Origin: Tranzscheliella williamsii
Lineage: Eukaryota; Basidiomycota; Ustilaginomycetes; Ustilaginales; Ustilaginaceae
Direction: 5' to 3'
Assembly (NCBI GenBank): GCA_023212725.1
Contig: JALBYF010000003.1
Coordinates: forward strand, 466,533 to 530,532
Length of the DNA stretch: 64,000 bases
Positions within the stretch are counted from its first letter, which is position 1. Each line of letters opens with the position of its first letter. Shown here one piece after another: positions 1-64,000 of this stretch. A program made the translations under genes and the position numbers. The notes beneath the pieces are model-generated. The model did not search any database. It was not told the DNA's origin and saw only the letters and a list, made by a program, of their open reading frames with translations.

Positions 1-1645
1 CCGGATCGATCGAAAGCGTTGCCGGATCGAATGAGAGCTGGTAGTTATCGATCTTGCGTCAGGAATGGGAAGTCACCTCTCCGCCTGTCGCACCTGTCGA
101 CCCTCTTTCGCCCGGTATCCCTGTCCGGCGTAGCAGGAGAAGGGAGAGAAGCAGAAGCAGAAGCAGAAGGAAAAGGAGGCGGGAGCTGGGTGAAGTGCAT
201 TCGAGATGGCCCGCGCGGTCTCAACCCTTTCCACATGACTACCGCTGTTAGAGTGGCTTGTATGAGCGTTCACGTGATTCCCATTTTGTTTCGATTTGGC
301 TGTTAGGCTCGCATGCCATTTACGCCAAGGGGACTCTCCCACGCCCTGCTCAACCCCTTACCTCGCCATGATACGAAAAGGACCACGATCGACGGCGTCT
401 TGCCCAATGCAGGCGTGTGGCCGACGGCTTCTGTACGGGGTCGATGGTGCAGGTCCACAAGACGGCTCTGGCGGCGGGAGTGAGCGTCTGGGATGGCAAG
501 TGATTGGTGTGCAAGGAATGCGATACATCATTATTCTCTCGGCTGATGCACTCATGACTGCTCTCTGCATGGTTTCTCTGCGTCGATCCTTTGATGCACG
601 CTGTCGATCCCACTCCTCGGCGTTTCCTTGGGGGATGCCAACCTTGCCGAAGGCGCAGCCAGAGCCAGCTTGTGCCCGTGCTTCCTGCTTGCTGCTGGCT
701 TCTGTGCACTATCGCTATGACCCTATCGAAGGGCCACGATGGAAAGGCGGGTGGTTGCCACTAAGCTGTCAATCAACGGCACGCCCTTTTTTCGGCTGCC
801 GCTGCTCATGCACGTTGGCGTCCCGCTCGATCCATACAGTAGCATAAGGCTCCCTGTCTGGAGGCAACCACAAGTACCTTGACAACATGTCATTTCCCGT
901 CAGCAGCTTCACAGGCGCCTAACCCTTGCCGCTAGTGTTCCTGTTCACCCTGCTTGTTTGGTCACAGCTTCCAGCAGGCGCCCAAGCCAGCGTAGCCTAT
1001 CCTGGCGCTCGGGCTGTAACGTCCGAACCAGTATGAAGCCGCTGTAGTAACTGTAGCTCAATCTAGCCGCCCTGAATCCAGTGCCTTACATGTCCGAGGG
1101 GACCGTATATCGAGCCGCTGGACCACTGCTCGGCGTGGAAGCGCAACCGCGCTCGTGCCTTAAGCTCGGCGTCGTCATGCCTCGCTTGACGCCAGCGACC
1201 TTGTTGGGCGTATGCTTTCGGCGCTACCACGCCTCCCTTGCTCGTCCCATCCGACAAGACATATCTACTTGGTCCCACCCCTTCCCCCTCCCCCTTCTCA
1301 TGGCTGCCTAGCTCCGTTTGACGTACCTATTCCTTTGTGCGATCCTCCTCGCCGCCCTCTGCTGTTATCTGGTACGGCGGCCCTCGCCATCGCCTCGCTT
1401 GCACGAGGCCCGCCTGCTCCTCGCTACGCCCAACAGCACATCCGAGCCTTCAGCCCACGTTCAACGCCAATCCACACGTCCAACAGAGCAAGAGCAGCTG
1501 ACACTCGTTGCCCTCTCCAGTGCTACACAGTCCTCCTTTGGTATAGTATTGTGCTTCTACTAGGGGCAAGCAGCACCGACGGACGGCGCCCAGGATGCAA
1601 TAGCAATGGCCAATGTGCTCTCCGCCTAGTAGTCCATCCAAGCCA
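1..1645. other. Upstream region without a supported gene
   Basis: I see no recognisable protein in this stretch. Open frames occur on both strands, but they overlap each other, mostly lack a convincing start and show no known domain. The right-hand part (about 1210-1640) is pyrimidine-rich on the plus strand, as expected for a fungal promoter or 5' leader of the gene starting at 1757. The left edge could hold the end of a neighbouring gene, but nothing in the sequence shows it. Confidence 0.5.
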
Positions 1646-1652
1646 TATATAA
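1646..1652 (+). promoter_or_regulatory. Candidate TATA box for the orphan gene at 1757
   Basis: TATATAA lies about 105 bases before the ATG at 1757 in a CT-rich context. Position and sequence fit a fungal core promoter. No transcript start can be seen directly. Confidence 0.4.
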
Positions 1653-1756
1653 GTGCCCCGCTGGGCGCATGCATCCTCGTCCGCCTGCCATAGACGTGAT
1701 TGTTCCACCATAGACGGGACATAACAGCATCCAGTGTACCGTACATCCACACCGAC

Positions 1757-4408
1757 ATGTCCGGCCTGCCAGCAGCGTTCGACCATGGATCTAGCGCTCC
1801 CTACTATGGAGGCGCTTTCGCTGCGTCCTCCGAGGGCGTCTTTGCCACAACAAGCAGCCGTGCCAGCGCGCAGGGGGCGGGCGGCTCGCACCACTCGTCC
1901 TCCTCGCCTGCGCTGTCCGAGCTCAACCTTGACGAGTCCATCGACCAGCTGCGCATGCCGCAGCATCAGCGCTGGAGCGAGCGTCAGGCTGCGCGCCCCG
2001 CCACCGGTGCCTTGCCCGTCTCCAGCGACAGCGGGGGCGACGGCGCGGGGTCCCCTTCGGCTGATCAGCACGGTGCGCCTCAGGACGAGATGGCTCAGCC
2101 CCGGCCGCGCACCAGTCGTGGGATGCAGAAGGGGCCCAAGCCGTTCCTCGCCTCTTCCCGGTCCGCCTCGATCGCCTCGCTGGAGCCGCTGGAACCCGTC
2201 GTACCGCACGCACCAACGCGCTCCGCCGACTCGATCCAGTCTGTGTCGTCCGACGAGGACTCGGAGCGTCGGTTTGCCGGCGAGCGCCGGCCGCTCGGGT
2301 TTTCGCAGATGTTCCAGGGCGAGCACGCGGCCTCTACGGCACAGTACCCCCACGAGGCCCGCTACCCATATCAGCAGCCATGGGGCCGTCCGCCGCACCA
2401 CGCACAGCAGCGACCGCCCGACCTGCCTCTGCCCCGCCCCCCGCCGTTGCGCCAGTCTACGCGGCCTCTCCCCTGCCCATCCGCTGGCAGTTGGGTCGTC
2501 GTGTGCCGGCCTCACGCTGCCAGCGTCGTAGAAGAACCCGCCGCGCCGCCGCTCACGACGCTCCTGCTGCCGCTGGAGCCGACGCTGGAGAAACAATCGC
2601 TCGCGCTCGCTGCATCCCTCGCCGAGCACCACGCCCATATCGATGCGGTCACCGACCAGGTCGAGTTGTATCTCGCCCTGGCGGGCAGTGCCGCGCCGGT
2701 CCTCATCACCGCCGTTGCCTGGCCTATTGCATTCCGGCGCTTCTCGGCGCCGGTAGCGAGTCTGCCGCTGCCGCCGGAGGCTGCCAGCACGGGGCTTCCC
2801 ATTGCCGCTACGGTGTACTACAAGGTCAAGGCGCGGGGGCGCGCGGACGTGGGCAAGGTGTTTCTCTTCAACAGCACCTCCTCGTCGGCGATCCAGTACC
2901 AGCGTCGCGAGTCCGAGGCGACCGTCTCCAACACGCATCTTCGCAGCCCGTTTCGCGGCGGCGGCGCCGGGCCGGACATGGTGAGGGGCGTCAGTGCCCG
3001 GCTGCGTTCGCTCAGCCTCGCCCACGCGCATCCACTACCGCCGGCGCCCGTCCAGCCCCCTCCCTCCCAAGCACTCACCGACGAGACTCGCCGTGAGGAG
3101 CACTCGCGCACCTCGAGCCACAAAAGCATCCCCTCCCTCACCGAGACCTTCTCGACGCGCTCGACGCGCGCGACCAGCATCCACAGCCAGAGCCAGCTGC
3201 ACCACGACCAAGACACCAGCACCAACCGGCGGTACTCTGACCTGGCCGAAGACAAGCATGGAGGCGGTTTGGGCGGTGAGGCGGCGCGGGAGAGTGGGTC
3301 GGTGTGGCGGCGGCGGCAGGGGGGCCACCGGTCACACGGCTCGGTGGCTTCCAGCGCTGGGTCGTCGGCGGCGTCCGTATTCGATCTGAGTCCGCTGGGG
3401 ATATTGGTGCCGACGTTGGAGGGCGTGGGTGATGAGGGCGCGGCGTGCGCGGGGGTCGCCGGGCGGCGGCGCACGGTGAGCTCGCTGGTGCCGCTGACGA
3501 CGTGGAATCCGGCAGCGGGCGATGCGTCGCTGCTCGCCGCGCTGGACGGCAGCCTGGAGACCGGCGAGCTGGTGACGCCGACCGTGGCCAGCTTCCAGGG
3601 CGTCGTGCGGGGGCGTTCGCAGACTGCCCAGCCGACCAGCGTTCCCTTCTCGCCGCCGGCACACGACGCCGCGCGCGAAGGCCGCCAGGCCGACATGCGC
3701 AAGAACTGGGAATGGCTCGACGCGGTACACCATCTCGAAGACCGCGTCCGGGCGGGCCACACCCCGCCGAAACCAGCCGCGGCTGGCGAGCCGGACGTCG
3801 CTACCGAGCGGTCCCCGCTGCCGGGTCTTTTCTACGAGGCCTGGGCAGACCGCGTCGACGGCGCCATCGACGGCTCGCTCGGCCCGCCATCAGCACCGCA
3901 GCAAGCGGCCGACTCGCCGCTGCTCGTGCCGCACGAGGACGAGTGGCCCCAGCCGCGCGCTGCGGCTGCCCGGCCACACCTCCTGCGCTCGCTCTCCGAG
4001 TTCGCATTGCCCACCTCCCACCACCACCACCGAGAGCCCGTCCACCCTGCCGCCGAAGCCAACCCGCGCCCAACGGCGTTGCACCACTCCACCGCCCCCG
4101 CGCATCCCGCCGGAGCAGCCTCGCCACCCTCCGTCGCCAGCTGGGCCGAACTCGCAAGCCGCATGCGCTCCCCAGCCACCACCAGACTGCTCTGCCTCGC
4201 CGCCTCCAACTGGACCCCCCCACCTCCGCCCCACCGCCCACTCCACCACAGCACATCGCAAATGACCCGGTCGCGCTCGCTAAACGCCCAGAACCCACTA
4301 CCCTTACACGCAGCACCGCGCACAACACGCTCCCGAGAAGGGCGTTCTCCGCCAGCATCATCGCATCACGCCGCCGAGAAAGCCCTCACCAGCCCACCTG
4401 CATCCTAG
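1757..4408 (+). CDS. Orphan protein, mostly disordered, function unknown
   Basis: This is a single-exon frame of 883 residues. The frame is open from 1700, but the first ATG is at 1757, so I start there. I do not recognise a family. The first 240 residues are rich in Ser, Ala, Pro and Gln. A more ordered segment follows at about residues 260-410, with alternating hydrophobic residues ending in a KVFLFNS-type strand. The rest is again low complexity with a histidine run near residues 755-760. One short ordered patch (NWEWLDAVHHLEDRV, about residue 650-665) looks helical. There is no signal peptide or membrane segment. Codons are G-ending in the middle (about 3240-3500) and C-ending towards the stop. 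The overlapping antisense frame on the other strand is a composition effect. It is probably a smut-lineage protein; a role cannot be assigned. Confidence 0.65.
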   Translation: MSGLPAAFDHGSSAPYYGGAFAASSEGVFATTSSRASAQGAGGSHHSSSSPALSELNLDESIDQLRMPQHQRWSERQAARPATGALPVSSDSGGDGAGSPSADQHGAPQDEMAQPRPRTSRGMQKGPKPFLASSRSASIASLEPLEPVVPHAPTRSADSIQSVSSDEDSERRFAGERRPLGFSQMFQGEHAASTAQYPHEARYPYQQPWGRPPHHAQQRPPDLPLPRPPPLRQSTRPLPCPSAGSWVVVCRPHAASVVEEPAAPPLTTLLLPLEPTLEKQSLALAASLAEHHAHIDAVTDQVELYLALAGSAAPVLITAVAWPIAFRRFSAPVASLPLPPEAASTGLPIAATVYYKVKARGRADVGKVFLFNSTSSSAIQYQRRESEATVSNTHLRSPFRGGGAGPDMVRGVSARLRSLSLAHAHPLPPAPVQPPPSQALTDETRREEHSRTSSHKSIPSLTETFSTRSTRATSIHSQSQLHHDQDTSTNRRYSDLAEDKHGGGLGGEAARESGSVWRRRQGGHRSHGSVASSAGSSAASVFDLSPLGILVPTLEGVGDEGAACAGVAGRRRTVSSLVPLTTWNPAAGDASLLAALDGSLETGELVTPTVASFQGVVRGRSQTAQPTSVPFSPPAHDAAREGRQADMRKNWEWLDAVHHLEDRVRAGHTPPKPAAAGEPDVATERSPLPGLFYEAWADRVDGAIDGSLGPPSAPQQAADSPLLVPHEDEWPQPRAAAARPHLLRSLSEFALPTSHHHHREPVHPAAEANPRPTALHHSTAPAHPAGAASPPSVASWAELASRMRSPATTRLLCLAASNWTPPPPPHRPLHHSTSQMTRSRSLNAQNPLPLHAAPRTTRSREGRSPPASSHHAAEKALTSPPAS

Positions 4409-4465
4409 ACTGAGCCATAGGACGTGTACCGCGCCGTAGCTCTGAATGACATACACTACCCGACC

Positions 4466-4519
4466 AAGATGCCTGCCCGTGATCATCCGAGCAAGATGCC
4501 TGCCTGTGATCATAAGTAT
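4466..4519 (+). repeat. 27-bp direct duplication, two copies
   Basis: Two near-identical adjacent copies beginning AAGATGCCTGCC start at 4466 and 4493 and differ by a C/T change and by a few bases at the end. They lie just after the orphan gene's stop codon, in the 3' flank shared with the next gene's promoter. Confidence 0.7.
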
Positions 4520-4746
4520 GTGTGGCCGGGCGGTGTTGTGGATGGCGGATAGGCAAGCGTGCATGTCAGATTCGCAGTTCGGTGGATGTCGTGTGAGCGA
4601 TTTAACAGATGTGCCGACCTTGGCCTCGGTGTTCGTAGGTCCGTGGTTGGTTGGAAGGCTACTGTGATTGACCAGTCGAGCCGTCGTCCCGACCGCCACC
4701 TCTCTACTGCAGCGCCCAGGTTGCGGTCGTGCGGACGCGTGTCACT

Positions 4747-5664
4747 ATGCCGGTAGGTTGCAGTGCGAGGTTGCGGTGGTGACGAGGCGGTGGCTGACGA
4801 TGGTTATGCTTGGGGTGTGCGGGGCGGGCTGGGTAGAAACTGGCGCTCCAGCTCAAGGGCGAGCTGAACAACGTCAGTGGGCTGCGGCCCGTCGACGACG
4901 ACTACACGCTGATGGTGCGGCTCAAGTGCACGTCGTGCCACGAGGAGCACTCCAACACGGTCGGCATCACGCCTTCGGACCAGCACGAGATGACCAAGGG
5001 CGCGCGCGGATCCGCCAACTTCGTGATGAGCTGCAATGTGAGCCCACCGCTGCCCGAGACGTGCGCATGCCTGCGCACCACCCGCTCACCCACGCTCTAC
5101 CCGCTCCTCGCCCGCCGCAGTTCTGCAAGAAGGAGTCCTCCGCCAGTGAGTATGCCCAAACCGCGTCTGGCGTCGCTCACCGCGCTGACCGCCGCCGCCT
5201 GCGTCGCCCTCCATCATCCCCCGCAGAGTTCGACGAGCCCAGTGCAAAACATCCGCTCTGGAATCCCATCCAGGCAGCTGCCAACGAAGGCGCCCGCTTC
5301 CAAACTCTCTGCGTCCTCGACTTCCGTGGCATGGAGCCCGTCGGCTTCGAGCCCCAGGTACGTCTCGCTCATCGCCTCGACACAACGTCGCCGGTGCAAG
5401 CTGACCTCCGCCTCGTCTGATTTTGCCACCCCAGGGCACATGGCTATGCAAAGGCATCGAGTCCGGCACGGTATTCGACAGCGTAGAATTCGACGAGAGC
5501 AACGAGTGGATGGACTATGACGAAAAGGTGCGTGCCTCCCGTTCTTGCTCCTGTTGCATTGCCGTGGCCATCAGTGCACTGACGCTTCCGCTCTGTTGGT
5601 GAAACGGTAGGCCGGCGACGAAGTCAGCATCATGGAACTCGAGCATCGCTGGCAGCGCGCATAG
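4747..5664 (+). CDS. DUF866 / CXXC zinc-binding protein (CZIB, C1orf123 family)
   Basis: Six coding exons are deduced: 4747-4752, 4837-5037, 5121-5145, 5227-5357, 5435-5527 and 5611-5664, with GT..AG introns and consistent phase, giving 169 residues (the family is about 160). The start MPKLALQLKGEL matches the family's N-terminal strand. Two cysteine pairs, CTSCHEEH in exon 2 and the Cys spanning exons 2-3 (MSCNFCKKE), form the expected zinc site. The segment with FRGMEPVGFEPQ followed by GIESGTVFDSVEFDE and WMDYDEKAGDEVSIMELEHRW is diagnostic of the family. In eukaryotes these are small conserved cytosolic zinc proteins of poorly defined role. The first coding exon holds only ATG-CCG; I chose it because it restores the conserved M-x-K-L start next to a clean donor GTAGGT. 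It is the second most intron-rich gene in the window. Confidence 0.88.
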
Positions 5665-6152
5665 AGCGCTGCTCGGCCCGTTACTGAGTGGCACGCTGAT
5701 GAACCACGGCAGGGTTGCGCACTGGCGCACTGGACGCAATGTTGCGGCTCAGACCGCCTGTCCACTCGCTGCCTTGGGGCTCATTGTGCAACAGCGCCTC
5801 CGAACCAAATGAAGTTCTTCTCCCTTTGTCACCGTACCACCCACCCGCAGCGCCTCGACCGTCCGTGTATTGGCCTGCGCGCGTGCTTACAAGCATTCAC
5901 TCTGGCTTGGCATCAACAAACAGTTGTCACGGAGCGAATCGTGCTGTAGAGAGTGATCGGCGTGTACGAACGCACTCACACAATCTCGCCGAGATGAAGC
6001 CAGGTGTCCGCGATGCCGGCGACCACTGTCCGCGCTTGTTGCCGCGAGTGCGGTCAGTGTGGCAGCACAACCTTCATATCCGTGCGTCCGGCTCGCCAGC
6101 CAGCGCGCCGCCAGGTGCACCGCCCGCGAGCAGGCACCAATCCCTAGCGTTT
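5665..6152. other. Tyrosinase upstream region
   Basis: This is non-coding sequence between the DUF866 gene's stop and the tyrosinase TATA box. The tyrosinase frame is open back through here, but the translation has no family similarity and the conserved protein begins with a signal peptide at 6348. I see no other gene. Confidence 0.5.
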
Positions 6153-6158
6153 TATAAA
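6153..6158 (+). promoter_or_regulatory. Candidate TATA box of the tyrosinase gene
   Basis: TATAAA stands 190 bases before the ATG at 6348 and is followed by a strongly pyrimidine-rich leader (about 6170-6300), the usual arrangement for a regulated fungal promoter. A tight TATA promoter would fit a pigment gene that is switched on by stage or stress; this is inference. Confidence 0.5.
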
Positions 6159-6347
6159 GCGGCGTGCTCTCCCAGCGCCCCTCTGCCACGTCCGTGTTTC
6201 CATCTGCTCCCGCCTTGCTCCGTCCCCGTCCCTCCCCTCCCGTTGTTGGCTTGCACACGCTCCTTTCGCCTCCTTCCCGCTAAGACTTTCCTTACCCCTC
6301 CGTACGCACAGACACGCCCACCGGGACGCGCAGACAGGCCGCTCGCC

Positions 6348-8381
6348 ATGCGTCGCCAACGCAGCCTGGCTCTGGCTGTTGCCATGGCCTGGCCAGCTCT
6401 GATCTGCCTTGCTGCTCTCGCGGCAGCCGGGGCGACGCCTGCCATCCGGTTCCACAAACAGCGTCGTTCCGTCCGCGCCGCCGGCATCCAGGGTGGCCTC
6501 TTTCCGCTCGATCAGGCGCAGGATGACACCGAGCGTGTCCTCAACTGTCTGGGCAGACATATCTCCGACCACACCGATCGCCCGCAAGTAGAGGCTCTCT
6601 TCCGCGGACTCGACCTGGCCGCCCTTCCCGACAATGCTGCTCCGCTCTTCCAACTCGCCCCGAAAGCGTGGGGTTTCTCTGGTCACGACGAGTCGAGCAC
6701 CAACTCGTGGGACCCCGCCCGCCAGAAAGACGAAAAGGCAAGAGCAAAGTTGGTGCGCCAGAGGTCGAGGCTCCTCCGCTGTGCTATGCGATGCCGTGCC
6801 GAGGTGGCAGGACGGACATCCACCGGAGCCAGTGCAGCCGCGTCTGCCAACCACTCACCCCCAGGTAAAGGTGCGAAAGAGCTAGGTTCCACTATGCCAC
6901 AGTCTACGGGCACCCGCCTTGACGACCGCGGAAGCGCAAACGTAAGATTGAGGGGCCTGGCTGACCTGATTCCCATCCCACTGCCCCTTTTAGGCACCAC
7001 TCCAACAGGAGTACTCAACCTCGGCGACAGCGCCCGCGCAGGAGCGGCTGCGGACGACAGCGCAGACACGAGCAGCATCGCCACCAACAAGACGAGGCCT
7101 GCATCTGAACAAGCGCCGAAACTCAACTCAACGCCGCAGCAGCTGGATCGAACGGCTCGGTTGCCTGCCGAGGCTGCTACCACGCCGGCTTCGACGGCCG
7201 ATGGCTCTGGTCTAGGCACGGTCACCAATGGCACGGCCACTAAGCCCAAGCCTGTGGCTTTGACAGCGGATGGGCTGCCAGCGGCTGATCCTGCCAGCGA
7301 CACTGCTGCTGGCATGTCGGTCTCGCCGCTGCCGGTTTCTCCCACCAACGGGCGTATGGGGCTGGCAGAGAACGAGGTCCCAGCGGGCTCGACATGCAAG
7401 CGCATCGTCGAGCGCAAGGAGTACTCGACCATGAGCGTCGACGAGAAGCGCTCCTTCGTCCAGGCAATGAAGTGTGTAGGCCGCAAACCGAGCCGCTTCA
7501 ACCACCCGGATCACAATCGCCGCGATGACTGGACATTGTTCCATCTGCGAATGCTCAAGTACGTGCACTTTACCGCCTTCTTCCTGCCGTTTCACCGCGC
7601 GACGTTGGCAGTGATGGAGAAGGACCTGCAAGAGTGCGGATACCAGCTGGGCCTGCCCTGGATCGACTGGACGCGCCACGCCGAAGATCCCAGCCAGTCG
7701 GAATTGTTCGATAGCAACCCCGAGTATGGCCTGGGCTCCAACGGCGAGCGGGGCAACTCGGAAGGGTGTCCGTGGAAGTCAGGCTTCGTCGTCACGGATG
7801 GCGCGTTTGCCAACTGGGAGTATAACGTACCCTTCAAGCACAAGCTATGCAGAGACTTCAACAACATGGATGTCGATCAGCCCAATCCCAAGTTCGGTAG
7901 CAACTGCACCACGTTTCTGCGACCGCAGTTTGTCAACGGCTTGGTTGAAGCGCATTCGAATGGCAGCTTCTTCGATTTCTCGTCGGCGCTCGAGATCTCG
8001 ATGCACATGGCTCTGCATACTTGCATGGGGGGCAACATGCCCTGGCTCTCGACGTCGGTCAACGACAACAGCTTCGTCCTACATCACGGCGGAATCGACC
8101 ACCTCTGGCAAAGATGGCAGAACCACTCGGATGCCAACCCAACCGCTTTTCAGGGGCCCACAAAGCAGAGTACAGCGAGAAAACATCCGGCTTGGGATGC
8201 AACGGCGGAAGATATGATCAACATGCAGCCGCTCGCCGACAACGTCAAGGTGTCGGATCTCTTGGACACTCGCAGCGGCAAGATGAACGGTATGATGTGC
8301 TATCGCTACACATCTGCCGAAACGCTTTCGCCAGGCGTACAAGCTAGCAACAATGCTACCCAGGCAGTTGAGGCTACCTAG
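6348..8381 (+). CDS. Secreted tyrosinase (type-3 copper oxidase)
   Basis: The product has 677 residues starting at the ATG at 6348, where a typical signal peptide begins (MRRQRSLALAVAMAWPALI, then Ala-rich to about residue 27). Residues 30-340 are not conserved: a charged, then Ser/Thr/Ala-rich spacer. The catalytic domain runs from about residue 345 to 660. Copper A ligands include His407 and His416 in VHFTAFFLPFHR with an upstream His in the FHLR segment. Copper B ligands are His553 and His557 (HMALH) and the His579/His580 pair (FVLHHGGIDHLW). Tyrosinases hydroxylate monophenols and oxidise diphenols to quinones, feeding melanin. Several N-x-S/T sites fit an extracellular protein. The catalytic domain resembles the short fungal/bacterial class; no C-terminal membrane anchor is seen. 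A possible in-frame intron (6865-6993) would shorten the spacer by 43 residues. Confidence 0.9.
   Translation: MRRQRSLALAVAMAWPALICLAALAAAGATPAIRFHKQRRSVRAAGIQGGLFPLDQAQDDTERVLNCLGRHISDHTDRPQVEALFRGLDLAALPDNAAPLFQLAPKAWGFSGHDESSTNSWDPARQKDEKARAKLVRQRSRLLRCAMRCRAEVAGRTSTGASAAASANHSPPGKGAKELGSTMPQSTGTRLDDRGSANVRLRGLADLIPIPLPLLGTTPTGVLNLGDSARAGAAADDSADTSSIATNKTRPASEQAPKLNSTPQQLDRTARLPAEAATTPASTADGSGLGTVTNGTATKPKPVALTADGLPAADPASDTAAGMSVSPLPVSPTNGRMGLAENEVPAGSTCKRIVERKEYSTMSVDEKRSFVQAMKCVGRKPSRFNHPDHNRRDDWTLFHLRMLKYVHFTAFFLPFHRATLAVMEKDLQECGYQLGLPWIDWTRHAEDPSQSELFDSNPEYGLGSNGERGNSEGCPWKSGFVVTDGAFANWEYNVPFKHKLCRDFNNMDVDQPNPKFGSNCTTFLRPQFVNGLVEAHSNGSFFDFSSALEISMHMALHTCMGGNMPWLSTSVNDNSFVLHHGGIDHLWQRWQNHSDANPTAFQGPTKQSTARKHPAWDATAEDMINMQPLADNVKVSDLLDTRSGKMNGMMCYRYTSAETLSPGVQASNNATQAVEAT
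6865..6993 (+). other. Candidate optional intron inside the tyrosinase spacer
   Basis: A donor GTAAAG at 6865 pairs with a pyrimidine-rich acceptor ending CCCTTTTAG at 6993, with a CTGAC branch-like motif near 6960. The stretch is 129 bases, a multiple of three, and has no stop codon, so both spliced and unspliced messages stay in frame. A second donor GTAAGA at 6942 would shift the frame. Whether it is spliced cannot be told from sequence. Confidence 0.4.
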
Positions 8382-11357
8382 ACCGCACTGCCCCACACTG
8401 CCTCGATACGTCAACAGACCGTACTATTGCCGTACTAGCACCCGTACATTCACTATAGAAATCCGCTTGTTAATGCCGACGTCAAGCAGCCCAATACTCT
8501 CTGGTTACCCTCATGGCCGTTGAAGTCATGAAAAGGTATACACCTACTGCAGGGCGATCCTGACTGTTGTAGACTGTGCACATCACGCGCAATGCCTCTT
8601 GGGCGATGCGAGGACGAGCAGCATGGGCACGAGTCGCTGAGGTGAACGGCTGCGGAGGTGGTGGGCCCCATGACGCTTGCGTACCTTGCAGAGAGTAAGG
8701 ATGCATTCGAAAAGCACGACAATCGGCGAGCTGGCTTAGCTTTTGCGCGAGGCGCTGATCTTGACTCAGTATCAGTGTAGCTTTTAACGCGACCGAGAGA
8801 AGGCTCAGTGAGCTCATGCAAGCGCTATACTCTGACTCGGATCGATCGGTTGCGGCAACACATCCCCGATCAGCTTGTGCGTCAAGCCACTCAAGCCACT
8901 GGACCTTAATTATGGACGCCCGCGTCTGCCTGGCCTTCACTTGGAACGCTGCGGACTCCGAATTGGGCTAAAGTGGATCTCAGGTAGACAACAGCCACAG
9001 CCGACCATCGGATGGAGAATGCTGCCAACTGGACCGTTCCTGTCGTAATGGGAAAGTAGTACGTCTTGCAGGGGGTCTCAGCTGTATATACATGGCCCAC
9101 TCTTGGGACCGATCGTTTCTATGCAAAGAAGGCACGGATATGGGGTTTCCGATGCCTCGTCGCAAGGCAGAAACAGGGTCGATGCTGAGATGGGAGCGTG
9201 GGAAAAAACGGTGGAAGTAGAGAAATGGGGAACACTCCACCAGCACGCTGTAAAGAGGAGAGAGCCAGTCAACCCAATTTTGCCAGAACGGGCAGCGCAC
9301 CAGGTCTGCCACCTTCTGACCTTCTGACATCACAGTGACGATCAGACTCACAACGGTCGGGAAGTGTTAGCGGAGCAGTGTAAGCTGTGGGGGCACTGCG
9401 GGTCCCTCCGCACAAGGATTGTGATTGCAATTCCAACCGATATCCAACTGGATGCTCTGCTATGTACGCCACGTGCTCTGCATCTCGTCTCCCTTTTGAC
9501 GCGCTCGTTCTCGAAAGAGGAAATTACAGACTGTCTCTCCGTCTCTGCTCGTGATACAACAATCCATCCGGTACGCGCTCGACAACAGTAAAGCGATGTC
9601 AATGAACCGGACCATGTAATCTGATGCGGAGGGAACAATACGCTAACAACTTGTGCTTGCAGCCAAGAGGGGGGCGCGCTTGGGGCCGACTTTACCGGGC
9701 TGAGTTGCAATATCCCCATTTACAGTCACATCCACACTGTGACTGGGTGGGGTTAGAGTTACAAGCTGTGCCTTAGCCATTCTGTGATTGCGTCAGGGCT
9801 CGCGTCGAGCTGTCATGGTAACCGGAGTTGAAACAGACAAAAGTGCCGCTAGTTGATTTGTGATTGGACGTTGCTTACTTTCACAAGCTTGCTTGTGTCT
9901 AAGGTCTTCGAAGGAAGACTCTAAACGCACATACGAAATACTCCGAGGTACGGACCCTGTCCATCTGACTAGAAACCGGCATCTTTGCAACCTGAATGCA
10001 ACGTCAGAACCGGCAACGAAGAATGCCACCGAAACGGAATCTTCCAATAGCATCTCAGCGCGCAAGGACTGAGGCCAAGGCTGTGCTTATCTTGAATTTT
10101 CACCGGCTTGTGTATAGCGCAGAGTGTTGGCGAGAGTGGCGCGCGTCTCTCCCCGGATACGAAAAAGCGGGCGCTGCTGAATTCCCAGAGCTTATCGTAC
10201 CAGCAAGGCGGGGACGACTGCTCGGTCCGTCCGATGGTTACGCTATCTTTGCGAAAAGGTCGTCACTGTTGACACCTAAAATACATACACCTCCTTTTGG
10301 AGCGGAGAAGGACTGTGACGGGCCTGCTCGCAAGGAAGGAAAAGCGGAAGCACACCAAGGCGCCATTCTGGATTGCGATTCCGTTACCTTCCGGGCAGGG
10401 TTGGCAGCAGAGCCAACCGTTGTCGATTCCACTCAGCCGTGCCAGCCAATTTTCATGCTCAAGTTCTTTGTCCCTTGTGTGGGTCTCTGCAATGTAGCCA
10501 GGCGAGAACAGCGGCCTATCTTCCACGCAATAGTCACCGGCCTCTTCCGACAAAGCGGCCGAGACTCGCTGGAGTCCTCCAACCCTCTTGTTGACTGTAT
10601 TCTATGCTGGGAGAATTGCGCTGTACGGTCTGCCTCAGTTTGGTTTAAGATGCATTGAAACGTGGTAGAGGATCTCGGAAGCGCAGCGATAGCTTTCAAA
10701 GTCCAGACAGGAGACCCTGGGGGCAAAGAACATCCCCACTCACACTGAAAGTTTTCGGGCCCTTTGCCGCCCTGCGTCGTCTCTTCCGAAACGGCGAAAG
10801 CCTCTGCGGCAGTAAGTCGCATTCACATTGGTCGCCGCAATGAAGACCTGTGCCGAGTACTATGCTGCAACCTATCTTTAATCCGCTTTCATTCGTCATT
10901 CGGCCCCTCACGGCAATATTTCCCACTGCATCAACACGGCTCGAGTAGTCTGCCACACGTTTAAACTTGCCGTATACTTTGCTCCTTCTGGTGAATGGCT
11001 GTTTCACGAGCCCCGGTTCCACCTAGCCGCCTCCCTATCTTGATCCATATTGCCCACCTGTCCTCTCCCGATATCTTCCATGGTCCCGCTCGTTGCTTAC
11101 CTACATGCGCCCACACCACCAGGCCATCAATAAAACAAACTTGCTTCGGCCGTCGTAGTACTTCCGCAGCTTCCCCGCCTAGCCTCTATAGGCTCTCCTC
11201 TCTCCGCATCGCCTCGCCTCGCAGCCCTTCTAAGTCAGCAGCATGTTCACCCTCTTCTAAGAGACGCCTATACCTCGTCCCTGGTTGTTAGGCTCATCCT
11301 TGCTACCTTACATCGCTATTGACAGCCGGGGCTGCGCACTTGGTGCTTTAAGCGGTT
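8382..11357. other. 3-kb stretch with no recognised gene
   Basis: I find no frame with domain similarity or convincing start here. The longest frame (about 9996-10658, plus strand) translates to a mixed sequence without a known fold. Base composition is less GC-rich than the flanking genes. The right third (about 11000-11350) is CT-rich and looks like the promoter and leader of the membrane protein at 11358. A non-coding RNA or fast-evolving small gene could be missed. Confidence 0.5.
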
Positions 11358-13847
11358 ATGTCGACTTCTACTTTTCCGAGATCCTATCCCAGCTCAGAAG
11401 CAACCACGCCATGGCATTCGCCCTCTGCTCCTGCCGAGGGGTGGAAGTTCGACTCTTTTCCGTGGCAATCCAAGCAGCGATCTTCACATTCTCCCGACGA
11501 CAACGATCCCGGCCAGCTTGCATCTACCGGTCCTAGTCGCAGGATCAGTCGCAGCTCGCAGCAGTGGTGGGAGGATGTTCTCCCACCAGGTCAACTTTCA
11601 GAGCGGCTTCGCAAAGCGCAGCGCTCCCATTCTTCTTCGCGCCGAAGGTCAACCCCCGCCTTGGCCAATGCTACGCCTTCGGAGAGAAGCGCATGGAAGA
11701 GCCTATCTGGCCTGCCCAGCGACACGTCAAATCTACCCTCAGCCGGGCCATCGACAGCAGCATCAGGCCGAAGAGTCTCAACTTGGAGCAACACCTCGTC
11801 ACACTCAGCATCGTCGCAGCTCAGCGCTTTCAACAGCCTCAGAGGAGACGGCGGCAGTTGCAGCAGTTCCGTCTCGAGCGCCGACGTATCTAGCGACGAA
11901 TACGGCACTTCGCACGGCAGCCACGGTCCGGAGCGTCTTCAGAAGCACCACTTTCCCAGCAGCATGACCAGCTCGCCCGACCCTGCCATCATGTCTTCAT
12001 TTCCCCCACACAGCCTTCAGCACAGCTATGGTCACCAAACTAAGCTTGCGCCTCGACCGCACGCGCACAGCTCGACCTTGGCAGCGCCGTTCCAGTCTGT
12101 AGATCGACCTTCCAGCTCACGGAGGACTCGTATGATGAGTGAGGATGGGTTCAGTTCTGCCACCTTTTCCTCGTCGCAGTCCACAGCAACGAGCACGCTT
12201 CCGCGATCCTTCGCATCGTCACGCTTCTTCAATGGCCAAGCTTCCGCTAGTCACTTCAAAACACATTCCCTGCCTAGCACGCCGGAAGTCAGTTCCGACG
12301 AAAATACCGATGGCAGAAGCTCGAGTACAGCCGCAAACCAGACACATGACATTCGCAGGTCCAGTTCAGGAAGGGCTACCGTCCAATCCTCCCGACTGTC
12401 TTCGCCACCAACCATCTTTCGGTCTAATTTCGATCAGCCTCATCAGCCTCCCTACCGGCTCAGTGCCGAAGATGTCGGCAGACGCAGTCGCCATGTCAGC
12501 TTCGACAGCTACGGCGAAAGCGCTGAGCAAAGCCGCCCCACTTTCCACCAAGGCGCGTCGCCGCAGAGCCCCACGTCGGACTTTGCTAGTCCGCCCACTC
12601 GCGATCACGCTAGCCTGTTCGGTTCACTGCCGCCCAGATCGACCAGTACAAGGCGCACGCGACAAGGTATCCGGACCAACGGGCGCAAGACCGCTAGTTT
12701 CTCCCTTCCCGGCAGCCGCCGAGCATCCCTCCATGAAGACCCGCCCTTTGTCGCCCCTAGTTCGGCCTCGGAAACTTCACAGCGTCCGTATCAGAGGACG
12801 GTTTCTTTGTCCGACGCTGCGCTGCTTGACAGTCTCAACGTTGCCCACAAGCAGTTAGCATCAGCTGGCAACCTGGCCTTGACCTTGACACGCCAGCTTT
12901 CGGCTCCTCTACGGCCCGTCTTCCATCTGACGCTCTTCCTTAGCATCTCCACCATCACTGTGCTTTCTCTGGGATGCTTCTTATTCGCCAGCTATTTGCT
13001 GACGGCCTGGGATGATGTCAGCAAACGCTCGCAGCAAGTAGGCGAGGTGGCAGGCAAAACACGGCACAAAGTCGAGAGCACGCTAGGTTGGGGCATCCGC
13101 ATGCTCGGCTCGGACGACATCCACAGCAGCCAAGACCGAGCCTCTACGGACTCGTCGAAGAGCAGCAATTGCACTACCAACGGTGGAGACCCTGGCCGTA
13201 GCGAGAACGGATCCGGTGGTATGGACACGGCCGAGTCCAAGGCCTCCACTCGGAAGCCGTCCGTGTCTAGCCACTTGCTCTTCTGGCCTGCTCGCATGGC
13301 GTGGTCTAGCACCGGTAGCATCGCACATCGCGTCGTCCCTGCCTCGATCACCAGCTTCTTCTCAGCGAGACATGGTAGCGCTCCGACTAATAAAGCAAAA
13401 GGTGCCGGCGCGGGGCGTCCTGCTTCGTCGTTTCCCCCTCGACCGCCGTTGTCTACGCTGTTGCCCTCTATCGCTTTCACTCTGGTGCTTGCTCTGGGTG
13501 CGGGGTTGGCTAGCTTTTTTGCCTCTCGCAGAGCCGCCGCTGAAGCTGCTGCTGCTGGAGGCGCTGGATCCACCTTTGCCGCACACACTCCACGTAGCGC
13601 ACCATCGGTGGAGGCGTACAGCGTGCCATCGTTTGGCACCAGCACGGGCGCCAGTAGCGCTTACGTACACCTCCCTGCAGCCTCGTCTCTACCTTCGGCC
13701 GGCAGCAGAGCCCATGCCAACCCCACTGGCTCTAGCCGCTACCGTCGCAACGGGAGCGGTGCCGACTTCCACGACCGCGCTGACAAAGACCGCTACCGAC
13801 GCTCCTTTGCCGGCTTCCCGTCTCCCGCTTCCGCCGCCGCGCTCTAG
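11358..13847 (+). CDS. Orphan membrane protein with two hydrophobic segments
   Basis: This is a single exon of 829 residues whose ATG follows a pyrimidine-rich leader. I do not recognise the family. Residues 1-490 are Ser-rich and disordered, with many SS/SP and RRxS patches suited to phosphorylation. A predicted ordered block begins at about 475 (DAALLDSLNVAHKQL), followed by a long hydrophobic stretch at about 520-550 (TLFLSISTITVLSLGCFLFA) and an amphipathic segment to about 580. A second hydrophobic stretch lies at about 698-722 (IAFTLVLALGAGLASFFASR), then an Ala/Ser-rich tail. The roughly 30-residue first hydrophobic stretch could be a hairpin in the ER membrane, but this is only a guess. 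There is no signal peptide. It converges on the nucleoporin gene, whose stop is 349 bases away. Confidence 0.7.
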   Translation: MSTSTFPRSYPSSEATTPWHSPSAPAEGWKFDSFPWQSKQRSSHSPDDNDPGQLASTGPSRRISRSSQQWWEDVLPPGQLSERLRKAQRSHSSSRRRSTPALANATPSERSAWKSLSGLPSDTSNLPSAGPSTAASGRRVSTWSNTSSHSASSQLSAFNSLRGDGGSCSSSVSSADVSSDEYGTSHGSHGPERLQKHHFPSSMTSSPDPAIMSSFPPHSLQHSYGHQTKLAPRPHAHSSTLAAPFQSVDRPSSSRRTRMMSEDGFSSATFSSSQSTATSTLPRSFASSRFFNGQASASHFKTHSLPSTPEVSSDENTDGRSSSTAANQTHDIRRSSSGRATVQSSRLSSPPTIFRSNFDQPHQPPYRLSAEDVGRRSRHVSFDSYGESAEQSRPTFHQGASPQSPTSDFASPPTRDHASLFGSLPPRSTSTRRTRQGIRTNGRKTASFSLPGSRRASLHEDPPFVAPSSASETSQRPYQRTVSLSDAALLDSLNVAHKQLASAGNLALTLTRQLSAPLRPVFHLTLFLSISTITVLSLGCFLFASYLLTAWDDVSKRSQQVGEVAGKTRHKVESTLGWGIRMLGSDDIHSSQDRASTDSSKSSNCTTNGGDPGRSENGSGGMDTAESKASTRKPSVSSHLLFWPARMAWSSTGSIAHRVVPASITSFFSARHGSAPTNKAKGAGAGRPASSFPPRPPLSTLLPSIAFTLVLALGAGLASFFASRRAAAEAAAAGGAGSTFAAHTPRSAPSVEAYSVPSFGTSTGASSAYVHLPAASSLPSAGSRAHANPTGSSRYRRNGSGADFHDRADKDRYRRSFAGFPSPASAAAL

Positions 13848-14196
13848 CTTTGTGGACACGGTACCCTGCCGGCCGGCATTATGCACAGCTGCCCTCCCCT
13901 TCTTCGGCCGTGTACTCGCCTCGTCCACCCCGTACATACATACCCGGTAAGGCCATCTTACCACTGTCGCAGTTGCACTTGTACTTCAGCGTAGCATAGT
14001 CAGCGTCCATGCACTGCCGCACCCGATCCAACGCATGGCCACTGGAGCGTACGGGGAATGCTCGGAATGACTGGATGTGAGACAAGAACGGACACGTCGG
14101 GGCTGCGCAGACTGAGACGAGCGTAGCGGGCGGTGACTGTATGCATGCAAGGGAGCGGTATGTGCGGGGGGTGCAGCGGGGGGCCGGGCGGCGGTG
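13848..14196. other. Convergent intergenic region
   Basis: This holds the 3' flanks of the orphan membrane protein (plus) and the nucleoporin (minus). I see no gene or clear structured RNA. G-runs begin at about 14160 and continue into the nucleoporin's last codons. Confidence 0.6.
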
Positions 14197-17100
14197 TTAG
14201 CGGCGGCGCTGGCGGAGGGGTTTGATCTGGCGCGCGCCGGGGGAGTTGGGGTTCGGGTTGGCGGGGGGGGCGCCCATGCTGAAGAGGCCGGGGGCGGGGA
14301 GTTGGGCGGGGGGGGTGGCGAAGGCGAAGGGGGCCTGGGACGGGTTCGGGGGCGGCGTGGGGGCGCCGAAGCCGAAACCGGCGGCGGGGGCAGGGGCGGG
14401 GGCGCCAAACTGGAAGGGTTGCCCAGTGGGCGTAGCAGGGGGCGCGCCAAAGGCAAACGGCGAGCCGCCAGGCGTGGTCGGTGCACCCGGCGCCAGAAAC
14501 GGCGACGCGGGCGCCGACCCCGGCGCCGCCCCACCAAATGCCAGCCCCACCCCTGCCCCCGCCGCCGGCGCAGCTGCACCAAAGCTGAAGCCCGTGCCCG
14601 CAGACACCGCCCCCGAAGGCGTCGACGTCCCCGAGCCCCCCCCTGCGCCAAACGTAAAGCCGCTCGAAAAGGACGGCCCCGCCGCGGCAGTAGAGCCTCC
14701 CCCAAACCCTCCCGACGTCGCAGCCGGCGTCCCGTTCGACCCTCCAAAGCCAAAGGAAAGCCCAGCAGGCGCACCAGCCTTCGCAGAGCCATCCGGCGTC
14801 GCCGCTGGGGCAGAAGCGCCAAACGTGAAGGTAGGCGCCATGCTGGTGCCAGGAGTCGGCGCCGTGGACAGACCCGGGTTAGAGGCGGGGAAGGCATTTT
14901 TGTTGCTGCTTCCCTGCGGCGTGTCGTCCATCATCTCCCCGCTTCCGTTGCTGCCACTTCCGGAAGCGGTGGCCTTGGACCCAGACAAGCCAAAACCGCC
15001 GAATCCAATGCCACCGCTGGAGGCATCCTTATTGGTGGCAGGCGCCGCTGAGCCGAATGTAAAGCCACTGCTGGAGGCAGGTTTCGCGGCGTCGTTGGAA
15101 GTAGGGGCAGGCGAGCCAAAGGTAAAGGTGTTGGTCGGCGTAGTGGTCCCAGACCCGGGCGCAGAAGCTGGGTTCTCACCAGAAGCAGGCTTCGGAGCAC
15201 CGAAAGAGAAGCTCGTGGTGCTCGGGGCCGTAGTATCCGTAGAGCCGCCACCGAAGACAAAGTTCGAGGTGCCAGCCGGCTTCGGCGTGTCCTTGCTCTC
15301 CTGTGACTTGGGCGCCCCGAATGAAAATGCAGGGGTGGCGGATGGCGATGCTGCAGCCGGCGAGGCGGATGGCGATGCTGTCAAACTGGGTTCGGGTTTG
15401 CCAAAGTTGAACGGGTTTGCTGTGCCGGCTTTACTGCGGCTGGCGCTTGCTTCAGCGGCGGACTGTCCAAAGGAAAATCCACTCCCCAAGGTGCCAGGGG
15501 CCTCGGAACCGCCGTTGCCTTTGCTGCCGAAGAAGTTCGGAACATCGCTCTTCGACTGATTTGCCACATCCGTAGTCGCGCTGTCTTTCGTCTCCGGTGC
15601 GCCGAACGAGAAAGACCCCAGCGTAGATGGGCCTTTGGGTGTGTCTGGCTTGGATGAAGCGGCCGAACCCGTACCGAAGGCGAAACTGGGCAGACTTTTC
15701 TTGGCAGGTGACTCGGCATCTTCATCAGCCGACCGCTTTGTGTTCGTCGAAGCGCCTTGAGGACCGAAGCTGAAGCTGTTGGAGCTAGCGGTGGCAGCGG
15801 GATTAGCTCCAAAGAAAGAGGGCTTTGCGGCTGGTGCTCCTTGCTTTTGTTCCGGTCCGTCAGAACTTTTGCCAAACGTAACACCGCCGAACATGCCATT
15901 GCTCATCGGCGCAGCAGGGCTGGAATCCGCAGGTTTATTTCCAAAGTTGAAGGCAGGCATATGCTCGGCACTAGCTGGAACAGCAGCGGAAGAAGGTAGT
16001 GACAGGCCACCGGCCGTAGAATTCGGCGCCGCTTCCTTCGCGCCAGAACCACCCGCCTCGGCAGCGTTTGTCTCGAACTTTCCAATGGTGCTGCCAAAGA
16101 AGTTGGGTACCGGGCCATCCTTCTTCGCTTCAGGCAGAAATTTCGACCCAGACTCCAATGGCTTGTTGAAGAAGTCCGAGGCTGGAGGTGCCATCGTCTT
16201 CTTCGGTTCGACGTCCTTCTTCTCTTGATTAGCCGTTGCAGGCGCACTGAAAGAGAACTTTGGAGCGGACGGAGCATCTTTTGTGGGTGCTATGAAGGAG
16301 AACGTGGGTACTGATTTCTTCTCGGTGGGCTCGTCGCTAGTGCTTGAAGAGTCAAACCCACCGAGCCGCCCCAGCAGCGAACCTTCAGAGCTCGAGGCCC
16401 GGGCTGCAGTCTCGTCAGACTTGGCTGATGCGGGTGCCGTGTCTCGAGGCTTGCCAGCATCACCAGACAAAGAGGTCGAGCCAAAGGAGAAACCTGTGGG
16501 AAACATATTCTCAGGAAGCTTGATCTTGGCGAGCTCGCCGGCATCTGGCAAACCTTCTTCGTCCTCATCGTCGTCCCAAGCACTAAATTTGCCCGAGCTT
16601 TGATGAGTACGCGAAGTCTTAGCCGCGCCTTGGCGAAGCGAGCTTTTCTCCCTAGGTGCAGTAGGGTTGGATGTCTTTACAGCGAAATTGTCCCTTTTGA
16701 CCGTACTTGTTGAACCTTTGTTCGCTGCAGACAAAGATATACGATGCGAAGCTGGTTTTGGTGTTTCAGCGGCGGCTGTAGCTGCCGGAGCTTTCATAGG
16801 AGTGGCCTTGAGTGCCGACTTGATAGGGGTCCCATGATCAAGCTTGGAGTTAGAAGGAGCGCTTCCTGAGTCCTTTGTGCTTGGGTCGCGTTGTTGCAGT
16901 CGCCTAGACCGGCGACTGGGTTCTGGCTTGGAAGAATTCGTCTTGTCCCCTCGATCTTCTTCCTCTTCCAGCTCTTTGCTTTCGTTGCTGATGCCGGCGG
17001 TCTGAGGCTCTTCGAAATCCTCATTGTCCTCGTTCATGACAGCAAAAGGAGACGGTACTTGCTGGGACTTCTTGAGCCTTGCTCTCATGCCACTCTGTTC

Positions 17101-18891
17101 AGAGACACTAGGCTGAGCACCTTTGGCCTTCTTTAAAAATCTTGTATAGGGAGCGACACTGATAGGCGCTTTACCTTCCGCAGACTTCGAAAACTTGTTT
17201 TGTGGGATGGACGGGTCCGAGACAGGTGCTGGCACGTGGATTGCGATGGGAGGCGCCTGAGATGACCCCGCAGCGGTGTTAACCCTATTGGCGGGAGCGC
17301 GCATGTTCTCGAGGACATTGAGCAGCCGCTCGGCTTCGTTCTTTGGCGAGGGTGGTCTTGGCTCCCGAGCCTTGAGCTCTTCGTGGCTAATGAAACCGTG
17401 TTCAGGATGCCAGACCATGCGCCTTTTGGACGGCGTCCCCGCTGCACTCTGGCGCTCTGAATCGCCATCGACGCTCATGTCTACGTCTCGCTTGCCTCGT
17501 CGGCTCGGAGTTAGCGAAGCTGTCTCATCCATCACGCTACCCGGCGCCGCCAGGGGCGATGCATTTTGCTGGTATTCATCCGACAAACAGAGGCTTCTCC
17601 GAATAGCTGGGTTGATCCCAGGTAAGGTTCTCGTCGATAGATACTCCTTCATCATTTCATCTCCGACAGATGGAGCAGAAGGGGTAGCCAAATGCATTCC
17701 AGCCCAGTTCCGACGCTGCGGCGTACCTTCCCTAGTTCTCGCCGGAGAGTGTCCGAGAGAAGCAGCAGGAGAGGTGGCTCGGAGACTCATAGGGACAGCT
17801 CCCGCAGACCTACCCGGAGTTGCTGGGTCCGAAAAAAGCGCTGGACCAAGGGTGGTACGCGCTCGTCGCGCAGATCCTCTGCCAGATAATTGAAAGGGTG
17901 AGCTAGATGGAGGAAGACCGAAGGAAGTGTCCGAATAACGCACTTCATTACCGTAGCCGAAGACAGAGGTTGAATGGGTTTGGCTCATAACGGAGCCAGA
18001 TTCCGACATGGCATCATCTGGGCGAAGTGATGAGCCACGGTAATGCAAGATTTGAGAGCGGGGACTGCGTAAAGATTGGTAACCTCTGTCATAAACGGCT
18101 TGAGCCGCCGGAGAGGCGGCGCGACTACCGCTACCTACGACGTCCGACGTGGGATTGCCGATGTCGAGAGTCCGTTTAGAAGCTCGGTTGCTCCAAGACT
18201 GGGCCCCTTGGCGTTGGGGCGTGAGAGCAAAGTGTGGTGAAAGGGACGAAGAAGCCGGCGGTGGGCTTGAAACCCTGGGCGTGGCTGCAAGGTTAGACGT
18301 GGAAGCGGTGCTGGCTAGAGCCAAGGGTGGGGGCCGAAGCTGGCTTTCTTCGTCATCCTTTGCTGGGGGTCGGGATCTCAGACCAGCCGCAAGACGCTCA
18401 CCGACAGCTCTGGCAGCCAATGTTGGCGCATCTTGCTCGGGGTTGTGAGTATCTGTGGTTTTGGCCGAAGCCTGCAATGCTGCTCTCTTGCGGGCAAGGG
18501 AGGAGAGCGATCCAGTGCTGGAGGAAGTAGAGATGCCAAGCATGGGCTGTGTCACAGCAGTGGAGCCAGTGAACCAGGACAAGGGTCTTGAAACCATTTT
18601 CCTGACACTCCCGAGCAATGCAATGGGGGAAGCAGCTGCGCGCAACGGAGAAAAGGGGCTTCTCGGCGGCGCTAGGGACTTGCCAGCAGGAGTAGCAGGG
18701 GGCAAAGCGGAAGTGCCCTGCTCGTTGGGCGGTAGTGATGCTGAGGAACTAGACGTTGTCATCACAGCGCTGTTGGGACGTAGGTAGGGCTTAAGCGATG
18801 AGGTGCGGTTCTGTCGCGCCAGCGTCCGCGAACGTGCAGGCCCAGCCAAAGGCTTGGCTGGGGAGTCGGGATATTGAGAAGGAAAGTCCAT
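14197..18891 (-). CDS. FG-repeat nucleoporin, Nup1/Nup153-like (nuclear basket side)
   Basis: The product has 1564 residues starting at MDFPSQYPDS (18891); the frame stays open 39 codons further upstream, but that part is unlikely coding. Residues 80-107 contain a basic, hydrophobic segment (SPIALLGSVRKMVSRPLSWF) that can form an amphipathic helix, as known for Nup1/Nup60/Nup153 N-termini that bind the inner nuclear membrane. The middle is Ser/Pro-rich, with a conserved-looking patch near residue 495 (RMVWHPEHGFISHEELKARE). From about residue 850 there are dozens of FSFG, FGF and GFG repeats, which bind transport receptors. The protein ends ARQIKPLRQRRR, resembling the basic C-terminal importin-binding tails of yeast Nup1 and vertebrate Nup153. 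The family assignment rests on these three features together; another FG nucleoporin is possible. Confidence 0.85.
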   Translation of the reverse strand: MDFPSQYPDSPAKPLAGPARSRTLARQNRTSSLKPYLRPNSAVMTTSSSSASLPPNEQGTSALPPATPAGKSLAPPRSPFSPLRAAASPIALLGSVRKMVSRPLSWFTGSTAVTQPMLGISTSSSTGSLSSLARKRAALQASAKTTDTHNPEQDAPTLAARAVGERLAAGLRSRPPAKDDEESQLRPPPLALASTASTSNLAATPRVSSPPPASSSLSPHFALTPQRQGAQSWSNRASKRTLDIGNPTSDVVGSGSRAASPAAQAVYDRGYQSLRSPRSQILHYRGSSLRPDDAMSESGSVMSQTHSTSVFGYGNEVRYSDTSFGLPPSSSPFQLSGRGSARRARTTLGPALFSDPATPGRSAGAVPMSLRATSPAASLGHSPARTREGTPQRRNWAGMHLATPSAPSVGDEMMKEYLSTRTLPGINPAIRRSLCLSDEYQQNASPLAAPGSVMDETASLTPSRRGKRDVDMSVDGDSERQSAAGTPSKRRMVWHPEHGFISHEELKAREPRPPSPKNEAERLLNVLENMRAPANRVNTAAGSSQAPPIAIHVPAPVSDPSIPQNKFSKSAEGKAPISVAPYTRFLKKAKGAQPSVSEQSGMRARLKKSQQVPSPFAVMNEDNEDFEEPQTAGISNESKELEEEEDRGDKTNSSKPEPSRRSRRLQQRDPSTKDSGSAPSNSKLDHGTPIKSALKATPMKAPAATAAAETPKPASHRISLSAANKGSTSTVKRDNFAVKTSNPTAPREKSSLRQGAAKTSRTHQSSGKFSAWDDDEDEEGLPDAGELAKIKLPENMFPTGFSFGSTSLSGDAGKPRDTAPASAKSDETAARASSSEGSLLGRLGGFDSSSTSDEPTEKKSVPTFSFIAPTKDAPSAPKFSFSAPATANQEKKDVEPKKTMAPPASDFFNKPLESGSKFLPEAKKDGPVPNFFGSTIGKFETNAAEAGGSGAKEAAPNSTAGGLSLPSSAAVPASAEHMPAFNFGNKPADSSPAAPMSNGMFGGVTFGKSSDGPEQKQGAPAAKPSFFGANPAATASSNSFSFGPQGASTNTKRSADEDAESPAKKSLPSFAFGTGSAASSKPDTPKGPSTLGSFSFGAPETKDSATTDVANQSKSDVPNFFGSKGNGGSEAPGTLGSGFSFGQSAAEASASRSKAGTANPFNFGKPEPSLTASPSASPAAASPSATPAFSFGAPKSQESKDTPKPAGTSNFVFGGGSTDTTAPSTTSFSFGAPKPASGENPASAPGSGTTTPTNTFTFGSPAPTSNDAAKPASSSGFTFGSAAPATNKDASSGGIGFGGFGLSGSKATASGSGSNGSGEMMDDTPQGSSNKNAFPASNPGLSTAPTPGTSMAPTFTFGASAPAATPDGSAKAGAPAGLSFGFGGSNGTPAATSGGFGGGSTAAAGPSFSSGFTFGAGGGSGTSTPSGAVSAGTGFSFGAAAPAAGAGVGLAFGGAAPGSAPASPFLAPGAPTTPGGSPFAFGAPPATPTGQPFQFGAPAPAPAAGFGFGAPTPPPNPSQAPFAFATPPAQLPAPGLFSMGAPPANPNPNSPGARQIKPLRQRRR

Positions 18892-19815
18892 CGTTACGTC
18901 GATAACACGGGAGACGAAGAACAGAAGAGGCAGAAGCGATGAGCGAAACCGGCAAGAGAGGCGGATGTGGCCGGGAAGATGTTCCAGTGAGACAAAAATG
19001 AGAAGCAATACGGCGCGGTTGATGGATCAAGCTCAACCCTCACGGCGCTTTCTAGGTCGAGAGGCGGTCCAGTGTTCGCTAGATCTGCGTGGCGCCAAAG
19101 ACGATGAGGAGGGTAGGGAGTTGGTTGGTCGCGGTGATAAAAAGGAAGAAGTGTGAGTGAGCACTGACAAGTGGGATCGTCTTTGCCTCGCGGGTGTTGA
19201 TCAAAATTCAAGTTTCAAATCAAGAAAAATGACGACGCGGAATCGCAGCGCCTTCATGATGAAGTACTCACACGCACTGAATGTATACAACGAGCTGCCA
19301 ATTCTCGATACAAGCAATAAAACCACGGTGGATGTGCTTTCGTATGGACTTACCGTAACTCCACTTAAGACTTCGACGGAGGTATTTCGATCGTGGTCAC
19401 ACGAGTTGCATTTTGGCTGAACAAAATCATAGCGCACACACACATACACACACACACACACGCCCCTACACGGACATACATACACTGTGCCTGTCGAAAA
19501 GCCTACCTTTACTTCAAGGGCGACATACTCCGGATGTTCAGATGCTTGAGTGTGGCGAAGCTGATCGCGTTAGATGCGTTTGCTAGGTGTTGGCGCGAAT
19601 GAGTTTCAAGATTTAAGCCCTGACGTATCCCGATGGCGTATAGCGTACTCCCGATCGCGCTAAACAGACAAGATGGCTACCTCGAGCACGCACCAGGTCC
19701 AGCATGCTTGCCACCACCCAACGAGTGACGCCAACGTCCATCACCACTCATCCACGGAACCGCTTGACAACCAGATAGTAATTACATTGTACAGGTAGTC
19801 GACTGGCTTTCCAAC
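18892..19815. other. Divergent promoter region, nucleoporin / TMEM256-like gene
   Basis: This is the shared upstream region of two divergent genes. It holds a CA microsatellite (19435-19461). No coding frame with support is seen. Confidence 0.55.
19435..19461 (+). repeat. CA-dinucleotide microsatellite
   Basis: A run of CA repeats is interrupted once by a T (CACATACACA). It sits between the nucleoporin and TMEM256-like genes, closer to the latter. Confidence 0.9.
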
Positions 19816-20281
19816 ATGATGCATTCGTTTGCCTGTATTTCTGGCGCTGTCGGCGTTGGCCTTGGCGCTGTGGGAGCTCATGCTTTGAAGGGCAGGCTCA
19901 GCACGTATCGTAAGCATCGTCCGTGATTCCTTAACAGGTCATCCGTCGACTGACGCTTCCCATGTGCGCAATACCTCCCATTGCTCGATTGGTCCGCTAG
20001 AGCTGGGCGCCTGGACCACGGCGACCCAATATCAATTGTTCCACAGCTTGGCACTGCTTTACACCCTCAGTCTTCCCCAAACTGGACCGGTCGTAGCGGC
20101 AAGCTATGCCTTTGCAACAGGCATCACCTTCTTCAGTGGTTCCATCTACGGCCTCTGCCTGACCAAGCCCGAGAACTCGGTCCGCAAGATTCTCGGGCCT
20201 GTCACTCCTCTCGGCGGCCTCTCAATGATGGCCGGCTGGCTACTACTGGCCTATGCGAAGCGACCTCGGTCCCTGCGCTGA
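19816..20281 (+). CDS. TMEM256/DUF423 family small membrane protein
   Basis: Two exons, 19816-19909 and 20001-20281, encode 124 residues (family about 110-125). The 91-base intron begins GTAAGC and ends CGCTAG. Exon 1 gives MMHSFACISGAVGVGLGAVG followed by AHALKGRLSTY, the typical G-x-x-G-A-x-G-A-H-x-L N-terminal helix. Exon 2 gives the AWTTATQYQLFHSLALL signature, then ITFFSGSIYGLCL and TPLGGLSMMAGWLLL. Four hydrophobic helices are expected. The biochemical role of the family is not established. A GTG-started frame at 19964 covers exon 2 only and is not the real start. The choice of acceptor is the main uncertainty. Confidence 0.85.
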
Positions 20282-20692
20282 TAGTTTCTTCATGTAGCTT
20301 CCATCATTCTGTCTTCATCGCTCTGCCATCCTTTCTTGCCGCCCTTTCGTGGCGCTTTGTACTGCTTGTGCGTGCATCTGATGTGTGGCAAGGTATGAGG
20401 TTTTGGTAAGTGCCCTATGGGAGGTCGTAGCGCTAATCTAACAGGAAGACTTAGCGTTGATGGTAGGTGATGATCTTTTCGTACGAATCAGAGTGCGAGC
20501 AAATCTTCCGAGGGCGTCCGCGCGCTCCCCTCTTGAAGACTAAGATCGATGATCGCTTCCGAAAGTCAAAATCGCAGTTTGGCCGGAGAAGGGTCATCGC
20601 CAGAAACGCTGGATACGGTAACGCTTTCGCAACCTTGTACGGATCTTGGCGCTCATCTACACACCCACATCATCCATACAGCATCCATCAAA

Positions 20693-21512
20693 ATGTCGGC
20701 CGCTTCCTGGAGAGCTCACTTCACGTTCGTACCCGTAGCGCATGGCTGCCCGTCGTGTTGCTCGAATTCTTCGCTTGATCACATACGAGCCGCTGCTGAC
20801 ATTCGCTTATCCTGATCTGCTTTGTTCTTCCTTGGGTTACTTTGGCTCGTTCCGCTGTTCGTTGCGACGTTACGTGGCACAACACATCGCTGCCTTGCTC
20901 TGTACATCTCTGCCATCAGCTTCAACAAGTACACCTCGATCTGTGCTCGAGCGACTCGACAGGCCCTCAAGGAGGAACAGCGAGCCGCTGCTGAGCGACG
21001 AGGCTCCATGGCCCTTCGATACCAGGAATGGAAAAATGGCAAGGCCGGCGAGAACGTAAGTTTCATGGGTCCCACCGTGCCACGGCGTGGACCGGTCGAC
21101 GCAACATTGCAGCTATATCGCTCGACGCTGCGTTCTATCTGATTGAGGGGAGGTTAGACGCGCTCGGGCTGCGTACGTCCACTCAGAGAGCACGCAAGGC
21201 GGCTCTGGAGCGTGTGCCAACTTTCAGCGCAAGGAGTTGCCAAGGGGTGCCTTCATTTGGCGATGGTGTCGCGATAGCTCGGCTCTGGTGGCCAGAGCGT
21301 CGAGAGCTTGGTTTTTCTGGATTCAGCGCGGCAAACTGGCTCGGATGTAGACGCCATGTCAGGTTTATCTCCATTGCCAGCAGCTACGAAGCCGTGCAGA
21401 CCTGCTGTGTTCGGGTATCGCTCACCCACATCGTAAGAATGGTACTGACTCTCACCTGTACTTCCCCTTTTCACACTGACAGCTGAACCTCGCCGAGGCG
21501 AAGAAGGAGTAA
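20693..21512 (+). CDS. ATP15: Mitochondrial F1F0 ATP synthase subunit epsilon
   Basis: Three exons, 20693-20724, 20920-21055 and 21483-21512, give 65 residues, the usual size. The protein starts MSAASWRAHFTFNKYTSICA and continues ARATRQALKEEQRAAAERR, matching the family pattern of a Trp-Arg near the start, an aromatic-rich strand, then a basic helix. It belongs to the central stalk of F1 and works with the gamma and delta subunits in coupling proton flow to ATP synthesis in mitochondria. No separate presequence is expected. The first donor is the weak GTTCGT, chosen because it alone keeps the phase into the conserved FNKY strand; the second is canonical GTAAGT with a long 427-base intron. The last exon encodes only LNLAEAKKE. 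Confidence 0.85.
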
Positions 21513-23117
21513 ATCATGTCTCGTCCCTTGCTTGACATGTAGCAGCTCCCATGGTGTTAGAATAATCAGCATCCGACTGCCAAAACCCACTGCCCAACCA
21601 GCGAGAAGCCGTGAAGTGCATCTCACGTGTTGTGGTAATAGAAGAGCGTCTGTGCTTCATCAGTCTCGTCCGTCTTATCAAGGGTCGGTACATGTGCCCT
21701 ACGGCCGAGAGGCTTGCGGTGGAGTCATTTATCACTACTCGTCCTGTGAGAAAATGCCGTCAGCTCGCCATTCGCTTCACCCCATAGCTTCGAAATGATG
21801 TTGCGAGCTCGTCTCGTCCTTGCGTTTTTGAGCTGGCGATTTTTCACCAGCACAAGGCTATTGATGCTTCTGATCCACTAAGGGCAAGCTATCATGGCTT
21901 GTAAAGCTGGCGTCGATCCTAGGACACGTATGACCTGGCCGTGTTCGCAGTCCTCTTACCCGACTAGATTTGGTGTGGTGACGGAAGTACCATGTTTTAG
22001 CGATCTGACAATAGCCAAAATGTATCGGAAGATGGCCCGGCGAGTGTGAGTTACGCGTCCGACCTAGGAATACACGGAGACAAGCCGACGTACGGAACGG
22101 GAAGCGCCTCACTCGAAAATCAAATGTCAGAGAGAGAAGGCTTGCAGAATCATTAAATCTTGGATGTATCAGAAACAGGATCTGAACAGAATTGAAATAG
22201 AGGCGTGCATGTTGGTTGATCAAGATGCTGTAATGGAGATCTGTCCACGTTCGCAGTTTAGTCGCTGATTCTTGTCAGGAATGGCTCTCCACGATGGCGA
22301 ACGTGGACACGATCGTGTGAGGCGGGCCCTTCGCTTGCCGTTGCTCACGCGCCTTGCTGCTTTCACAAGATGTGAGCAGAGTAGGATTCTACTGCAGCCC
22401 TCATGTAGCAATAGCTATGGCTGAATGCTTGCGCTAGGGCCCACTACGTGACGATAAAGAAGCGGAGGCTGAGCTGCAGACAGTCACGCTGACAACGTCG
22501 GATGGCGCCGTCGCTGCAGTTCAGGCTAGACGCTTAGCGGATGAAGGAACAGTTGCGGAGATGCCGAGTCCCCAGTAATGAGCTAAAGAAATGTTGACTT
22601 GAGTTTCTGCCAAAGCAGCAGGATGTGCCGTGAACAAGAGCAAGCAAGATGGGAGCTGCCCTTCCCTTCTAAGACTATGCGCTCTTCAGACTCGATCGTG
22701 TGCTCACGCTGCTGCACTGACATCAAGCCCCGCCTTATTCTTGTTGCTGCGCCCCTCTTCCTCGCCTTGTTCGTCATCACCGCCTCGTCCACTGCTGGCT
22801 TTACTCCCCACGACCCAAACAAGACGCTTTATTCATACTATTGCTTCCTTCACATACGACCGCTACCGAAAACCAAGAACAGAGTACCGCCACCGTGCTT
22901 CATGGCCGAGTCTTGACGCTGACCATTCACCTACACATTCACGTACACAAGTGATCTTCTTGATTGTTGTATCTGATCTCACGCCACCTTTCGATTGCAT
23001 TGTCCGATTGGATTGGCCTGGGCAAGGAGCCTTTATCGTGAGCTGAGGCGTCGCCCAGCTAGCCTTCGCTGTTGTCTCAATTTCCACATCTGAGCTCGTC
23101 GGATCAACGTCTCTAGC
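21513..23117. other. Long upstream region of the bHLH gene
   Basis: These 1.6 kb contain no recognised gene. The last 500 bases are pyrimidine-rich and probably include the bHLH gene's leader. A perfect CACGTG palindrome, the class-B bHLH target, is present at 21624-21629. Importantly, no upstream frame encodes the N-terminal part of an acyl-CoA synthetase, so the enzyme-like domain in the next gene is not a mis-split full enzyme. Confidence 0.55.
21624..21629. promoter_or_regulatory. Perfect E-box CACGTG upstream of the bHLH gene
   Basis: CACGTG lies about 1.5 kb before the bHLH start codon. The factor encoded downstream has the His-Glu-Arg signature that reads this site, so self-regulation is possible. 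The motif is short and other copies exist in the window, so chance is a fair alternative. Confidence 0.25.
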
Positions 23118-25610
23118 ATGCCGTATAGAGGCTATCCGACATCTTCCCCGTCGATGGGAGCTATCACCAATGGCAGCTCGTATCAGCGTAGCGATGCTGA
23201 CCTGACAACAATTCAGCCTTCAGCCCAGCCTTTGCAACCGGCTCGCAACGGCTCTCTCGCCTCAAGCTCTTCCAGCATTGCTGGCTATGAGCAGATCGAG
23301 TACGAAGGAAACATCCTGGTATCTACAAACCTGGAGAACCACCTGGCCGGCAATCACCTCGTGAGAGACTGCGCCGTGGTCGGGGTGCCGCAGCCAGGTG
23401 GCCTGGCTTCCACATTTTACAATAGGCACCCGCCCTTGCCAGAGACCTCGCCTATTGCTTTTGTAGCTCTTAGTGTCTCAGGAAGGGATCGATCCGCTAA
23501 GGGAGGTGACAAAGAGACCAAGCGGATGAAGACGGAGCTGGTCAACTGGCTTGTTGACTTCGCTCCTGCTTTCAAACGAATGAAGGGCAATTTGGTCTTT
23601 GTTGACTCCATCCCACGGGGACCTTCTGGAGTAGTCGTCAGAAAGGCGCTCATCGACAAAGCGCAATCGTCAGCAACATTGCCACGAAGTGGGCCAAGCA
23701 AAGGCTTCTTCACTACTGTCCTGCCCGAACCGACGTCGTCTGCTGCTGCGACAACCAAGGCTGAGGGAGTCGACCATCCTCTTAATGCCTCCCCGCCGAA
23801 GAAGGTGGTACGGGACTCTAAGCGTCGCGCTACACACAGCCAGATCGAGCGCCGGAGACGCGAGAAGATCAACGACCGGCTCGTCACGTTACGGTCCATT
23901 GTGCCTGCGTGTGCTAAAGAGCTTGAAGACCGGCGCAGACAGAAGCAGGAAGAAGAGGAGGAAGCTGCCCGGATCGCAGCAGGCGGGGCACCCAAGACCT
24001 ATATCGACGCTGCTACTGGCAAACCTAAGCGTAAGCGAAACAGGAAGAAACCAGAAGCGAAGAAGGCCGGAAGTGACAAGGAGGAAGAGCTTGGGTTGCA
24101 CAAGCTTGAGGTCTTGACCCACGCTATCAATTACATCTTCGATCTCAAGGCCAGGATCTACCAACTCGAAACCGGATCAGCACCCGACCACATTCCTACC
24201 GCTGATAACCCCTTTGGAGCCAAAAATGGTGACGGGACATACAGGCAAGATGCTAAGGTCGAAGATGAGCCTGGAGACGGTGTCACAGCCGCTGCAGCTT
24301 TTATGACAGCGTTTGGAGAACTCCAGCGAGACCGGAAGCACTTACCAATTCGAAAGCGAAGTGCAATTTCAGACAATGAAGATGATGCTGAAGACGAAGA
24401 CGAAGATGGGGAAGAAGAGGAGGAAGATCAGATCCAAGACGAGCAGGACGAGATAGAAGATGAAGAGAAGGATGAAGATGAGGTTCCAGAGCGTCGGGCG
24501 AAGAAGCATATGAGGGCAGCCGATCATCATCTCAAGTCCCAGCCGGGACATCGAGCAGTCAATTTGTCTTCGACCAGCTCCTCAGCATCGCTTCTTCGAC
24601 CACATCACAGCAACTACTCTTCTTCGTCGAGCCGTGAAAGCGAAGACTCGTCTCCGGTCTTTTCAATCTCTCAGCAAAGCCCACTCATAGTTTCCCCTGC
24701 AACCACAATCTCCTCGCCAATGATGAGCCTTTCAGCAGAGTCACCGCTCTTCTTGCCCGACCCTGCCATCGGGAGTAAACGCCCAGCATTTCCGCCACTA
24801 CCAGCGTCTGCCCTGCCTCTGCCGTCGGGCCAAGCACCTCTGCAATCGACTCGACGCGAGTCAAGCAGCTTCCTTTTCAAGCAGCTGAGCTTGACATCAC
24901 CTAGCTTCACTCCTTTTAATTCACTGTCCTACTCGACTTCACTTGGAAGCAATGGAAGGTCCAGGTCTTCGACGCTGGCATTTCCCGCCTACGGCGAGGA
25001 CTCAGAAGTCCGCGAAACTTCGACTGTTCCTGGCTCGGCATCAACCCGTCAAGCTTCGCCGGCAGTAACTAGTGTTTTTAATGCGGTGTCCGAGGGCAGG
25101 GAGTCAACAACGACCCAGAGCATCCCTGGATTGTCGGACCAGAACGCGAAAACGTGTGAGGAGCCCAGCGACGCATCTGCCGCCGCGCTTCTTCTGAATT
25201 TCTCGACGTCACCGGAAGTGTTGCGTCCGGTCGGAAGCGCGGCGGGTTCCTCCCACCGCTCATCGAGTGTGGCATGCTCGCCTCACAGCCGTCCTACCGT
25301 GGGCTTGGCCAGTCGCGCTAGCCGCTCCTCCTTCACCTCCCCGCAGTATAGGCCCACCACAAAGAAACTGCACCCCCCTGCATCTTCGAGCATCCACATT
25401 TACAATTCCGCGCCCGGAGGCGCCTCGGCGCTGGTGCTGGAAGGAACCGAGCACCCTGTCGAGGCTCTAGACTTGGGTTCGCCCCCTCTCCTGGCCCTCG
25501 ATGCCAGTCCCGACGATGAGAAAATGGAGGACTTCCTATCCGATAACACTCTCGAAGACGGTCCCGCCACCCGCGCCATCCAATCGGACGCTACGGAACT
25601 CGATGCCTGA
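23118..25610 (+). CDS. bHLH transcription factor fused to an acyl-CoA-synthetase C-terminal domain
   Basis: A single exon of 830 residues with no stop between the two domains. Residues 59-183 match the AMP-binding_C domain of adenylate-forming enzymes: YEQIEYEG corresponds to the hinge strand, NLENHL to the L-E-x-x-L helix, RDCAVVGVP to the D-A-A-V-V-G-V-P strand, and FKRMKGNLVFVDSIPRGPSG to the K-R-x-x-x-x-x-F-V-x-x-I-P-x-x-P-S-G segment. The catalytic lysine of P-x-S-G-K is Val172, so adenylation is unlikely. Residues 235-352 form a bHLH: basic region THSQIERRRREKIND with His240, Glu244 and Arg248 (class B, CACGTG-type), a roughly 55-residue charged loop, then helix 2 GLHKLEVLTHAINYIFDLKA. 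An acidic run (about 420-460) and a Ser-rich tail follow. It is presumably a nuclear regulator; a role in sensing acyl or aryl metabolites is only a hypothesis. Confidence 0.88.
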   Translation: MPYRGYPTSSPSMGAITNGSSYQRSDADLTTIQPSAQPLQPARNGSLASSSSSIAGYEQIEYEGNILVSTNLENHLAGNHLVRDCAVVGVPQPGGLASTFYNRHPPLPETSPIAFVALSVSGRDRSAKGGDKETKRMKTELVNWLVDFAPAFKRMKGNLVFVDSIPRGPSGVVVRKALIDKAQSSATLPRSGPSKGFFTTVLPEPTSSAAATTKAEGVDHPLNASPPKKVVRDSKRRATHSQIERRRREKINDRLVTLRSIVPACAKELEDRRRQKQEEEEEAARIAAGGAPKTYIDAATGKPKRKRNRKKPEAKKAGSDKEEELGLHKLEVLTHAINYIFDLKARIYQLETGSAPDHIPTADNPFGAKNGDGTYRQDAKVEDEPGDGVTAAAAFMTAFGELQRDRKHLPIRKRSAISDNEDDAEDEDEDGEEEEEDQIQDEQDEIEDEEKDEDEVPERRAKKHMRAADHHLKSQPGHRAVNLSSTSSSASLLRPHHSNYSSSSSRESEDSSPVFSISQQSPLIVSPATTISSPMMSLSAESPLFLPDPAIGSKRPAFPPLPASALPLPSGQAPLQSTRRESSSFLFKQLSLTSPSFTPFNSLSYSTSLGSNGRSRSSTLAFPAYGEDSEVRETSTVPGSASTRQASPAVTSVFNAVSEGRESTTTQSIPGLSDQNAKTCEEPSDASAAALLLNFSTSPEVLRPVGSAAGSSHRSSSVACSPHSRPTVGLASRASRSSFTSPQYRPTTKKLHPPASSSIHIYNSAPGGASALVLEGTEHPVEALDLGSPPLLALDASPDDEKMEDFLSDNTLEDGPATRAIQSDATELDA

Positions 25611-25966
25611 AGTCTACCATCGATGCTGGCTTCACTGTAGGGGTTCTTCACGGTTTTGACGGCTGAAAGATCGGCTGCGTCGCTGTTTTGCCTTCGTGAC
25701 TCAGTCTCCATCCTCTCAAACACCCACTCTGTATATTTCGTACTAACAGATATACTGTAAGAACAACTTCAGAACCACGTTGCTGCATGGTTGCCCAGCG
25801 CCTGTGACTGAAGCATTAAAGCCACGCTTGTTCATTACCAATACTTTTGTGATATGTAAAGTGAGAAAAGGAGTGGTGGACATTTGTATTGCGGGTCTCT
25901 GTGCGACACCAGTAGTTGAACAGAACGGAGAAGCCAGGTCTCTGCGCCAGCACACGCAAAAGCACT
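25611..25966. other. Convergent intergenic region, bHLH / SWR1
   Basis: The two 3' ends meet here. It is less GC-rich than the genes, with several TGTA/TATA-like patches suited to 3'-end formation. No gene is seen. Confidence 0.6.
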
Positions 25967-28900
25967 CTAGGCAAAGTGGTCCCAGTCCCACCGGACAAAC
26001 TCGAGCATGTATTCGTCGATCAGCCCGCCCTCGTCGTCTTCTTCCTGGTCTCCTTCTTCGGGAGCCGTTGCGGGCGCGTTCGAAAGTGCGCCAGGTTCGA
26101 CCGGAACGGGAGTGCCCGTGTCATCGCGGCTGTTGCTCTCCTGCGGCTGCGCTCGTGCACCGCTCGTTTGCTGCTCGGCGAAGTCGGAATCGTCAACGAA
26201 CATCTCCTGTCTCGCAGCGAGCGCTGCCTGTCGGTCCTCCTCGTCCTCGGCGTCCAAGAACGCCTTTTCGACGTCCCGTCCGCTCCCCTCCGCAGCCTCA
26301 GTGGCTGCCACTTCAACGTCGCCGAGCCTGCCACCTTCGTCGAGCATGTCCCTCCAGTCGATCCGCTTGGTCATCGACTCTGTGTTGAACTCTCCTTCTT
26401 GGATAACAACGCTGTCCAAGAGCCTCTTCTGATTGGCCTTTCGCAGCATGTTCTCTTCAATGGTATGCTCGGTCACGAAACGGTAGATGTGGACATCCCT
26501 TGTTTGGCCAATCCGATGGGCTCGATCCATGCACTGAGCCTCGATGGCTGCGTTCCAGTCTAGGTCATAGAACAACACGGTGTCAGCTCCGGTCAAGTTG
26601 ATACCAAGTCCTCCGGATCGCGTCGACAAAATGAAAGCAGAAATACGGAGATCGCGATTGAACTTTTCTGTCAGTGCTTGACGCTGTTCCACCTTGGTAG
26701 CTCCGTCGAGCCTAAGGTAACGGTAGCCATGGAAGTTAAGGAACGACTCCAGGATGTCCAAGACTCTAGTCATCTGGGTAAATATGAGGATTCGATGCCC
26801 GCCTTCCTTCAGCCGTCGCATCAGAATGTCGAGCTGCTGAAGTTTGCCGCAGTCGAACTGCAGCAGAGAAGCATCGGGAAATGCGATATGGAGCTTTACA
26901 GCAACGGGGTGCAATATGTCGAACTCGGGCCGGACGATCGCGGGACATTGGTACGGTTCAAGCCCGGCAAGCGCCCAGCGCGGCATGTCCACAGCAACGG
27001 CGCGCGGAGTGGCAAAGGCAAACCTGTCGATCAGAGGTTGCATCTCTTCACGTCGAAGAGCATAAGATTTTATAGGACGGAGGACACTGTCGCACCGATT
27101 GAGGTAGTTCTTGCGGTCATTCTCGAAGCACTCAAGGGGAAGGAGACGCTGGCTTTCACCTGCCTGTCGAAGAAGTGAAAGAAGCCCAGAGCCATAGATG
27201 GGCCGTTTCGTACATCGATACTGATTGATGTAGGCTGAATGGTTCCACTTCTCCATGCTCACTATCTTGTTGCGCTCTTGACGGGTCGCAGCAAAATTTT
27301 CCAAGGACCATGTATCCAGATCAGGAAGTGTGGGAATCGCTTCTCCGAAATAGGGAAGCTTCTTCGAAGCATTAAGTTTACGCAAGCTCCTCGACTCTAT
27401 GGCCGTGAGAGTCTCCTCATCCCCGGTGATTCTAAAGTTAGTCACATCGAGGTCTACTTTGGCCCTTCCGTCTTCTTGCAGCAGCATCCTCCGGACCAAA
27501 AGATCCTTGATCTCAAAGTCGGCGACAGCCGCCCTTTGCATTGCAAAGCTGGTGACAATCGGCCGTACTTCGAAAAGATCGGGATGATTGCAGACTTTTC
27601 GTAACTGCATGAGGCAGTTGATGATGCTGAGATAGTTCCCGCTAGCTAGACTCTCCCTCGTTTTGGCCCTGGACATAAAATCGTTGTAGAGGAACCGCTG
27701 GCGCTTTGAAAGACGGCAGGTGATGACATGCTCGTACTTGCTGGGCAACTCTTTTTCAACCTCGCTCTTTAGACGACGCAATAGATAGGGACGCAAAACT
27801 GTATGTAACTTCACCACCATTGCGCGGGTCTCTTCGCTCATGCTTTCGCCACCCTCAATAGCTTTGTCCAGGGGATTTGAAAACCATTCTTGAAAGTCCT
27901 TCATGTTGGCAAACGCTCCGCCACCAGGCAAGTCAGCGACACCGTGAGGCATGAGGAAGTACATCAACGACCAGAGGTCCATTAAATTGTTCTGCAATGG
28001 GGTCCCCGTGAGCAATAGGCGGCGTTGGGAATTGAATCCCAACAGTGTCTGCCAACGCTGAGAGCGGAAGTTCTTGATGTGATGTGCCTCATCCAGCACC
28101 AAGTAGACCCATGGCTTGCGCCGGAAGATATGTTGGTCGGCTAATACGAGCTGGTAGCTCGTGATGCAGACGTTGAAGCTGTTTTCTGTGTTCCATCCCA
28201 CTCGCTTTTCTTTGCGCTCTCGTTGGTTTCCGTAATACGAGAGGATCTTGAAGCCAGGTAGAAACTTCTTGAACTCGACTTCCCAGTTCAACATGACACT
28301 GGTCGGAGCCACGACCAGATGAGGTCCCCAAACGCCTTTGTCACACGCCAAATGAGCGAGTACAGAGATTGTCTGGATCGTCTTTCCGAGACCCATCTCG
28401 TCTGCTAGGATGCCGTTGACGTTGTTCGCGTACAGACTAGCCAGCCATTCGAAGCCAATCTGCTGGTAAGGCCGCAGTTGACCTCGAAGCAAGAATGGCT
28501 GTCGAGACTTCGCCGTCGTACGGTCCGACGCAACAATAGAAGAAGCGCGTGTGATGGATCGACGATTGCTTCTGCGGCCACTTGTCGCTGCAGAATCCGT
28601 GTCACTTTGGTCTCCGACAGGCGGATCTTCTTCGTTGTGTGCCGGAGTGAACGGTGAAGCCGTTGTAACATCATTCGCGTGCGATTCCGAGTGCAGATCT
28701 CCGTCACTCGTGCTGACAACTGCGTCTGCATACCCTTGAGCCCTTGTGCCGACATCTGTCTCCGTGTCCTTCTGTTCATCCTCGCCTTCGCCCACAGCAG
28801 CTTCATCTTGACCATATCCGTAGCGCTTCAGCAGCTCTTCGATGGGAATGTCGGCATCCGCTGCGAGTCCAGCATCTTCGCTATCATCGTCCTGGTCGTC

Positions 28901-31345
28901 TTCCAGCATCTGCCGTTCAAGCTCTTCGTCTTCTTGTGCTTGATCGTCCCCCTTGATGGAAAATTCAACATCGTTGAGGTCAGGATCGGTTGTGCTGGAC
29001 TGAGTAGATGAAGTGACCCTCGGACGCATGCCTCGACGAGGCCGTGCTGGCCTGTCCGCTACGCCTTCTTCAGGTGACGGACTAGAACCCCTGGGTAGAG
29101 CATCCTGCTCAGCGGGTGATCCGACGGAAGACATTTCTTTTGAGCTAGCGCTCATTCTGCCTGCCGTTGTCGAATATATCTCTGATTTCCGAAGGGTGGG
29201 GTTTTCACTGTCATTTCCATCATACACCACCCCATATTCGTCGTCATCTGTCTCCGGTGCTTGCTGGGAAGTATCACTGTCCGAGGTTACGTCACTGAGC
29301 TCGGCATCTTGTTCCTGCTCATCGCTGTCGTACAGAGTGCGCTCGCTCCTGCTGTCATCGCCGCTGTCAGCTCGGGCCATTTCTTCACGTTGTTTGCGAA
29401 GCAAGGCCGTGCTCTGCTCCAGGATGGCGTTGAGTTGCTCTTTGTCCAGCTTCTGTTTTTCGGCCTTTTCAGCAGCTGCTTTTTGTGCGCGAATAATGTT
29501 GACTGCCAAGCGCCATTGCTTCGCCACTTCTCTCGCTGTCCACTTGGCAAGAGCTCGTATCCGCTTTTCTTCGGCCTTCCTCTCCCGTTCTGAAGACCCT
29601 GACTGTCTTTCCCAATACTGCGCAACCATTCGTGCAATTTTTTTGGCGATCTGTTGTCTGCTCCTGGCGGTTTGTCGCATCGACTGATAGCCTGTTGCAA
29701 CCGAGTCAAGCAGACGGTCATAATGCGTCTTTTTACGCAGACTGTTGGGTGCTGCTTGACGAGCAGTCCGCGAGAGACTGCCTTCCGTCAGAAGACCGTT
29801 GCGCCTGCCCTTGTCAATGTTGAGATATGAAGAAAGCTCTGATTGCTCCGAACTTATCGCAGGCCCTTCAGTATCGTCATAGAGGAGATTGAATGACTTC
29901 CAGTAAGACTCAAGGTCCCCACCGAAACGGCTCGGTGCGCATATTTGATGCGGAGCGAGGATGTGAAAAGGCGGCGGTTCGGTCGGTAGCGGTCTTGGCA
30001 TGTGACGTAAGATAAAGTCGTCAAGACTTTCCACCTTCTTGCTCTTCTTTCGCTGCCGTATAGGTTTGGACGTGGTGGTTTGGTCAGCCTGGTCAAGGGT
30101 CTTCCCTTTACGTGACGTAGGCGCCGGCGATTTTTTGAAGGATCTCGAGCCTGTAACCTCAGCCTCATCCTCAACACTGCCATCGGTACTGCTACCTTCT
30201 CCTTCGAGACCTGTAGTCTTCTTTACGCCGTTGTTGCGTGGTGAATCGACAATGCTCAAGGAACGTCTGTTGCGCTTGCGGGAGGCATCCCGACTCGATT
30301 GGCTGACAAGAGGGGATGGAGGTGCTGTTCGCTTCAGCGACAGACTTTCGAGTCGAGCGTTAACCCGTCTTCGAGTGACTCTGCCCGACGTGGATGAGGC
30401 AGAATTGTGATCCGGATCCAAGCTGAAACGGAGATCATGAGCTTGTTTGAACGTTGTGAAAACGTCGCTCTGATCCTGACGTGCGACGTCAGGATCATAG
30501 CCAACCATGGTGACAAATTTAGTCAAATGAAAGAGCTCGCGCACGAGCATATCGTGATCATCATGGACATCTTCCAATTCGGACTGTGCTAAGGCAATTT
30601 TCTCGATTCTCCGCTTCGCAAGCACCTCCAGGAAAGGTGAACGCGCAGTTGCAGGAGTGATAGGAGGCTTGTTGCGGACAGGTGGTAAGATTGGCACGAG
30701 CTCACTTGGGGATGAGTCTTCGGGTGGCTCGCTGGTTGAGGCGGACGTGCTTCGCGACTTGTCCCTATCTGGCTGGTTAGAGAGTTCACTTATCGGTATA
30801 GTCATATCGATTGAAGGTGATGAGTTAAGATTTGGCTTTCTGGAGCCTAACGTTGTTGCCAACGAGAGATTTTTCGGTATCTCCGTTTCGGTTCGGCGAT
30901 GAAGTTCGCTTTGATCTGTCTCGAAATATTGCATGTCAGCGCTCTCGTCTTCAGAGACTGGACTGCGTCGATTACTGATTCCGTTTCCATTTGAGTGACT
31001 CAGACTCCTCCGGGCTCGTAGCGAACGTGGCCGACGACTTGCGTCTGATACATCGCCATCTCTGTCGCTAGGAGCGTCTCTTTCCTCACTGATCCTGAAA
31101 GCTGGGCCTGGGCTGGAGAATGCGAGCTCGGCACCCGATTTCCTCTTCTTTTGACGAGGCTTCAATTCTGTAGCGGGGTCTTCGATGTGGGGCCGCGCTT
31201 CGGAGTCTATGGTTCGAGTGTCGGCTTGCAGCCTGGAAGGGCCAGCCTCAGAGGAAGCATGCCTTTCCCCATTGCAGCTGTGATCTCCGTCTACAGTGCC
31301 GGCATGTTGTGAAGCAATTTGCCGAGGAGACTCGCCCGAGTACAT
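25967..31345 (-). CDS. SWR1: Swr1, catalytic ATPase of the SWR1 chromatin remodeller
   Basis: A single-exon protein of 1792 residues. Swr1 exchanges H2A-H2B for H2A.Z-H2B at promoters, in the nucleus, within a large complex. Residues 1-540 are disordered and charged. An HSA-type helix (about 540-650, rich in RQQIAKKIARMVAQYWE-like sequence) should bind actin and Arp4. After an acidic region, the SNF2 ATPase starts near 955 with LRPYQQIGFEWLASLY; Walker A is DEMGLGKT near 980 and the DEAH box near 1083. The long insertion typical of the INO80/SWR1 class separates it from the helicase C lobe at about 1510-1640, with LIFTQMTRVLDILE and the arginine-finger motif DRAHRIGQ. The sequence around the ATPase is closest to yeast Swr1 rather than Ino80 (for example GVWGPHLVVAPTSVMLNWEV). 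The tail is acidic. The start is the first ATG of the frame. Confidence 0.96.
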   Translation of the reverse strand: MYSGESPRQIASQHAGTVDGDHSCNGERHASSEAGPSRLQADTRTIDSEARPHIEDPATELKPRQKKRKSGAELAFSSPGPAFRISEERDAPSDRDGDVSDASRRPRSLRARRSLSHSNGNGISNRRSPVSEDESADMQYFETDQSELHRRTETEIPKNLSLATTLGSRKPNLNSSPSIDMTIPISELSNQPDRDKSRSTSASTSEPPEDSSPSELVPILPPVRNKPPITPATARSPFLEVLAKRRIEKIALAQSELEDVHDDHDMLVRELFHLTKFVTMVGYDPDVARQDQSDVFTTFKQAHDLRFSLDPDHNSASSTSGRVTRRRVNARLESLSLKRTAPPSPLVSQSSRDASRKRNRRSLSIVDSPRNNGVKKTTGLEGEGSSTDGSVEDEAEVTGSRSFKKSPAPTSRKGKTLDQADQTTTSKPIRQRKKSKKVESLDDFILRHMPRPLPTEPPPFHILAPHQICAPSRFGGDLESYWKSFNLLYDDTEGPAISSEQSELSSYLNIDKGRRNGLLTEGSLSRTARQAAPNSLRKKTHYDRLLDSVATGYQSMRQTARSRQQIAKKIARMVAQYWERQSGSSERERKAEEKRIRALAKWTAREVAKQWRLAVNIIRAQKAAAEKAEKQKLDKEQLNAILEQSTALLRKQREEMARADSGDDSRSERTLYDSDEQEQDAELSDVTSDSDTSQQAPETDDDEYGVVYDGNDSENPTLRKSEIYSTTAGRMSASSKEMSSVGSPAEQDALPRGSSPSPEEGVADRPARPRRGMRPRVTSSTQSSTTDPDLNDVEFSIKGDDQAQEDEELERQMLEDDQDDDSEDAGLAADADIPIEELLKRYGYGQDEAAVGEGEDEQKDTETDVGTRAQGYADAVVSTSDGDLHSESHANDVTTASPFTPAHNEEDPPVGDQSDTDSAATSGRRSNRRSITRASSIVASDRTTAKSRQPFLLRGQLRPYQQIGFEWLASLYANNVNGILADEMGLGKTIQTISVLAHLACDKGVWGPHLVVAPTSVMLNWEVEFKKFLPGFKILSYYGNQRERKEKRVGWNTENSFNVCITSYQLVLADQHIFRRKPWVYLVLDEAHHIKNFRSQRWQTLLGFNSQRRLLLTGTPLQNNLMDLWSLMYFLMPHGVADLPGGGAFANMKDFQEWFSNPLDKAIEGGESMSEETRAMVVKLHTVLRPYLLRRLKSEVEKELPSKYEHVITCRLSKRQRFLYNDFMSRAKTRESLASGNYLSIINCLMQLRKVCNHPDLFEVRPIVTSFAMQRAAVADFEIKDLLVRRMLLQEDGRAKVDLDVTNFRITGDEETLTAIESRSLRKLNASKKLPYFGEAIPTLPDLDTWSLENFAATRQERNKIVSMEKWNHSAYINQYRCTKRPIYGSGLLSLLRQAGESQRLLPLECFENDRKNYLNRCDSVLRPIKSYALRREEMQPLIDRFAFATPRAVAVDMPRWALAGLEPYQCPAIVRPEFDILHPVAVKLHIAFPDASLLQFDCGKLQQLDILMRRLKEGGHRILIFTQMTRVLDILESFLNFHGYRYLRLDGATKVEQRQALTEKFNRDLRISAFILSTRSGGLGINLTGADTVLFYDLDWNAAIEAQCMDRAHRIGQTRDVHIYRFVTEHTIEENMLRKANQKRLLDSVVIQEGEFNTESMTKRIDWRDMLDEGGRLGDVEVAATEAAEGSGRDVEKAFLDAEDEEDRQAALAARQEMFVDDSDFAEQQTSGARAQPQESNSRDDTGTPVPVEPGALSNAPATAPEEGDQEEDDEGGLIDEYMLEFVRWDWDHFA

Positions 31346-32435
31346 GGAGTATGGCCCAGTTTGAACCTTGAGTTGCCTCGAGCGAGCTCTGGCTGGTCGA
31401 AAAAACGGATCTGATAGACGATTGGCGCTCGCTGACTATGGGACTTGCTGTGTGGTAGAAAGATCAGATTTGTGGTGGCGCATCGGCTCGTTGATTGTAT
31501 CGGCTGGATGCAAAGGAAAGTAGCTGCAGCTTCCTACTGCGCAACACCAACGCTCAAAGAAGGGCTGTGAATCAGGCGATTGAAGTCTAGACGCAGTGGA
31601 ACAATCGAGCTTTCGGGAAGGCCGGGAGCGGTGCTGGATGACGTGAGAATCGATGCGACTAAGCTAGTCATGTACAGCCTTTGCTGTAGTCTGCAGCTTC
31701 TGTGGTGCAAGCAAAAGGCGATAGGCTGCCCGAACAAGTTTGAGCGAGAGCAGCACAGCTCAAGGCACCGGATAGGTGGGAGTCGAAGAAGCGACAATTG
31801 TCTCAGTAGTCAAGAACGGCTGGTGAATAAGTAGCGGGACGAGCGAGGACAGAGTTGTTGAAGCCAAGACAAGATCAGGCAGTGGTGGTGTAGTACATAG
31901 AGCGCCGGGGATGTCGTCCTGATCAGCGTCAACAACCGGAAGGTTAGAGCCATGAACCCGTCCTGTCTTGTCATACTCAATAATAATCGACGGTATCCAA
32001 TAGACAACTTTAGCGTGAATTGCCCATCAGTACAACTCTGTTGATTGTATCAAATAAGGATACGTTAAACATGTAATCCAGCGTTTCCCGCCTATGTGTC
32101 GTGAACGTCTATTTACATAGCCTTTTTTCGCCCACAATTTCTAGCTAATTAAATAAGCTTTTCTTTAGCACATTTTTTGTGCTGTTAATGCATGCCCGGT
32201 GGATGTGGAGCTCGTGATTCAAGACTAATACCGCTTACCGCTTGGACCAGCAGCAATGTTGACAGCCGTCCTTCGAGACCAACATCGAATCTCCTTCGAA
32301 CTATAGATGCGCCATTACAGCGCCATCGCAACGCATGCACCAAACCAGTCCTCTACTCCTTCACCTTCTTCCGACGCCAAAATAGATATAACGCCGCCAA
32401 CGCTTATTTCACGACAAAGCAGAAACATTACCAAG
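31346..32435. other. Divergent region SWR1 / Dabb gene, with an AT-rich core
   Basis: No gene is recognised. About 32030-32200 is clearly AT-rich compared with the rest of the window and includes a short inverted repeat (32167-32183, AGCACA/TGTGCT around a T-run). It could be a promoter core, a replication origin or simply an unconstrained spacer. Confidence 0.5.
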
Positions 32436-32923
32436 ATGCCATTGGTGCACATTGTTTTAGTGAAGGTCAAAGAGTCCGTTCTCTCCAACGGCTTCGATGA
32501 ATTCAAGCAGCGGTGTGAAACTCTCAAGGGCCTGCAGATCACATCCCAAAAAGTCAAGGAGCTCAAATGGGGCCCCCCTGCATACCTGGGGCGCAATGAA
32601 GGCTACAATTGGGGTAAGTGCTTTCGTGCAGCTTGTCCCTAGGATGCCAAACAGCTGACGTCGCAAACTTCTCTCTCCTTTCCTGCATACTCTCTTTTGC
32701 TTGTTCGACAGGCCTTTACTCGACTTTTGCCAACCGCGAAGATTACGAGGCCTACCGTGATGATGCAGACCACAAGAAGTATGTCTTTGCTGTTCTATCT
32801 GCTGTAACTGATCTGACCTCTTTCTTTCGCTCCTGGCTCTCTGTTTGAACTGCCCCTAGCTTCTCCAAAACGGTCCTCCTTCCTAACTGCGATGCTATCC
32901 TTGCCTACGACTTCGACGTGTGA
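32436..32923 (+). CDS. Stress-responsive A/B-barrel (Dabb) domain protein
   Basis: Three exons, 32436-32613, 32712-32778 and 32860-32923, give 102 residues, the normal length of a single Dabb domain (PF07876). It begins MPLVHIVLVKVKESV, matching the family's H-x-V-x-F/V-K first strand; exon 2 carries YSTFANREDYEAYRDDADHK, matching the F-x-s-x-e-x-l-x-x-Y-x-x-h-p-x-H motif; exon 3 ends AILAYDFDV. Such proteins form dimeric ferredoxin-like barrels; some are stress-induced, others act in polyketide or aromatic metabolism, so the function here is open. The frame is open upstream to 32307, which would add 43 residues; I prefer 32436 because the domain normally starts at its first strand. All introns have GTAAGT/GTATGT donors. 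Confidence 0.85.
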
Positions 32924-33641
32924 CCTGCTGTTCTACAGCAGGAAACATACGTTCTCTCCTTCAAATACCGTCCCTCGCCGAGCATTCTGAACACTATGAA
33001 CACTAAGATCACATAAACACGGCAGGAACCGACAGACACATTTACGGACGGGCCGACGAACGCAGCCGTCGAGCTTGGCTGCAGGTTATTCCCCAGCGCT
33101 GTAATTTCTGCATCGCGGTCACATCGGGTACTGAAATAAGCTTTCCTCTCTGTCAAACTGTCACATTGCTGTGCTCGGCATTCCCAGCCGACTTGCCAGA
33201 GAGGGGAAGCTTCGTTGTCATCTGTTGGACGCATATTCCCATGCCCATCATGCTGCCGAGGGCCCACAAAGACATTCCCACGCTCTGCGATCAAGTAAAA
33301 TGGAAACTTGACTCTGATTTCTTTTTGATCGCGCTGGCGCAGTACTCGCATCGCCACCAGTCTTTGTAGAGGCAAGAACAAGGCGGCCGAAGCATCCCAG
33401 CAACACCTGCGTGCTACACGGTCACAGATCTGGTCACAAGCATGAGCATTTTGATGCGTGTGTGATGGAAAGAGATAAAAGAGACGTCCTCGCCAGTGAG
33501 CATACCTGGGACGTGGGTCTGACCCTCTGTCTCTGTGCGTTTACGTATCTAAAGCCTTGCCAGCATCGGCGGTCGACATCTCACTTAGTTTTCCTTCATC
33601 ACAGCATTGGCCGAGTGGCGTCCAGCTCATATACTGCATCG
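32924..33641. other. Upstream region of the Zn2Cys6 gene
   Basis: No gene is recognised. It contains the 3' flank of the Dabb gene and the promoter of the regulator that starts at 33642. Confidence 0.5.
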
Positions 33642-36448
33642 ATGGCGGGTACCAAGTGTACGAAGGGCAGAGCGAAACAAGCCACCGCCACCAGAAGAGA
33701 GCGCTCCCTTCGGGCTTGCACGCGATGCAGACAGCGCAAGCAGAGGTGCGACAATGCTCTTCCACATTGCGGGAATTGTATCAAAGGCAACGTTGCCTGC
33801 GAAGCTTTTCCGATCAACATCGTATCTCGCGAGAACTTGCTTCAGTCTGTAGCTTCGTCATTGGCGGTGCTCATTTACGGTGCTTGCTGACCCGTATTTG
33901 GACATCCCCCCTCCAGGCTCTATGACCAGCTGCAGGATAGCAACAAGAGAAGCAGCTGCCTTGAGGACGAGCTCGCCGAGGTAACGGCCGCCTTGCCTTC
34001 GCCAATTCACTTGCTGACTTCTGCACTGCTCGAACACGTGAGTCTCATACGCCAAATCAAAGATACAACAGAGCTGCTTGAGCTGAACTGGACAATGCCA
34101 CATGCGTATCGATCTTTGAGACGGCCACCGAGCTTACAAGCAGCAACAGAGCTATTTCAGGGCTCCCGACCGCGTGAGCACTATCATTCCTCATCAAACA
34201 TTGTCTTGGTGAGCCTGCAGTTGCTAACAAGGGCGCTTCCGATTCACGCAGCTCCGCTCTTCAGCCTGAAGATCCGCATGGCGAACGCTGTAGTGTCTCG
34301 GAGCCATTCAGGCTGCGCTTTGAGAAAATATGTCTCTCTGCCGACGAGCATGCACCTTTTTCTGCCACTAGCCGCAGCTTAGAAACCTCCATCAAGAGCA
34401 AAGTGGATCCCCGCAGCGAGACGCCAGTTACAAGAGATATTGTCAGCCGGGTCCTGCACTTCATCTCCTCTGCCTTCCCTGTGATTTTTCCAGCGGTATT
34501 ATCAGCTGTTGCTCCCGTGGGCACGGTCTGTAACAACAGCAAGGCCATAGCAAATATAAGTCCTCCGACATCGTACGTTACGTTGGTGCAAATTTTCTGG
34601 CAAATGTATGACCATCTTTTCATCGCCACGTTGACAGACCTCTAAAAGAAATCTTCGAGCTTCTTGACCCGGCTGGAGTCCATGTGTTCTTTACACAGCA
34701 GAACAAAATGAGCACATACAACATTGCTAAGACCAAAGAGCTGGCTCAACTTCTCTTCGAGTCGGACAGCCTAACAAGAACCACAGCAATGCTGCTCCTT
34801 GCGATACATGCACTCAGAAGCTGCAAGCTTGAGGAGCTCTCGCGGATCGATGTACTCGCTGGGTATTTCTGTTGGCGCTGGAAACAGACTGAAACCGGCC
34901 CGAATGACGACTTGCCGACCCAGGTATGGCCCTTCCTCCACAAGCAGGGTCGCGAAACGCCGGGATGCTATGCTAACAAGATGAATTGTGCTATGGCAGG
35001 AGAGGTGTCTCCAAGCATGCCAGTGGCTTCACTTGCGTGAGTGAGGCCCTTTCTAGTAAAACTTGAAGGCAAGGAAGCATACTAACCTCGTTAGCGACGA
35101 AGAGATTGCGTTGCTCACGGAGACCATAAATCCTTTCGTTGAGGGTACAAGCCATCTCAACGAGGCAAAAGTCGGAGGCGAGGAAGATATATTGACGTTG
35201 CTGCGGCATGTAACGCTCCTAGAATACCACCTTCGGCAAGCTATAATTGCCTTGGTCGACCATCATCCTTCATCCCGTACTCAGTCTGCTCAAGAAGAGC
35301 ATGTCTGGTCATTGGTGGCCCGAATCATAGAAATAACAGACGCTCTCGAAGGCCGCGGCAATCGCGGTCGTCTCGGATCCTCACAAGAGGAGCTAACCAG
35401 GAACAAATTGACAAAGATCAAGCTGCAAACTGATCTACATGCGGTTTTTCCTCGGCTGCTATACCTGCATCTGCCCGCGGAGAAGGACAGAAGCCGATGG
35501 TACGGAAGAGCGATCCCAATGGCTGCCAACGCGTTCTCGTTTTATCATGCCGCATGGCTCCATCATAGCTGGCTTGGGGACCATATACTAGACGCTCTTC
35601 ATTTTAACGAACTTTTGTGCAGGTAAGTACAAGAGATTGTGCTCGTTGTTATTCGCCGAGAACGGGTGAGCAGCGGCCTGATTCGTTGTTTCACAAAGCT
35701 TCTCCCATGCGGTGCAGATGGGCGCTGGAAGTTTCCTGCAACCATCCGATCTCGCCGGTGTCTGTCATCTAGCTGTCGATATGGCGCAAAGGATGGTGAG
35801 CATCAGTACACTGGTCACTCTTTGTCTTGGCCAGCCCGCTATCTTTGGTCCTGACGCTGTATGCGTATTCTCTTTTGTAAGATGGATAAATGGAGACTTG
35901 GAAGATTCGGCATTCAGGCAGCATTACCTCCGTTATACCGCTGTCGAGATGGTTTTCTGAGCAATATCAGTTCGCCATGGCCTTCGGTGTCACCGAAGGC
36001 AACCTCAACTCCGGAGCTAACGACGGGGGCCACTACTCCCGATATGTTCAGTTTCAGTGCGGTTGCGTCGCTAGCTGGGCAAGATACAAAGGCTGAGTGG
36101 CATCATTGTCACCAACAGAAGGTCTGGGAGCAGGGTCAGGCGCTCGATCACAGCGCCGCCACATCCTATTCTGTAGGGCAGTTCTTCAACCCTTCAGCGT
36201 GCAGCTCTGCTCTAGGTACCGTAACCACCCATTCAAGTGTAGCAGACTGGAACAGCCACAATATGCTGCTCCGGGCTGACTTCGTTCCGGCGCCAGTACA
36301 GAACGGGTCAAACTCCTGCAGCGCGCCGAATCTTTATAACGGTCCAGAGCAGTGGTCGGGGCACGCTACAGCATACAAACCTATCTTTGTCTATTCCGAC
36401 AACCCTGAAGGAGATAGACAAGATGGATGCGGATACTCAAAGCCATAG
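33642..36448 (+). CDS. Zn2Cys6 transcription factor, seven exons (model)
   Basis: Exon 1 encodes a classic binuclear zinc cluster, CTRCRQRKQRCDNALPHC then GNCIKGNVAC, at about residues 26-53, preceded by basic residues. The splice then leads into a short coiled coil (LYDQLQDSNKRSSCLEDELA), the usual dimerisation element. My model is 33642-33844, 33917-34105, 34252-34572, 34638-35036, 35095-35622, 35699-35876 and 35918-36448, summing to 782 residues in one frame. Branch motifs (CTAAC) precede the acceptors at 34251 and 35094. The middle region, including HLAVDMAQRMVSISTLVTLC near 35760, resembles the fungal transcription-factor homology region. Weak points are the donors GTCTGT (33845) and GTATCG (34106), the 41-base sixth intron, which could instead start at 35859, and a retained GTATGG..CAG stretch at 34924-34999. 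Target genes are unknown. Composition is less GC-rich than neighbours. Confidence 0.72.
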
Positions 36449-36940
36449 GCTTGCGAGCTTTCGCCAGAGTGGTGAAGGGCTAACGTCTCCACGGCAATAT
36501 AAGGCCGCGGTGACGTCCCAACCCAAGCGGACATTTACAAAGAGTTTGGATCGACTGGGCACAATCTAGAAAAAGTATGACCGAGAGAAGAAGGCGTGGT
36601 AGCAATTGCAAGAACATACAAAGTACGACAAGATGGGCCCTGCCGCAAAGTTTCCATACCGAGGTAGAGGCCATCGATGGGTACAAAGGGCATGAGAACG
36701 AGTCAGAGAGGCGCCACTGTATATAGATGAGGCGGTCCCTGAGACGAACAGAGATGTGATCGTGTAAGATAGTGCAGACACGCGATGAAATGAAGTGGTA
36801 ACCCATTCAATCAAGATGAGATCGTGCTCAGCCTGCAGAGCTCCCTTCATTCCAAGCACAAAAGGGGTGGGGGGGTGCGTGTTGGCACTGTCCTAGGCCC
36901 TAGGGAGCCAATGGGACTTTTGAAGCACCTAAAGAGGCGC
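36449..36940. other. Convergent intergenic region, Zn2Cys6 / eIF4A
   Basis: 3' flanks of two convergent genes. No gene is seen. A run of G residues lies at about 36864-36878, just beyond the eIF4A stop. Confidence 0.6.
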
Positions 36941-37046
36941 TTAGATAAGGTCAGCGACGTTGAGAGGCATCTCATCGATCTGGGTCGAGTAGAACTGCTC
37001 AATGTCTCGGAGCATGCGAACATCGTCGGAAGTGACAAAGTTGATG

Positions 37047-37081
<35 letters not shown>

Positions 37082-38416
37082 GATTCGGTGGATGTAGTTC
37101 TCTCGGTTGGAGGGCAGATCGTAGTTGATGACCAGGGAGACCTGCTGGACATCGATACCCCGGGCAAGGAGATCGGTGGTGATAAGAACTCGCGAAGAGC
37201 CGGATCGGAACTCTCGCATGATGACTTCTCGCTGGCCCTGCTCCATGTCACCGTGCATGGCGGAGACGGTGAACTCTCGGGAAGTGAGCTTGTCGGTAAG
37301 CCAGTCGACCTTTCTTCGGGTGTTGCAGAAGATGACGGCCTGGGTAATGGTGACGGTCTCGTAAAGATCGCAAAGGGTGTCAAGCTTCCAGTCCTCCTTC
37401 TCGACGGCAACGTAGAACTGCTTGATACCCTCGAGGGTAAGTTCGTCACGCTTGACAAGAATTCGGATGGGGTCTCGCATGAACTTCTTGGTAACCTCAA
37501 GTACCTCCTGGGGCATAGTAGCGGAGAGGAGGACGACCTGGGTGTCCTGGGGAAGGAGCTGAAAGACCTCGTACATCTGGTCCTTGAAACCTCGGGAGAG
37601 CATCTCATCGGCCTCGTCGAGGCAGAACATCTTGAGCTGCTCGGTCTTGAAGGCTCGACGGTTGATCATGTCGTAAACTCGGCCGGGGGTACCGACAACG
37701 ACCTGAGCACCCTCGTTAAGCTTGGCCATGTCGTCTCGAACGTTGGTGCCGCCGATGCAGGCGTGGCAGTTGATGTTCATGTAGTCGCCGAGGGCGATGA
37801 CGACCTTCTGAATCTGCTGAGCGAGCTCTCGGGTGGGGGCAAGGATGAGGGCCTGGACTGCCTTGATCTCGGGGTCGATTCGCTGAAGAATGGCGATGGA
37901 GAAGGTGGCGGTCTTACCCGTGCCGGACTGAGCCTGGGCGATCACGTCGTGACCCTTGATAACGGGAACAATAGCTCGGGCCTGGATAGCCGAGGGTCGC
38001 TCGAAACCGTAGGCGTAAACACCTCGGAGGAGCTCAGCCTTGAGCTCCATGTTGTCGAAGTTGTCAATGACGGTCTCCCAGTTAGACTCAATCTCGCCAT
38101 CAGCGATCTGAAGGTCGCTGGCATTGCCGGCAGCAGCGGCGGCGGGAGTCTCCTCGGGCCTGATCAAATAAAGTAGCGGTAGCAAAAGAGACGAGGCAAT
38201 GGACAAGACGACGAGAGCGAAAGTCAAAAGGTAAAGGAGATATCGGTGTCAGTGAATTCATTCGTCGTTAGAAAGGTACAGCCAGCGACACTACAAGCGC
38301 TCTAGCCTGCTACCACTAGCTGTATAGACCGTCCATGTGGATGACCCTGCAGACGGCCCGAGCAACGTCGGAAAGTACGGTGGCGGGGCTGGAAAATTGA
38401 CTACCTACTTAGACAT
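36941..38416 (-). CDS. TIF1: Translation initiation factor eIF4A (DEAD-box RNA helicase)
   Basis: Two exons, 38409-38416 (ATG-TCT-AA) and 36941-38159, give 408 residues. The spliced start [14 protein letters not shown] is alanine-rich like other fungal eIF4A N-termini. All DEAD-box motifs are present in order: Q motif (GFERPSAIQ), [38 protein letters not shown] and [10 protein letters not shown]. eIF4A unwinds 5' leader structure within eIF4F in the cytoplasm. The frame also stays open through the intron, giving a hydrophobic false N-terminus ([19 protein letters not shown]); I reject it because it is not conserved and a perfect branch/acceptor ending TTTGATCAG lies just before the conserved start. 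The 249-base intron sits after the eighth coding base. Codon choice is strongly biased, as for a highly expressed gene. Confidence 0.95.
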
Positions 38417-39378
38417 GTTGGGCGGAAAAGGGCAGATAGATCAAGGAGTCGGACTGAAACAAGTCGACGCCTCGAATGAATGTGTTGGTGAACGCTAAGA
38501 AGAAGTTGAAAGGTCGATGCGCCCTTCAACGATAGATGTTTCTTGGTAGTGTGGTAAAGGTGGTTGTTGCAAGATGCAAGTATGATGGAGAGGAGGGGCG
38601 GTAGCAATCTAGATGATGTCTACGACTTGGGCCTCTCGAACGGCTTTGCCCTTCCCAAAAGCGCTAGCTGAATTATCGCCCAGTCAAAGTGAACCATTTG
38701 CGAATTTTTCGTTGCTGAACGATCCTTGTTCGACTCAGCCCAGCTGAAAGAAGAAGTCACCCAGCGCTCTTTTGACTGCACAACTGGAAGAAAAAAGTTT
38801 TCCGTTCTCTTTCGCTACGGTTGTAGTCTTTCCCGAAACCTATAGACCGGAATCCGTTTCCAGAATTATCCTGCCTTTCGCGCCTCCTTTATTTTCGGTA
38901 CCTGGCTTGCCAAAAAAGCTACTAATCGCCTTGAATCAGGTGTAAATATCTATTGAATTTCGTGGTACAAGGAACTACGACACGAGTACTCGTTTTTAAG
39001 TCCATAAGAGATCCATGAACTGGCCAGCAGTTACCCTCATTACAGAAATTAAGTACGTGCTGTATCTTCAACTTCTTACACGTATACAGATCTGAGCGAA
39101 TCAACGACCGGGGATGCGCGATGCAGTAAGTCCGTGTCGATCGGAGATAGATCGGGCGAGCTGCAAGCTGCACTTTGGGCAAGAAGAACTCACCGCACTG
39201 AAAGGACGTCATGTCTGCGCTGAGTCCGTGATGAGCCAAGTGCCATAGCGCTCTTGTAGGATACCAACGCCTCCCTGCCTCTGGCGCCCTGCTTCATATC
39301 GCGTTCTTCTCGAACATTAACAACGAAAGTATCCCTTCTGAGCCAGCGAAACCACGACTACACCCCAGAAGGATCAGC
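38417..39378. other. Divergent promoter region, eIF4A / HEL2
   Basis: A 962-base region between two divergent translation-related genes. The part at about 38700-39060 is less GC-rich, with T- and A-tracts suited to nucleosome-free promoter DNA. No gene is seen. Confidence 0.55.
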
Positions 39379-41871
39379 ATGAGCTCCGCGCCCGAGTCAG
39401 GCCCGCCCAAGAGGGGCAGGAACCGAGGCGGAGCAGGTCGTGGCGGCGGTGGCCGTGGCGCACCGAACTCGACCAGCGCTTCGGCGGCTGGACGAAGAGC
39501 CAATTTTGGCGGCTCTCTGACAGGCTCAGGCCCCTCCGCAGCTTCCAACCGCCGGGCGCCGTCCACGGGCAAGGCCAAAGCTTCAGGCCCAAATAGCGGT
39601 CTTGATCACGTTCCCGCCGGCGCTTCCAGTCCAGCTACACGCCAGCCGCACACGACATCCGAGGCATTGGCGCAGTCGCTCGGCGATGCGCCTACAGACT
39701 TGCACGGCGACACCGACAACATCGATAGCGACGACGACGACGACGAACTGCCGCCGGAAGTCGACGTATGCTTCATCTGCGCAGAGCCGGTTAAGCTCTA
39801 CTCATTACCCCCGTGCGGCCATCGCACATGCCACATTTGCGCTCTTAGGTTGAGGGTTCTCTACAAGAAGACAGAGTGCACTTTTTGCAAGAACGAGAAC
39901 GACCGCCTCATCTTCACCACCTCGCCCACCAAGCTGTTTGCCGACTTCACGCCGAGCGACATCCCCTATTCGGATAAGAAGCTGCCTATCCATTTCGAAA
40001 CCAAGGAGGCGCTGGAGGAGACCGTCCTACTTCTTCGCTTCAACTGCCCAGACCCCAACTGTGAGGTAGCCTGCACCGGCTGGAAGGACTTTGAACTTCA
40101 TGCCAAGCGAGAGCACAGCCGGCTCTGCTGCAAGCTGTGCATCGCCAACAAGAAGATCTTTGCCCACGAGCACACGCTCCACACAAGCCAGTCCTTGCAA
40201 GCGCACATGGACCATGAGCACCGGCTCTGCGAGTATTGCCGCGAGTACTTCTACGGCGATGACGAACTTTACGCTCACATGCGGGACCGCCACGAGCAGT
40301 GCCACATCTGCAAAGCAAGGGGTGGGGAAGCTGAAAGGTGGAAGTACTACAAGAACTATGCCATGCTCGAAAGACACTTCCGGGACGGCCACTACCTCTG
40401 CGCAAACAAGCATTGTCTAGAGCAAAAGTTTGTCGTCTTTGATAACGAGATGGACTTCAAAGCGCACCAGATTGCCGAGCACGGCAACGAATTGAATAGC
40501 AGAGAGAGGCGAGAAGCTCTTCGGATCGAGGCCAATTTCTCTTACGAAGACGCTGCCGAAGATTCTCGTGCCGGCGGAAGGGGTGGAGCAAGCGGAAAGA
40601 AAGGCAAGTCTCGTGCCAGGGGCGGCGCAGACGATGCCGCAGGCAGCAGCAGCGTCGAGCCCCGCGATGTCCTCGGTGTCTCGTCGTTGGCGTCTCGCTC
40701 CCACGTACCTGGCGCCGGTCCAGCGAATCATCAGTCCCGGCGAGCCATGTTTGGCTCTGGGCTTACTTCGGGCGAAGTGGCGCCACAAGGTGTTTCTGCG
40801 AACAGGCCAACTCGTGGGCCAGAGGGACAGTCCATCGAGCAGCGCCACCAGGCGTACATGGACAAGGTGGCTGCGGCTCTCAAGGGATCCGAAGGGCGCA
40901 TTACCTCGTTCCGGTTGTCTGTCCGCGCGTTCAGGGCTAACGAATCCTCTCCACGCGATCTCATCAGCACCATACATTCACTGGTTGGAGACATGGACGA
41001 CTGCGCACCATTGATCAACGGTCTCGTAGACCTCCTGGACGACGCGGACAAGCAAAAGGGCTTGCTGGATGCGTGGGACGAGTACAGAGTGGAGAGGACC
41101 CAGTTCCCCTCGTTAGTTCCCGCAGGCTCAGGCCCAGGGTCAGGGTCTGGTCTCGCTCCTGGCAGTGGCTATGCTGGTGCTGGGGGTCGGGGACACTCAC
41201 TGCGCAGTATCAAAAAGTCCACAGCGGCCAGCAGCTCACAGGTGTGGGATAACGTGGAACGCGCAGCGTCGGCGTCCTCTGGACACGGGGCTGGCCGTCC
41301 CGTGGCTCTGCGGGAGCACTTTCCGAGCCTTGGGGCTGCGAGTACTTCGGCGGGCTCTTCGTCGATACCGGGGTCGCTGGCGCACGCGGTGTCGGTGAAT
41401 GCGAAGATCCGGAGTGGGGGGAGCGGGTCGGGGGCGCGGTGGACGATGTCGCGGGGTGTGTCGCCGGTGCCGTCGGGTGCGTCGACGCCCAAGCCGTACG
41501 TGGCGCGTGCCGGCGGTGCGGGCGGCAAGCCGGCGACTGTTGCGGGCGCGGCGTTCCCGTCGTTGCCGACGAGCGCGGCGCGGTCCGCGCTGAGCGCGCA
41601 CAAGAAGGCGCTCTTCACCGCGCGCCGCAGCCACCCGCCAACGCCGCCCAGCGGCGCCGCGACCCCCGCCAGCTCGGGTTCCTCGACACCCTGGCCCCCC
41701 AGCACCGCGCCCGGCCGCATCGACGAGCCCGACACCCCCGCCACCACTGCCCCCGTCCCCCTCGACGGCCTCTCCGACGCCCTAGCCGCCTCCCAGCTCG
41801 ATCCCCACGCCCGCAAGAGGAAAAACAAGGGCGTACAGCTCATGGCCCTCGGCGCCGTCCACCGTGGCTAG
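39379..41871 (+). CDS. HEL2: RING E3 ubiquitin ligase Hel2/ZNF598 (ribosome quality control)
   Basis: A single-exon protein of 830 residues. An N-terminal Gly/Arg/Ser-rich tail leads to an acidic patch (DSDDDDDELPPEVDV) and a RING finger at residues 131-170 (CFICAEPVKLYSLPPCGHRT through CHICALRLRVL and CTFC). A series of C2H2-type fingers follows up to about residue 380 (for example CCKLCIANKK and CEYCREYFYG segments with spaced His), the arrangement typical of Hel2/ZNF598. In yeast and mammals this enzyme senses collided ribosomes and ubiquitinates small-subunit proteins to start ribosome-associated quality control in the cytoplasm. The C-terminal half is disordered, with a helical segment near 495-570. 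Codons change from G-ending to C-ending at about 41600. It is divergent from eIF4A. Confidence 0.93.
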   Translation: MSSAPESGPPKRGRNRGGAGRGGGGRGAPNSTSASAAGRRANFGGSLTGSGPSAASNRRAPSTGKAKASGPNSGLDHVPAGASSPATRQPHTTSEALAQSLGDAPTDLHGDTDNIDSDDDDDELPPEVDVCFICAEPVKLYSLPPCGHRTCHICALRLRVLYKKTECTFCKNENDRLIFTTSPTKLFADFTPSDIPYSDKKLPIHFETKEALEETVLLLRFNCPDPNCEVACTGWKDFELHAKREHSRLCCKLCIANKKIFAHEHTLHTSQSLQAHMDHEHRLCEYCREYFYGDDELYAHMRDRHEQCHICKARGGEAERWKYYKNYAMLERHFRDGHYLCANKHCLEQKFVVFDNEMDFKAHQIAEHGNELNSRERREALRIEANFSYEDAAEDSRAGGRGGASGKKGKSRARGGADDAAGSSSVEPRDVLGVSSLASRSHVPGAGPANHQSRRAMFGSGLTSGEVAPQGVSANRPTRGPEGQSIEQRHQAYMDKVAAALKGSEGRITSFRLSVRAFRANESSPRDLISTIHSLVGDMDDCAPLINGLVDLLDDADKQKGLLDAWDEYRVERTQFPSLVPAGSGPGSGSGLAPGSGYAGAGGRGHSLRSIKKSTAASSSQVWDNVERAASASSGHGAGRPVALREHFPSLGAASTSAGSSSIPGSLAHAVSVNAKIRSGGSGSGARWTMSRGVSPVPSGASTPKPYVARAGGAGGKPATVAGAAFPSLPTSAARSALSAHKKALFTARRSHPPTPPSGAATPASSGSSTPWPPSTAPGRIDEPDTPATTAPVPLDGLSDALAASQLDPHARKRKNKGVQLMALGAVHRG

Positions 41872-42084
41872 CCCCCGCCCCCCCGCATTCCCCTGCCGCT
41901 CCCGCTGCCGCGCTCCGTCATCGCGCTTACTCTTCCGGACTAACGCTGGGAGCTCACGTGCAATGCATCGCCGTTCCGCCTACTTTGGGCGCTCTTCCAA
42001 AACTGTCTGATGCGATTCGAGTGTGCGCTAGCGGCAGGAATCGCGCAAGGAGCCATAGAGATACAGGGGACACGTGGGGGGTGA

Positions 42085-42497
42085 TTAGGCGTAGATGCGG
42101 CCGCCGCCGGGTGCGACGCCGGGGGGGAGGGCGGTGGCGGCGGCTGGTTCGAAGTGGACCGGGTCTGGGTGGGCGGGGGCGGGGGCGGGTTGGGGCGGGC
42201 CAGCGAGGCCGCTGGCGGCCATGATGTGTTCGAACTTGGTCCAGAGGGCGGCGATTGGGTGGAACTCGTTGCCGACCGAGATGCTCTCCTCGATCTTGCG
42301 GTTGAGCGCGTTGGCGTTGCCCAGCACGCTCTCCACGCCCTGCAGCACGTCGTGTCAGCGCTCGTACCCCGCCAATGCCACACCTCGCCCCGCGATCTAC
42401 CTACCTTGGAGATGTCCTGCATCAGCCGCGCCCGCTCCCGCTCGAAAAACCCGGCGCCCCCCTCATCGCCCCCGTGCCCCCCGTACGGCGTGTCCAT
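42085..42497 (-). CDS. DAD1: DASH/Dam1 complex subunit Dad1
   Basis: Two exons, 42405-42497 and 42085-42339, give 115 residues. The intron is 65 bases with a GTAGGT donor, a GCTGAC branch motif and a CTGCAG acceptor. The conserved core is FFERERARLMQDISK joined to GVESVLGNANALNRKIEESI and then SVGNEFHPIAALWTKFEHIM, matching Dad1's F-E-R-E-R-x-x-L start and the l-N-x-L-N-R...V-G-x-E-F-x-x-x-x-x-L-W-x-x-F segment. The DASH ring couples kinetochores to spindle microtubules in the nucleus. The tail after residue 80 is Ala/Pro-rich and not conserved. The gene converges on HEL2, with 213 bases between the stops. Confidence 0.9.
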
Positions 42498-43173
42498 CCC
42501 CGCAAACCCGTCCACCTCCCGTCCAGCTACCAGCGTGCCTCGCGCACAGATGAGCACTCCTTGCACCCGTACCCAAAAGATCCGGCAAGCACACACTCGC
42601 CGTCGTCGTCGTAGGCGACTCTACCTGCAATGCGAAACGCCTTTTCCCGTACCTGTATCGTCTCTCTGTGGCTGTACGAAGGTTGCCCTTTCGTTCAAGG
42701 CGATCGATGGAAGACAGTTGGGTGCAGAGGTAGACAGGCGTAGGGGTAGGTCCAGATGATAGATGGTGGTGGTCGCGGCGCAGCGTGTTGTGAGATCGGA
42801 TTTCAGAACAACACTTGTAACTTTTGTCGCGTGCTGGCGAGGATCTCGTGTTTAAACTGCGCGCGTCTCAAAGCCCACATCCTTTCGTACGATAGTTAAG
42901 CTTGTCAGCCCGTCCCAGCACCTAAGGCGAATGGACACATGCGGTGGATGTCTCGGAAAGGACAGGGGCAGGAAGACTGTATGTGCGTATGCTCCAATTA
43001 CCTGACGGCCATGACGGGACGGAGCGGGGGGAAAGGAACCGTTACCGTTTTAGCGGATGATGTCTACAGATCCGTATATACAAAGTGGGAGGACTATTCG
43101 CCGAGTCAAGACAGGTAAGCTGTTCTGCCGAACCTTGCCGGAGCCAATATGGTCGAGGGGCGAATCAGTGTCT
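42498..43173. other. Region between DAD1 start and chitin synthase 3' end
   Basis: It contains the DAD1 promoter and the 3' flank of the chitin synthase gene. No further gene is seen. Confidence 0.6.
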
Positions 43174-46100
43174 TCACGCGAACCGATCATGGTAGCCTCG
43201 GTTGGCGCCCGGAGGTCCACCGTAGCGTGGTGGCGGGGGGCCACCTTGCCTGGGTACAGGCTGTCCGCTGCCATGTATCGGGCCGTCGAGGCTCGGACCG
43301 CGATGAGGCCCCAATTGGGATCCGTCCAGGAATTGCTGATGCTGGCCTGCTTGCGTTCCTCCACCGGAGCGGTTACGGGCATGCGTTGGGCCTTGTTGAC
43401 CACTAACGGCAGACGATTGGCCAAACGGTTGACTCGCCGGAAATCTAGGTGAAGAAGGGGATTGCGCCCCTCGCATCAAGCTGGCATATTCTCCCGGGCT
43501 TGGCGTACGCTCCATCTCATAGCTTCCCGGGTGATACCCATTACCCCTGCTGGTAACATCACCGTACCGTGAGGGGATTGCAGGGACAGCGGGCGCATGC
43601 CTGTTGGGAGGGAACATGCCCATCTGTGATAAGCGATTGGCGTTGACAGCTGAAGGATAGTCCGGTTGGGAAACGTCCAGACCGCCGTTCCTTGTCTTGA
43701 AAGCTTTGTCGTCCCATCCTGTCTCGAGCATCTTTTCCATATCTTCGGTATCAATGATCATCTCTTGGTCGCCAACCCATACAGAGTGTCGCACGATCCG
43801 CACCGGTGGAGGAAGACTCTCATCATAGCCACCAATTTGGTTGCCCCACTTGTCGTCATCGAATTCGCTGACAGAGTCGCTGAACGAGTCGCTTTCTCGT
43901 CGCGACAAGGGCATACCAGGCTCTTTGCGGTCTTGATCGCCATCCGAGCCGTTGTCGTTGTGAAAACCGGCGCCGAATTGCCGCTCCAGATCTCTACGTT
44001 GTTTGTCTTCACGCTTTTTCTTTCGTAAGCGCGATCGCTCCCAGTCTTCCCACCGACGTAGCGGCACTGCGTTGCTGGTGCCCTTTCCGCCGTCATCGCC
44101 ATGGCCCTTGTCTTTGTTCTCGCCCTCGACCTTTCGCGTTTCTCCCCATGAGAAGTCATCAAAGTGCCAGAAAGAGTAGACGGGAAGGATAAAGTTCCAA
44201 ACCGGCAAAGCCAGCAAGTAGACCAGCATCCACAAGACGTAGACCAATTTTCTGGTCGCCAACAAGATTAGAACAGCCGGCATGCCTATGACTGCCACTA
44301 GCAGCATCAACGGGATCGCCTGTGTGAAACTTTGCGGAGGGTTGAGGCAGTAGGTGACGACGAGCGTATAGGTCAATGCAATGGAGACGGGTAGGACCGC
44401 TGTTCCAAGCAGATCCATGAAGACCACAAACTGCATAGAGAAGCAGAAAGTACCGCATAGATCGCGAACCAGCACCAATTCCATAAGGTTGTGGATGGTG
44501 GAGTTGATCCAACGACGGCGCTGCGAGAGGAGCATCTTGAAAGTGTGTGGCACCTCGGTCCGGCATCGAGCCTCAGGACAGAAGACCATCTTCCGATTGG
44601 GGAAGGTGCGCAAGAGCGTGGTTGTTAAGAATCGATCCTCGCCCAGAAGCAGTAGATTCTTTTGATGCAGCGTGGTGACAACACTCTGACTGTACTCGCG
44701 AGTAACTTCGGGCTTGACAATGATGGGAACCCAGTCCTCGTCATTGTGCTTCCTCGCCTTGATGCGATACATTGAGAAACAGCCCGGCAGACAAGTGACA
44801 CCTCCGAAGACCGATTCAAAGGCCTTGGCCTGGTGATGCGAGATAAAGTACTCATAGACCTGAATGGCTGTGACCCAGCTCTGCATTTTGTTGGCGATAC
44901 GCGTCTCGCCGCAGGAGCCCATAATCAAGGGATCGCTCATCATGCAGTTGACAAGGGTCTTCATCGAATTGGGATAGACCATGGTGTCTGCATCGACCAT
45001 GAGACAAAGCTCGAAGAAATCCGGTGTGGCACCCATCAGAGTATGGATCTTGCGGAAAAGGTCATAGTCGAGCGGGGTCATGCGGTCATTGTAAGTGACT
45101 CGCTGGAAGAAGTTCATCAAGATCATTTGCGAGTCGCGCTTGCCTCGGTTACCGGGCTTTCCACCGCCCGCCTCGTCAGGCGTACCGCACTTTACCACCA
45201 CCACCATGGGAGTGCGTCGACCTTTACCTCGCGTATAGTGACCGGCGTAAACCATGGCCATGTTGTGCTCTTTCTTACCGTGGGCAACAGAAACAAAGCT
45301 CATTGGCATGGGCGTGCCGAATCGAGGATCCGCTTCTAGTAGCGAGACGCAGACATCGGGGGTGCTGACGGACTCGCCCGATCCGGTGACCATACCGTCG
45401 GCTATCACGAAGAGCAGCTTTCGCTGGTCCGAGTAGTCGGTCTCAGAGAGCGAGGTCAGGGTGGTAGCAATGCCTTCCTCGTTTTCAGAGTATGCTGTCA
45501 CAAGGCAAACGACAAAGGGTTCGGTGCCAATGTGGTGTATTGAGAGACTGTCCGGCACCGAGGACGTCGCTGAGACAGTTGAATCGTGGCGCCGTCGCGT
45601 GGGACGAGAGGGTGGCGGACGTGGCTTGTTGGCCCAAGGAGCTGCACCGGAAGAATTGACTGTAGTCATAGCCCCTTCTGGAAGGATGTTGGGCGAGACC
45701 TTTTTCCGCGTTGAAGCTCTAGGTGGGGATGCCATTCTGCCGGCCATAAACCAAGAGAACCAGACGGCCATTAAGAATCGGATCATAACAATGCTCAGGA
45801 TGACCACCAACGAGCAGTACAATACGAGATTGGAGATAAAGCAACCTGGGGTGATTTTGTCAATATGGCCTGCTTCGTACTTTTGAGTAAGGCATTTAAT
45901 CGCTTTCCGAGCATCGGGATTGGTGTAGAACATCAATGTGGAGTCGCGGCCACCTTTGACATTGCTACCAAGTTGCTCTCGAATGGCCTGATCAACAACG
46001 TCACCAGCGATGGGCCGTGGGTTGGCGGCAAGGTATGGAGTCATATTGAGCACCACACCATCCAATATCATGTAGTTGGTGAAGTTGCCCGACTCGATGT

Positions 46101-46887
46101 CCTCCCAGCCATAACCCATCCTACGGGTGCTGTTGACGATGCCAAAGGTGGCAAAGGTGGCATCGGACAAGGTTCCGAGCGGGCAGTCGTTGAGCTGCGT
46201 GGTGCCATTGATGGCCACGCAGACTGGATCGGCAGCGTAAGCGGCGGTCGAGCCTGTACAAGCAGGAAAGTTGGTAGCGATGGGTCTTGTGAAGAGAGGA
46301 GTGATGTCAGAGCCCGATCTGTAGGTGGCCAGGCTAAAAAGCGCCGAGGATTCGGTGTCTGGGAAATCATGAGCCGCACTGATATCGAACTCCCATCCTC
46401 GGATGCCTAGGGTGGCTCCGCCTTGACCTATGCGAACGTAGGTTTCGGCAGAGAGAGAGTCGGCGGTGGGACATAGACTGGCGTTGAGACCCATGGTGAT
46501 GAAGCCGATAAAAGCACCAAGAAGAATAGCTAGAAAGACGAGGGATACCTTTTCGCGCCATGCTTGGCGGCTAGCTGCATCTTTGAATCCACAGGCGTTG
46601 AGAATCGGGGCAGGAGCCCAGAAGGTGACGATTAATGAGAATGTAGTCCAGGAGGAGAAGGTGCCGGCTTCTGTGGGAGCTGCTGAGAAACCTGGAGCGC
46701 CGTTGGAGGGATTGATGAGCGGTACTTGGGGTTGGCTCCTTTCAGGCCGAGTTAAGGTCTTGGCACGAGCGACACGGGTGGGCTGACGCAGAGGGGGCGG
46801 CGCCTCTGAGTGGAGAGGTATGGAAGCATCATTACGTTGACCTGGTTTACGAATAAACGTCTTGGTGAATGTTGTGTTCCGCTTCAT
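43174..46887 (-). CDS. Class IV chitin synthase (Chs3-type)
   Basis: 1237 residues from the ATG at 46887 (MKRNTTFTKT); the frame is open six codons upstream but only with a TTG. Membrane segments flank the start of the luminal region (TFWAPAPILNACG at about 89-101, then helices to 135, and again at 352-380). The region between them, about 145-340, is the divergent cytochrome-b5-like part seen in this class. The GT2 catalytic domain has VTAYSENEEG near 463, LMVDADTMVYP (Asp632, Asp634), GEDRFLTT (Glu750, Asp751) and SQRRRWINS (about 788-796); the QRRRW motif binds the growing chain. A cluster of helices (about 800-930) forms the pore, followed by a charged disordered tail. Class IV enzymes make much of the wall chitin and are delivered to growth sites in vesicles; smut fungi carry more than one, so the exact paralogue is not assigned. 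Confidence 0.95.
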   Translation of the reverse strand: MKRNTTFTKTFIRKPGQRNDASIPLHSEAPPPLRQPTRVARAKTLTRPERSQPQVPLINPSNGAPGFSAAPTEAGTFSSWTTFSLIVTFWAPAPILNACGFKDAASRQAWREKVSLVFLAILLGAFIGFITMGLNASLCPTADSLSAETYVRIGQGGATLGIRGWEFDISAAHDFPDTESSALFSLATYRSGSDITPLFTRPIATNFPACTGSTAAYAADPVCVAINGTTQLNDCPLGTLSDATFATFGIVNSTRRMGYGWEDIESGNFTNYMILDGVVLNMTPYLAANPRPIAGDVVDQAIREQLGSNVKGGRDSTLMFYTNPDARKAIKCLTQKYEAGHIDKITPGCFISNLVLYCSLVVILSIVMIRFLMAVWFSWFMAGRMASPPRASTRKKVSPNILPEGAMTTVNSSGAAPWANKPRPPPSRPTRRRHDSTVSATSSVPDSLSIHHIGTEPFVVCLVTAYSENEEGIATTLTSLSETDYSDQRKLLFVIADGMVTGSGESVSTPDVCVSLLEADPRFGTPMPMSFVSVAHGKKEHNMAMVYAGHYTRGKGRRTPMVVVVKCGTPDEAGGGKPGNRGKRDSQMILMNFFQRVTYNDRMTPLDYDLFRKIHTLMGATPDFFELCLMVDADTMVYPNSMKTLVNCMMSDPLIMGSCGETRIANKMQSWVTAIQVYEYFISHHQAKAFESVFGGVTCLPGCFSMYRIKARKHNDEDWVPIIVKPEVTREYSQSVVTTLHQKNLLLLGEDRFLTTTLLRTFPNRKMVFCPEARCRTEVPHTFKMLLSQRRRWINSTIHNLMELVLVRDLCGTFCFSMQFVVFMDLLGTAVLPVSIALTYTLVVTYCLNPPQSFTQAIPLMLLVAVIGMPAVLILLATRKLVYVLWMLVYLLALPVWNFILPVYSFWHFDDFSWGETRKVEGENKDKGHGDDGGKGTSNAVPLRRWEDWERSRLRKKKREDKQRRDLERQFGAGFHNDNGSDGDQDRKEPGMPLSRRESDSFSDSVSEFDDDKWGNQIGGYDESLPPPVRIVRHSVWVGDQEMIIDTEDMEKMLETGWDDKAFKTRNGGLDVSQPDYPSAVNANRLSQMGMFPPNRHAPAVPAIPSRYGDVTSRGNGYHPGSYEMERTPSPGEYASLMRGAQSPSSPRFPASQPFGQSSAVSGQQGPTHARNRSGGGTQAGQHQQFLDGSQLGPHRGPSLDGPIHGSGQPVPRQGGPPPPRYGGPPGANRGYHDRFA

Positions 46888-49800
46888 GGCTGACGACACG
46901 GGCAATGCCTAGAGCCTCATCGATCGGCTACGGCCGAAGAAGCTGCGATGGAGCCAGTTTTCTAGGGACGCGCGATTTGCTTGAGGAGTTTGAGGCCCTA
47001 CTATTCAGTGTCGGTATGCAGGCAAGAGTACCAGACTCTCCCTATGGCGGAAGCTTAGTAGTGTGTACAGAGAAAAGAAGGTGAGAACTACCAGAGCAAG
47101 ATGTGATGCAAAATATGGACGGACGGCGGGGCGCAATACACCGGAATAGGCTCCAAGCAGGGAGAGTGTGCGAAGGAGCCTGTAAACAGAGCTCCGCCGT
47201 TGATGCAAGGGCTTCGTCCAATCCGAACCGTCGAAGGGAAGTACGAGAGTTTGACGAGAGGGTTACTCGACGCGTGAGACCAAGCTGGCAGGAGAAGTAC
47301 GGTGGTTTGAGGCTGAGTAGTCGGTGTAGCGTACGCGCGTGAGCAGCTACCTCGGCGCTGCCAAGGAAGAAGGAAAGAAGGAAGCAATAGAAGGGTAGGT
47401 GGAAACGAGTGAGAACCGGCAAGACGGGGAGGTAGGGAGGGGAGGTGGAATTGCAGATTGTCGATGGTGTCCTCAGAAATCCAAGCTGAGGCAAGAAAAG
47501 GAGAAGGCTTGCTGGAGAGGATGGAATCAGATGGGAGGAGAAGGGGGGAGCGCAGTTTGGTTTGAATACAAGGAAGCGTCAGACCAAGTTGCGATGGCGT
47601 TGCATCGCCTCGTAATCACAATACGCGCGCAGTTAGGCAGGGAGCGTCAACTAGCTCAGCTGTTGGATGCGCTTAGAGTCGCCCCGCTACGTTGTGTGCA
47701 AGTGAGGGAGAAGCGTGGATCAGCGGAACGGAGCCCAAAGCAAGCCAGGGTGAGCGAACGGTAACGGCGTTGGGCAAAGCGGCAAGGTGCAGGTGACAGC
47801 GAGTCGCGAGTCGAACGTTGAAACGCAGCGTTAGCGAGCGACCTTGGAGTACTATTGGTGCGGAGCCTTTGAAGTGGGGTTTTGAATCATGTGTTTGTTC
47901 CTGTTTTCGTATAGGAAATATCGATGCGTCGGTCTGGCTATTGCACAAAGTCGCCTGCTAGGCCAGGGTTAGCATATCGATATCATTGGGGGAAGTGGCT
48001 TGGGTTCCTTGTCTTTGGAATTCGCTTTTCGAGGCACGTTCGGCTGGAATGCGTGGCCCCCTCAGGTCTGCAAAGTTACTAGCACGGTCTTTGATTTTAA
48101 TCGCTTCGACTCAACCGCGTTGCCTTGATCCGGAAGCTCGGTCGCTGTCGCTGACGGTATCTTCAAGGTGTGACCGCAAGGACAGGTACCTGAGGCTCTC
48201 CGCTGAGGCCGCCAAGCTGGTGGCAACGCCGAGGTCACTAGTCACAGTGACTATATTCGCGCATTCAGGCCTTATTCTAAAAAAAGTTCAGTGACAAACG
48301 GAGGCGGCAGCGCAGCGCGGCAACTGGCGAAGGAGCTGAAGCTTGAAGCGGGCGAAGAGCAAATTAGAATTCATACGGGCGTGTGACTAAAGCGTGAGTA
48401 TTGAACGATCCGTTTGCAGGACGGGCCTAGACGCGCAGCGGCCATGCATGCTTTTACACGAAGCGGCGGCAGGGGCCGAGGCGCAAGGCTAAACCAAGCT
48501 GTTTTTGACAACGCTCTAACCGTCGCGCGTAGAGTGTGCGCTTGCGATGGTCGCTACAACATGTTTTGGGTATGATAGCATGCATTCACTTAGAAAGTCT
48601 TGAACCCGCTTGCTTGGCAAGGGGAAGAAACCGTTGGCAACATGGCGATTGATGTTGGCGGCTAGCTCGGTAGCTTGGTGTGTGGGCGCGCTGGTTGGGC
48701 CGCAGGAGTGCATGCTGCACCTCCTTGATAGTTGCGCGTCTGCAGCTGGAATCGGGTCGTGATGTGATTACATTGGGACTGGGATGGAAATTTGTGATCG
48801 TGCAGAGCGCAGCCTTTGAGAGCTCTTTGCATAAAGCTGCCACGCCACCCAAGAACAACGGGCAGGATGTGCACGACGACTCACTTTTGGTGTTCGTTCA
48901 AGCAGCCGATCCGCTCTTGAGCTACTTGCTGAAGAGTGGCCGGACGGGTGTCGAGGCGAAGCCTACTTTGTGCGGCCACGACACGAGTTCGGGCTGCAGT
49001 GTTTTTCACCCATGTTAGACCTCCCTATCCACAGTCGTCCTTCCCTCTGTCCCACTCGCCCGCGTTTGTGATTGCCAAAGGAAAATAAGTTCTGTTGGCT
49101 TACGTACGAGCTTGACGCGAGTAAGAAAGGCCCATAAACCCTTCCTCATCTTTGCATCAAGAAGTTTGCTTCGGGATGGTCGAATGACGGGATGGACACG
49201 CATTATTCATTATTGTGTGATCTGTGCTTACCTATTGCTCTGCCTTATGTTCATTCTTTGTGAAGTATGGTTCAGGACCAGAGGCGCCTTGCTATTAGTG
49301 ACGGCGCACTTATGCGGCCTTGTATCATACGCGAAATGGTTGATAAGTGCGCGCCGGTTTCCTAACCCTTGTCCATTTCCATGCACATCTCGATGGTCAG
49401 ACGGGTTTTCGGCGAAGCACAAGGGGCCGACAGTACGTTTCTTGTCCTCGAAATAGTTATATAGAGGCTAGGTGGGTAAGGACGGGAAAGCTGTCTGACT
49501 TGCGATGCTCGCGAAATTGCCAGAGGAGAGGCTAGGTCTGCCTTTGTATTTATTGTACTCTTTGATGTTCAGGGTTCAACTTGCGCTCTGCAAGCGAAAA
49601 TGTTGGAGTGGGCCGAGTGACAAGGCCGGTTGAGTCGAAAGCCAAGAGAGGGCCGTGTGCAAAACTGCTGGATAGGGCTTGGTCAAGTGACACGGCTGAA
49701 ACAAGAAGAGCCAATATGATCGAGATCGGCACCGACCCTTGACTCGCCGTACGACTTGGAAGTGTAATCCGAGTCGCAGTCATGAGTGCAAGACTAGTGT

Positions 49801-50186
49801 GGTTATGATGCGAATGCGGTGGTATTGATATTAATGTGAATGCGGTTCTAACTAGGGCGAGCGCGAGCTAGGACTGTGTTGCGAAAGAACTTAATGACAC
49901 AGACCAGGCGCTGTGTTGATTGTTGCTTGTGCTAAAGTAACATGTTCTTCTAACCGCTCCAGTTCTTCCCGCCTGCTCATGCCCTGCTGTGCCCTCCGCC
50001 TAAGCTGCATGTTCGCTCCATCGTCAGTGCAACCTTCAACCGTACCATACATTCTCTTGGTCCCGCCAGCGTGCCTCCCACCTCTCCTCTCAAGACGAAC
50101 TGTGCCAGACATCTAGATAGATCCAAGGGACCGGCCCAACGACGAAGGTTATAAGCCAAAGCTCAGTCTTGGAAGCAAAGAACCGC
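46888..50186. other. Long region with no recognised gene
   Basis: More than 3 kb lie between the chitin synthase start and the leader of the phosphatase gene. I find overlapping small frames only, none with a known domain, conserved start or sensible splice partner. The part next to the chitin synthase (46890-47500) is purine-rich on the plus strand, hence pyrimidine-rich in the direction of that gene, as expected of its leader. The remainder may hold long regulatory DNA, a non-coding RNA or a fast-evolving small secreted-protein gene that I cannot see. Confidence 0.45.
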
Positions 50187-50342
50187 ATGGCAGACGACGA
50201 CGACGACGACGACCACGACGACCACGACCACGACCGCGACTTTGTCAACAACAACAACGCCAAATCAATACGACTCTCTGTTCGTTCGCAGCTTACCTGT
50301 CCTCCAGCACACATGTTTCGGTCTTTCCAGTGCTCTACCTAG
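50187..50342 (+). CDS. Possible upstream ORF, Asp/His-rich, in the phosphatase leader
   Basis: An ATG at 50187 opens a 51-codon frame starting MADDDDDDDHDDHDHDRDF, then an Asn run and a basic stretch. It lies 333 bases before the phosphatase ATG in another position of the leader. The repeat GAC/CAC makes the Asp/His block, which could arise simply from microsatellite growth. If transcribed in the leader it would reduce translation of the downstream gene. It may equally be promoter DNA. Confidence 0.25.
   Translation: MADDDDDDDHDDHDHDRDFVNNNNAKSIRLSVRSQLTCPPAHMFRSFQCST
50193..50240 (+). repeat. GAC/CAC trinucleotide repeat
   Basis: A run of GAC triplets, partly changed to CAC and CGC, lies upstream of the phosphatase gene and within the possible upstream ORF. 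Confidence 0.85.
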
Positions 50343-50675
50343 ACATTTCTTCGATATTGCTGACACCACTGTCACCGCAGCTGTTTTTGTTCATACCACT
50401 CGAGCTCGTTATCTGCTTCGTTCTCTTGTCTCGGCCTACCCTGCACTCTTCGAAGCATGCAACACAGAAGTCTATGCAAGCAATTTCTGCTCCATTCAGT
50501 CTCTCAATAACAGCCCAACGGCGAACGCAGAGCAGGTGCCATTGCCTCTTCTTTAGCTCGTACCGCCGTTAAAGCTCCCAAGAACCAGACTTGACCATTG
50601 CTACCTGCTTTCCGAGCCTCCTTGGTTTCCAGGCTGTAGCTCTCCGAATCGCGGATAGAACCAAGCTGGGCGAAA

Positions 50676-53330
50676 ATGGCTCAGCCAACCGTACAGACCG
50701 TTTCCTCGCCACCACTCTCGCCCACCGGTTCGACACCTCTGAACAGGTCGCACTCGCATTCCCCCATGGAATCACATCCGAAGAGGACGCCCACACCAGC
50801 TGCCGCTCACACTCACCCCCGTCCGAGTACCGTTCCCTCGCGACCCCCTTCGGCTCCGAGATCTGGGTCACAGCCAGACCGACCAAGCGCTAGTGACGCT
50901 CCAGCCGAATCCTCAAGCTTGCCCAGCCATCCTGACCCTGGCCAGGATGCCAGCGATCATCAACTGGGAGAAGGTGGCGTCGCCGTTGCTGCACATCCTA
51001 CGATCGCCAATGCTCCTAGCGCAAGCTTCTCCGTCGCCACCAAGCCACAAGACCGCGCACCGGGTCTCTTGCGGCAGACACTGAGGGAGAGTCTCAATCA
51101 GTATAGCTACGAGATCGACCACAATGGCAGGATTCCTTGCAACGCCTTCAATTACATGCAGCGCGACAGGCTTGTGGCCAGCGCCTACCTGTCCGCGCAA
51201 CAGGGCGGTCACGAGGATTGGATAACCCTCTTGGATCTATCCCGCCTTGCCTCGCAACATCACTTGAGTCCTTACAGCACCATGAAGTTTGGACCTCGAG
51301 GCTCCCCCTTTGCCTACATCCCAATCACCTTACAACAGCCTCAGGAGGTCGAACAAAGCATGGCTCGTCAGCGTCAACAGGAACAGAGCGCTATGAAATG
51401 GCTTATTCAAAAGAGGAACACCGCATCGATTTCCCCATCGGACGATGACCTTCCTGTCCTCCGTCTTTCCGCCGGTGTCATGCAGGAGCCTTACGTGACC
51501 TCCACATTTGCCATACCCGCCTCTCCCGTTATGGTGGGCAACAAGCGACCGGCTTCCCTCACTACGCCTCCAGATGGGCGGGCCCGATTTATCCCTCGAA
51601 CCGAGACTCAGATCCACCATCGCCACCGCCAAGTCGAAAGGGATATGAACGAAGCTATGTCACGAAACATAGCCTCGACAGAGGAACTTACTACCGGTGA
51701 AGGATCTTCATCTAGCGAGGAGGTTGAGGCTTCGAACAACGATGTCGATATTACTCGCTTTGATCGCTCTACCAGGATGGGCGAGAAGCTGTCGGACAAT
51801 AGCAGTAAAGCTGACAACAGAGGCAGCAGGCGCGAAAGTGATGGCGCTCGTTCCGCTTCACCGGGAGCCCAGCTGCAGAAGGACGTCGGCGAAGTGCCGT
51901 CGGAGCTCACTACGGACTCGCAAGCAGGAAGCAACATTGCGTTAGGAGGTCCCATGAATATATCACAGGTCATGGCGCTCGAAATGGAAGATGCCGAACC
52001 TACCGACAAGCCTGCCAGCCCCACCGAGGCGTTTCTACCAGAACCAGGACAAGAACGGATTAGAGATTCAGAGCAACAAGCAGCGCCGAGATCAACTCCT
52101 CCGTCCTCATCGCAGGAGCAGCAACAGCAGCAGCAGCCTCCAAATCCGCTGGCGATGAAGACGTCTGACACGCATCCAATCCATATAAGCCCGATGCTGC
52201 CAGAGCATCTCCTCGGCGAAATCAGTGAGCGAATCCGGGCCGTTGGCCTTTCTCAGGGGCTGCAGCAGCCCGCACAGACACAAACAGTGGAGTCCCAGGT
52301 CCACTCGTATGTGGGCTATGAAAGGCATATGAAGGAGCAAGTGGAGGGGACACGGCTCATTCGGCTGCGCAATACGCTTGATCTGACATTGCTAACGTCC
52401 GAAGAGCCGGGGACCGACTACTTATCGCAGTCCCAGCTGGCCAAGCATGCTGCGAGCGAGTCGGCGACGGTGTTGCGAACTGCAAGCAATGGGCCGGAGG
52501 ACCGGGCCGGGTCATCGAGCGTTGGCGAGCAGCGCTTGATAGGAAACTTCCTGCTCTCGTCGTGCCCAGGCAAGAAGGTACGGCTGTCCGGGCCTGTCCG
52601 CGGGCGTAGTGCCATTTGTCGGGACCTAGGGCTGGACCTACGGCGGATCTATGAGATCGGTGTGCGAGCATTAATCTGCTGTTTGGACGACGAAGAGCTG
52701 TCGTATCTGGGTGCGCCGTGGGCCGAGTACGAGCGCGAGGCCGACGAGCTCGGAATGGAGGTCATCCGTCTGCCTATGTCGGAGGGGTTCGCGCCGACCG
52801 ACGTTCGCGAGATCGACGCCGCCATCACCTCGGTCGTCTCCGACTACACGCTCCGCGGGGTCAGTGTGCTGGTCCACTGTCGGGGCGGCGTCGGTCGCGC
52901 CGGGCTAATTGCCTGTGCGTGGCTGCTCAAGATGGGCTTTGCCGCTGGCTCGTCGGTGCACACCGACCTCGTCAACGCTCCGCCAAGCTCCTCGCGGACG
53001 GTTCAGGATATCAACAGCGATGCCGGAGCCGGCGCTGATGGAGAGCAGGATGGGCCCAGCACCGCTCCTTCTCGGCATCCGAGCGCATCGCAAACGGGAG
53101 AAGACGGAACAGGAAAAGAGGAAAAGGAACAAGAGCGGGACGAGACCATTCTGGATACGGTGCGCGCACTCATCGAGACGATCCGCCGGCGGCGAAGCCC
53201 AAAGGCAATCGAGACGGCCGAGCAGGTCAAGTTCTTGGTGGAGCACGTCACCTTTCTGCACCGACAGGAGGCGGCGCGTGCTGCGCGCGTGGAGGCGGGC
53301 CGGGGCGGTGGGGCGGATGCGACGGGATAA
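50676..53330 (+). CDS. KAP/CDKN3-like dual-specificity phosphatase with long N-terminal extension
   Basis: 884 residues in one exon. The catalytic C-terminal part begins near 620 with LLSSCPGKKVRLSGPVRGR, like the L-S-S-x-P-G-x-K start of KAP/CDKN3, and contains VHCRGGVGRAGLIACAW: Cys735 and Arg741 form the C-x5-R loop of cysteine phosphatases. It ends with IRRRRSPKAIETAEQVKFL, the usual terminal helix. An insertion (about 765-830, Ser/Glu-rich) separates the loop from that helix. KAP-type enzymes dephosphorylate the CDK activation loop in animals; a cell-cycle role here is inference. Residues 1-130 and 300-550 are disordered with a poly-Gln run (about 485-490). An ordered block at about 135-230 (ESLNQYSYEIDHNGRIPCNA) is not part of KAP and I do not recognise it. 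It converges on TFB1, with only 96 bases between stops. Confidence 0.82.
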   Translation: MAQPTVQTVSSPPLSPTGSTPLNRSHSHSPMESHPKRTPTPAAAHTHPRPSTVPSRPPSAPRSGSQPDRPSASDAPAESSSLPSHPDPGQDASDHQLGEGGVAVAAHPTIANAPSASFSVATKPQDRAPGLLRQTLRESLNQYSYEIDHNGRIPCNAFNYMQRDRLVASAYLSAQQGGHEDWITLLDLSRLASQHHLSPYSTMKFGPRGSPFAYIPITLQQPQEVEQSMARQRQQEQSAMKWLIQKRNTASISPSDDDLPVLRLSAGVMQEPYVTSTFAIPASPVMVGNKRPASLTTPPDGRARFIPRTETQIHHRHRQVERDMNEAMSRNIASTEELTTGEGSSSSEEVEASNNDVDITRFDRSTRMGEKLSDNSSKADNRGSRRESDGARSASPGAQLQKDVGEVPSELTTDSQAGSNIALGGPMNISQVMALEMEDAEPTDKPASPTEAFLPEPGQERIRDSEQQAAPRSTPPSSSQEQQQQQQPPNPLAMKTSDTHPIHISPMLPEHLLGEISERIRAVGLSQGLQQPAQTQTVESQVHSYVGYERHMKEQVEGTRLIRLRNTLDLTLLTSEEPGTDYLSQSQLAKHAASESATVLRTASNGPEDRAGSSSVGEQRLIGNFLLSSCPGKKVRLSGPVRGRSAICRDLGLDLRRIYEIGVRALICCLDDEELSYLGAPWAEYEREADELGMEVIRLPMSEGFAPTDVREIDAAITSVVSDYTLRGVSVLVHCRGGVGRAGLIACAWLLKMGFAAGSSVHTDLVNAPPSSSRTVQDINSDAGAGADGEQDGPSTAPSRHPSASQTGEDGTGKEEKEQERDETILDTVRALIETIRRRRSPKAIETAEQVKFLVEHVTFLHRQEAARAARVEAGRGGGADATG

Positions 53331-53426
53331 GGGCCGCAGCGGCGGACGCGGTGGGTGTCTGACAATGTACTTTATTTGGACTGCATATGATTGTTCTGCT
53401 GTTTTTCGCGGTGAGAGATTGTGTGG

Positions 53427-55481
53427 TTAGGGGGGGAGGGAGCGGGCGGCGATGGCGGAGGCGCGGGTGACGGCGCGGATGGTGGGAGCGAGGAGGGAGT
53501 GGATGGTTGTGTCGAGGGCGGGGTCTAGGGCGGGGTCTAGGGCGGGGGTGGCGAGGAGGTCGTCGAGGCGGGCGGGGAAGGAAGCGAGTGCGCGGGCCAT
53601 GCGTGCGGCGGTGTCTGGGCGGGGTGTGGAGTCGGGGGCTGGTGCGATTGCGTTCCAGAACTGGCGGAGGAACTCGGTAGTGGCAGCGTGGAGCGAGAGG
53701 AGGGCGCGCTGGAGGGGGTCGGGGAGGGTCTTGAGGTCGGCGGCGGCGCGGGCGGTGGCGCGGGCATCGAGGGTGGCGGTGAGGCGGGTGAGCGCGGCGC
53801 GGGCGCCTGCCCCTTCGGCGCGGAACTCGCCCAGCCGGATCGCCGCCCCCGCCACCTGCGCGCTAAACCCCTGCACGACACCCACATACTCGCTCATCGT
53901 CCGCGGCACCCCACCCCCCAGCGAGGCGCGCGTGCCAGCACCACCCAAACCCCCCTCTTCTCCCACCCCACCCCCCGAAAAGTAGCCCTCCAGCCCGGCC
54001 ATATTCAGCCGCACCTTGTCCGTTGTCTCGGCCTCGGTCAGGTCGTCAATGACAATCTCCTTGTAGTAGTGCTGCTGGATCCAGTCGACCGCATCATTGG
54101 CTTCGTCCAACGCGGCCGCGTCGTCGCCCGCGCCCGCTGCGCCCGTCAGCGGCGGATTACCGGACCCACCCGCAACGACCGACGCCGGCACCAAGGCACC
54201 CGAGCCGGCAGGGTACTCTTCGCCGACGCCGCCGACAATGCGCCTGCGCTTGCGCCGGTCCACCTCCTGCTGGTCGCCCAGCGCCGAGTCGAGCAGCGAC
54301 TGGGAATGGTCGTTGAACCGGCGCATCAACGGCAGCGTCCGCCGCTCGGCGCCGGCGCGCATCGTCCAGTCCTTCGCATTGCCCGTCTCGCCGTGGTCCT
54401 CCTCGGTCGCTTGCAGATCCAGCAGCCGGTCGTGCGGATTGTACTGCCGCCGCGGCTCCAGCTGGTTGTCCTCGTCCTGCAGGTATGCATCGAAGATGGC
54501 ATCGTCCGAGACAATGTGTTCCGAAGCCGCCGAGCGGGCGCTGGTCCGCAGCCGATGGTAGAGCTTGGATTGAAAGTAGCGCGTCCAGAAGGAGCCCTCG
54601 TCGAGCTTGTCCGGCACATTCTCATCGTACGCTCGCGCCACCACGGGAAATTGCTCGAAAAGGTCACGGATGAGCTCGGGCGTGATGCTCAGCTTTAGCT
54701 CGCCCGCTTCGTTCGGCGTAGGCTTCGGATCGGCCAGGCGAGCATTGCGGCCAGCTCGCTGCTCGAGCTTCGCTCTCTCAGCCCGGATCAAGCGTTGCCG
54801 TTGCGGATGTGACCAGAACTCGGCGTCCGACATCTGCCCGCTGATCACAATATCCTTGTGCAGCGCTCGAAGCTGGGGATTCGATTTGATCACGCTGATC
54901 CTCAGCTGGAGCTCTGTCTGTGGTGGTGGCCGGTTTCGGTCAGCCCGACTACTCGGCGCCGGAGATGCTGCGCTTGACATGCTTGCGGAAGCCGGCTGGC
55001 TCCGTGTAGGCGTGCCTGAACGTGTGTTGGGGGTGGAAGTCGTCGTCCCTACCGCGGGAGAGCTTACCGCAGCGACGGCGGGGCTGGCAGGAGCGGGGCT
55101 GAACGGCGCCGGACTGGCGGGCGTACTGGTGTCTAGCTCTGCACGATTCTTTGCAACGGCCGCAGCGAGCTGGTTTTTGAAGTTCTCGCGGTCTTGAAGA
55201 GCGATGTCCTGTGCAGCGTTGAAGACGAGCAGGAGCTTGGGCTTGCCAGCGACTTGCTTCCCATTGGCGAGCACCAGCATAAGGGCGATCTGTGCAGCAC
55301 CGGCCTTTGATGTTTGAAGACCAGCGATGTCGCGGAAGCTGACATCGAAGGCGGTGGCACCTGAAGTGGCCGAGGACGGAGCCCACCGGACACGCTCATC
55401 AGAGTGAAGAGAGAGCGTGCCTGCGATCTTGTTGAAAGCGACAGCAGCATGCATATACGAGCTCGAAGACGACGCCGACAT
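53427..55481 (-). CDS. TFB1: TFIIH core subunit Tfb1 (p62/GTF2H1)
   Basis: 684 residues in one exon. Residues 1-110 form the PH-like domain (AAVAFNKIAGTLSLHSDERV, then the LVLANGKQVAGKPKLLLVFN strands) which in yeast and human binds acidic activators and the repair factor XPG/Rad2. Two BSD domains follow, recognisable by paired aromatic motifs: DAEFWSHPQ near residue 217 and GSFWTRYFQSKLYHR near 297. The downstream segment with DRLLDLQATEEDHGETGNAK and RRFNDHSQSLL is typical of Tfb1. TFIIH opens promoters for RNA polymerase II and DNA for nucleotide excision repair. The last 200 residues are Ala/Arg-rich helices with a short tandem DPAL repeat. G-ending codons switch to C-ending at about 53825, 400 bases before the stop. 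It is divergent from HID1. Confidence 0.95.
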   Translation of the reverse strand: MSASSSSSYMHAAVAFNKIAGTLSLHSDERVRWAPSSATSGATAFDVSFRDIAGLQTSKAGAAQIALMLVLANGKQVAGKPKLLLVFNAAQDIALQDRENFKNQLAAAVAKNRAELDTSTPASPAPFSPAPASPAVAAVSSPAVGTTTSTPNTRSGTPTRSQPASASMSSAASPAPSSRADRNRPPPQTELQLRISVIKSNPQLRALHKDIVISGQMSDAEFWSHPQRQRLIRAERAKLEQRAGRNARLADPKPTPNEAGELKLSITPELIRDLFEQFPVVARAYDENVPDKLDEGSFWTRYFQSKLYHRLRTSARSAASEHIVSDDAIFDAYLQDEDNQLEPRRQYNPHDRLLDLQATEEDHGETGNAKDWTMRAGAERRTLPLMRRFNDHSQSLLDSALGDQQEVDRRKRRRIVGGVGEEYPAGSGALVPASVVAGGSGNPPLTGAAGAGDDAAALDEANDAVDWIQQHYYKEIVIDDLTEAETTDKVRLNMAGLEGYFSGGGVGEEGGLGGAGTRASLGGGVPRTMSEYVGVVQGFSAQVAGAAIRLGEFRAEGAGARAALTRLTATLDARATARAAADLKTLPDPLQRALLSLHAATTEFLRQFWNAIAPAPDSTPRPDTAARMARALASFPARLDDLLATPALDPALDPALDTTIHSLLAPTIRAVTRASAIAARSLPP

Positions 55482-55843
55482 GCTGACAAGGTCGCTTCAC
55501 GGGTGAGCACGTGCGGTGTGCTCACTTGCCGGCTGTACAGTCGGCGACAATAACGGCAGCTGATGATGGTGTGATGAGGATGATCACCTCCCGACAGGAT
55601 GGAGTGTGAGGGGTGAGTGTCTCCGGTCATGTGGAGCGGGAAGGAGCAGTATCATGACGTGTTAGAGCGACATTGCACGCGCACGAGCCTGGTCTAGCTT
55701 GCCAATCCTCCTCTTCCTTCTGTTGGAGCTTCCTATCTTCCTTGAGGCCTTCACTAATAACTCGAGCATACCTAGCAGATTTCAGAGACGTGGAGAGAAA
55801 GGCGCTACAAGGTAGTCTTTCCAGTCTTCAGCGTCTTGGCACC
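55482..55843. other. Divergent promoter region, TFB1 / HID1
   Basis: A compact 362-base divergent promoter. No gene is seen. The HID1 frame is open to 55673 without an ATG that suits the family start. Confidence 0.6.
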
Positions 55844-58800
55844 ATGCTTTCATTGCCGGGAAAGCTGATCTTTGGCGACCAGCCCAAGCTCGACTTCAAG
55901 GTGTCGCAAAGCCATGGCATCGCCCGCCTCTATTCGGAAAGGCATATCTCGTATCATGACTCGAGGTACTGGTCCCGCTTTCTGCAGTTCGACAGCCCTT
56001 CCGATATCTTCTCGCTCCTCTCCTTGGCCGACATCAGGAAAGCCAGCGAACAGGCCCCTGAGAATGTAGTCACTCTGGTCAGGGTCATGGCCGCGCACCT
56101 CGAGAGCCTCCTCATGGATCCGCACTTCAGCCCGCCACCTCTTTCGAACCAGAGCGGAGCATCCCAGCGGCTCATTGGCCGCTTTGGCAGCTTCGCCGAC
56201 GTCTCGCGATGGAACGTGCCAGGCGCATCTCTCATCATGGGATCGGAACCGTCCTCAGGCCAGCCTATAGCTGCGCAGCGTGACCGCGTTAGAGAGGCGC
56301 TCAACGTGATCCGTGTCCTTACGCGTACGCTGCCTGCTGTTATGGAAGCCGAAGACTCGCAGTTCGAGGCTCAAGTGCTGTGGTCTCAGAGTCCAGACGC
56401 ATACGGAGACGCCCCTGCGGACAACGGTGCTCCTCACTTACCGGCTCCGTCATCTTCCGCCGCCGTCTCTTCGACGCAGGCTAGGACTGACGATTCGCAG
56501 TTCGTCATTGAGGATGAAGAAGATGAGAGTGGTGACGACAAGAACCATTCCAGCACCGATTTGAACCACCCTCTGGATTCAGAGCGGAAGGGTGAAGCCG
56601 ACCGTAAGGATGAAGCCCAGGAGGAGGAGAACGTTCCCATGGCTCTGGGTGAACGCTTAGTTCGCCTTACTGTCGATCTGCTCTTCTGCTCTGGATTCTC
56701 GATACCGTGGACCGAAGAACAGATTATCGAAGCCGAGCGCACGGCTCGACCGGAACGAATCAACTACTCCATATGGGAGGCCGGCGTGGGCAGCTCGGTC
56801 AACCTTCAGAACACCTCCCACCAGCACATTTCCAATCGAGTGGAAACTCTACGTCTTTTGCTCGTGCTGCTGTCGAAGAGCATCTATATCCCGGCCGCCG
56901 AGCAGACCCACACAGTCGAACCCGCCCTCCGATGCGCCGTCCAGGAATTAGACAGAGGCATCGTCCTCCCGCTCCTCTGCAGCCTTGTCAATACCAGCAT
57001 CGGCAATGCACGCGATTCGACCTCAGCATGGCTCGGCCTTCCGAGCGTGGGAGGCCTGGTCGGCAGCACCAGCGACGAGATGCGAGCTGCTCTTGTCACA
57101 ACCTCTCTCCAAGTGCTCGATGTTCTGCTCACTTACGACGCGCCTTCACCGGCAGAGGGCGACACCATCAGTCTCAGCACAGTGGGAGCACCGCTGCCCG
57201 GCCCTGGCGGCCGCAACGTCTTCCGCTTCTACCTGAGCAAGCTTCATCGTTCGGCCGATTTCGACTTGATCTGGAACGGTCTATCCAAGTCCTTTTACCG
57301 GCATCTCAACTCTTCGATACAGATTCTAGCGATACCCATCCCTACCGGCTCTGGCAGGAGGGCGGCCGAGGCGAGCTGGCAGGTCAGCCAGATAGCCGAG
57401 CGCTTGATGCTTTTGTGGCAGTTGCTGGAACATAACCACAAGTTCCGCCTATTTGTGCTCGACGATGCCAACCGGGCGCCTGAGCTGCTGGGCTTCCTCC
57501 TCTACTTTGCCTTGACCTACAAGGATAACGTAGCGTTGCAGGGGCTGGTGCGGCTCTGTGCCTTTATGCTGCACGACGTGTCCAGCGAGAGTGCCTTCGG
57601 TATCAACCTGGCCAAGGCCGGCAGCGGTGCCAAGGTGCAGCTGCCTAGCCGAGTAGCGCTGGTGGGAGGCAGCACAGCCACTGACTACCTCGTCCAAGGC
57701 GTCTATACGCTCATCGCGACGACCAACGGCCAGCTCGCAGCGCTTTACCCATCGCTTGTGCTGGCACTGAGCAACACGGCGCCGCACTGGCGCGCGCTAT
57801 CTATTACCACGTCGACGCGCATCGTCCATCTGCTCCGGTCCTTTTCGCAGCCCTCGTTCCTCCTGTCCGAGGAGGGCAACCCTCGGCTGCTCTTCTACAT
57901 CCTCGAGAGCATCAACGCTGTCCTGACCTTGCAATACAGCACCAATCCGAACCTGGTTTACGCGCTGGTGCTGGCCCACAAGCTGCTCGACGGTCTCCAA
58001 GACTTTTCGCTGAGGAGAGGAGTGGAAGAGATCTGGAAGAGACGCAGGATGCTGGGCACCGAGACGTGCGACTGGTTCGAGAATGCGCCTCGGCTGGAGA
58101 AGCCGCCGCTGCCGCCGGCGACGGTGGAGGCGGAGCCTGTCGCAAGCGAAAGCAACGCGACGTCTGGCGATGAGGAGCACAGTGGGGGTCCCCACACTGC
58201 GGCAGAGAAGGGGAAGATGCGGCGAATATCGGTGTCTTCGGTGGATCTGCGGAAGCGGGAGGGATGGGAGGGGGAGCTGTCCAAGTATTCTCTGGAGGTG
58301 GTGGAGGAGGTGGCGGCGCGGTATATTGGGCGGGGAGGGTTCCGGCCTACGGAGGCGTGGGTGGCTAGTTGGGTGGGGGGGTTGCCGGTGGGGGTGGTGC
58401 GGGGGGTGGTGGGGGGGTTGGTGGCGGAGGTGGAGCGCGTGGCGGCGGGCGGGGCGGTGCGGGCGGGCGCGGTGGAGATCACGGGCGGCGCGGCGGATGC
58501 GCGCGTCCTCGCGTACCTGCGCGAGCAGCCCGCCCCCGCCCTACCGCCCCCTGCCGCCCCGTTCCATCCCCGCCCCTGGCGCTGGTCCCCGCACGCCACC
58601 GTCTGGCTCCGCAGCTACCTCTGGGGCACCATCTACGTAGCCGCCCTCCTCCCTTACGGCCTCTGGTCAGACACGCACATCCGCCTCTTCCGCATCCACG
58701 AGCGCCCAGACCCCCGCCCACTCCCCTCCCCCGCCGCAACCACCCCCTCTACCGCCTCCCGCTCGGGCTCCCGAAGACCCTCCACCACCACTCCCACCGA

Positions 58801-58891
58801 CCAACAGCCCCACCATCCACATCCACCCGCATCACATGCAGACACTACACACCCTTCCCCCTATACGACCGGCCCGGCAGCGTCAGGCTGA
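55844..58891 (+). CDS. hid1: Hid1 family protein (Golgi/secretory sorting)
   Basis: 1015 residues from the ATG at 55844 (MLSLPGKLIFGDQPKLDF), a start that resembles the short N-terminal segment before the first conserved helix in HID1 proteins. Conserved features follow: YWSRFLQFDSPSDIFSLLSL with ADIRKASEQAPENVVTLVRV near residues 42-85, an acidic insertion (about 220-250), VRLTVDLLFCSGFSIPW near 275, and VETLRLLLVLLSKSIY near 335, then a helical repeat region. The end of the domain is LRSYLWGTIYVAALLPYGLW followed by SDTHIRLFRIHE. Hid1 acts on trans-Golgi and secretory-granule membranes in animals and on Golgi in fission yeast. The last 75 residues are Pro/Thr/His-rich and not conserved. Strong G-runs at 58365-58430 precede an abrupt C-rich end. 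Confidence 0.9.
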   Translation: MLSLPGKLIFGDQPKLDFKVSQSHGIARLYSERHISYHDSRYWSRFLQFDSPSDIFSLLSLADIRKASEQAPENVVTLVRVMAAHLESLLMDPHFSPPPLSNQSGASQRLIGRFGSFADVSRWNVPGASLIMGSEPSSGQPIAAQRDRVREALNVIRVLTRTLPAVMEAEDSQFEAQVLWSQSPDAYGDAPADNGAPHLPAPSSSAAVSSTQARTDDSQFVIEDEEDESGDDKNHSSTDLNHPLDSERKGEADRKDEAQEEENVPMALGERLVRLTVDLLFCSGFSIPWTEEQIIEAERTARPERINYSIWEAGVGSSVNLQNTSHQHISNRVETLRLLLVLLSKSIYIPAAEQTHTVEPALRCAVQELDRGIVLPLLCSLVNTSIGNARDSTSAWLGLPSVGGLVGSTSDEMRAALVTTSLQVLDVLLTYDAPSPAEGDTISLSTVGAPLPGPGGRNVFRFYLSKLHRSADFDLIWNGLSKSFYRHLNSSIQILAIPIPTGSGRRAAEASWQVSQIAERLMLLWQLLEHNHKFRLFVLDDANRAPELLGFLLYFALTYKDNVALQGLVRLCAFMLHDVSSESAFGINLAKAGSGAKVQLPSRVALVGGSTATDYLVQGVYTLIATTNGQLAALYPSLVLALSNTAPHWRALSITTSTRIVHLLRSFSQPSFLLSEEGNPRLLFYILESINAVLTLQYSTNPNLVYALVLAHKLLDGLQDFSLRRGVEEIWKRRRMLGTETCDWFENAPRLEKPPLPPATVEAEPVASESNATSGDEEHSGGPHTAAEKGKMRRISVSSVDLRKREGWEGELSKYSLEVVEEVAARYIGRGGFRPTEAWVASWVGGLPVGVVRGVVGGLVAEVERVAAGGAVRAGAVEITGGAADARVLAYLREQPAPALPPPAAPFHPRPWRWSPHATVWLRSYLWGTIYVAALLPYGLWSDTHIRLFRIHERPDPRPLPSPAATTPSTASRSGSRRPSTTTPTDQQPHHPHPPASHADTTHPSPYTTGPAASG

Positions 58892-59060
58892 AGATGGCCG
58901 TCGCGAGAGCACGCTGCAGCAATACCCACCAGGCTTGACTTGCAGGTGCAGACATGTGCGGGTGCTAGCTGAGTCTGTGACGCGCGTACATACCGAGAAG
59001 AGGTGAGGCCGCGGTGGGAGCGAGGGTATGTGCAGTGAAGCGGCAGGAGGCGGGGATGTG

Positions 59061-60338
59061 TCAGAGTTCGTCGCGGAGAGGGTAGGCGGGGGCGTCGAGG
59101 GCGGCAGGCCCGCCAAGGCGCCAAGTGGACCAGAGGACGGCTGCGCCAAAGACGAAGACGAGGAGGGCGAGGTCGTTGAGGAAGGCGTTGAGGAGGGCGA
59201 TGTACTTGCTTGCGAGGCGGATGGCGAGGGGGAGGTGGGGGATGGGGAGGGCGGATGCGAGCGTGGCGAGCAGCGAGGGCGGCGGCGGCGTCTTGCGCGC
59301 AAAGACGGCGGCGCGGGCGGCCTGGAGCGCGACCTCGAGCGCAAGGAAGAGCCAGAAGACCGGCAGCGCGGCAAGCACGGGCGCGCGCTCGGCGAGAAAG
59401 CCCAGCGGCCCCGTCGCCCCGCCCACCCACTCCTCGACCGCGGGCCGCTGGTACCCCAGCCGCGCCCACCTCTGCAGTGTCGACGTAGGCATGCCCGTCG
59501 CTGCGTTGGACGCAGCGACGGTGCTGGGCACAGCGCTGGAATGGTCGCCGTCAAAGAGCGAGAATTTGGCCGCAAACACCGCCAGCGCAAGGATCAGGAC
59601 CGCCTGCAACAGATCAAACGCCCTTTCGGTGGCCGATTTCGCCTTGACCATGGTGGGTGCGGCCGCATTGGCGCCTGCCCCACCCATGCCTCCGGAGCCT
59701 CCAGCTCCGCCTCCGAACTGCTGCATCATGGCTGCTAGCTGAGGCGGGAGGCCGGACATGTCAGGCTGTCCGTCTGCATTGAGCCCGCCGGGCCCGCCGC
59801 CCATCCCTCCGCCACCCTGCATCATTTGCATCAGAGCTTCCATGGGGTTCTGACCCGCACCTTGGCCGAATGGCTGTGCTGGGGCGCTCGTCAAGAAAGG
59901 GTTGCTGAACTCCTCTCCTGCCGGCGGCCGGCGCGGTAAGGTAGAGACGTCTACCTCGAGCGGGTCATCATCCTCAGCAAAGCCGATGGATGCCGTTGCT
60001 GCTGCGGACGACGCTGTGGCCGGGGGCTGCGGAGACGGTGAGGAGGAAGCGGAAGCGCGAAAAGCTGGCGAGTCGGAGTTGAGATAGGCGTGCGCACCTT
60101 CTCCCCTGCCTGTATTGGTGATCCTGGCGAGGCGGTCGCTGCCCTTGCTCAAGATACGAGCTTTGCGTGCCTCGCGCTTGAGACGCGCGGCTTCTGCAGC
60201 ATCAACAGGCACATCGGTGGCGGCAGCTGATGGAGCAACAGCGTCAGAGGGCGCCTGCGCTGTGGATGGGCCGGTCTGTTGGGGGTCGCTGCCACTCGGT
60301 GCAGATGTCTGCGAAGGGACAGGCGATGCTTCCGCCAT
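59061..60338 (-). CDS. GET2: Get2-like receptor of the GET tail-anchored protein pathway
   Basis: 425 residues in one exon. The N-terminal cytosolic motif EAARLKREARKARILSKGSD followed by RLARITN (residues about 49-75) is the basic double-helix by which Get2 captures the Get3 ATPase; the order R-x-x-R-x-x-(K/R)-I-L-x-x-G-x-x-R-L-x-x-I is characteristic. A Ser/Ala-rich linker and a Gly/Met-rich stretch (about 165-220) follow. Three hydrophobic segments at about 236-260, 313-340 and 372-398 match the three membrane spans of Get2/CAMLG. Get1-Get2 inserts tail-anchored proteins into the ER membrane. It converges on HID1 and diverges from PMT2. Confidence 0.85.
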   Translation of the reverse strand: MAEASPVPSQTSAPSGSDPQQTGPSTAQAPSDAVAPSAAATDVPVDAAEAARLKREARKARILSKGSDRLARITNTGRGEGAHAYLNSDSPAFRASASSSPSPQPPATASSAAATASIGFAEDDDPLEVDVSTLPRRPPAGEEFSNPFLTSAPAQPFGQGAGQNPMEALMQMMQGGGGMGGGPGGLNADGQPDMSGLPPQLAAMMQQFGGGAGGSGGMGGAGANAAAPTMVKAKSATERAFDLLQAVLILALAVFAAKFSLFDGDHSSAVPSTVAASNAATGMPTSTLQRWARLGYQRPAVEEWVGGATGPLGFLAERAPVLAALPVFWLFLALEVALQAARAAVFARKTPPPPSLLATLASALPIPHLPLAIRLASKYIALLNAFLNDLALLVFVFGAAVLWSTWRLGGPAALDAPAYPLRDEL

Positions 60339-61152
60339 GTCTACGGCTTCTCCCTTGTCTTCCTCGGTTGGCGGATGAAATGCAAGTGGTGGGCGCAGTG
60401 GAAGAAGGCTTAAAGATGCAAGTCAGTCACGAGTAGACCTGGAGGCAAGTGTCGATGATGACCCGCCGACCTAACAGCACGCTCCACCTCGTTCCTGTTG
60501 GATCATGCGTCAAGCCGAGTTTTCTGCGCTCGCTGGCTGGCCCCGACCGCGTGTCCGAAGTGCATGTTGCGCTTAAGACGATCCGTTGTGAACTTGGCTG
60601 TGATTTCTTCTGAAGCTAACCAACCTCGTGTTGCTTTCGGAGCTGTACCGGCTAGATTGCTTGGCCAAAGCACTCACTCTCTGCCTCACTCTCTGCCTCA
60701 CTCTCTGCCTCACTCTCTGCCTCACTCTCACTGTAAGCTGGCTGGCTGGCTTGCTTGCTTCTCGTCAAGATCACATTCACACGCTCGCCATCGCTGCCAC
60801 CTCGCTATCTGCCCCGATTCGGATCTCTCAGTGATCTTGTGTCGCATAGCCTTTCAAGATTTAGTCTCAAACCCAATTGTAAGTTGCCGCTTGCGTCCCT
60901 CTTTCCGCCAGAATACCATGTCCATCGGCTGATCCGTCCTTGCCGCCTCTTTTCGTTACTTGTCGGTCACAAGCCGTTCAAACGCTGGCTTGCTTGTACA
61001 TCTGCAGCATTGCATCGTTGGTACATTACGGCATCGTCGGTACATTACCGCATCGTTGATTCATTACGGTTTGGCAGGCAACCAAACGCATCGGCCGTAG
61101 CGATCTCATTAAACGTTGCGTCTACACGGTCGGTCGGTGAAAAGTGCTCTCC
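60339..61152. other. Divergent promoter region, GET2 / PMT2
   Basis: An 814-base divergent region containing a 12-bp tandem repeat (60673-60728) and a short direct repeat of GCATCGTTGGTACATTACG type at about 61010-61070. No gene is recognised. Confidence 0.55.
60673..60728 (+). repeat. 12-bp tandem repeat CTCACTCTCTGC
   Basis: Four perfect copies (60673-60720) are followed by a partial fifth. It is purely pyrimidine-rich on the plus strand apart from the A and G of each unit, and it lies in the PMT2 upstream region. Confidence 0.95.
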
Positions 61153-63759
61153 ATGCTCTCGCCGTCAGCTTCGACAGCGGAAAAGAGAGCTTCGTACGCC
61201 GCCATCGATCTGGGCAACGGTCCAGAACCGTCCTCTGTTTCATCACAGTACGCTCACCACGGGAATCCGGCGCTCGACTCGCCGCAGGAGGCACCGTCGC
61301 CCTACCGCAAGCGCTACGTGGAAAGGCACGAGGCGCTGCTCCCGACGCACTCACCCCCCTCTCCTTCCTTCCTCGGACACGACTCGCCGCAGAGAATGGG
61401 CAGCCCTGCCGGAAACCGTCGCTTCGCTGCTGGCTTCGATCCTTACGCCTCCCCGCCCCTCTCCTCTGACCAGAGCTCCTACCAAGGCACACCTCCCGAC
61501 TCCGCTGCCCAGAAAGCAAGAGAGGCCGGCTTTCCTCCTCCCCCTGGCACCTCCAACACCTCCAACGTCAGCAAATATGCGCATCTTATCCCCGTACATA
61601 AGCACAAGACCAGCAACCTGGAGCTCTTGCGCTGGGCATGGCAGCAGGAAGAGTTCGTCGGCCTCGTCTACACCATCCTCTCCCTCATCACCCGTCTATG
61701 GAGAATTGGCCTGAGCAACGTCGTAGTCTGGGATGAAGCGCATTTTGGTAAATTTGGCTCCCACTATCTCAAGCAGGAGTTCTACTTCGATGTGCATCCT
61801 CCTCTTGGCAAGATGCTCGTTGGCCTCGCCGGTCTGCTGAGTGGCTATCGGGGTCAGTTCGAATTCAAGTCCGGTGAGGTGTATCCCTCCGACGTCAACT
61901 ACATCGGCATGCGAGTCATCCTTGCCATGTTCGGTGTCGTCATGGTCCCGCTAGCCTGGTTTACCAGCGGCGGCCTCAACTGGAATTGGCGCGCGCGCCA
62001 CCTCTTGACCCTCATGGTCCTCTTCGACAACGGTTGGCTGGTCATCTCGCGCTTCATCCTGCTCGACTCGATGCTCCTCTGTTTCACTTTTACCACCGTT
62101 CATGGCCTTGTCAAGTTTATGCAGTACAAGCATGCGCCTTTCTCGCCGCCTTGGTGGTTCTGGCTCGCTTTCACCGGTGCCTCGATCGGATGCGTCTCGT
62201 CGGTCAAGTGGGTCGGCCTCTTTGTCACCGCGCTGGTGGGCGTCTTCACCGTGGAAGACCTTTGGAACAAGTTTGGCGAGCTGCGGATGCCCGTCCGCGC
62301 CTATGCCCGCCACTGGTGTGCTAGGATCCTCTGCCTCATCTGCCTTCCTCTGGCGATCTACATGATGAGCTTCAAGGCGCATTTTTTGATCCTGAGCCGC
62401 TCCGGTCCAGGCGATGCCCAGATGAGTAGTCTCTTCCAAAGCCATTTACGCGGCAACGATTTCGCCAAGGCTCCGCCTGAGGCCGCGTTCGGATCCAAGA
62501 TCACTCTCAAGAACATGGGCTACGGAGGTGGTCTTCTGCACTCGCATGTCCAGACCTACCCGGTTGGCTCGCAACAACAGCAAGTCACCTGCTATCACTA
62601 CCGCGACAACAACAACGAGTTCATCATCACGCCGCCGTGGAACGAGCCGCAGCTGCCTGCTAACGAGTCCAGCTCGGAGGAACCGCCTCGGATGCTCAAG
62701 AACGGCGATGCGCTTCGTATTGTCCACGACCAGACAAAGAAGAACATCCATTCGCACAACCACGCTGCGCCGGTCTCCAAGGAAAATCTCGAAGTGTCTG
62801 GCTACGGCGACGAGAAGGTCGGGGACGACAACGACCACTGGGTCGTCGAAGTGCTGGACGATATTGTGCATGGCAAGGTTGCCAAGGGTGGACCCGTCCG
62901 GTCGCTGACCACGCGGATGCGCTTCCGCCATAAGAGCTCGGGCTGCTACCTGCGCGCCGCGAACGCGGTTCTGCCTCAGTGGGGCTGGAAACAGGTCGAG
63001 GTGTCGTGCGACAAGCAGAACAACCCCAAGGACGAGCACACGTGGTGGAACATCGAAGACCACTGGAATGACCGTCTCACGCCCGGCGACAGCAAGCTGT
63101 ACAAGTCGCCGTTCCTGCGCGACTTTATCCATCTGAACGTTGCCATGATGATGTCGAACAACGCGCTGATCCCCGATGCGGACAAAGAGGACATTCTGGC
63201 ATCCAAGCCGTTCGACTGGCCCTGGTTGTGGAACGGGCTGCGGATGAACGCGTGGTCGGACGACTCGATCAAGTTCTATCTGGTGGGCAATCCGGTGATC
63301 TGGTGGGCGTCGTCGGCGTCGCTGCTGGTGTTTGGCGGCACGTGGCTCTGGTACATGATGCGGCGGCAGCGGCGGATCCAGGACCTCTCGCCGAACGACT
63401 GGGCGCACTTTGTGTATGTGGGCAAGCTGGCGGCGTTCGGGTGGGCGCTGCACTACCTGCCGTTCCTGGTGATGGCGCGCGTCTGCTACCTGCATCACTA
63501 CCTGCCTATCCTCTACTTTGCGGTGCTGATGCTCGCGCACATGCTCGACCACTTCCTCTGGCGGCCCACCACCGCCGTCTACGGCACCGGCCGCCAGCGC
63601 AGGCCGCTCTCCGAGGGCGTGAAGAACCTCGCCTTCGCCACCGCCGTCGCCGCCGTCTTCTCCGCCTTCTGGTGGTTCCGCAACAACAGCTACGGCTTCC
63701 GCGGCGACATCAACACGCACAAGGGCCTCCGCTGGCGCAAGAGCTGGAACATCTACTGA
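61153..63759 (+). CDS. PMT2: Dolichyl-phosphate-mannose protein O-mannosyltransferase, PMT2 subfamily
   Basis: 868 residues; the frame is open three codons upstream with GTG, but the ATG at 61153 is the first standard start. A 140-residue Pro/Ser-rich cytosolic tail precedes the GT39 domain. The first luminal loop has VVWDEAHFGKFGSHYLKQEF then YFDVHPPLGKMLVGLAG; Asp194-Glu195 is the conserved catalytic D-E pair. Multiple membrane helices follow. MIR motifs lie at about 455-645 in the ER lumen (LLHSHVQTYPVGSQQQQVTC and the matching LRIVHDQTKKNIHSHNH, SGCYLRAA segments). Further membrane helices follow, including a block at about 710-730. The PMT2 subfamily is indicated by FGSHYLKQEFYFDVHPPLGK and GDAQMSSLFQ; it works as a heterodimer with a PMT1-type partner. 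It mannosylates Ser/Thr of secreted and wall proteins in the ER. G-ending codons give way to C-ending ones at about 63540. Confidence 0.95.
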   Translation: MLSPSASTAEKRASYAAIDLGNGPEPSSVSSQYAHHGNPALDSPQEAPSPYRKRYVERHEALLPTHSPPSPSFLGHDSPQRMGSPAGNRRFAAGFDPYASPPLSSDQSSYQGTPPDSAAQKAREAGFPPPPGTSNTSNVSKYAHLIPVHKHKTSNLELLRWAWQQEEFVGLVYTILSLITRLWRIGLSNVVVWDEAHFGKFGSHYLKQEFYFDVHPPLGKMLVGLAGLLSGYRGQFEFKSGEVYPSDVNYIGMRVILAMFGVVMVPLAWFTSGGLNWNWRARHLLTLMVLFDNGWLVISRFILLDSMLLCFTFTTVHGLVKFMQYKHAPFSPPWWFWLAFTGASIGCVSSVKWVGLFVTALVGVFTVEDLWNKFGELRMPVRAYARHWCARILCLICLPLAIYMMSFKAHFLILSRSGPGDAQMSSLFQSHLRGNDFAKAPPEAAFGSKITLKNMGYGGGLLHSHVQTYPVGSQQQQVTCYHYRDNNNEFIITPPWNEPQLPANESSSEEPPRMLKNGDALRIVHDQTKKNIHSHNHAAPVSKENLEVSGYGDEKVGDDNDHWVVEVLDDIVHGKVAKGGPVRSLTTRMRFRHKSSGCYLRAANAVLPQWGWKQVEVSCDKQNNPKDEHTWWNIEDHWNDRLTPGDSKLYKSPFLRDFIHLNVAMMMSNNALIPDADKEDILASKPFDWPWLWNGLRMNAWSDDSIKFYLVGNPVIWWASSASLLVFGGTWLWYMMRRQRRIQDLSPNDWAHFVYVGKLAAFGWALHYLPFLVMARVCYLHHYLPILYFAVLMLAHMLDHFLWRPTTAVYGTGRQRRPLSEGVKNLAFATAVAAVFSAFWWFRNNSYGFRGDINTHKGLRWRKSWNIY

Positions 63760-64000
63760 GCGCCACAGAGCAGACCAAGCGCTTTCTCCCTTACCCTCTT
63801 TCATCCCCATCCATCCCCATTCGCATTCCCCCCGGATTGGACCCGGACTGTCGATAGTAGCTCCCGCGACACACTCGTTCTGAGGATGCTGCTGGTTGTG
63901 TATGTTGGTGCACAGACGCAGCGGCGGGGGGGGGGAGGAAGTGCAAGTAGAGAACAAGCGGTCAGTGTCTATGCGTATGGACTGTGAGCAGAGCTGCACC
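63760..64000. other. 3' flank of PMT2
   Basis: Non-coding end of the window. It includes a poly-G run at about 63923-63935. No gene is seen. Confidence 0.6.

What the first reader, a model, noticed from the sequence alone, without database searches (positions are those of the whole stretch)
23292..24173. Adenylate-forming-enzyme C-domain fused to a bHLH DNA-binding domain in one exon
Seen: one uninterrupted frame encodes, in order, a full-length AMP-binding_C-like domain (residues 59-183) and a class-B bHLH (235-352). The strand/helix order and motifs (YEQIEYEG, NLENHL, CAVVGVP, FKRMKG, FVDSIPRGPSG) follow acyl-CoA synthetase/4CL enzymes from the hinge onward. The lysine of the P-x-S-G-K motif is Val172, and no N-terminal adenylation domain exists in this gene or in the 1.6 kb upstream. 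Known: in adenylate-forming enzymes this domain closes over the acyl-adenylate, and its lysine makes the adenylation step. Inference: a dead C-domain has become a regulatory module, possibly binding a CoA thioester, AMP or a partner synthetase, and controlling E-box genes. I know of no described fungal regulator built this way.
Basis: partly seen in the sequence, partly recalled or inferred. Interest (0 to 1): 0.87.

Follow-up and report, generated by a model that had tools for sequence, protein, structure and literature searches.

The report
Dead ligase domain in smut regulator
A smut-fungus gene regulator carries, fused in front of its DNA-binding part, a folded but apparently dead fragment of a CoA-ligase enzyme; a related fungus carries a whole degenerate ligase in that place, so an enzyme seems to have been built into a regulator and then whittled down.

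Summary

Its nearest ligase in this genome is an intact 4CL-type enzyme ending in SKL. Best reading: one fusion of a whole 4CL-like ligase to a bHLH gene, loss of catalysis, then N-terminal erosion to the hinge.

Function is inferred. The fold core and an extended helix are more conserved than the hinge loop and lysine site, so I favour a protein-interaction module over catalysis or ligand sensing. A decaying passenger remains a serious rival: gene models of the Ustilago hordei group lack the domain.

The parts
23118..25610 (+). single-exon coding sequence of the fusion regulator, 830 aa plus stop
   Evidence: start matches the starts of most complete-looking relatives
23292..23666 (+). AMP-binding_C-like domain (residues 59-183), derived from a 4CL-type ligase, catalytic lysine lost
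23289..23315 (+). A8 hinge loop (residues 58-66, EQIEYEGNI), where the homology to the ligase begins
   Evidence: homology begins at column 500 of 643 of the L006+P0025 profile; mean majority fraction 0.65 in 17 rows
23475..23561 (+). extended helix (residues 120-148, VSGRDRSAKGGDKETKRMKTELVNWLVDF); RxxxGGxxE is shared with L006; its N-half is among the most conserved elements of the domain
   Evidence: helix 68-96 of the model; N-half mean majority fraction 0.83, C-half 0.76, in 17 rows; L006 alignment
23631..23633 (+). Val172 at the position of the catalytic lysine of the P-x-S-G-K (A10) motif
   Evidence: lysine in 1 of 21 rows (P0028), arginine in 1 (P0029); column insecure for P0026 and P0027
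23805..24173 (+). bHLH domain (residues 230-352), class-B-type basic region H240/E244/R248
   Evidence: PF00010 E 8.6e-9; invariant residues
23922..24080 (+). long (about 53 aa), conserved charged loop of the bHLH (residues 269-321)
   Evidence: mean pairwise identity 0.87 in 16 rows; its second half has low pLDDT
25188..25229 (+). conserved tail motif LLLNFSTSPEVLRP (residues 691-704), seen as LLYFSTSPELRP in Sporobolomyces; possible activation motif (inference)
   Evidence: alignment; P0049 sequence

Best explanation
This is a bHLH transcription factor of smut fungi and kin (Ustilaginomycotina) whose N-terminus is the surviving C-terminal domain of a dead 4-coumarate:CoA-ligase-like enzyme. 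SHOWN: the domain, its predicted fold, its lost lysine, its recurrence in other species, and a full-length degenerate ligase in the same place in the Violaceomyces gene model. SUPPORTED: a copy of a 4CL-type ligase became fused in frame to the 5' end of a bHLH gene in a common ancestor of Exobasidium and the Ustilaginomycetes, lost catalysis, and was later cut back from its N-terminus; in the window's lineage only the part beyond the A8 hinge is left. INFERRED: the domain works as a folded protein-interaction module (most likely through the conserved GRERSAxGGDKESKRMK helix) that recruits or restrains a partner of the DNA-bound dimer. It makes no adenylate, and it is unlikely to hold CoA, AMP or acyl ligands alone. 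The bHLH presumably binds CACGTG-type E-boxes; its targets are unknown.
For: Domain and fold. Recurrence: a family C-domain profile matches 25 of 50 retrieved relatives (up to 20 of those 25 helped build it); the independent enzyme-only profile finds 24 of 51 proteins, window included, above its inclusion threshold. Full pseudo-ligase: P0025 has PF00501 at 80.5 bits plus HLH and aligns co-linearly to the intact ligase L006 over 591 columns at 26% (E 2.5e-50); its P-loop reads FPSHSGQL against FSSGTTGLPKG in L006, and its lysine position is His. Parent type: searched with P0025, this genome gives L006 at 133 bits and the next ligase at 26; the best PDB relatives of L006 are 4CLs. One origin: all 26 rows with a ligase part fall in one 39-row clade (98/98), and P0025 branches first within a 28-row clade (100/98) of Ustilaginomycetes. 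Constraint: C-domain mean pairwise identity 0.65 with 96% aligned, against 0.34 and 74% for the N-terminal linker, in 16 rows; core strands and the helix N-half 0.80-0.83, hinge loop 0.65, insert 0.52, lysine position under 0.5, in 17 rows.
Confidence: 0.55

Rival explanations
1. Passenger: the C-domain is a slowly decaying relic of the fused ligase, tolerated at the N-terminus of the bHLH protein and without a role of its own.
For: Absent in Ustilago hordei-group models and partly absent in Pseudozyma flocculosa; no ligase part in Meira and other rows inside the ligase clade, 13 of 39; the amount of ligase left differs between lineages; bHLH-only relatives exist outside the clade.
Against: Frame intact in the window; 96% of C-domain columns aligned and 0.65 identity against 0.34 for the N-linker in 16 rows; the core of the domain is predicted with high confidence; an extended helix is more conserved than the hinge loop and lysine site.
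Confidence: 0.32
2. Metabolite sensor: the pseudo-ligase part binds AMP, CoA or an acyl/aryl-CoA and so tunes the bHLH.
For: The ancestor was a CoA ligase of the 4CL type; Violaceomyces keeps the whole pseudo-ligase, including the TGD and a Glu in the A5 motif.
Against: In the window only the C-domain is left, and the N-domain that holds adenylate and acyl group is gone; the hinge and lysine positions vary; the P-loop is broken even in P0025.
Confidence: 0.08
3. Annotation artefact: two separate genes, or an intron that removes the C-domain.
For: Public models of the Ustilago hordei group skip it; no transcript data seen here.
Against: One uninterrupted frame and no donor-like pentamer in 23118-23300; fused models in Ustilaginales (order recalled), Urocystidales and Violaceomycetales; co-linear full ligase plus bHLH in the Violaceomyces model.
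Confidence: 0.03

Closest known systems
AMP-binding_C (PF13193), C-terminal domain of ANL adenylate-forming enzymes (4CL, acyl-CoA synthetases, luciferase)
   Same: Fold, element order, A8 and A10 motif positions, closest sequence relatives
   Different: No N-domain in the gene, catalytic lysine lost, extended GRERSAxGGDKESKRMK helix, variable insert (residues 92-109), fused to a bHLH
4-coumarate:CoA-ligase-like enzyme L006 of the same genome (G000 C2)
   Same: Nearest ligase in this genome to the Violaceomyces pseudo-ligase; shares the RxxxGGxxE stretch with the window's domain
   Different: Intact P-loop and SGK lysine, C-terminal SKL (peroxisomal signal by general knowledge), no DNA-binding part
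Class-B-type bHLH regulators (nearest solved bHLH by sequence: USF1/USF2; also MAX, MITF, Tye7)
   Same: H-E-R basic region and HLH match
   Different: Long charged loop of about 53 aa, ligase C-domain in front, conserved LLLNFSTSPEVLRP tail
Acetyl-CoA synthetase C-domain bound to a GNAT acetyltransferase (PDB 4u5y)
   Same: Title shows this kind of domain in complex with a protein partner on its own
   Different: There the lysine is the acetylation target (recalled); here it is missing

Membership tests
AMP-binding_C domain (PF13193 / ANL C-domain) | Profile match over the curated threshold | tested here: inconclusive
   24.1 bits against 24.5 for the window; of ten relatives 2 over, 4 under, 4 without a match at E <= 1; enzyme-only profile E 4.5e-11
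AMP-binding_C domain (PF13193 / ANL C-domain) | ANL C-domain fold | tested here: met
Functional ANL enzyme | Catalytic lysine of P-x-S-G-K | tested here: not met
   Val172; K in 1 of 21 rows
Functional ANL enzyme | N-terminal AMP-binding domain in the same protein | tested here: not met
   Absent from the gene and the window; whole but degenerate in P0025
bHLH transcription factor | HLH profile match and basic region | tested here: met
   PF00010 35.5 bits against 20.7, profile positions 1-29 of 53; H240/E244/R248 invariant in 21 rows
bHLH transcription factor, class B | Binding to CACGTG as a dimer | not testable with these tools
   Residue pattern only; class rule recalled
Conserved fusion family | Same two-domain order in other genera | tested here: met
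   Sporisorium, Pseudozyma, Kalmanozyma, Ustilago, Thecaphora, Violaceomyces

The most novel reading that the evidence does not exclude
An entire CoA ligase was captured by a transcription factor and became a pseudoenzyme receptor: the ancestral ligase-bHLH still senses an acyl- or aryl-CoA (perhaps a plant-derived phenolic) in lineages such as Violaceomyces, and in true smuts the retained C-domain now serves as the docking face for the active ligase or an acyltransferase, tying CoA-ester metabolism directly to E-box genes.
Probability: 0.1. Interest if true: 0.85.

Novelty: new variant of a known kind. Interest (0 to 1): 0.57.

Why it matters
Regulators that arise by swallowing a whole metabolic enzyme are rarely caught with intermediates. 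Here a full pseudo-ligase, a probable partial one and a single remaining domain sit in front of the same bHLH in related fungi, with an intact relative of the parent enzyme in the window's own genome. That makes a test case for how a catalytic domain becomes a regulatory one. It also points to a regulator of smut fungi for which I found no description, and warns that gene models may have excised its N-terminal domain.

Tried and rejected
Remnants of an N-domain in the window: tblastn of P0025 1-480, P0028 1-292 and P0029 1-312 gave only the known C-domain (E 0.007-0.008) and matches at E 0.12 or worse. Other full-length ligase-bHLH fusions: a search with P0025 1-770 returned 13 proteins, P0025 itself included, among 7988 scored candidates, and no second full-length one; the alignment search returned 50 among 7983. 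Both were capped at the candidates sharing most words, so absence is not shown.

E-box count: CACGTG occurs 10 times in the window against about 20 expected from base composition, and not at all in L006; no evidence of targets. Parent substrate: PMC8140964 (abstract and one results section read) describes the hydroxycinnamate-CoA synthase HcsA of Aspergillus niger, predicted to be peroxisomal, whose homologs there include Fat1; I have no evidence that L006 is its ortholog, so no substrate is assigned. In PMC3502508 I searched six terms and saw one passage; nothing on this fusion. An upstream intron or a separate gene for the C-domain was considered and rejected.

The leave-one-out profile test is not used as evidence for P0028/P0029, because each stayed in the other's profile. 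One search failed because one of its two proteins was given with wrong coordinates; one search repeated the other alone and the L007 scan was dropped.

Full report
Observation. The frame 23094-25610 on the + strand is uninterrupted; translation from the Met at 23118 gives 830 residues. Pfam finds HLH at residues 236-268 (E 8.6e-9) and AMP-binding_C at 72-171 (E 7.1e-5, 24.1 bits, just below the curated 24.5). phmmer against solved structures matches the C-domain to a long-chain fatty-acyl-CoA synthetase (7kyd) and a luciferase (6abh), and the bHLH best to USF1 and USF2. Because the Pfam score is borderline, I built a C-domain profile only from this genome's other ligases (24 rows, some of them the same gene fetched twice): it scores the window protein at 35.3 bits (E 4.5e-11 among 51 proteins) and finds 24 of those 51 above its inclusion threshold.

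Dead catalysis. The A10 lysine position is Val172. Across the 21 aligned members the column reads V T S S S S S S A S I A T A A S H L S K R: one lysine (Exobasidium P0028), one arginine (P0029); the column is insecure for P0026 and P0027. Three searches returned 50 distinct relatives (44 of 7986, 13 of 7988 and 50 of 7983 scored candidates). A family C-domain profile matches 25 of these 50. Those named by a source belong to Ustilaginomycotina (four species looked up, the rest recalled), apart from a Sporobolomyces protein (P0049) and a fern record (P0034) that falls among Meira proteins in the tree.

Origin. The Violaceomyces palustris ortholog P0025 (1357 aa) carries PF00501 (80.5 bits) and a PF13193 match below the cut-off (17.1 bits) before the same bHLH. 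The window protein (residues 64-705) and P0025 share 36% identity over 719 columns. Searched with P0025, this genome yields one ligase far ahead of the rest: L006, 133 bits over residues 12-543, next ligase 26 bits (exon by exon, so ligases with introns are at some disadvantage). L006 has one 99-base intron, a complete FSSGTTGLPKG loop, IPKTASGKILRR, and ends in SKL; its closest solved relatives are 4-coumarate:CoA ligases. Spliced L006 and P0025 align co-linearly over 591 columns at 26% identity (E 2.5e-50); P0025 has FPSHSGQL at the P-loop and His at the lysine. The window's C-domain enters the common profile at column 500 of 643, the A8 hinge, and P0003, P0016 and P0022 at column 499. The C-domain alone does not single out L006: spliced it scores best among this genome's ligases (46.3 bits, next 36.9), but the others were not spliced, and unspliced L006 (31.3) ranks behind two of them.

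History. A tree of the bHLH region (51 rows, midpoint root) unites all 26 rows with a ligase part in one 39-row clade (98/98), made of an Exobasidium-type group of 11 rows (86/83) and Ustilaginomycetes of 28 rows (100/98) with Violaceomyces branching first; Tilletia, Microstromatales and Sporobolomyces relatives lie outside and lack the ligase part. The other 13 rows of the clade show no ligase part, among them Meira, which is in Exobasidiales like Exobasidium. Several long branches and open forks make details unsure, and the outgroups are usually classed with Exobasidium in Exobasidiomycetes (recalled), so the age of the fusion is uncertain. The simplest history is one fusion, loss of catalysis, and repeated cut-back from the N-terminus. 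The Exobasidium-type P0028 and P0029 seem to keep the ligase from about the A5 motif on (P0025 v P0029 blastp E 9e-9 over 263 columns; PF00501 in P0028 only 13.5 bits, cut-off 29.9), but P0029's structure prediction was poor, so this step is only probable. Many relatives are predicted on unnamed contigs and may be cut short by introns or contig ends; P0010, P0014 and P0017 begin inside the C-domain.

Constraint. In 16 rows (Ustilaginales type plus Thecaphora) the C-domain has mean pairwise identity 0.65 with 96% of columns aligned, the N-linker 0.34 with 74%, the linker 184-229 0.66 with 84%, the bHLH basic region and first helix 0.95, and the tail 0.58 with 66%. Within the domain (17 rows, P0025 added) the core strands and the N-half of the extended helix reach 0.80-0.83, the A10 element 0.77, the hinge loop 0.65, the insert 0.52, and the lysine position itself under 0.5. 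This fits a folded module kept for its surface more than for catalysis, though it does not prove it. Against it, models of the Ustilago hordei group lack the domain and Pseudozyma flocculosa lacks its first part; no DNA of those genomes was at hand to tell a real loss from a model error.

Mechanism. Most likely the protein binds E-boxes as a bHLH dimer (inferred from H240/E244/R248, invariant in 21 of 21 rows), and the dead C-domain serves as a docking module. A solved precedent for such a domain in complex on its own is the acetyl-CoA-synthetase C-domain with a GNAT acetyltransferase (4u5y, seen as a title). Ligand sensing is less likely once the N-domain is gone. A passenger without function remains possible at about 0.3.

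Literature. Nine searches of the open-licence library listed no paper whose title or abstract start describes such a fusion; only listings were seen, in three cases not the whole list (20 of 32, 20 of 21, 8 of 13). 'bHLH' with 'Ustilaginomycotina' gave 0 papers. Subscription journals are mostly not held, so this is not proof that nothing is in print.

Verdict. The finding is real and more interesting than first read, because an ancestral-looking form and a relative of its parent enzyme can be named. The function of the domain is unproven.

Noticed in passing
G000:C2:276533-278191 (locus L006, minus strand, CDS 3195-1273): Intact 4CL-like ligase with one intron and a C-terminal SKL, nearest relative in this genome of the pseudo-ligase fused to the bHLH in Violaceomyces.
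   Followed up: yes
window 25970-31435 (-): Neighbouring tail-to-tail gene with HSA, SNF2 and helicase domains; SWR1/INO80-type by recall of the domain order.
   Followed up: partly
window 5703-8378 (+): 892-residue frame with a tyrosinase domain at residues 607-807 and no other Pfam match at 1e-5.
   Followed up: no
window 14200-19026 (-), 11352-13844 (+), 1700-4405 (+): Three long open frames (1609, 831 and 902 aa) without any Pfam match at 1e-5.
   Followed up: no
window 23922-24080 (+): The bHLH loop of about 53 residues is long, charged and strongly conserved; the bHLH paralog in L007 also seems to have a long loop by eye.
   Followed up: partly
P0034 (record named Adiantum nelumboides, a fern): The protein is 76% identical to Meira miltonrushii P0030 and nests among Meira-like rows, which suggests a fungal contaminant in the fern assembly.
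   Followed up: partly
P0018, P0021, P0023, P0045 (Ustilago sp. UG-2017a, hordei, nuda, tritici): Gene models lack the C-domain, joining an MLYS start directly to the linker or bHLH; either a lineage-specific loss or a shared model error.
   Followed up: partly
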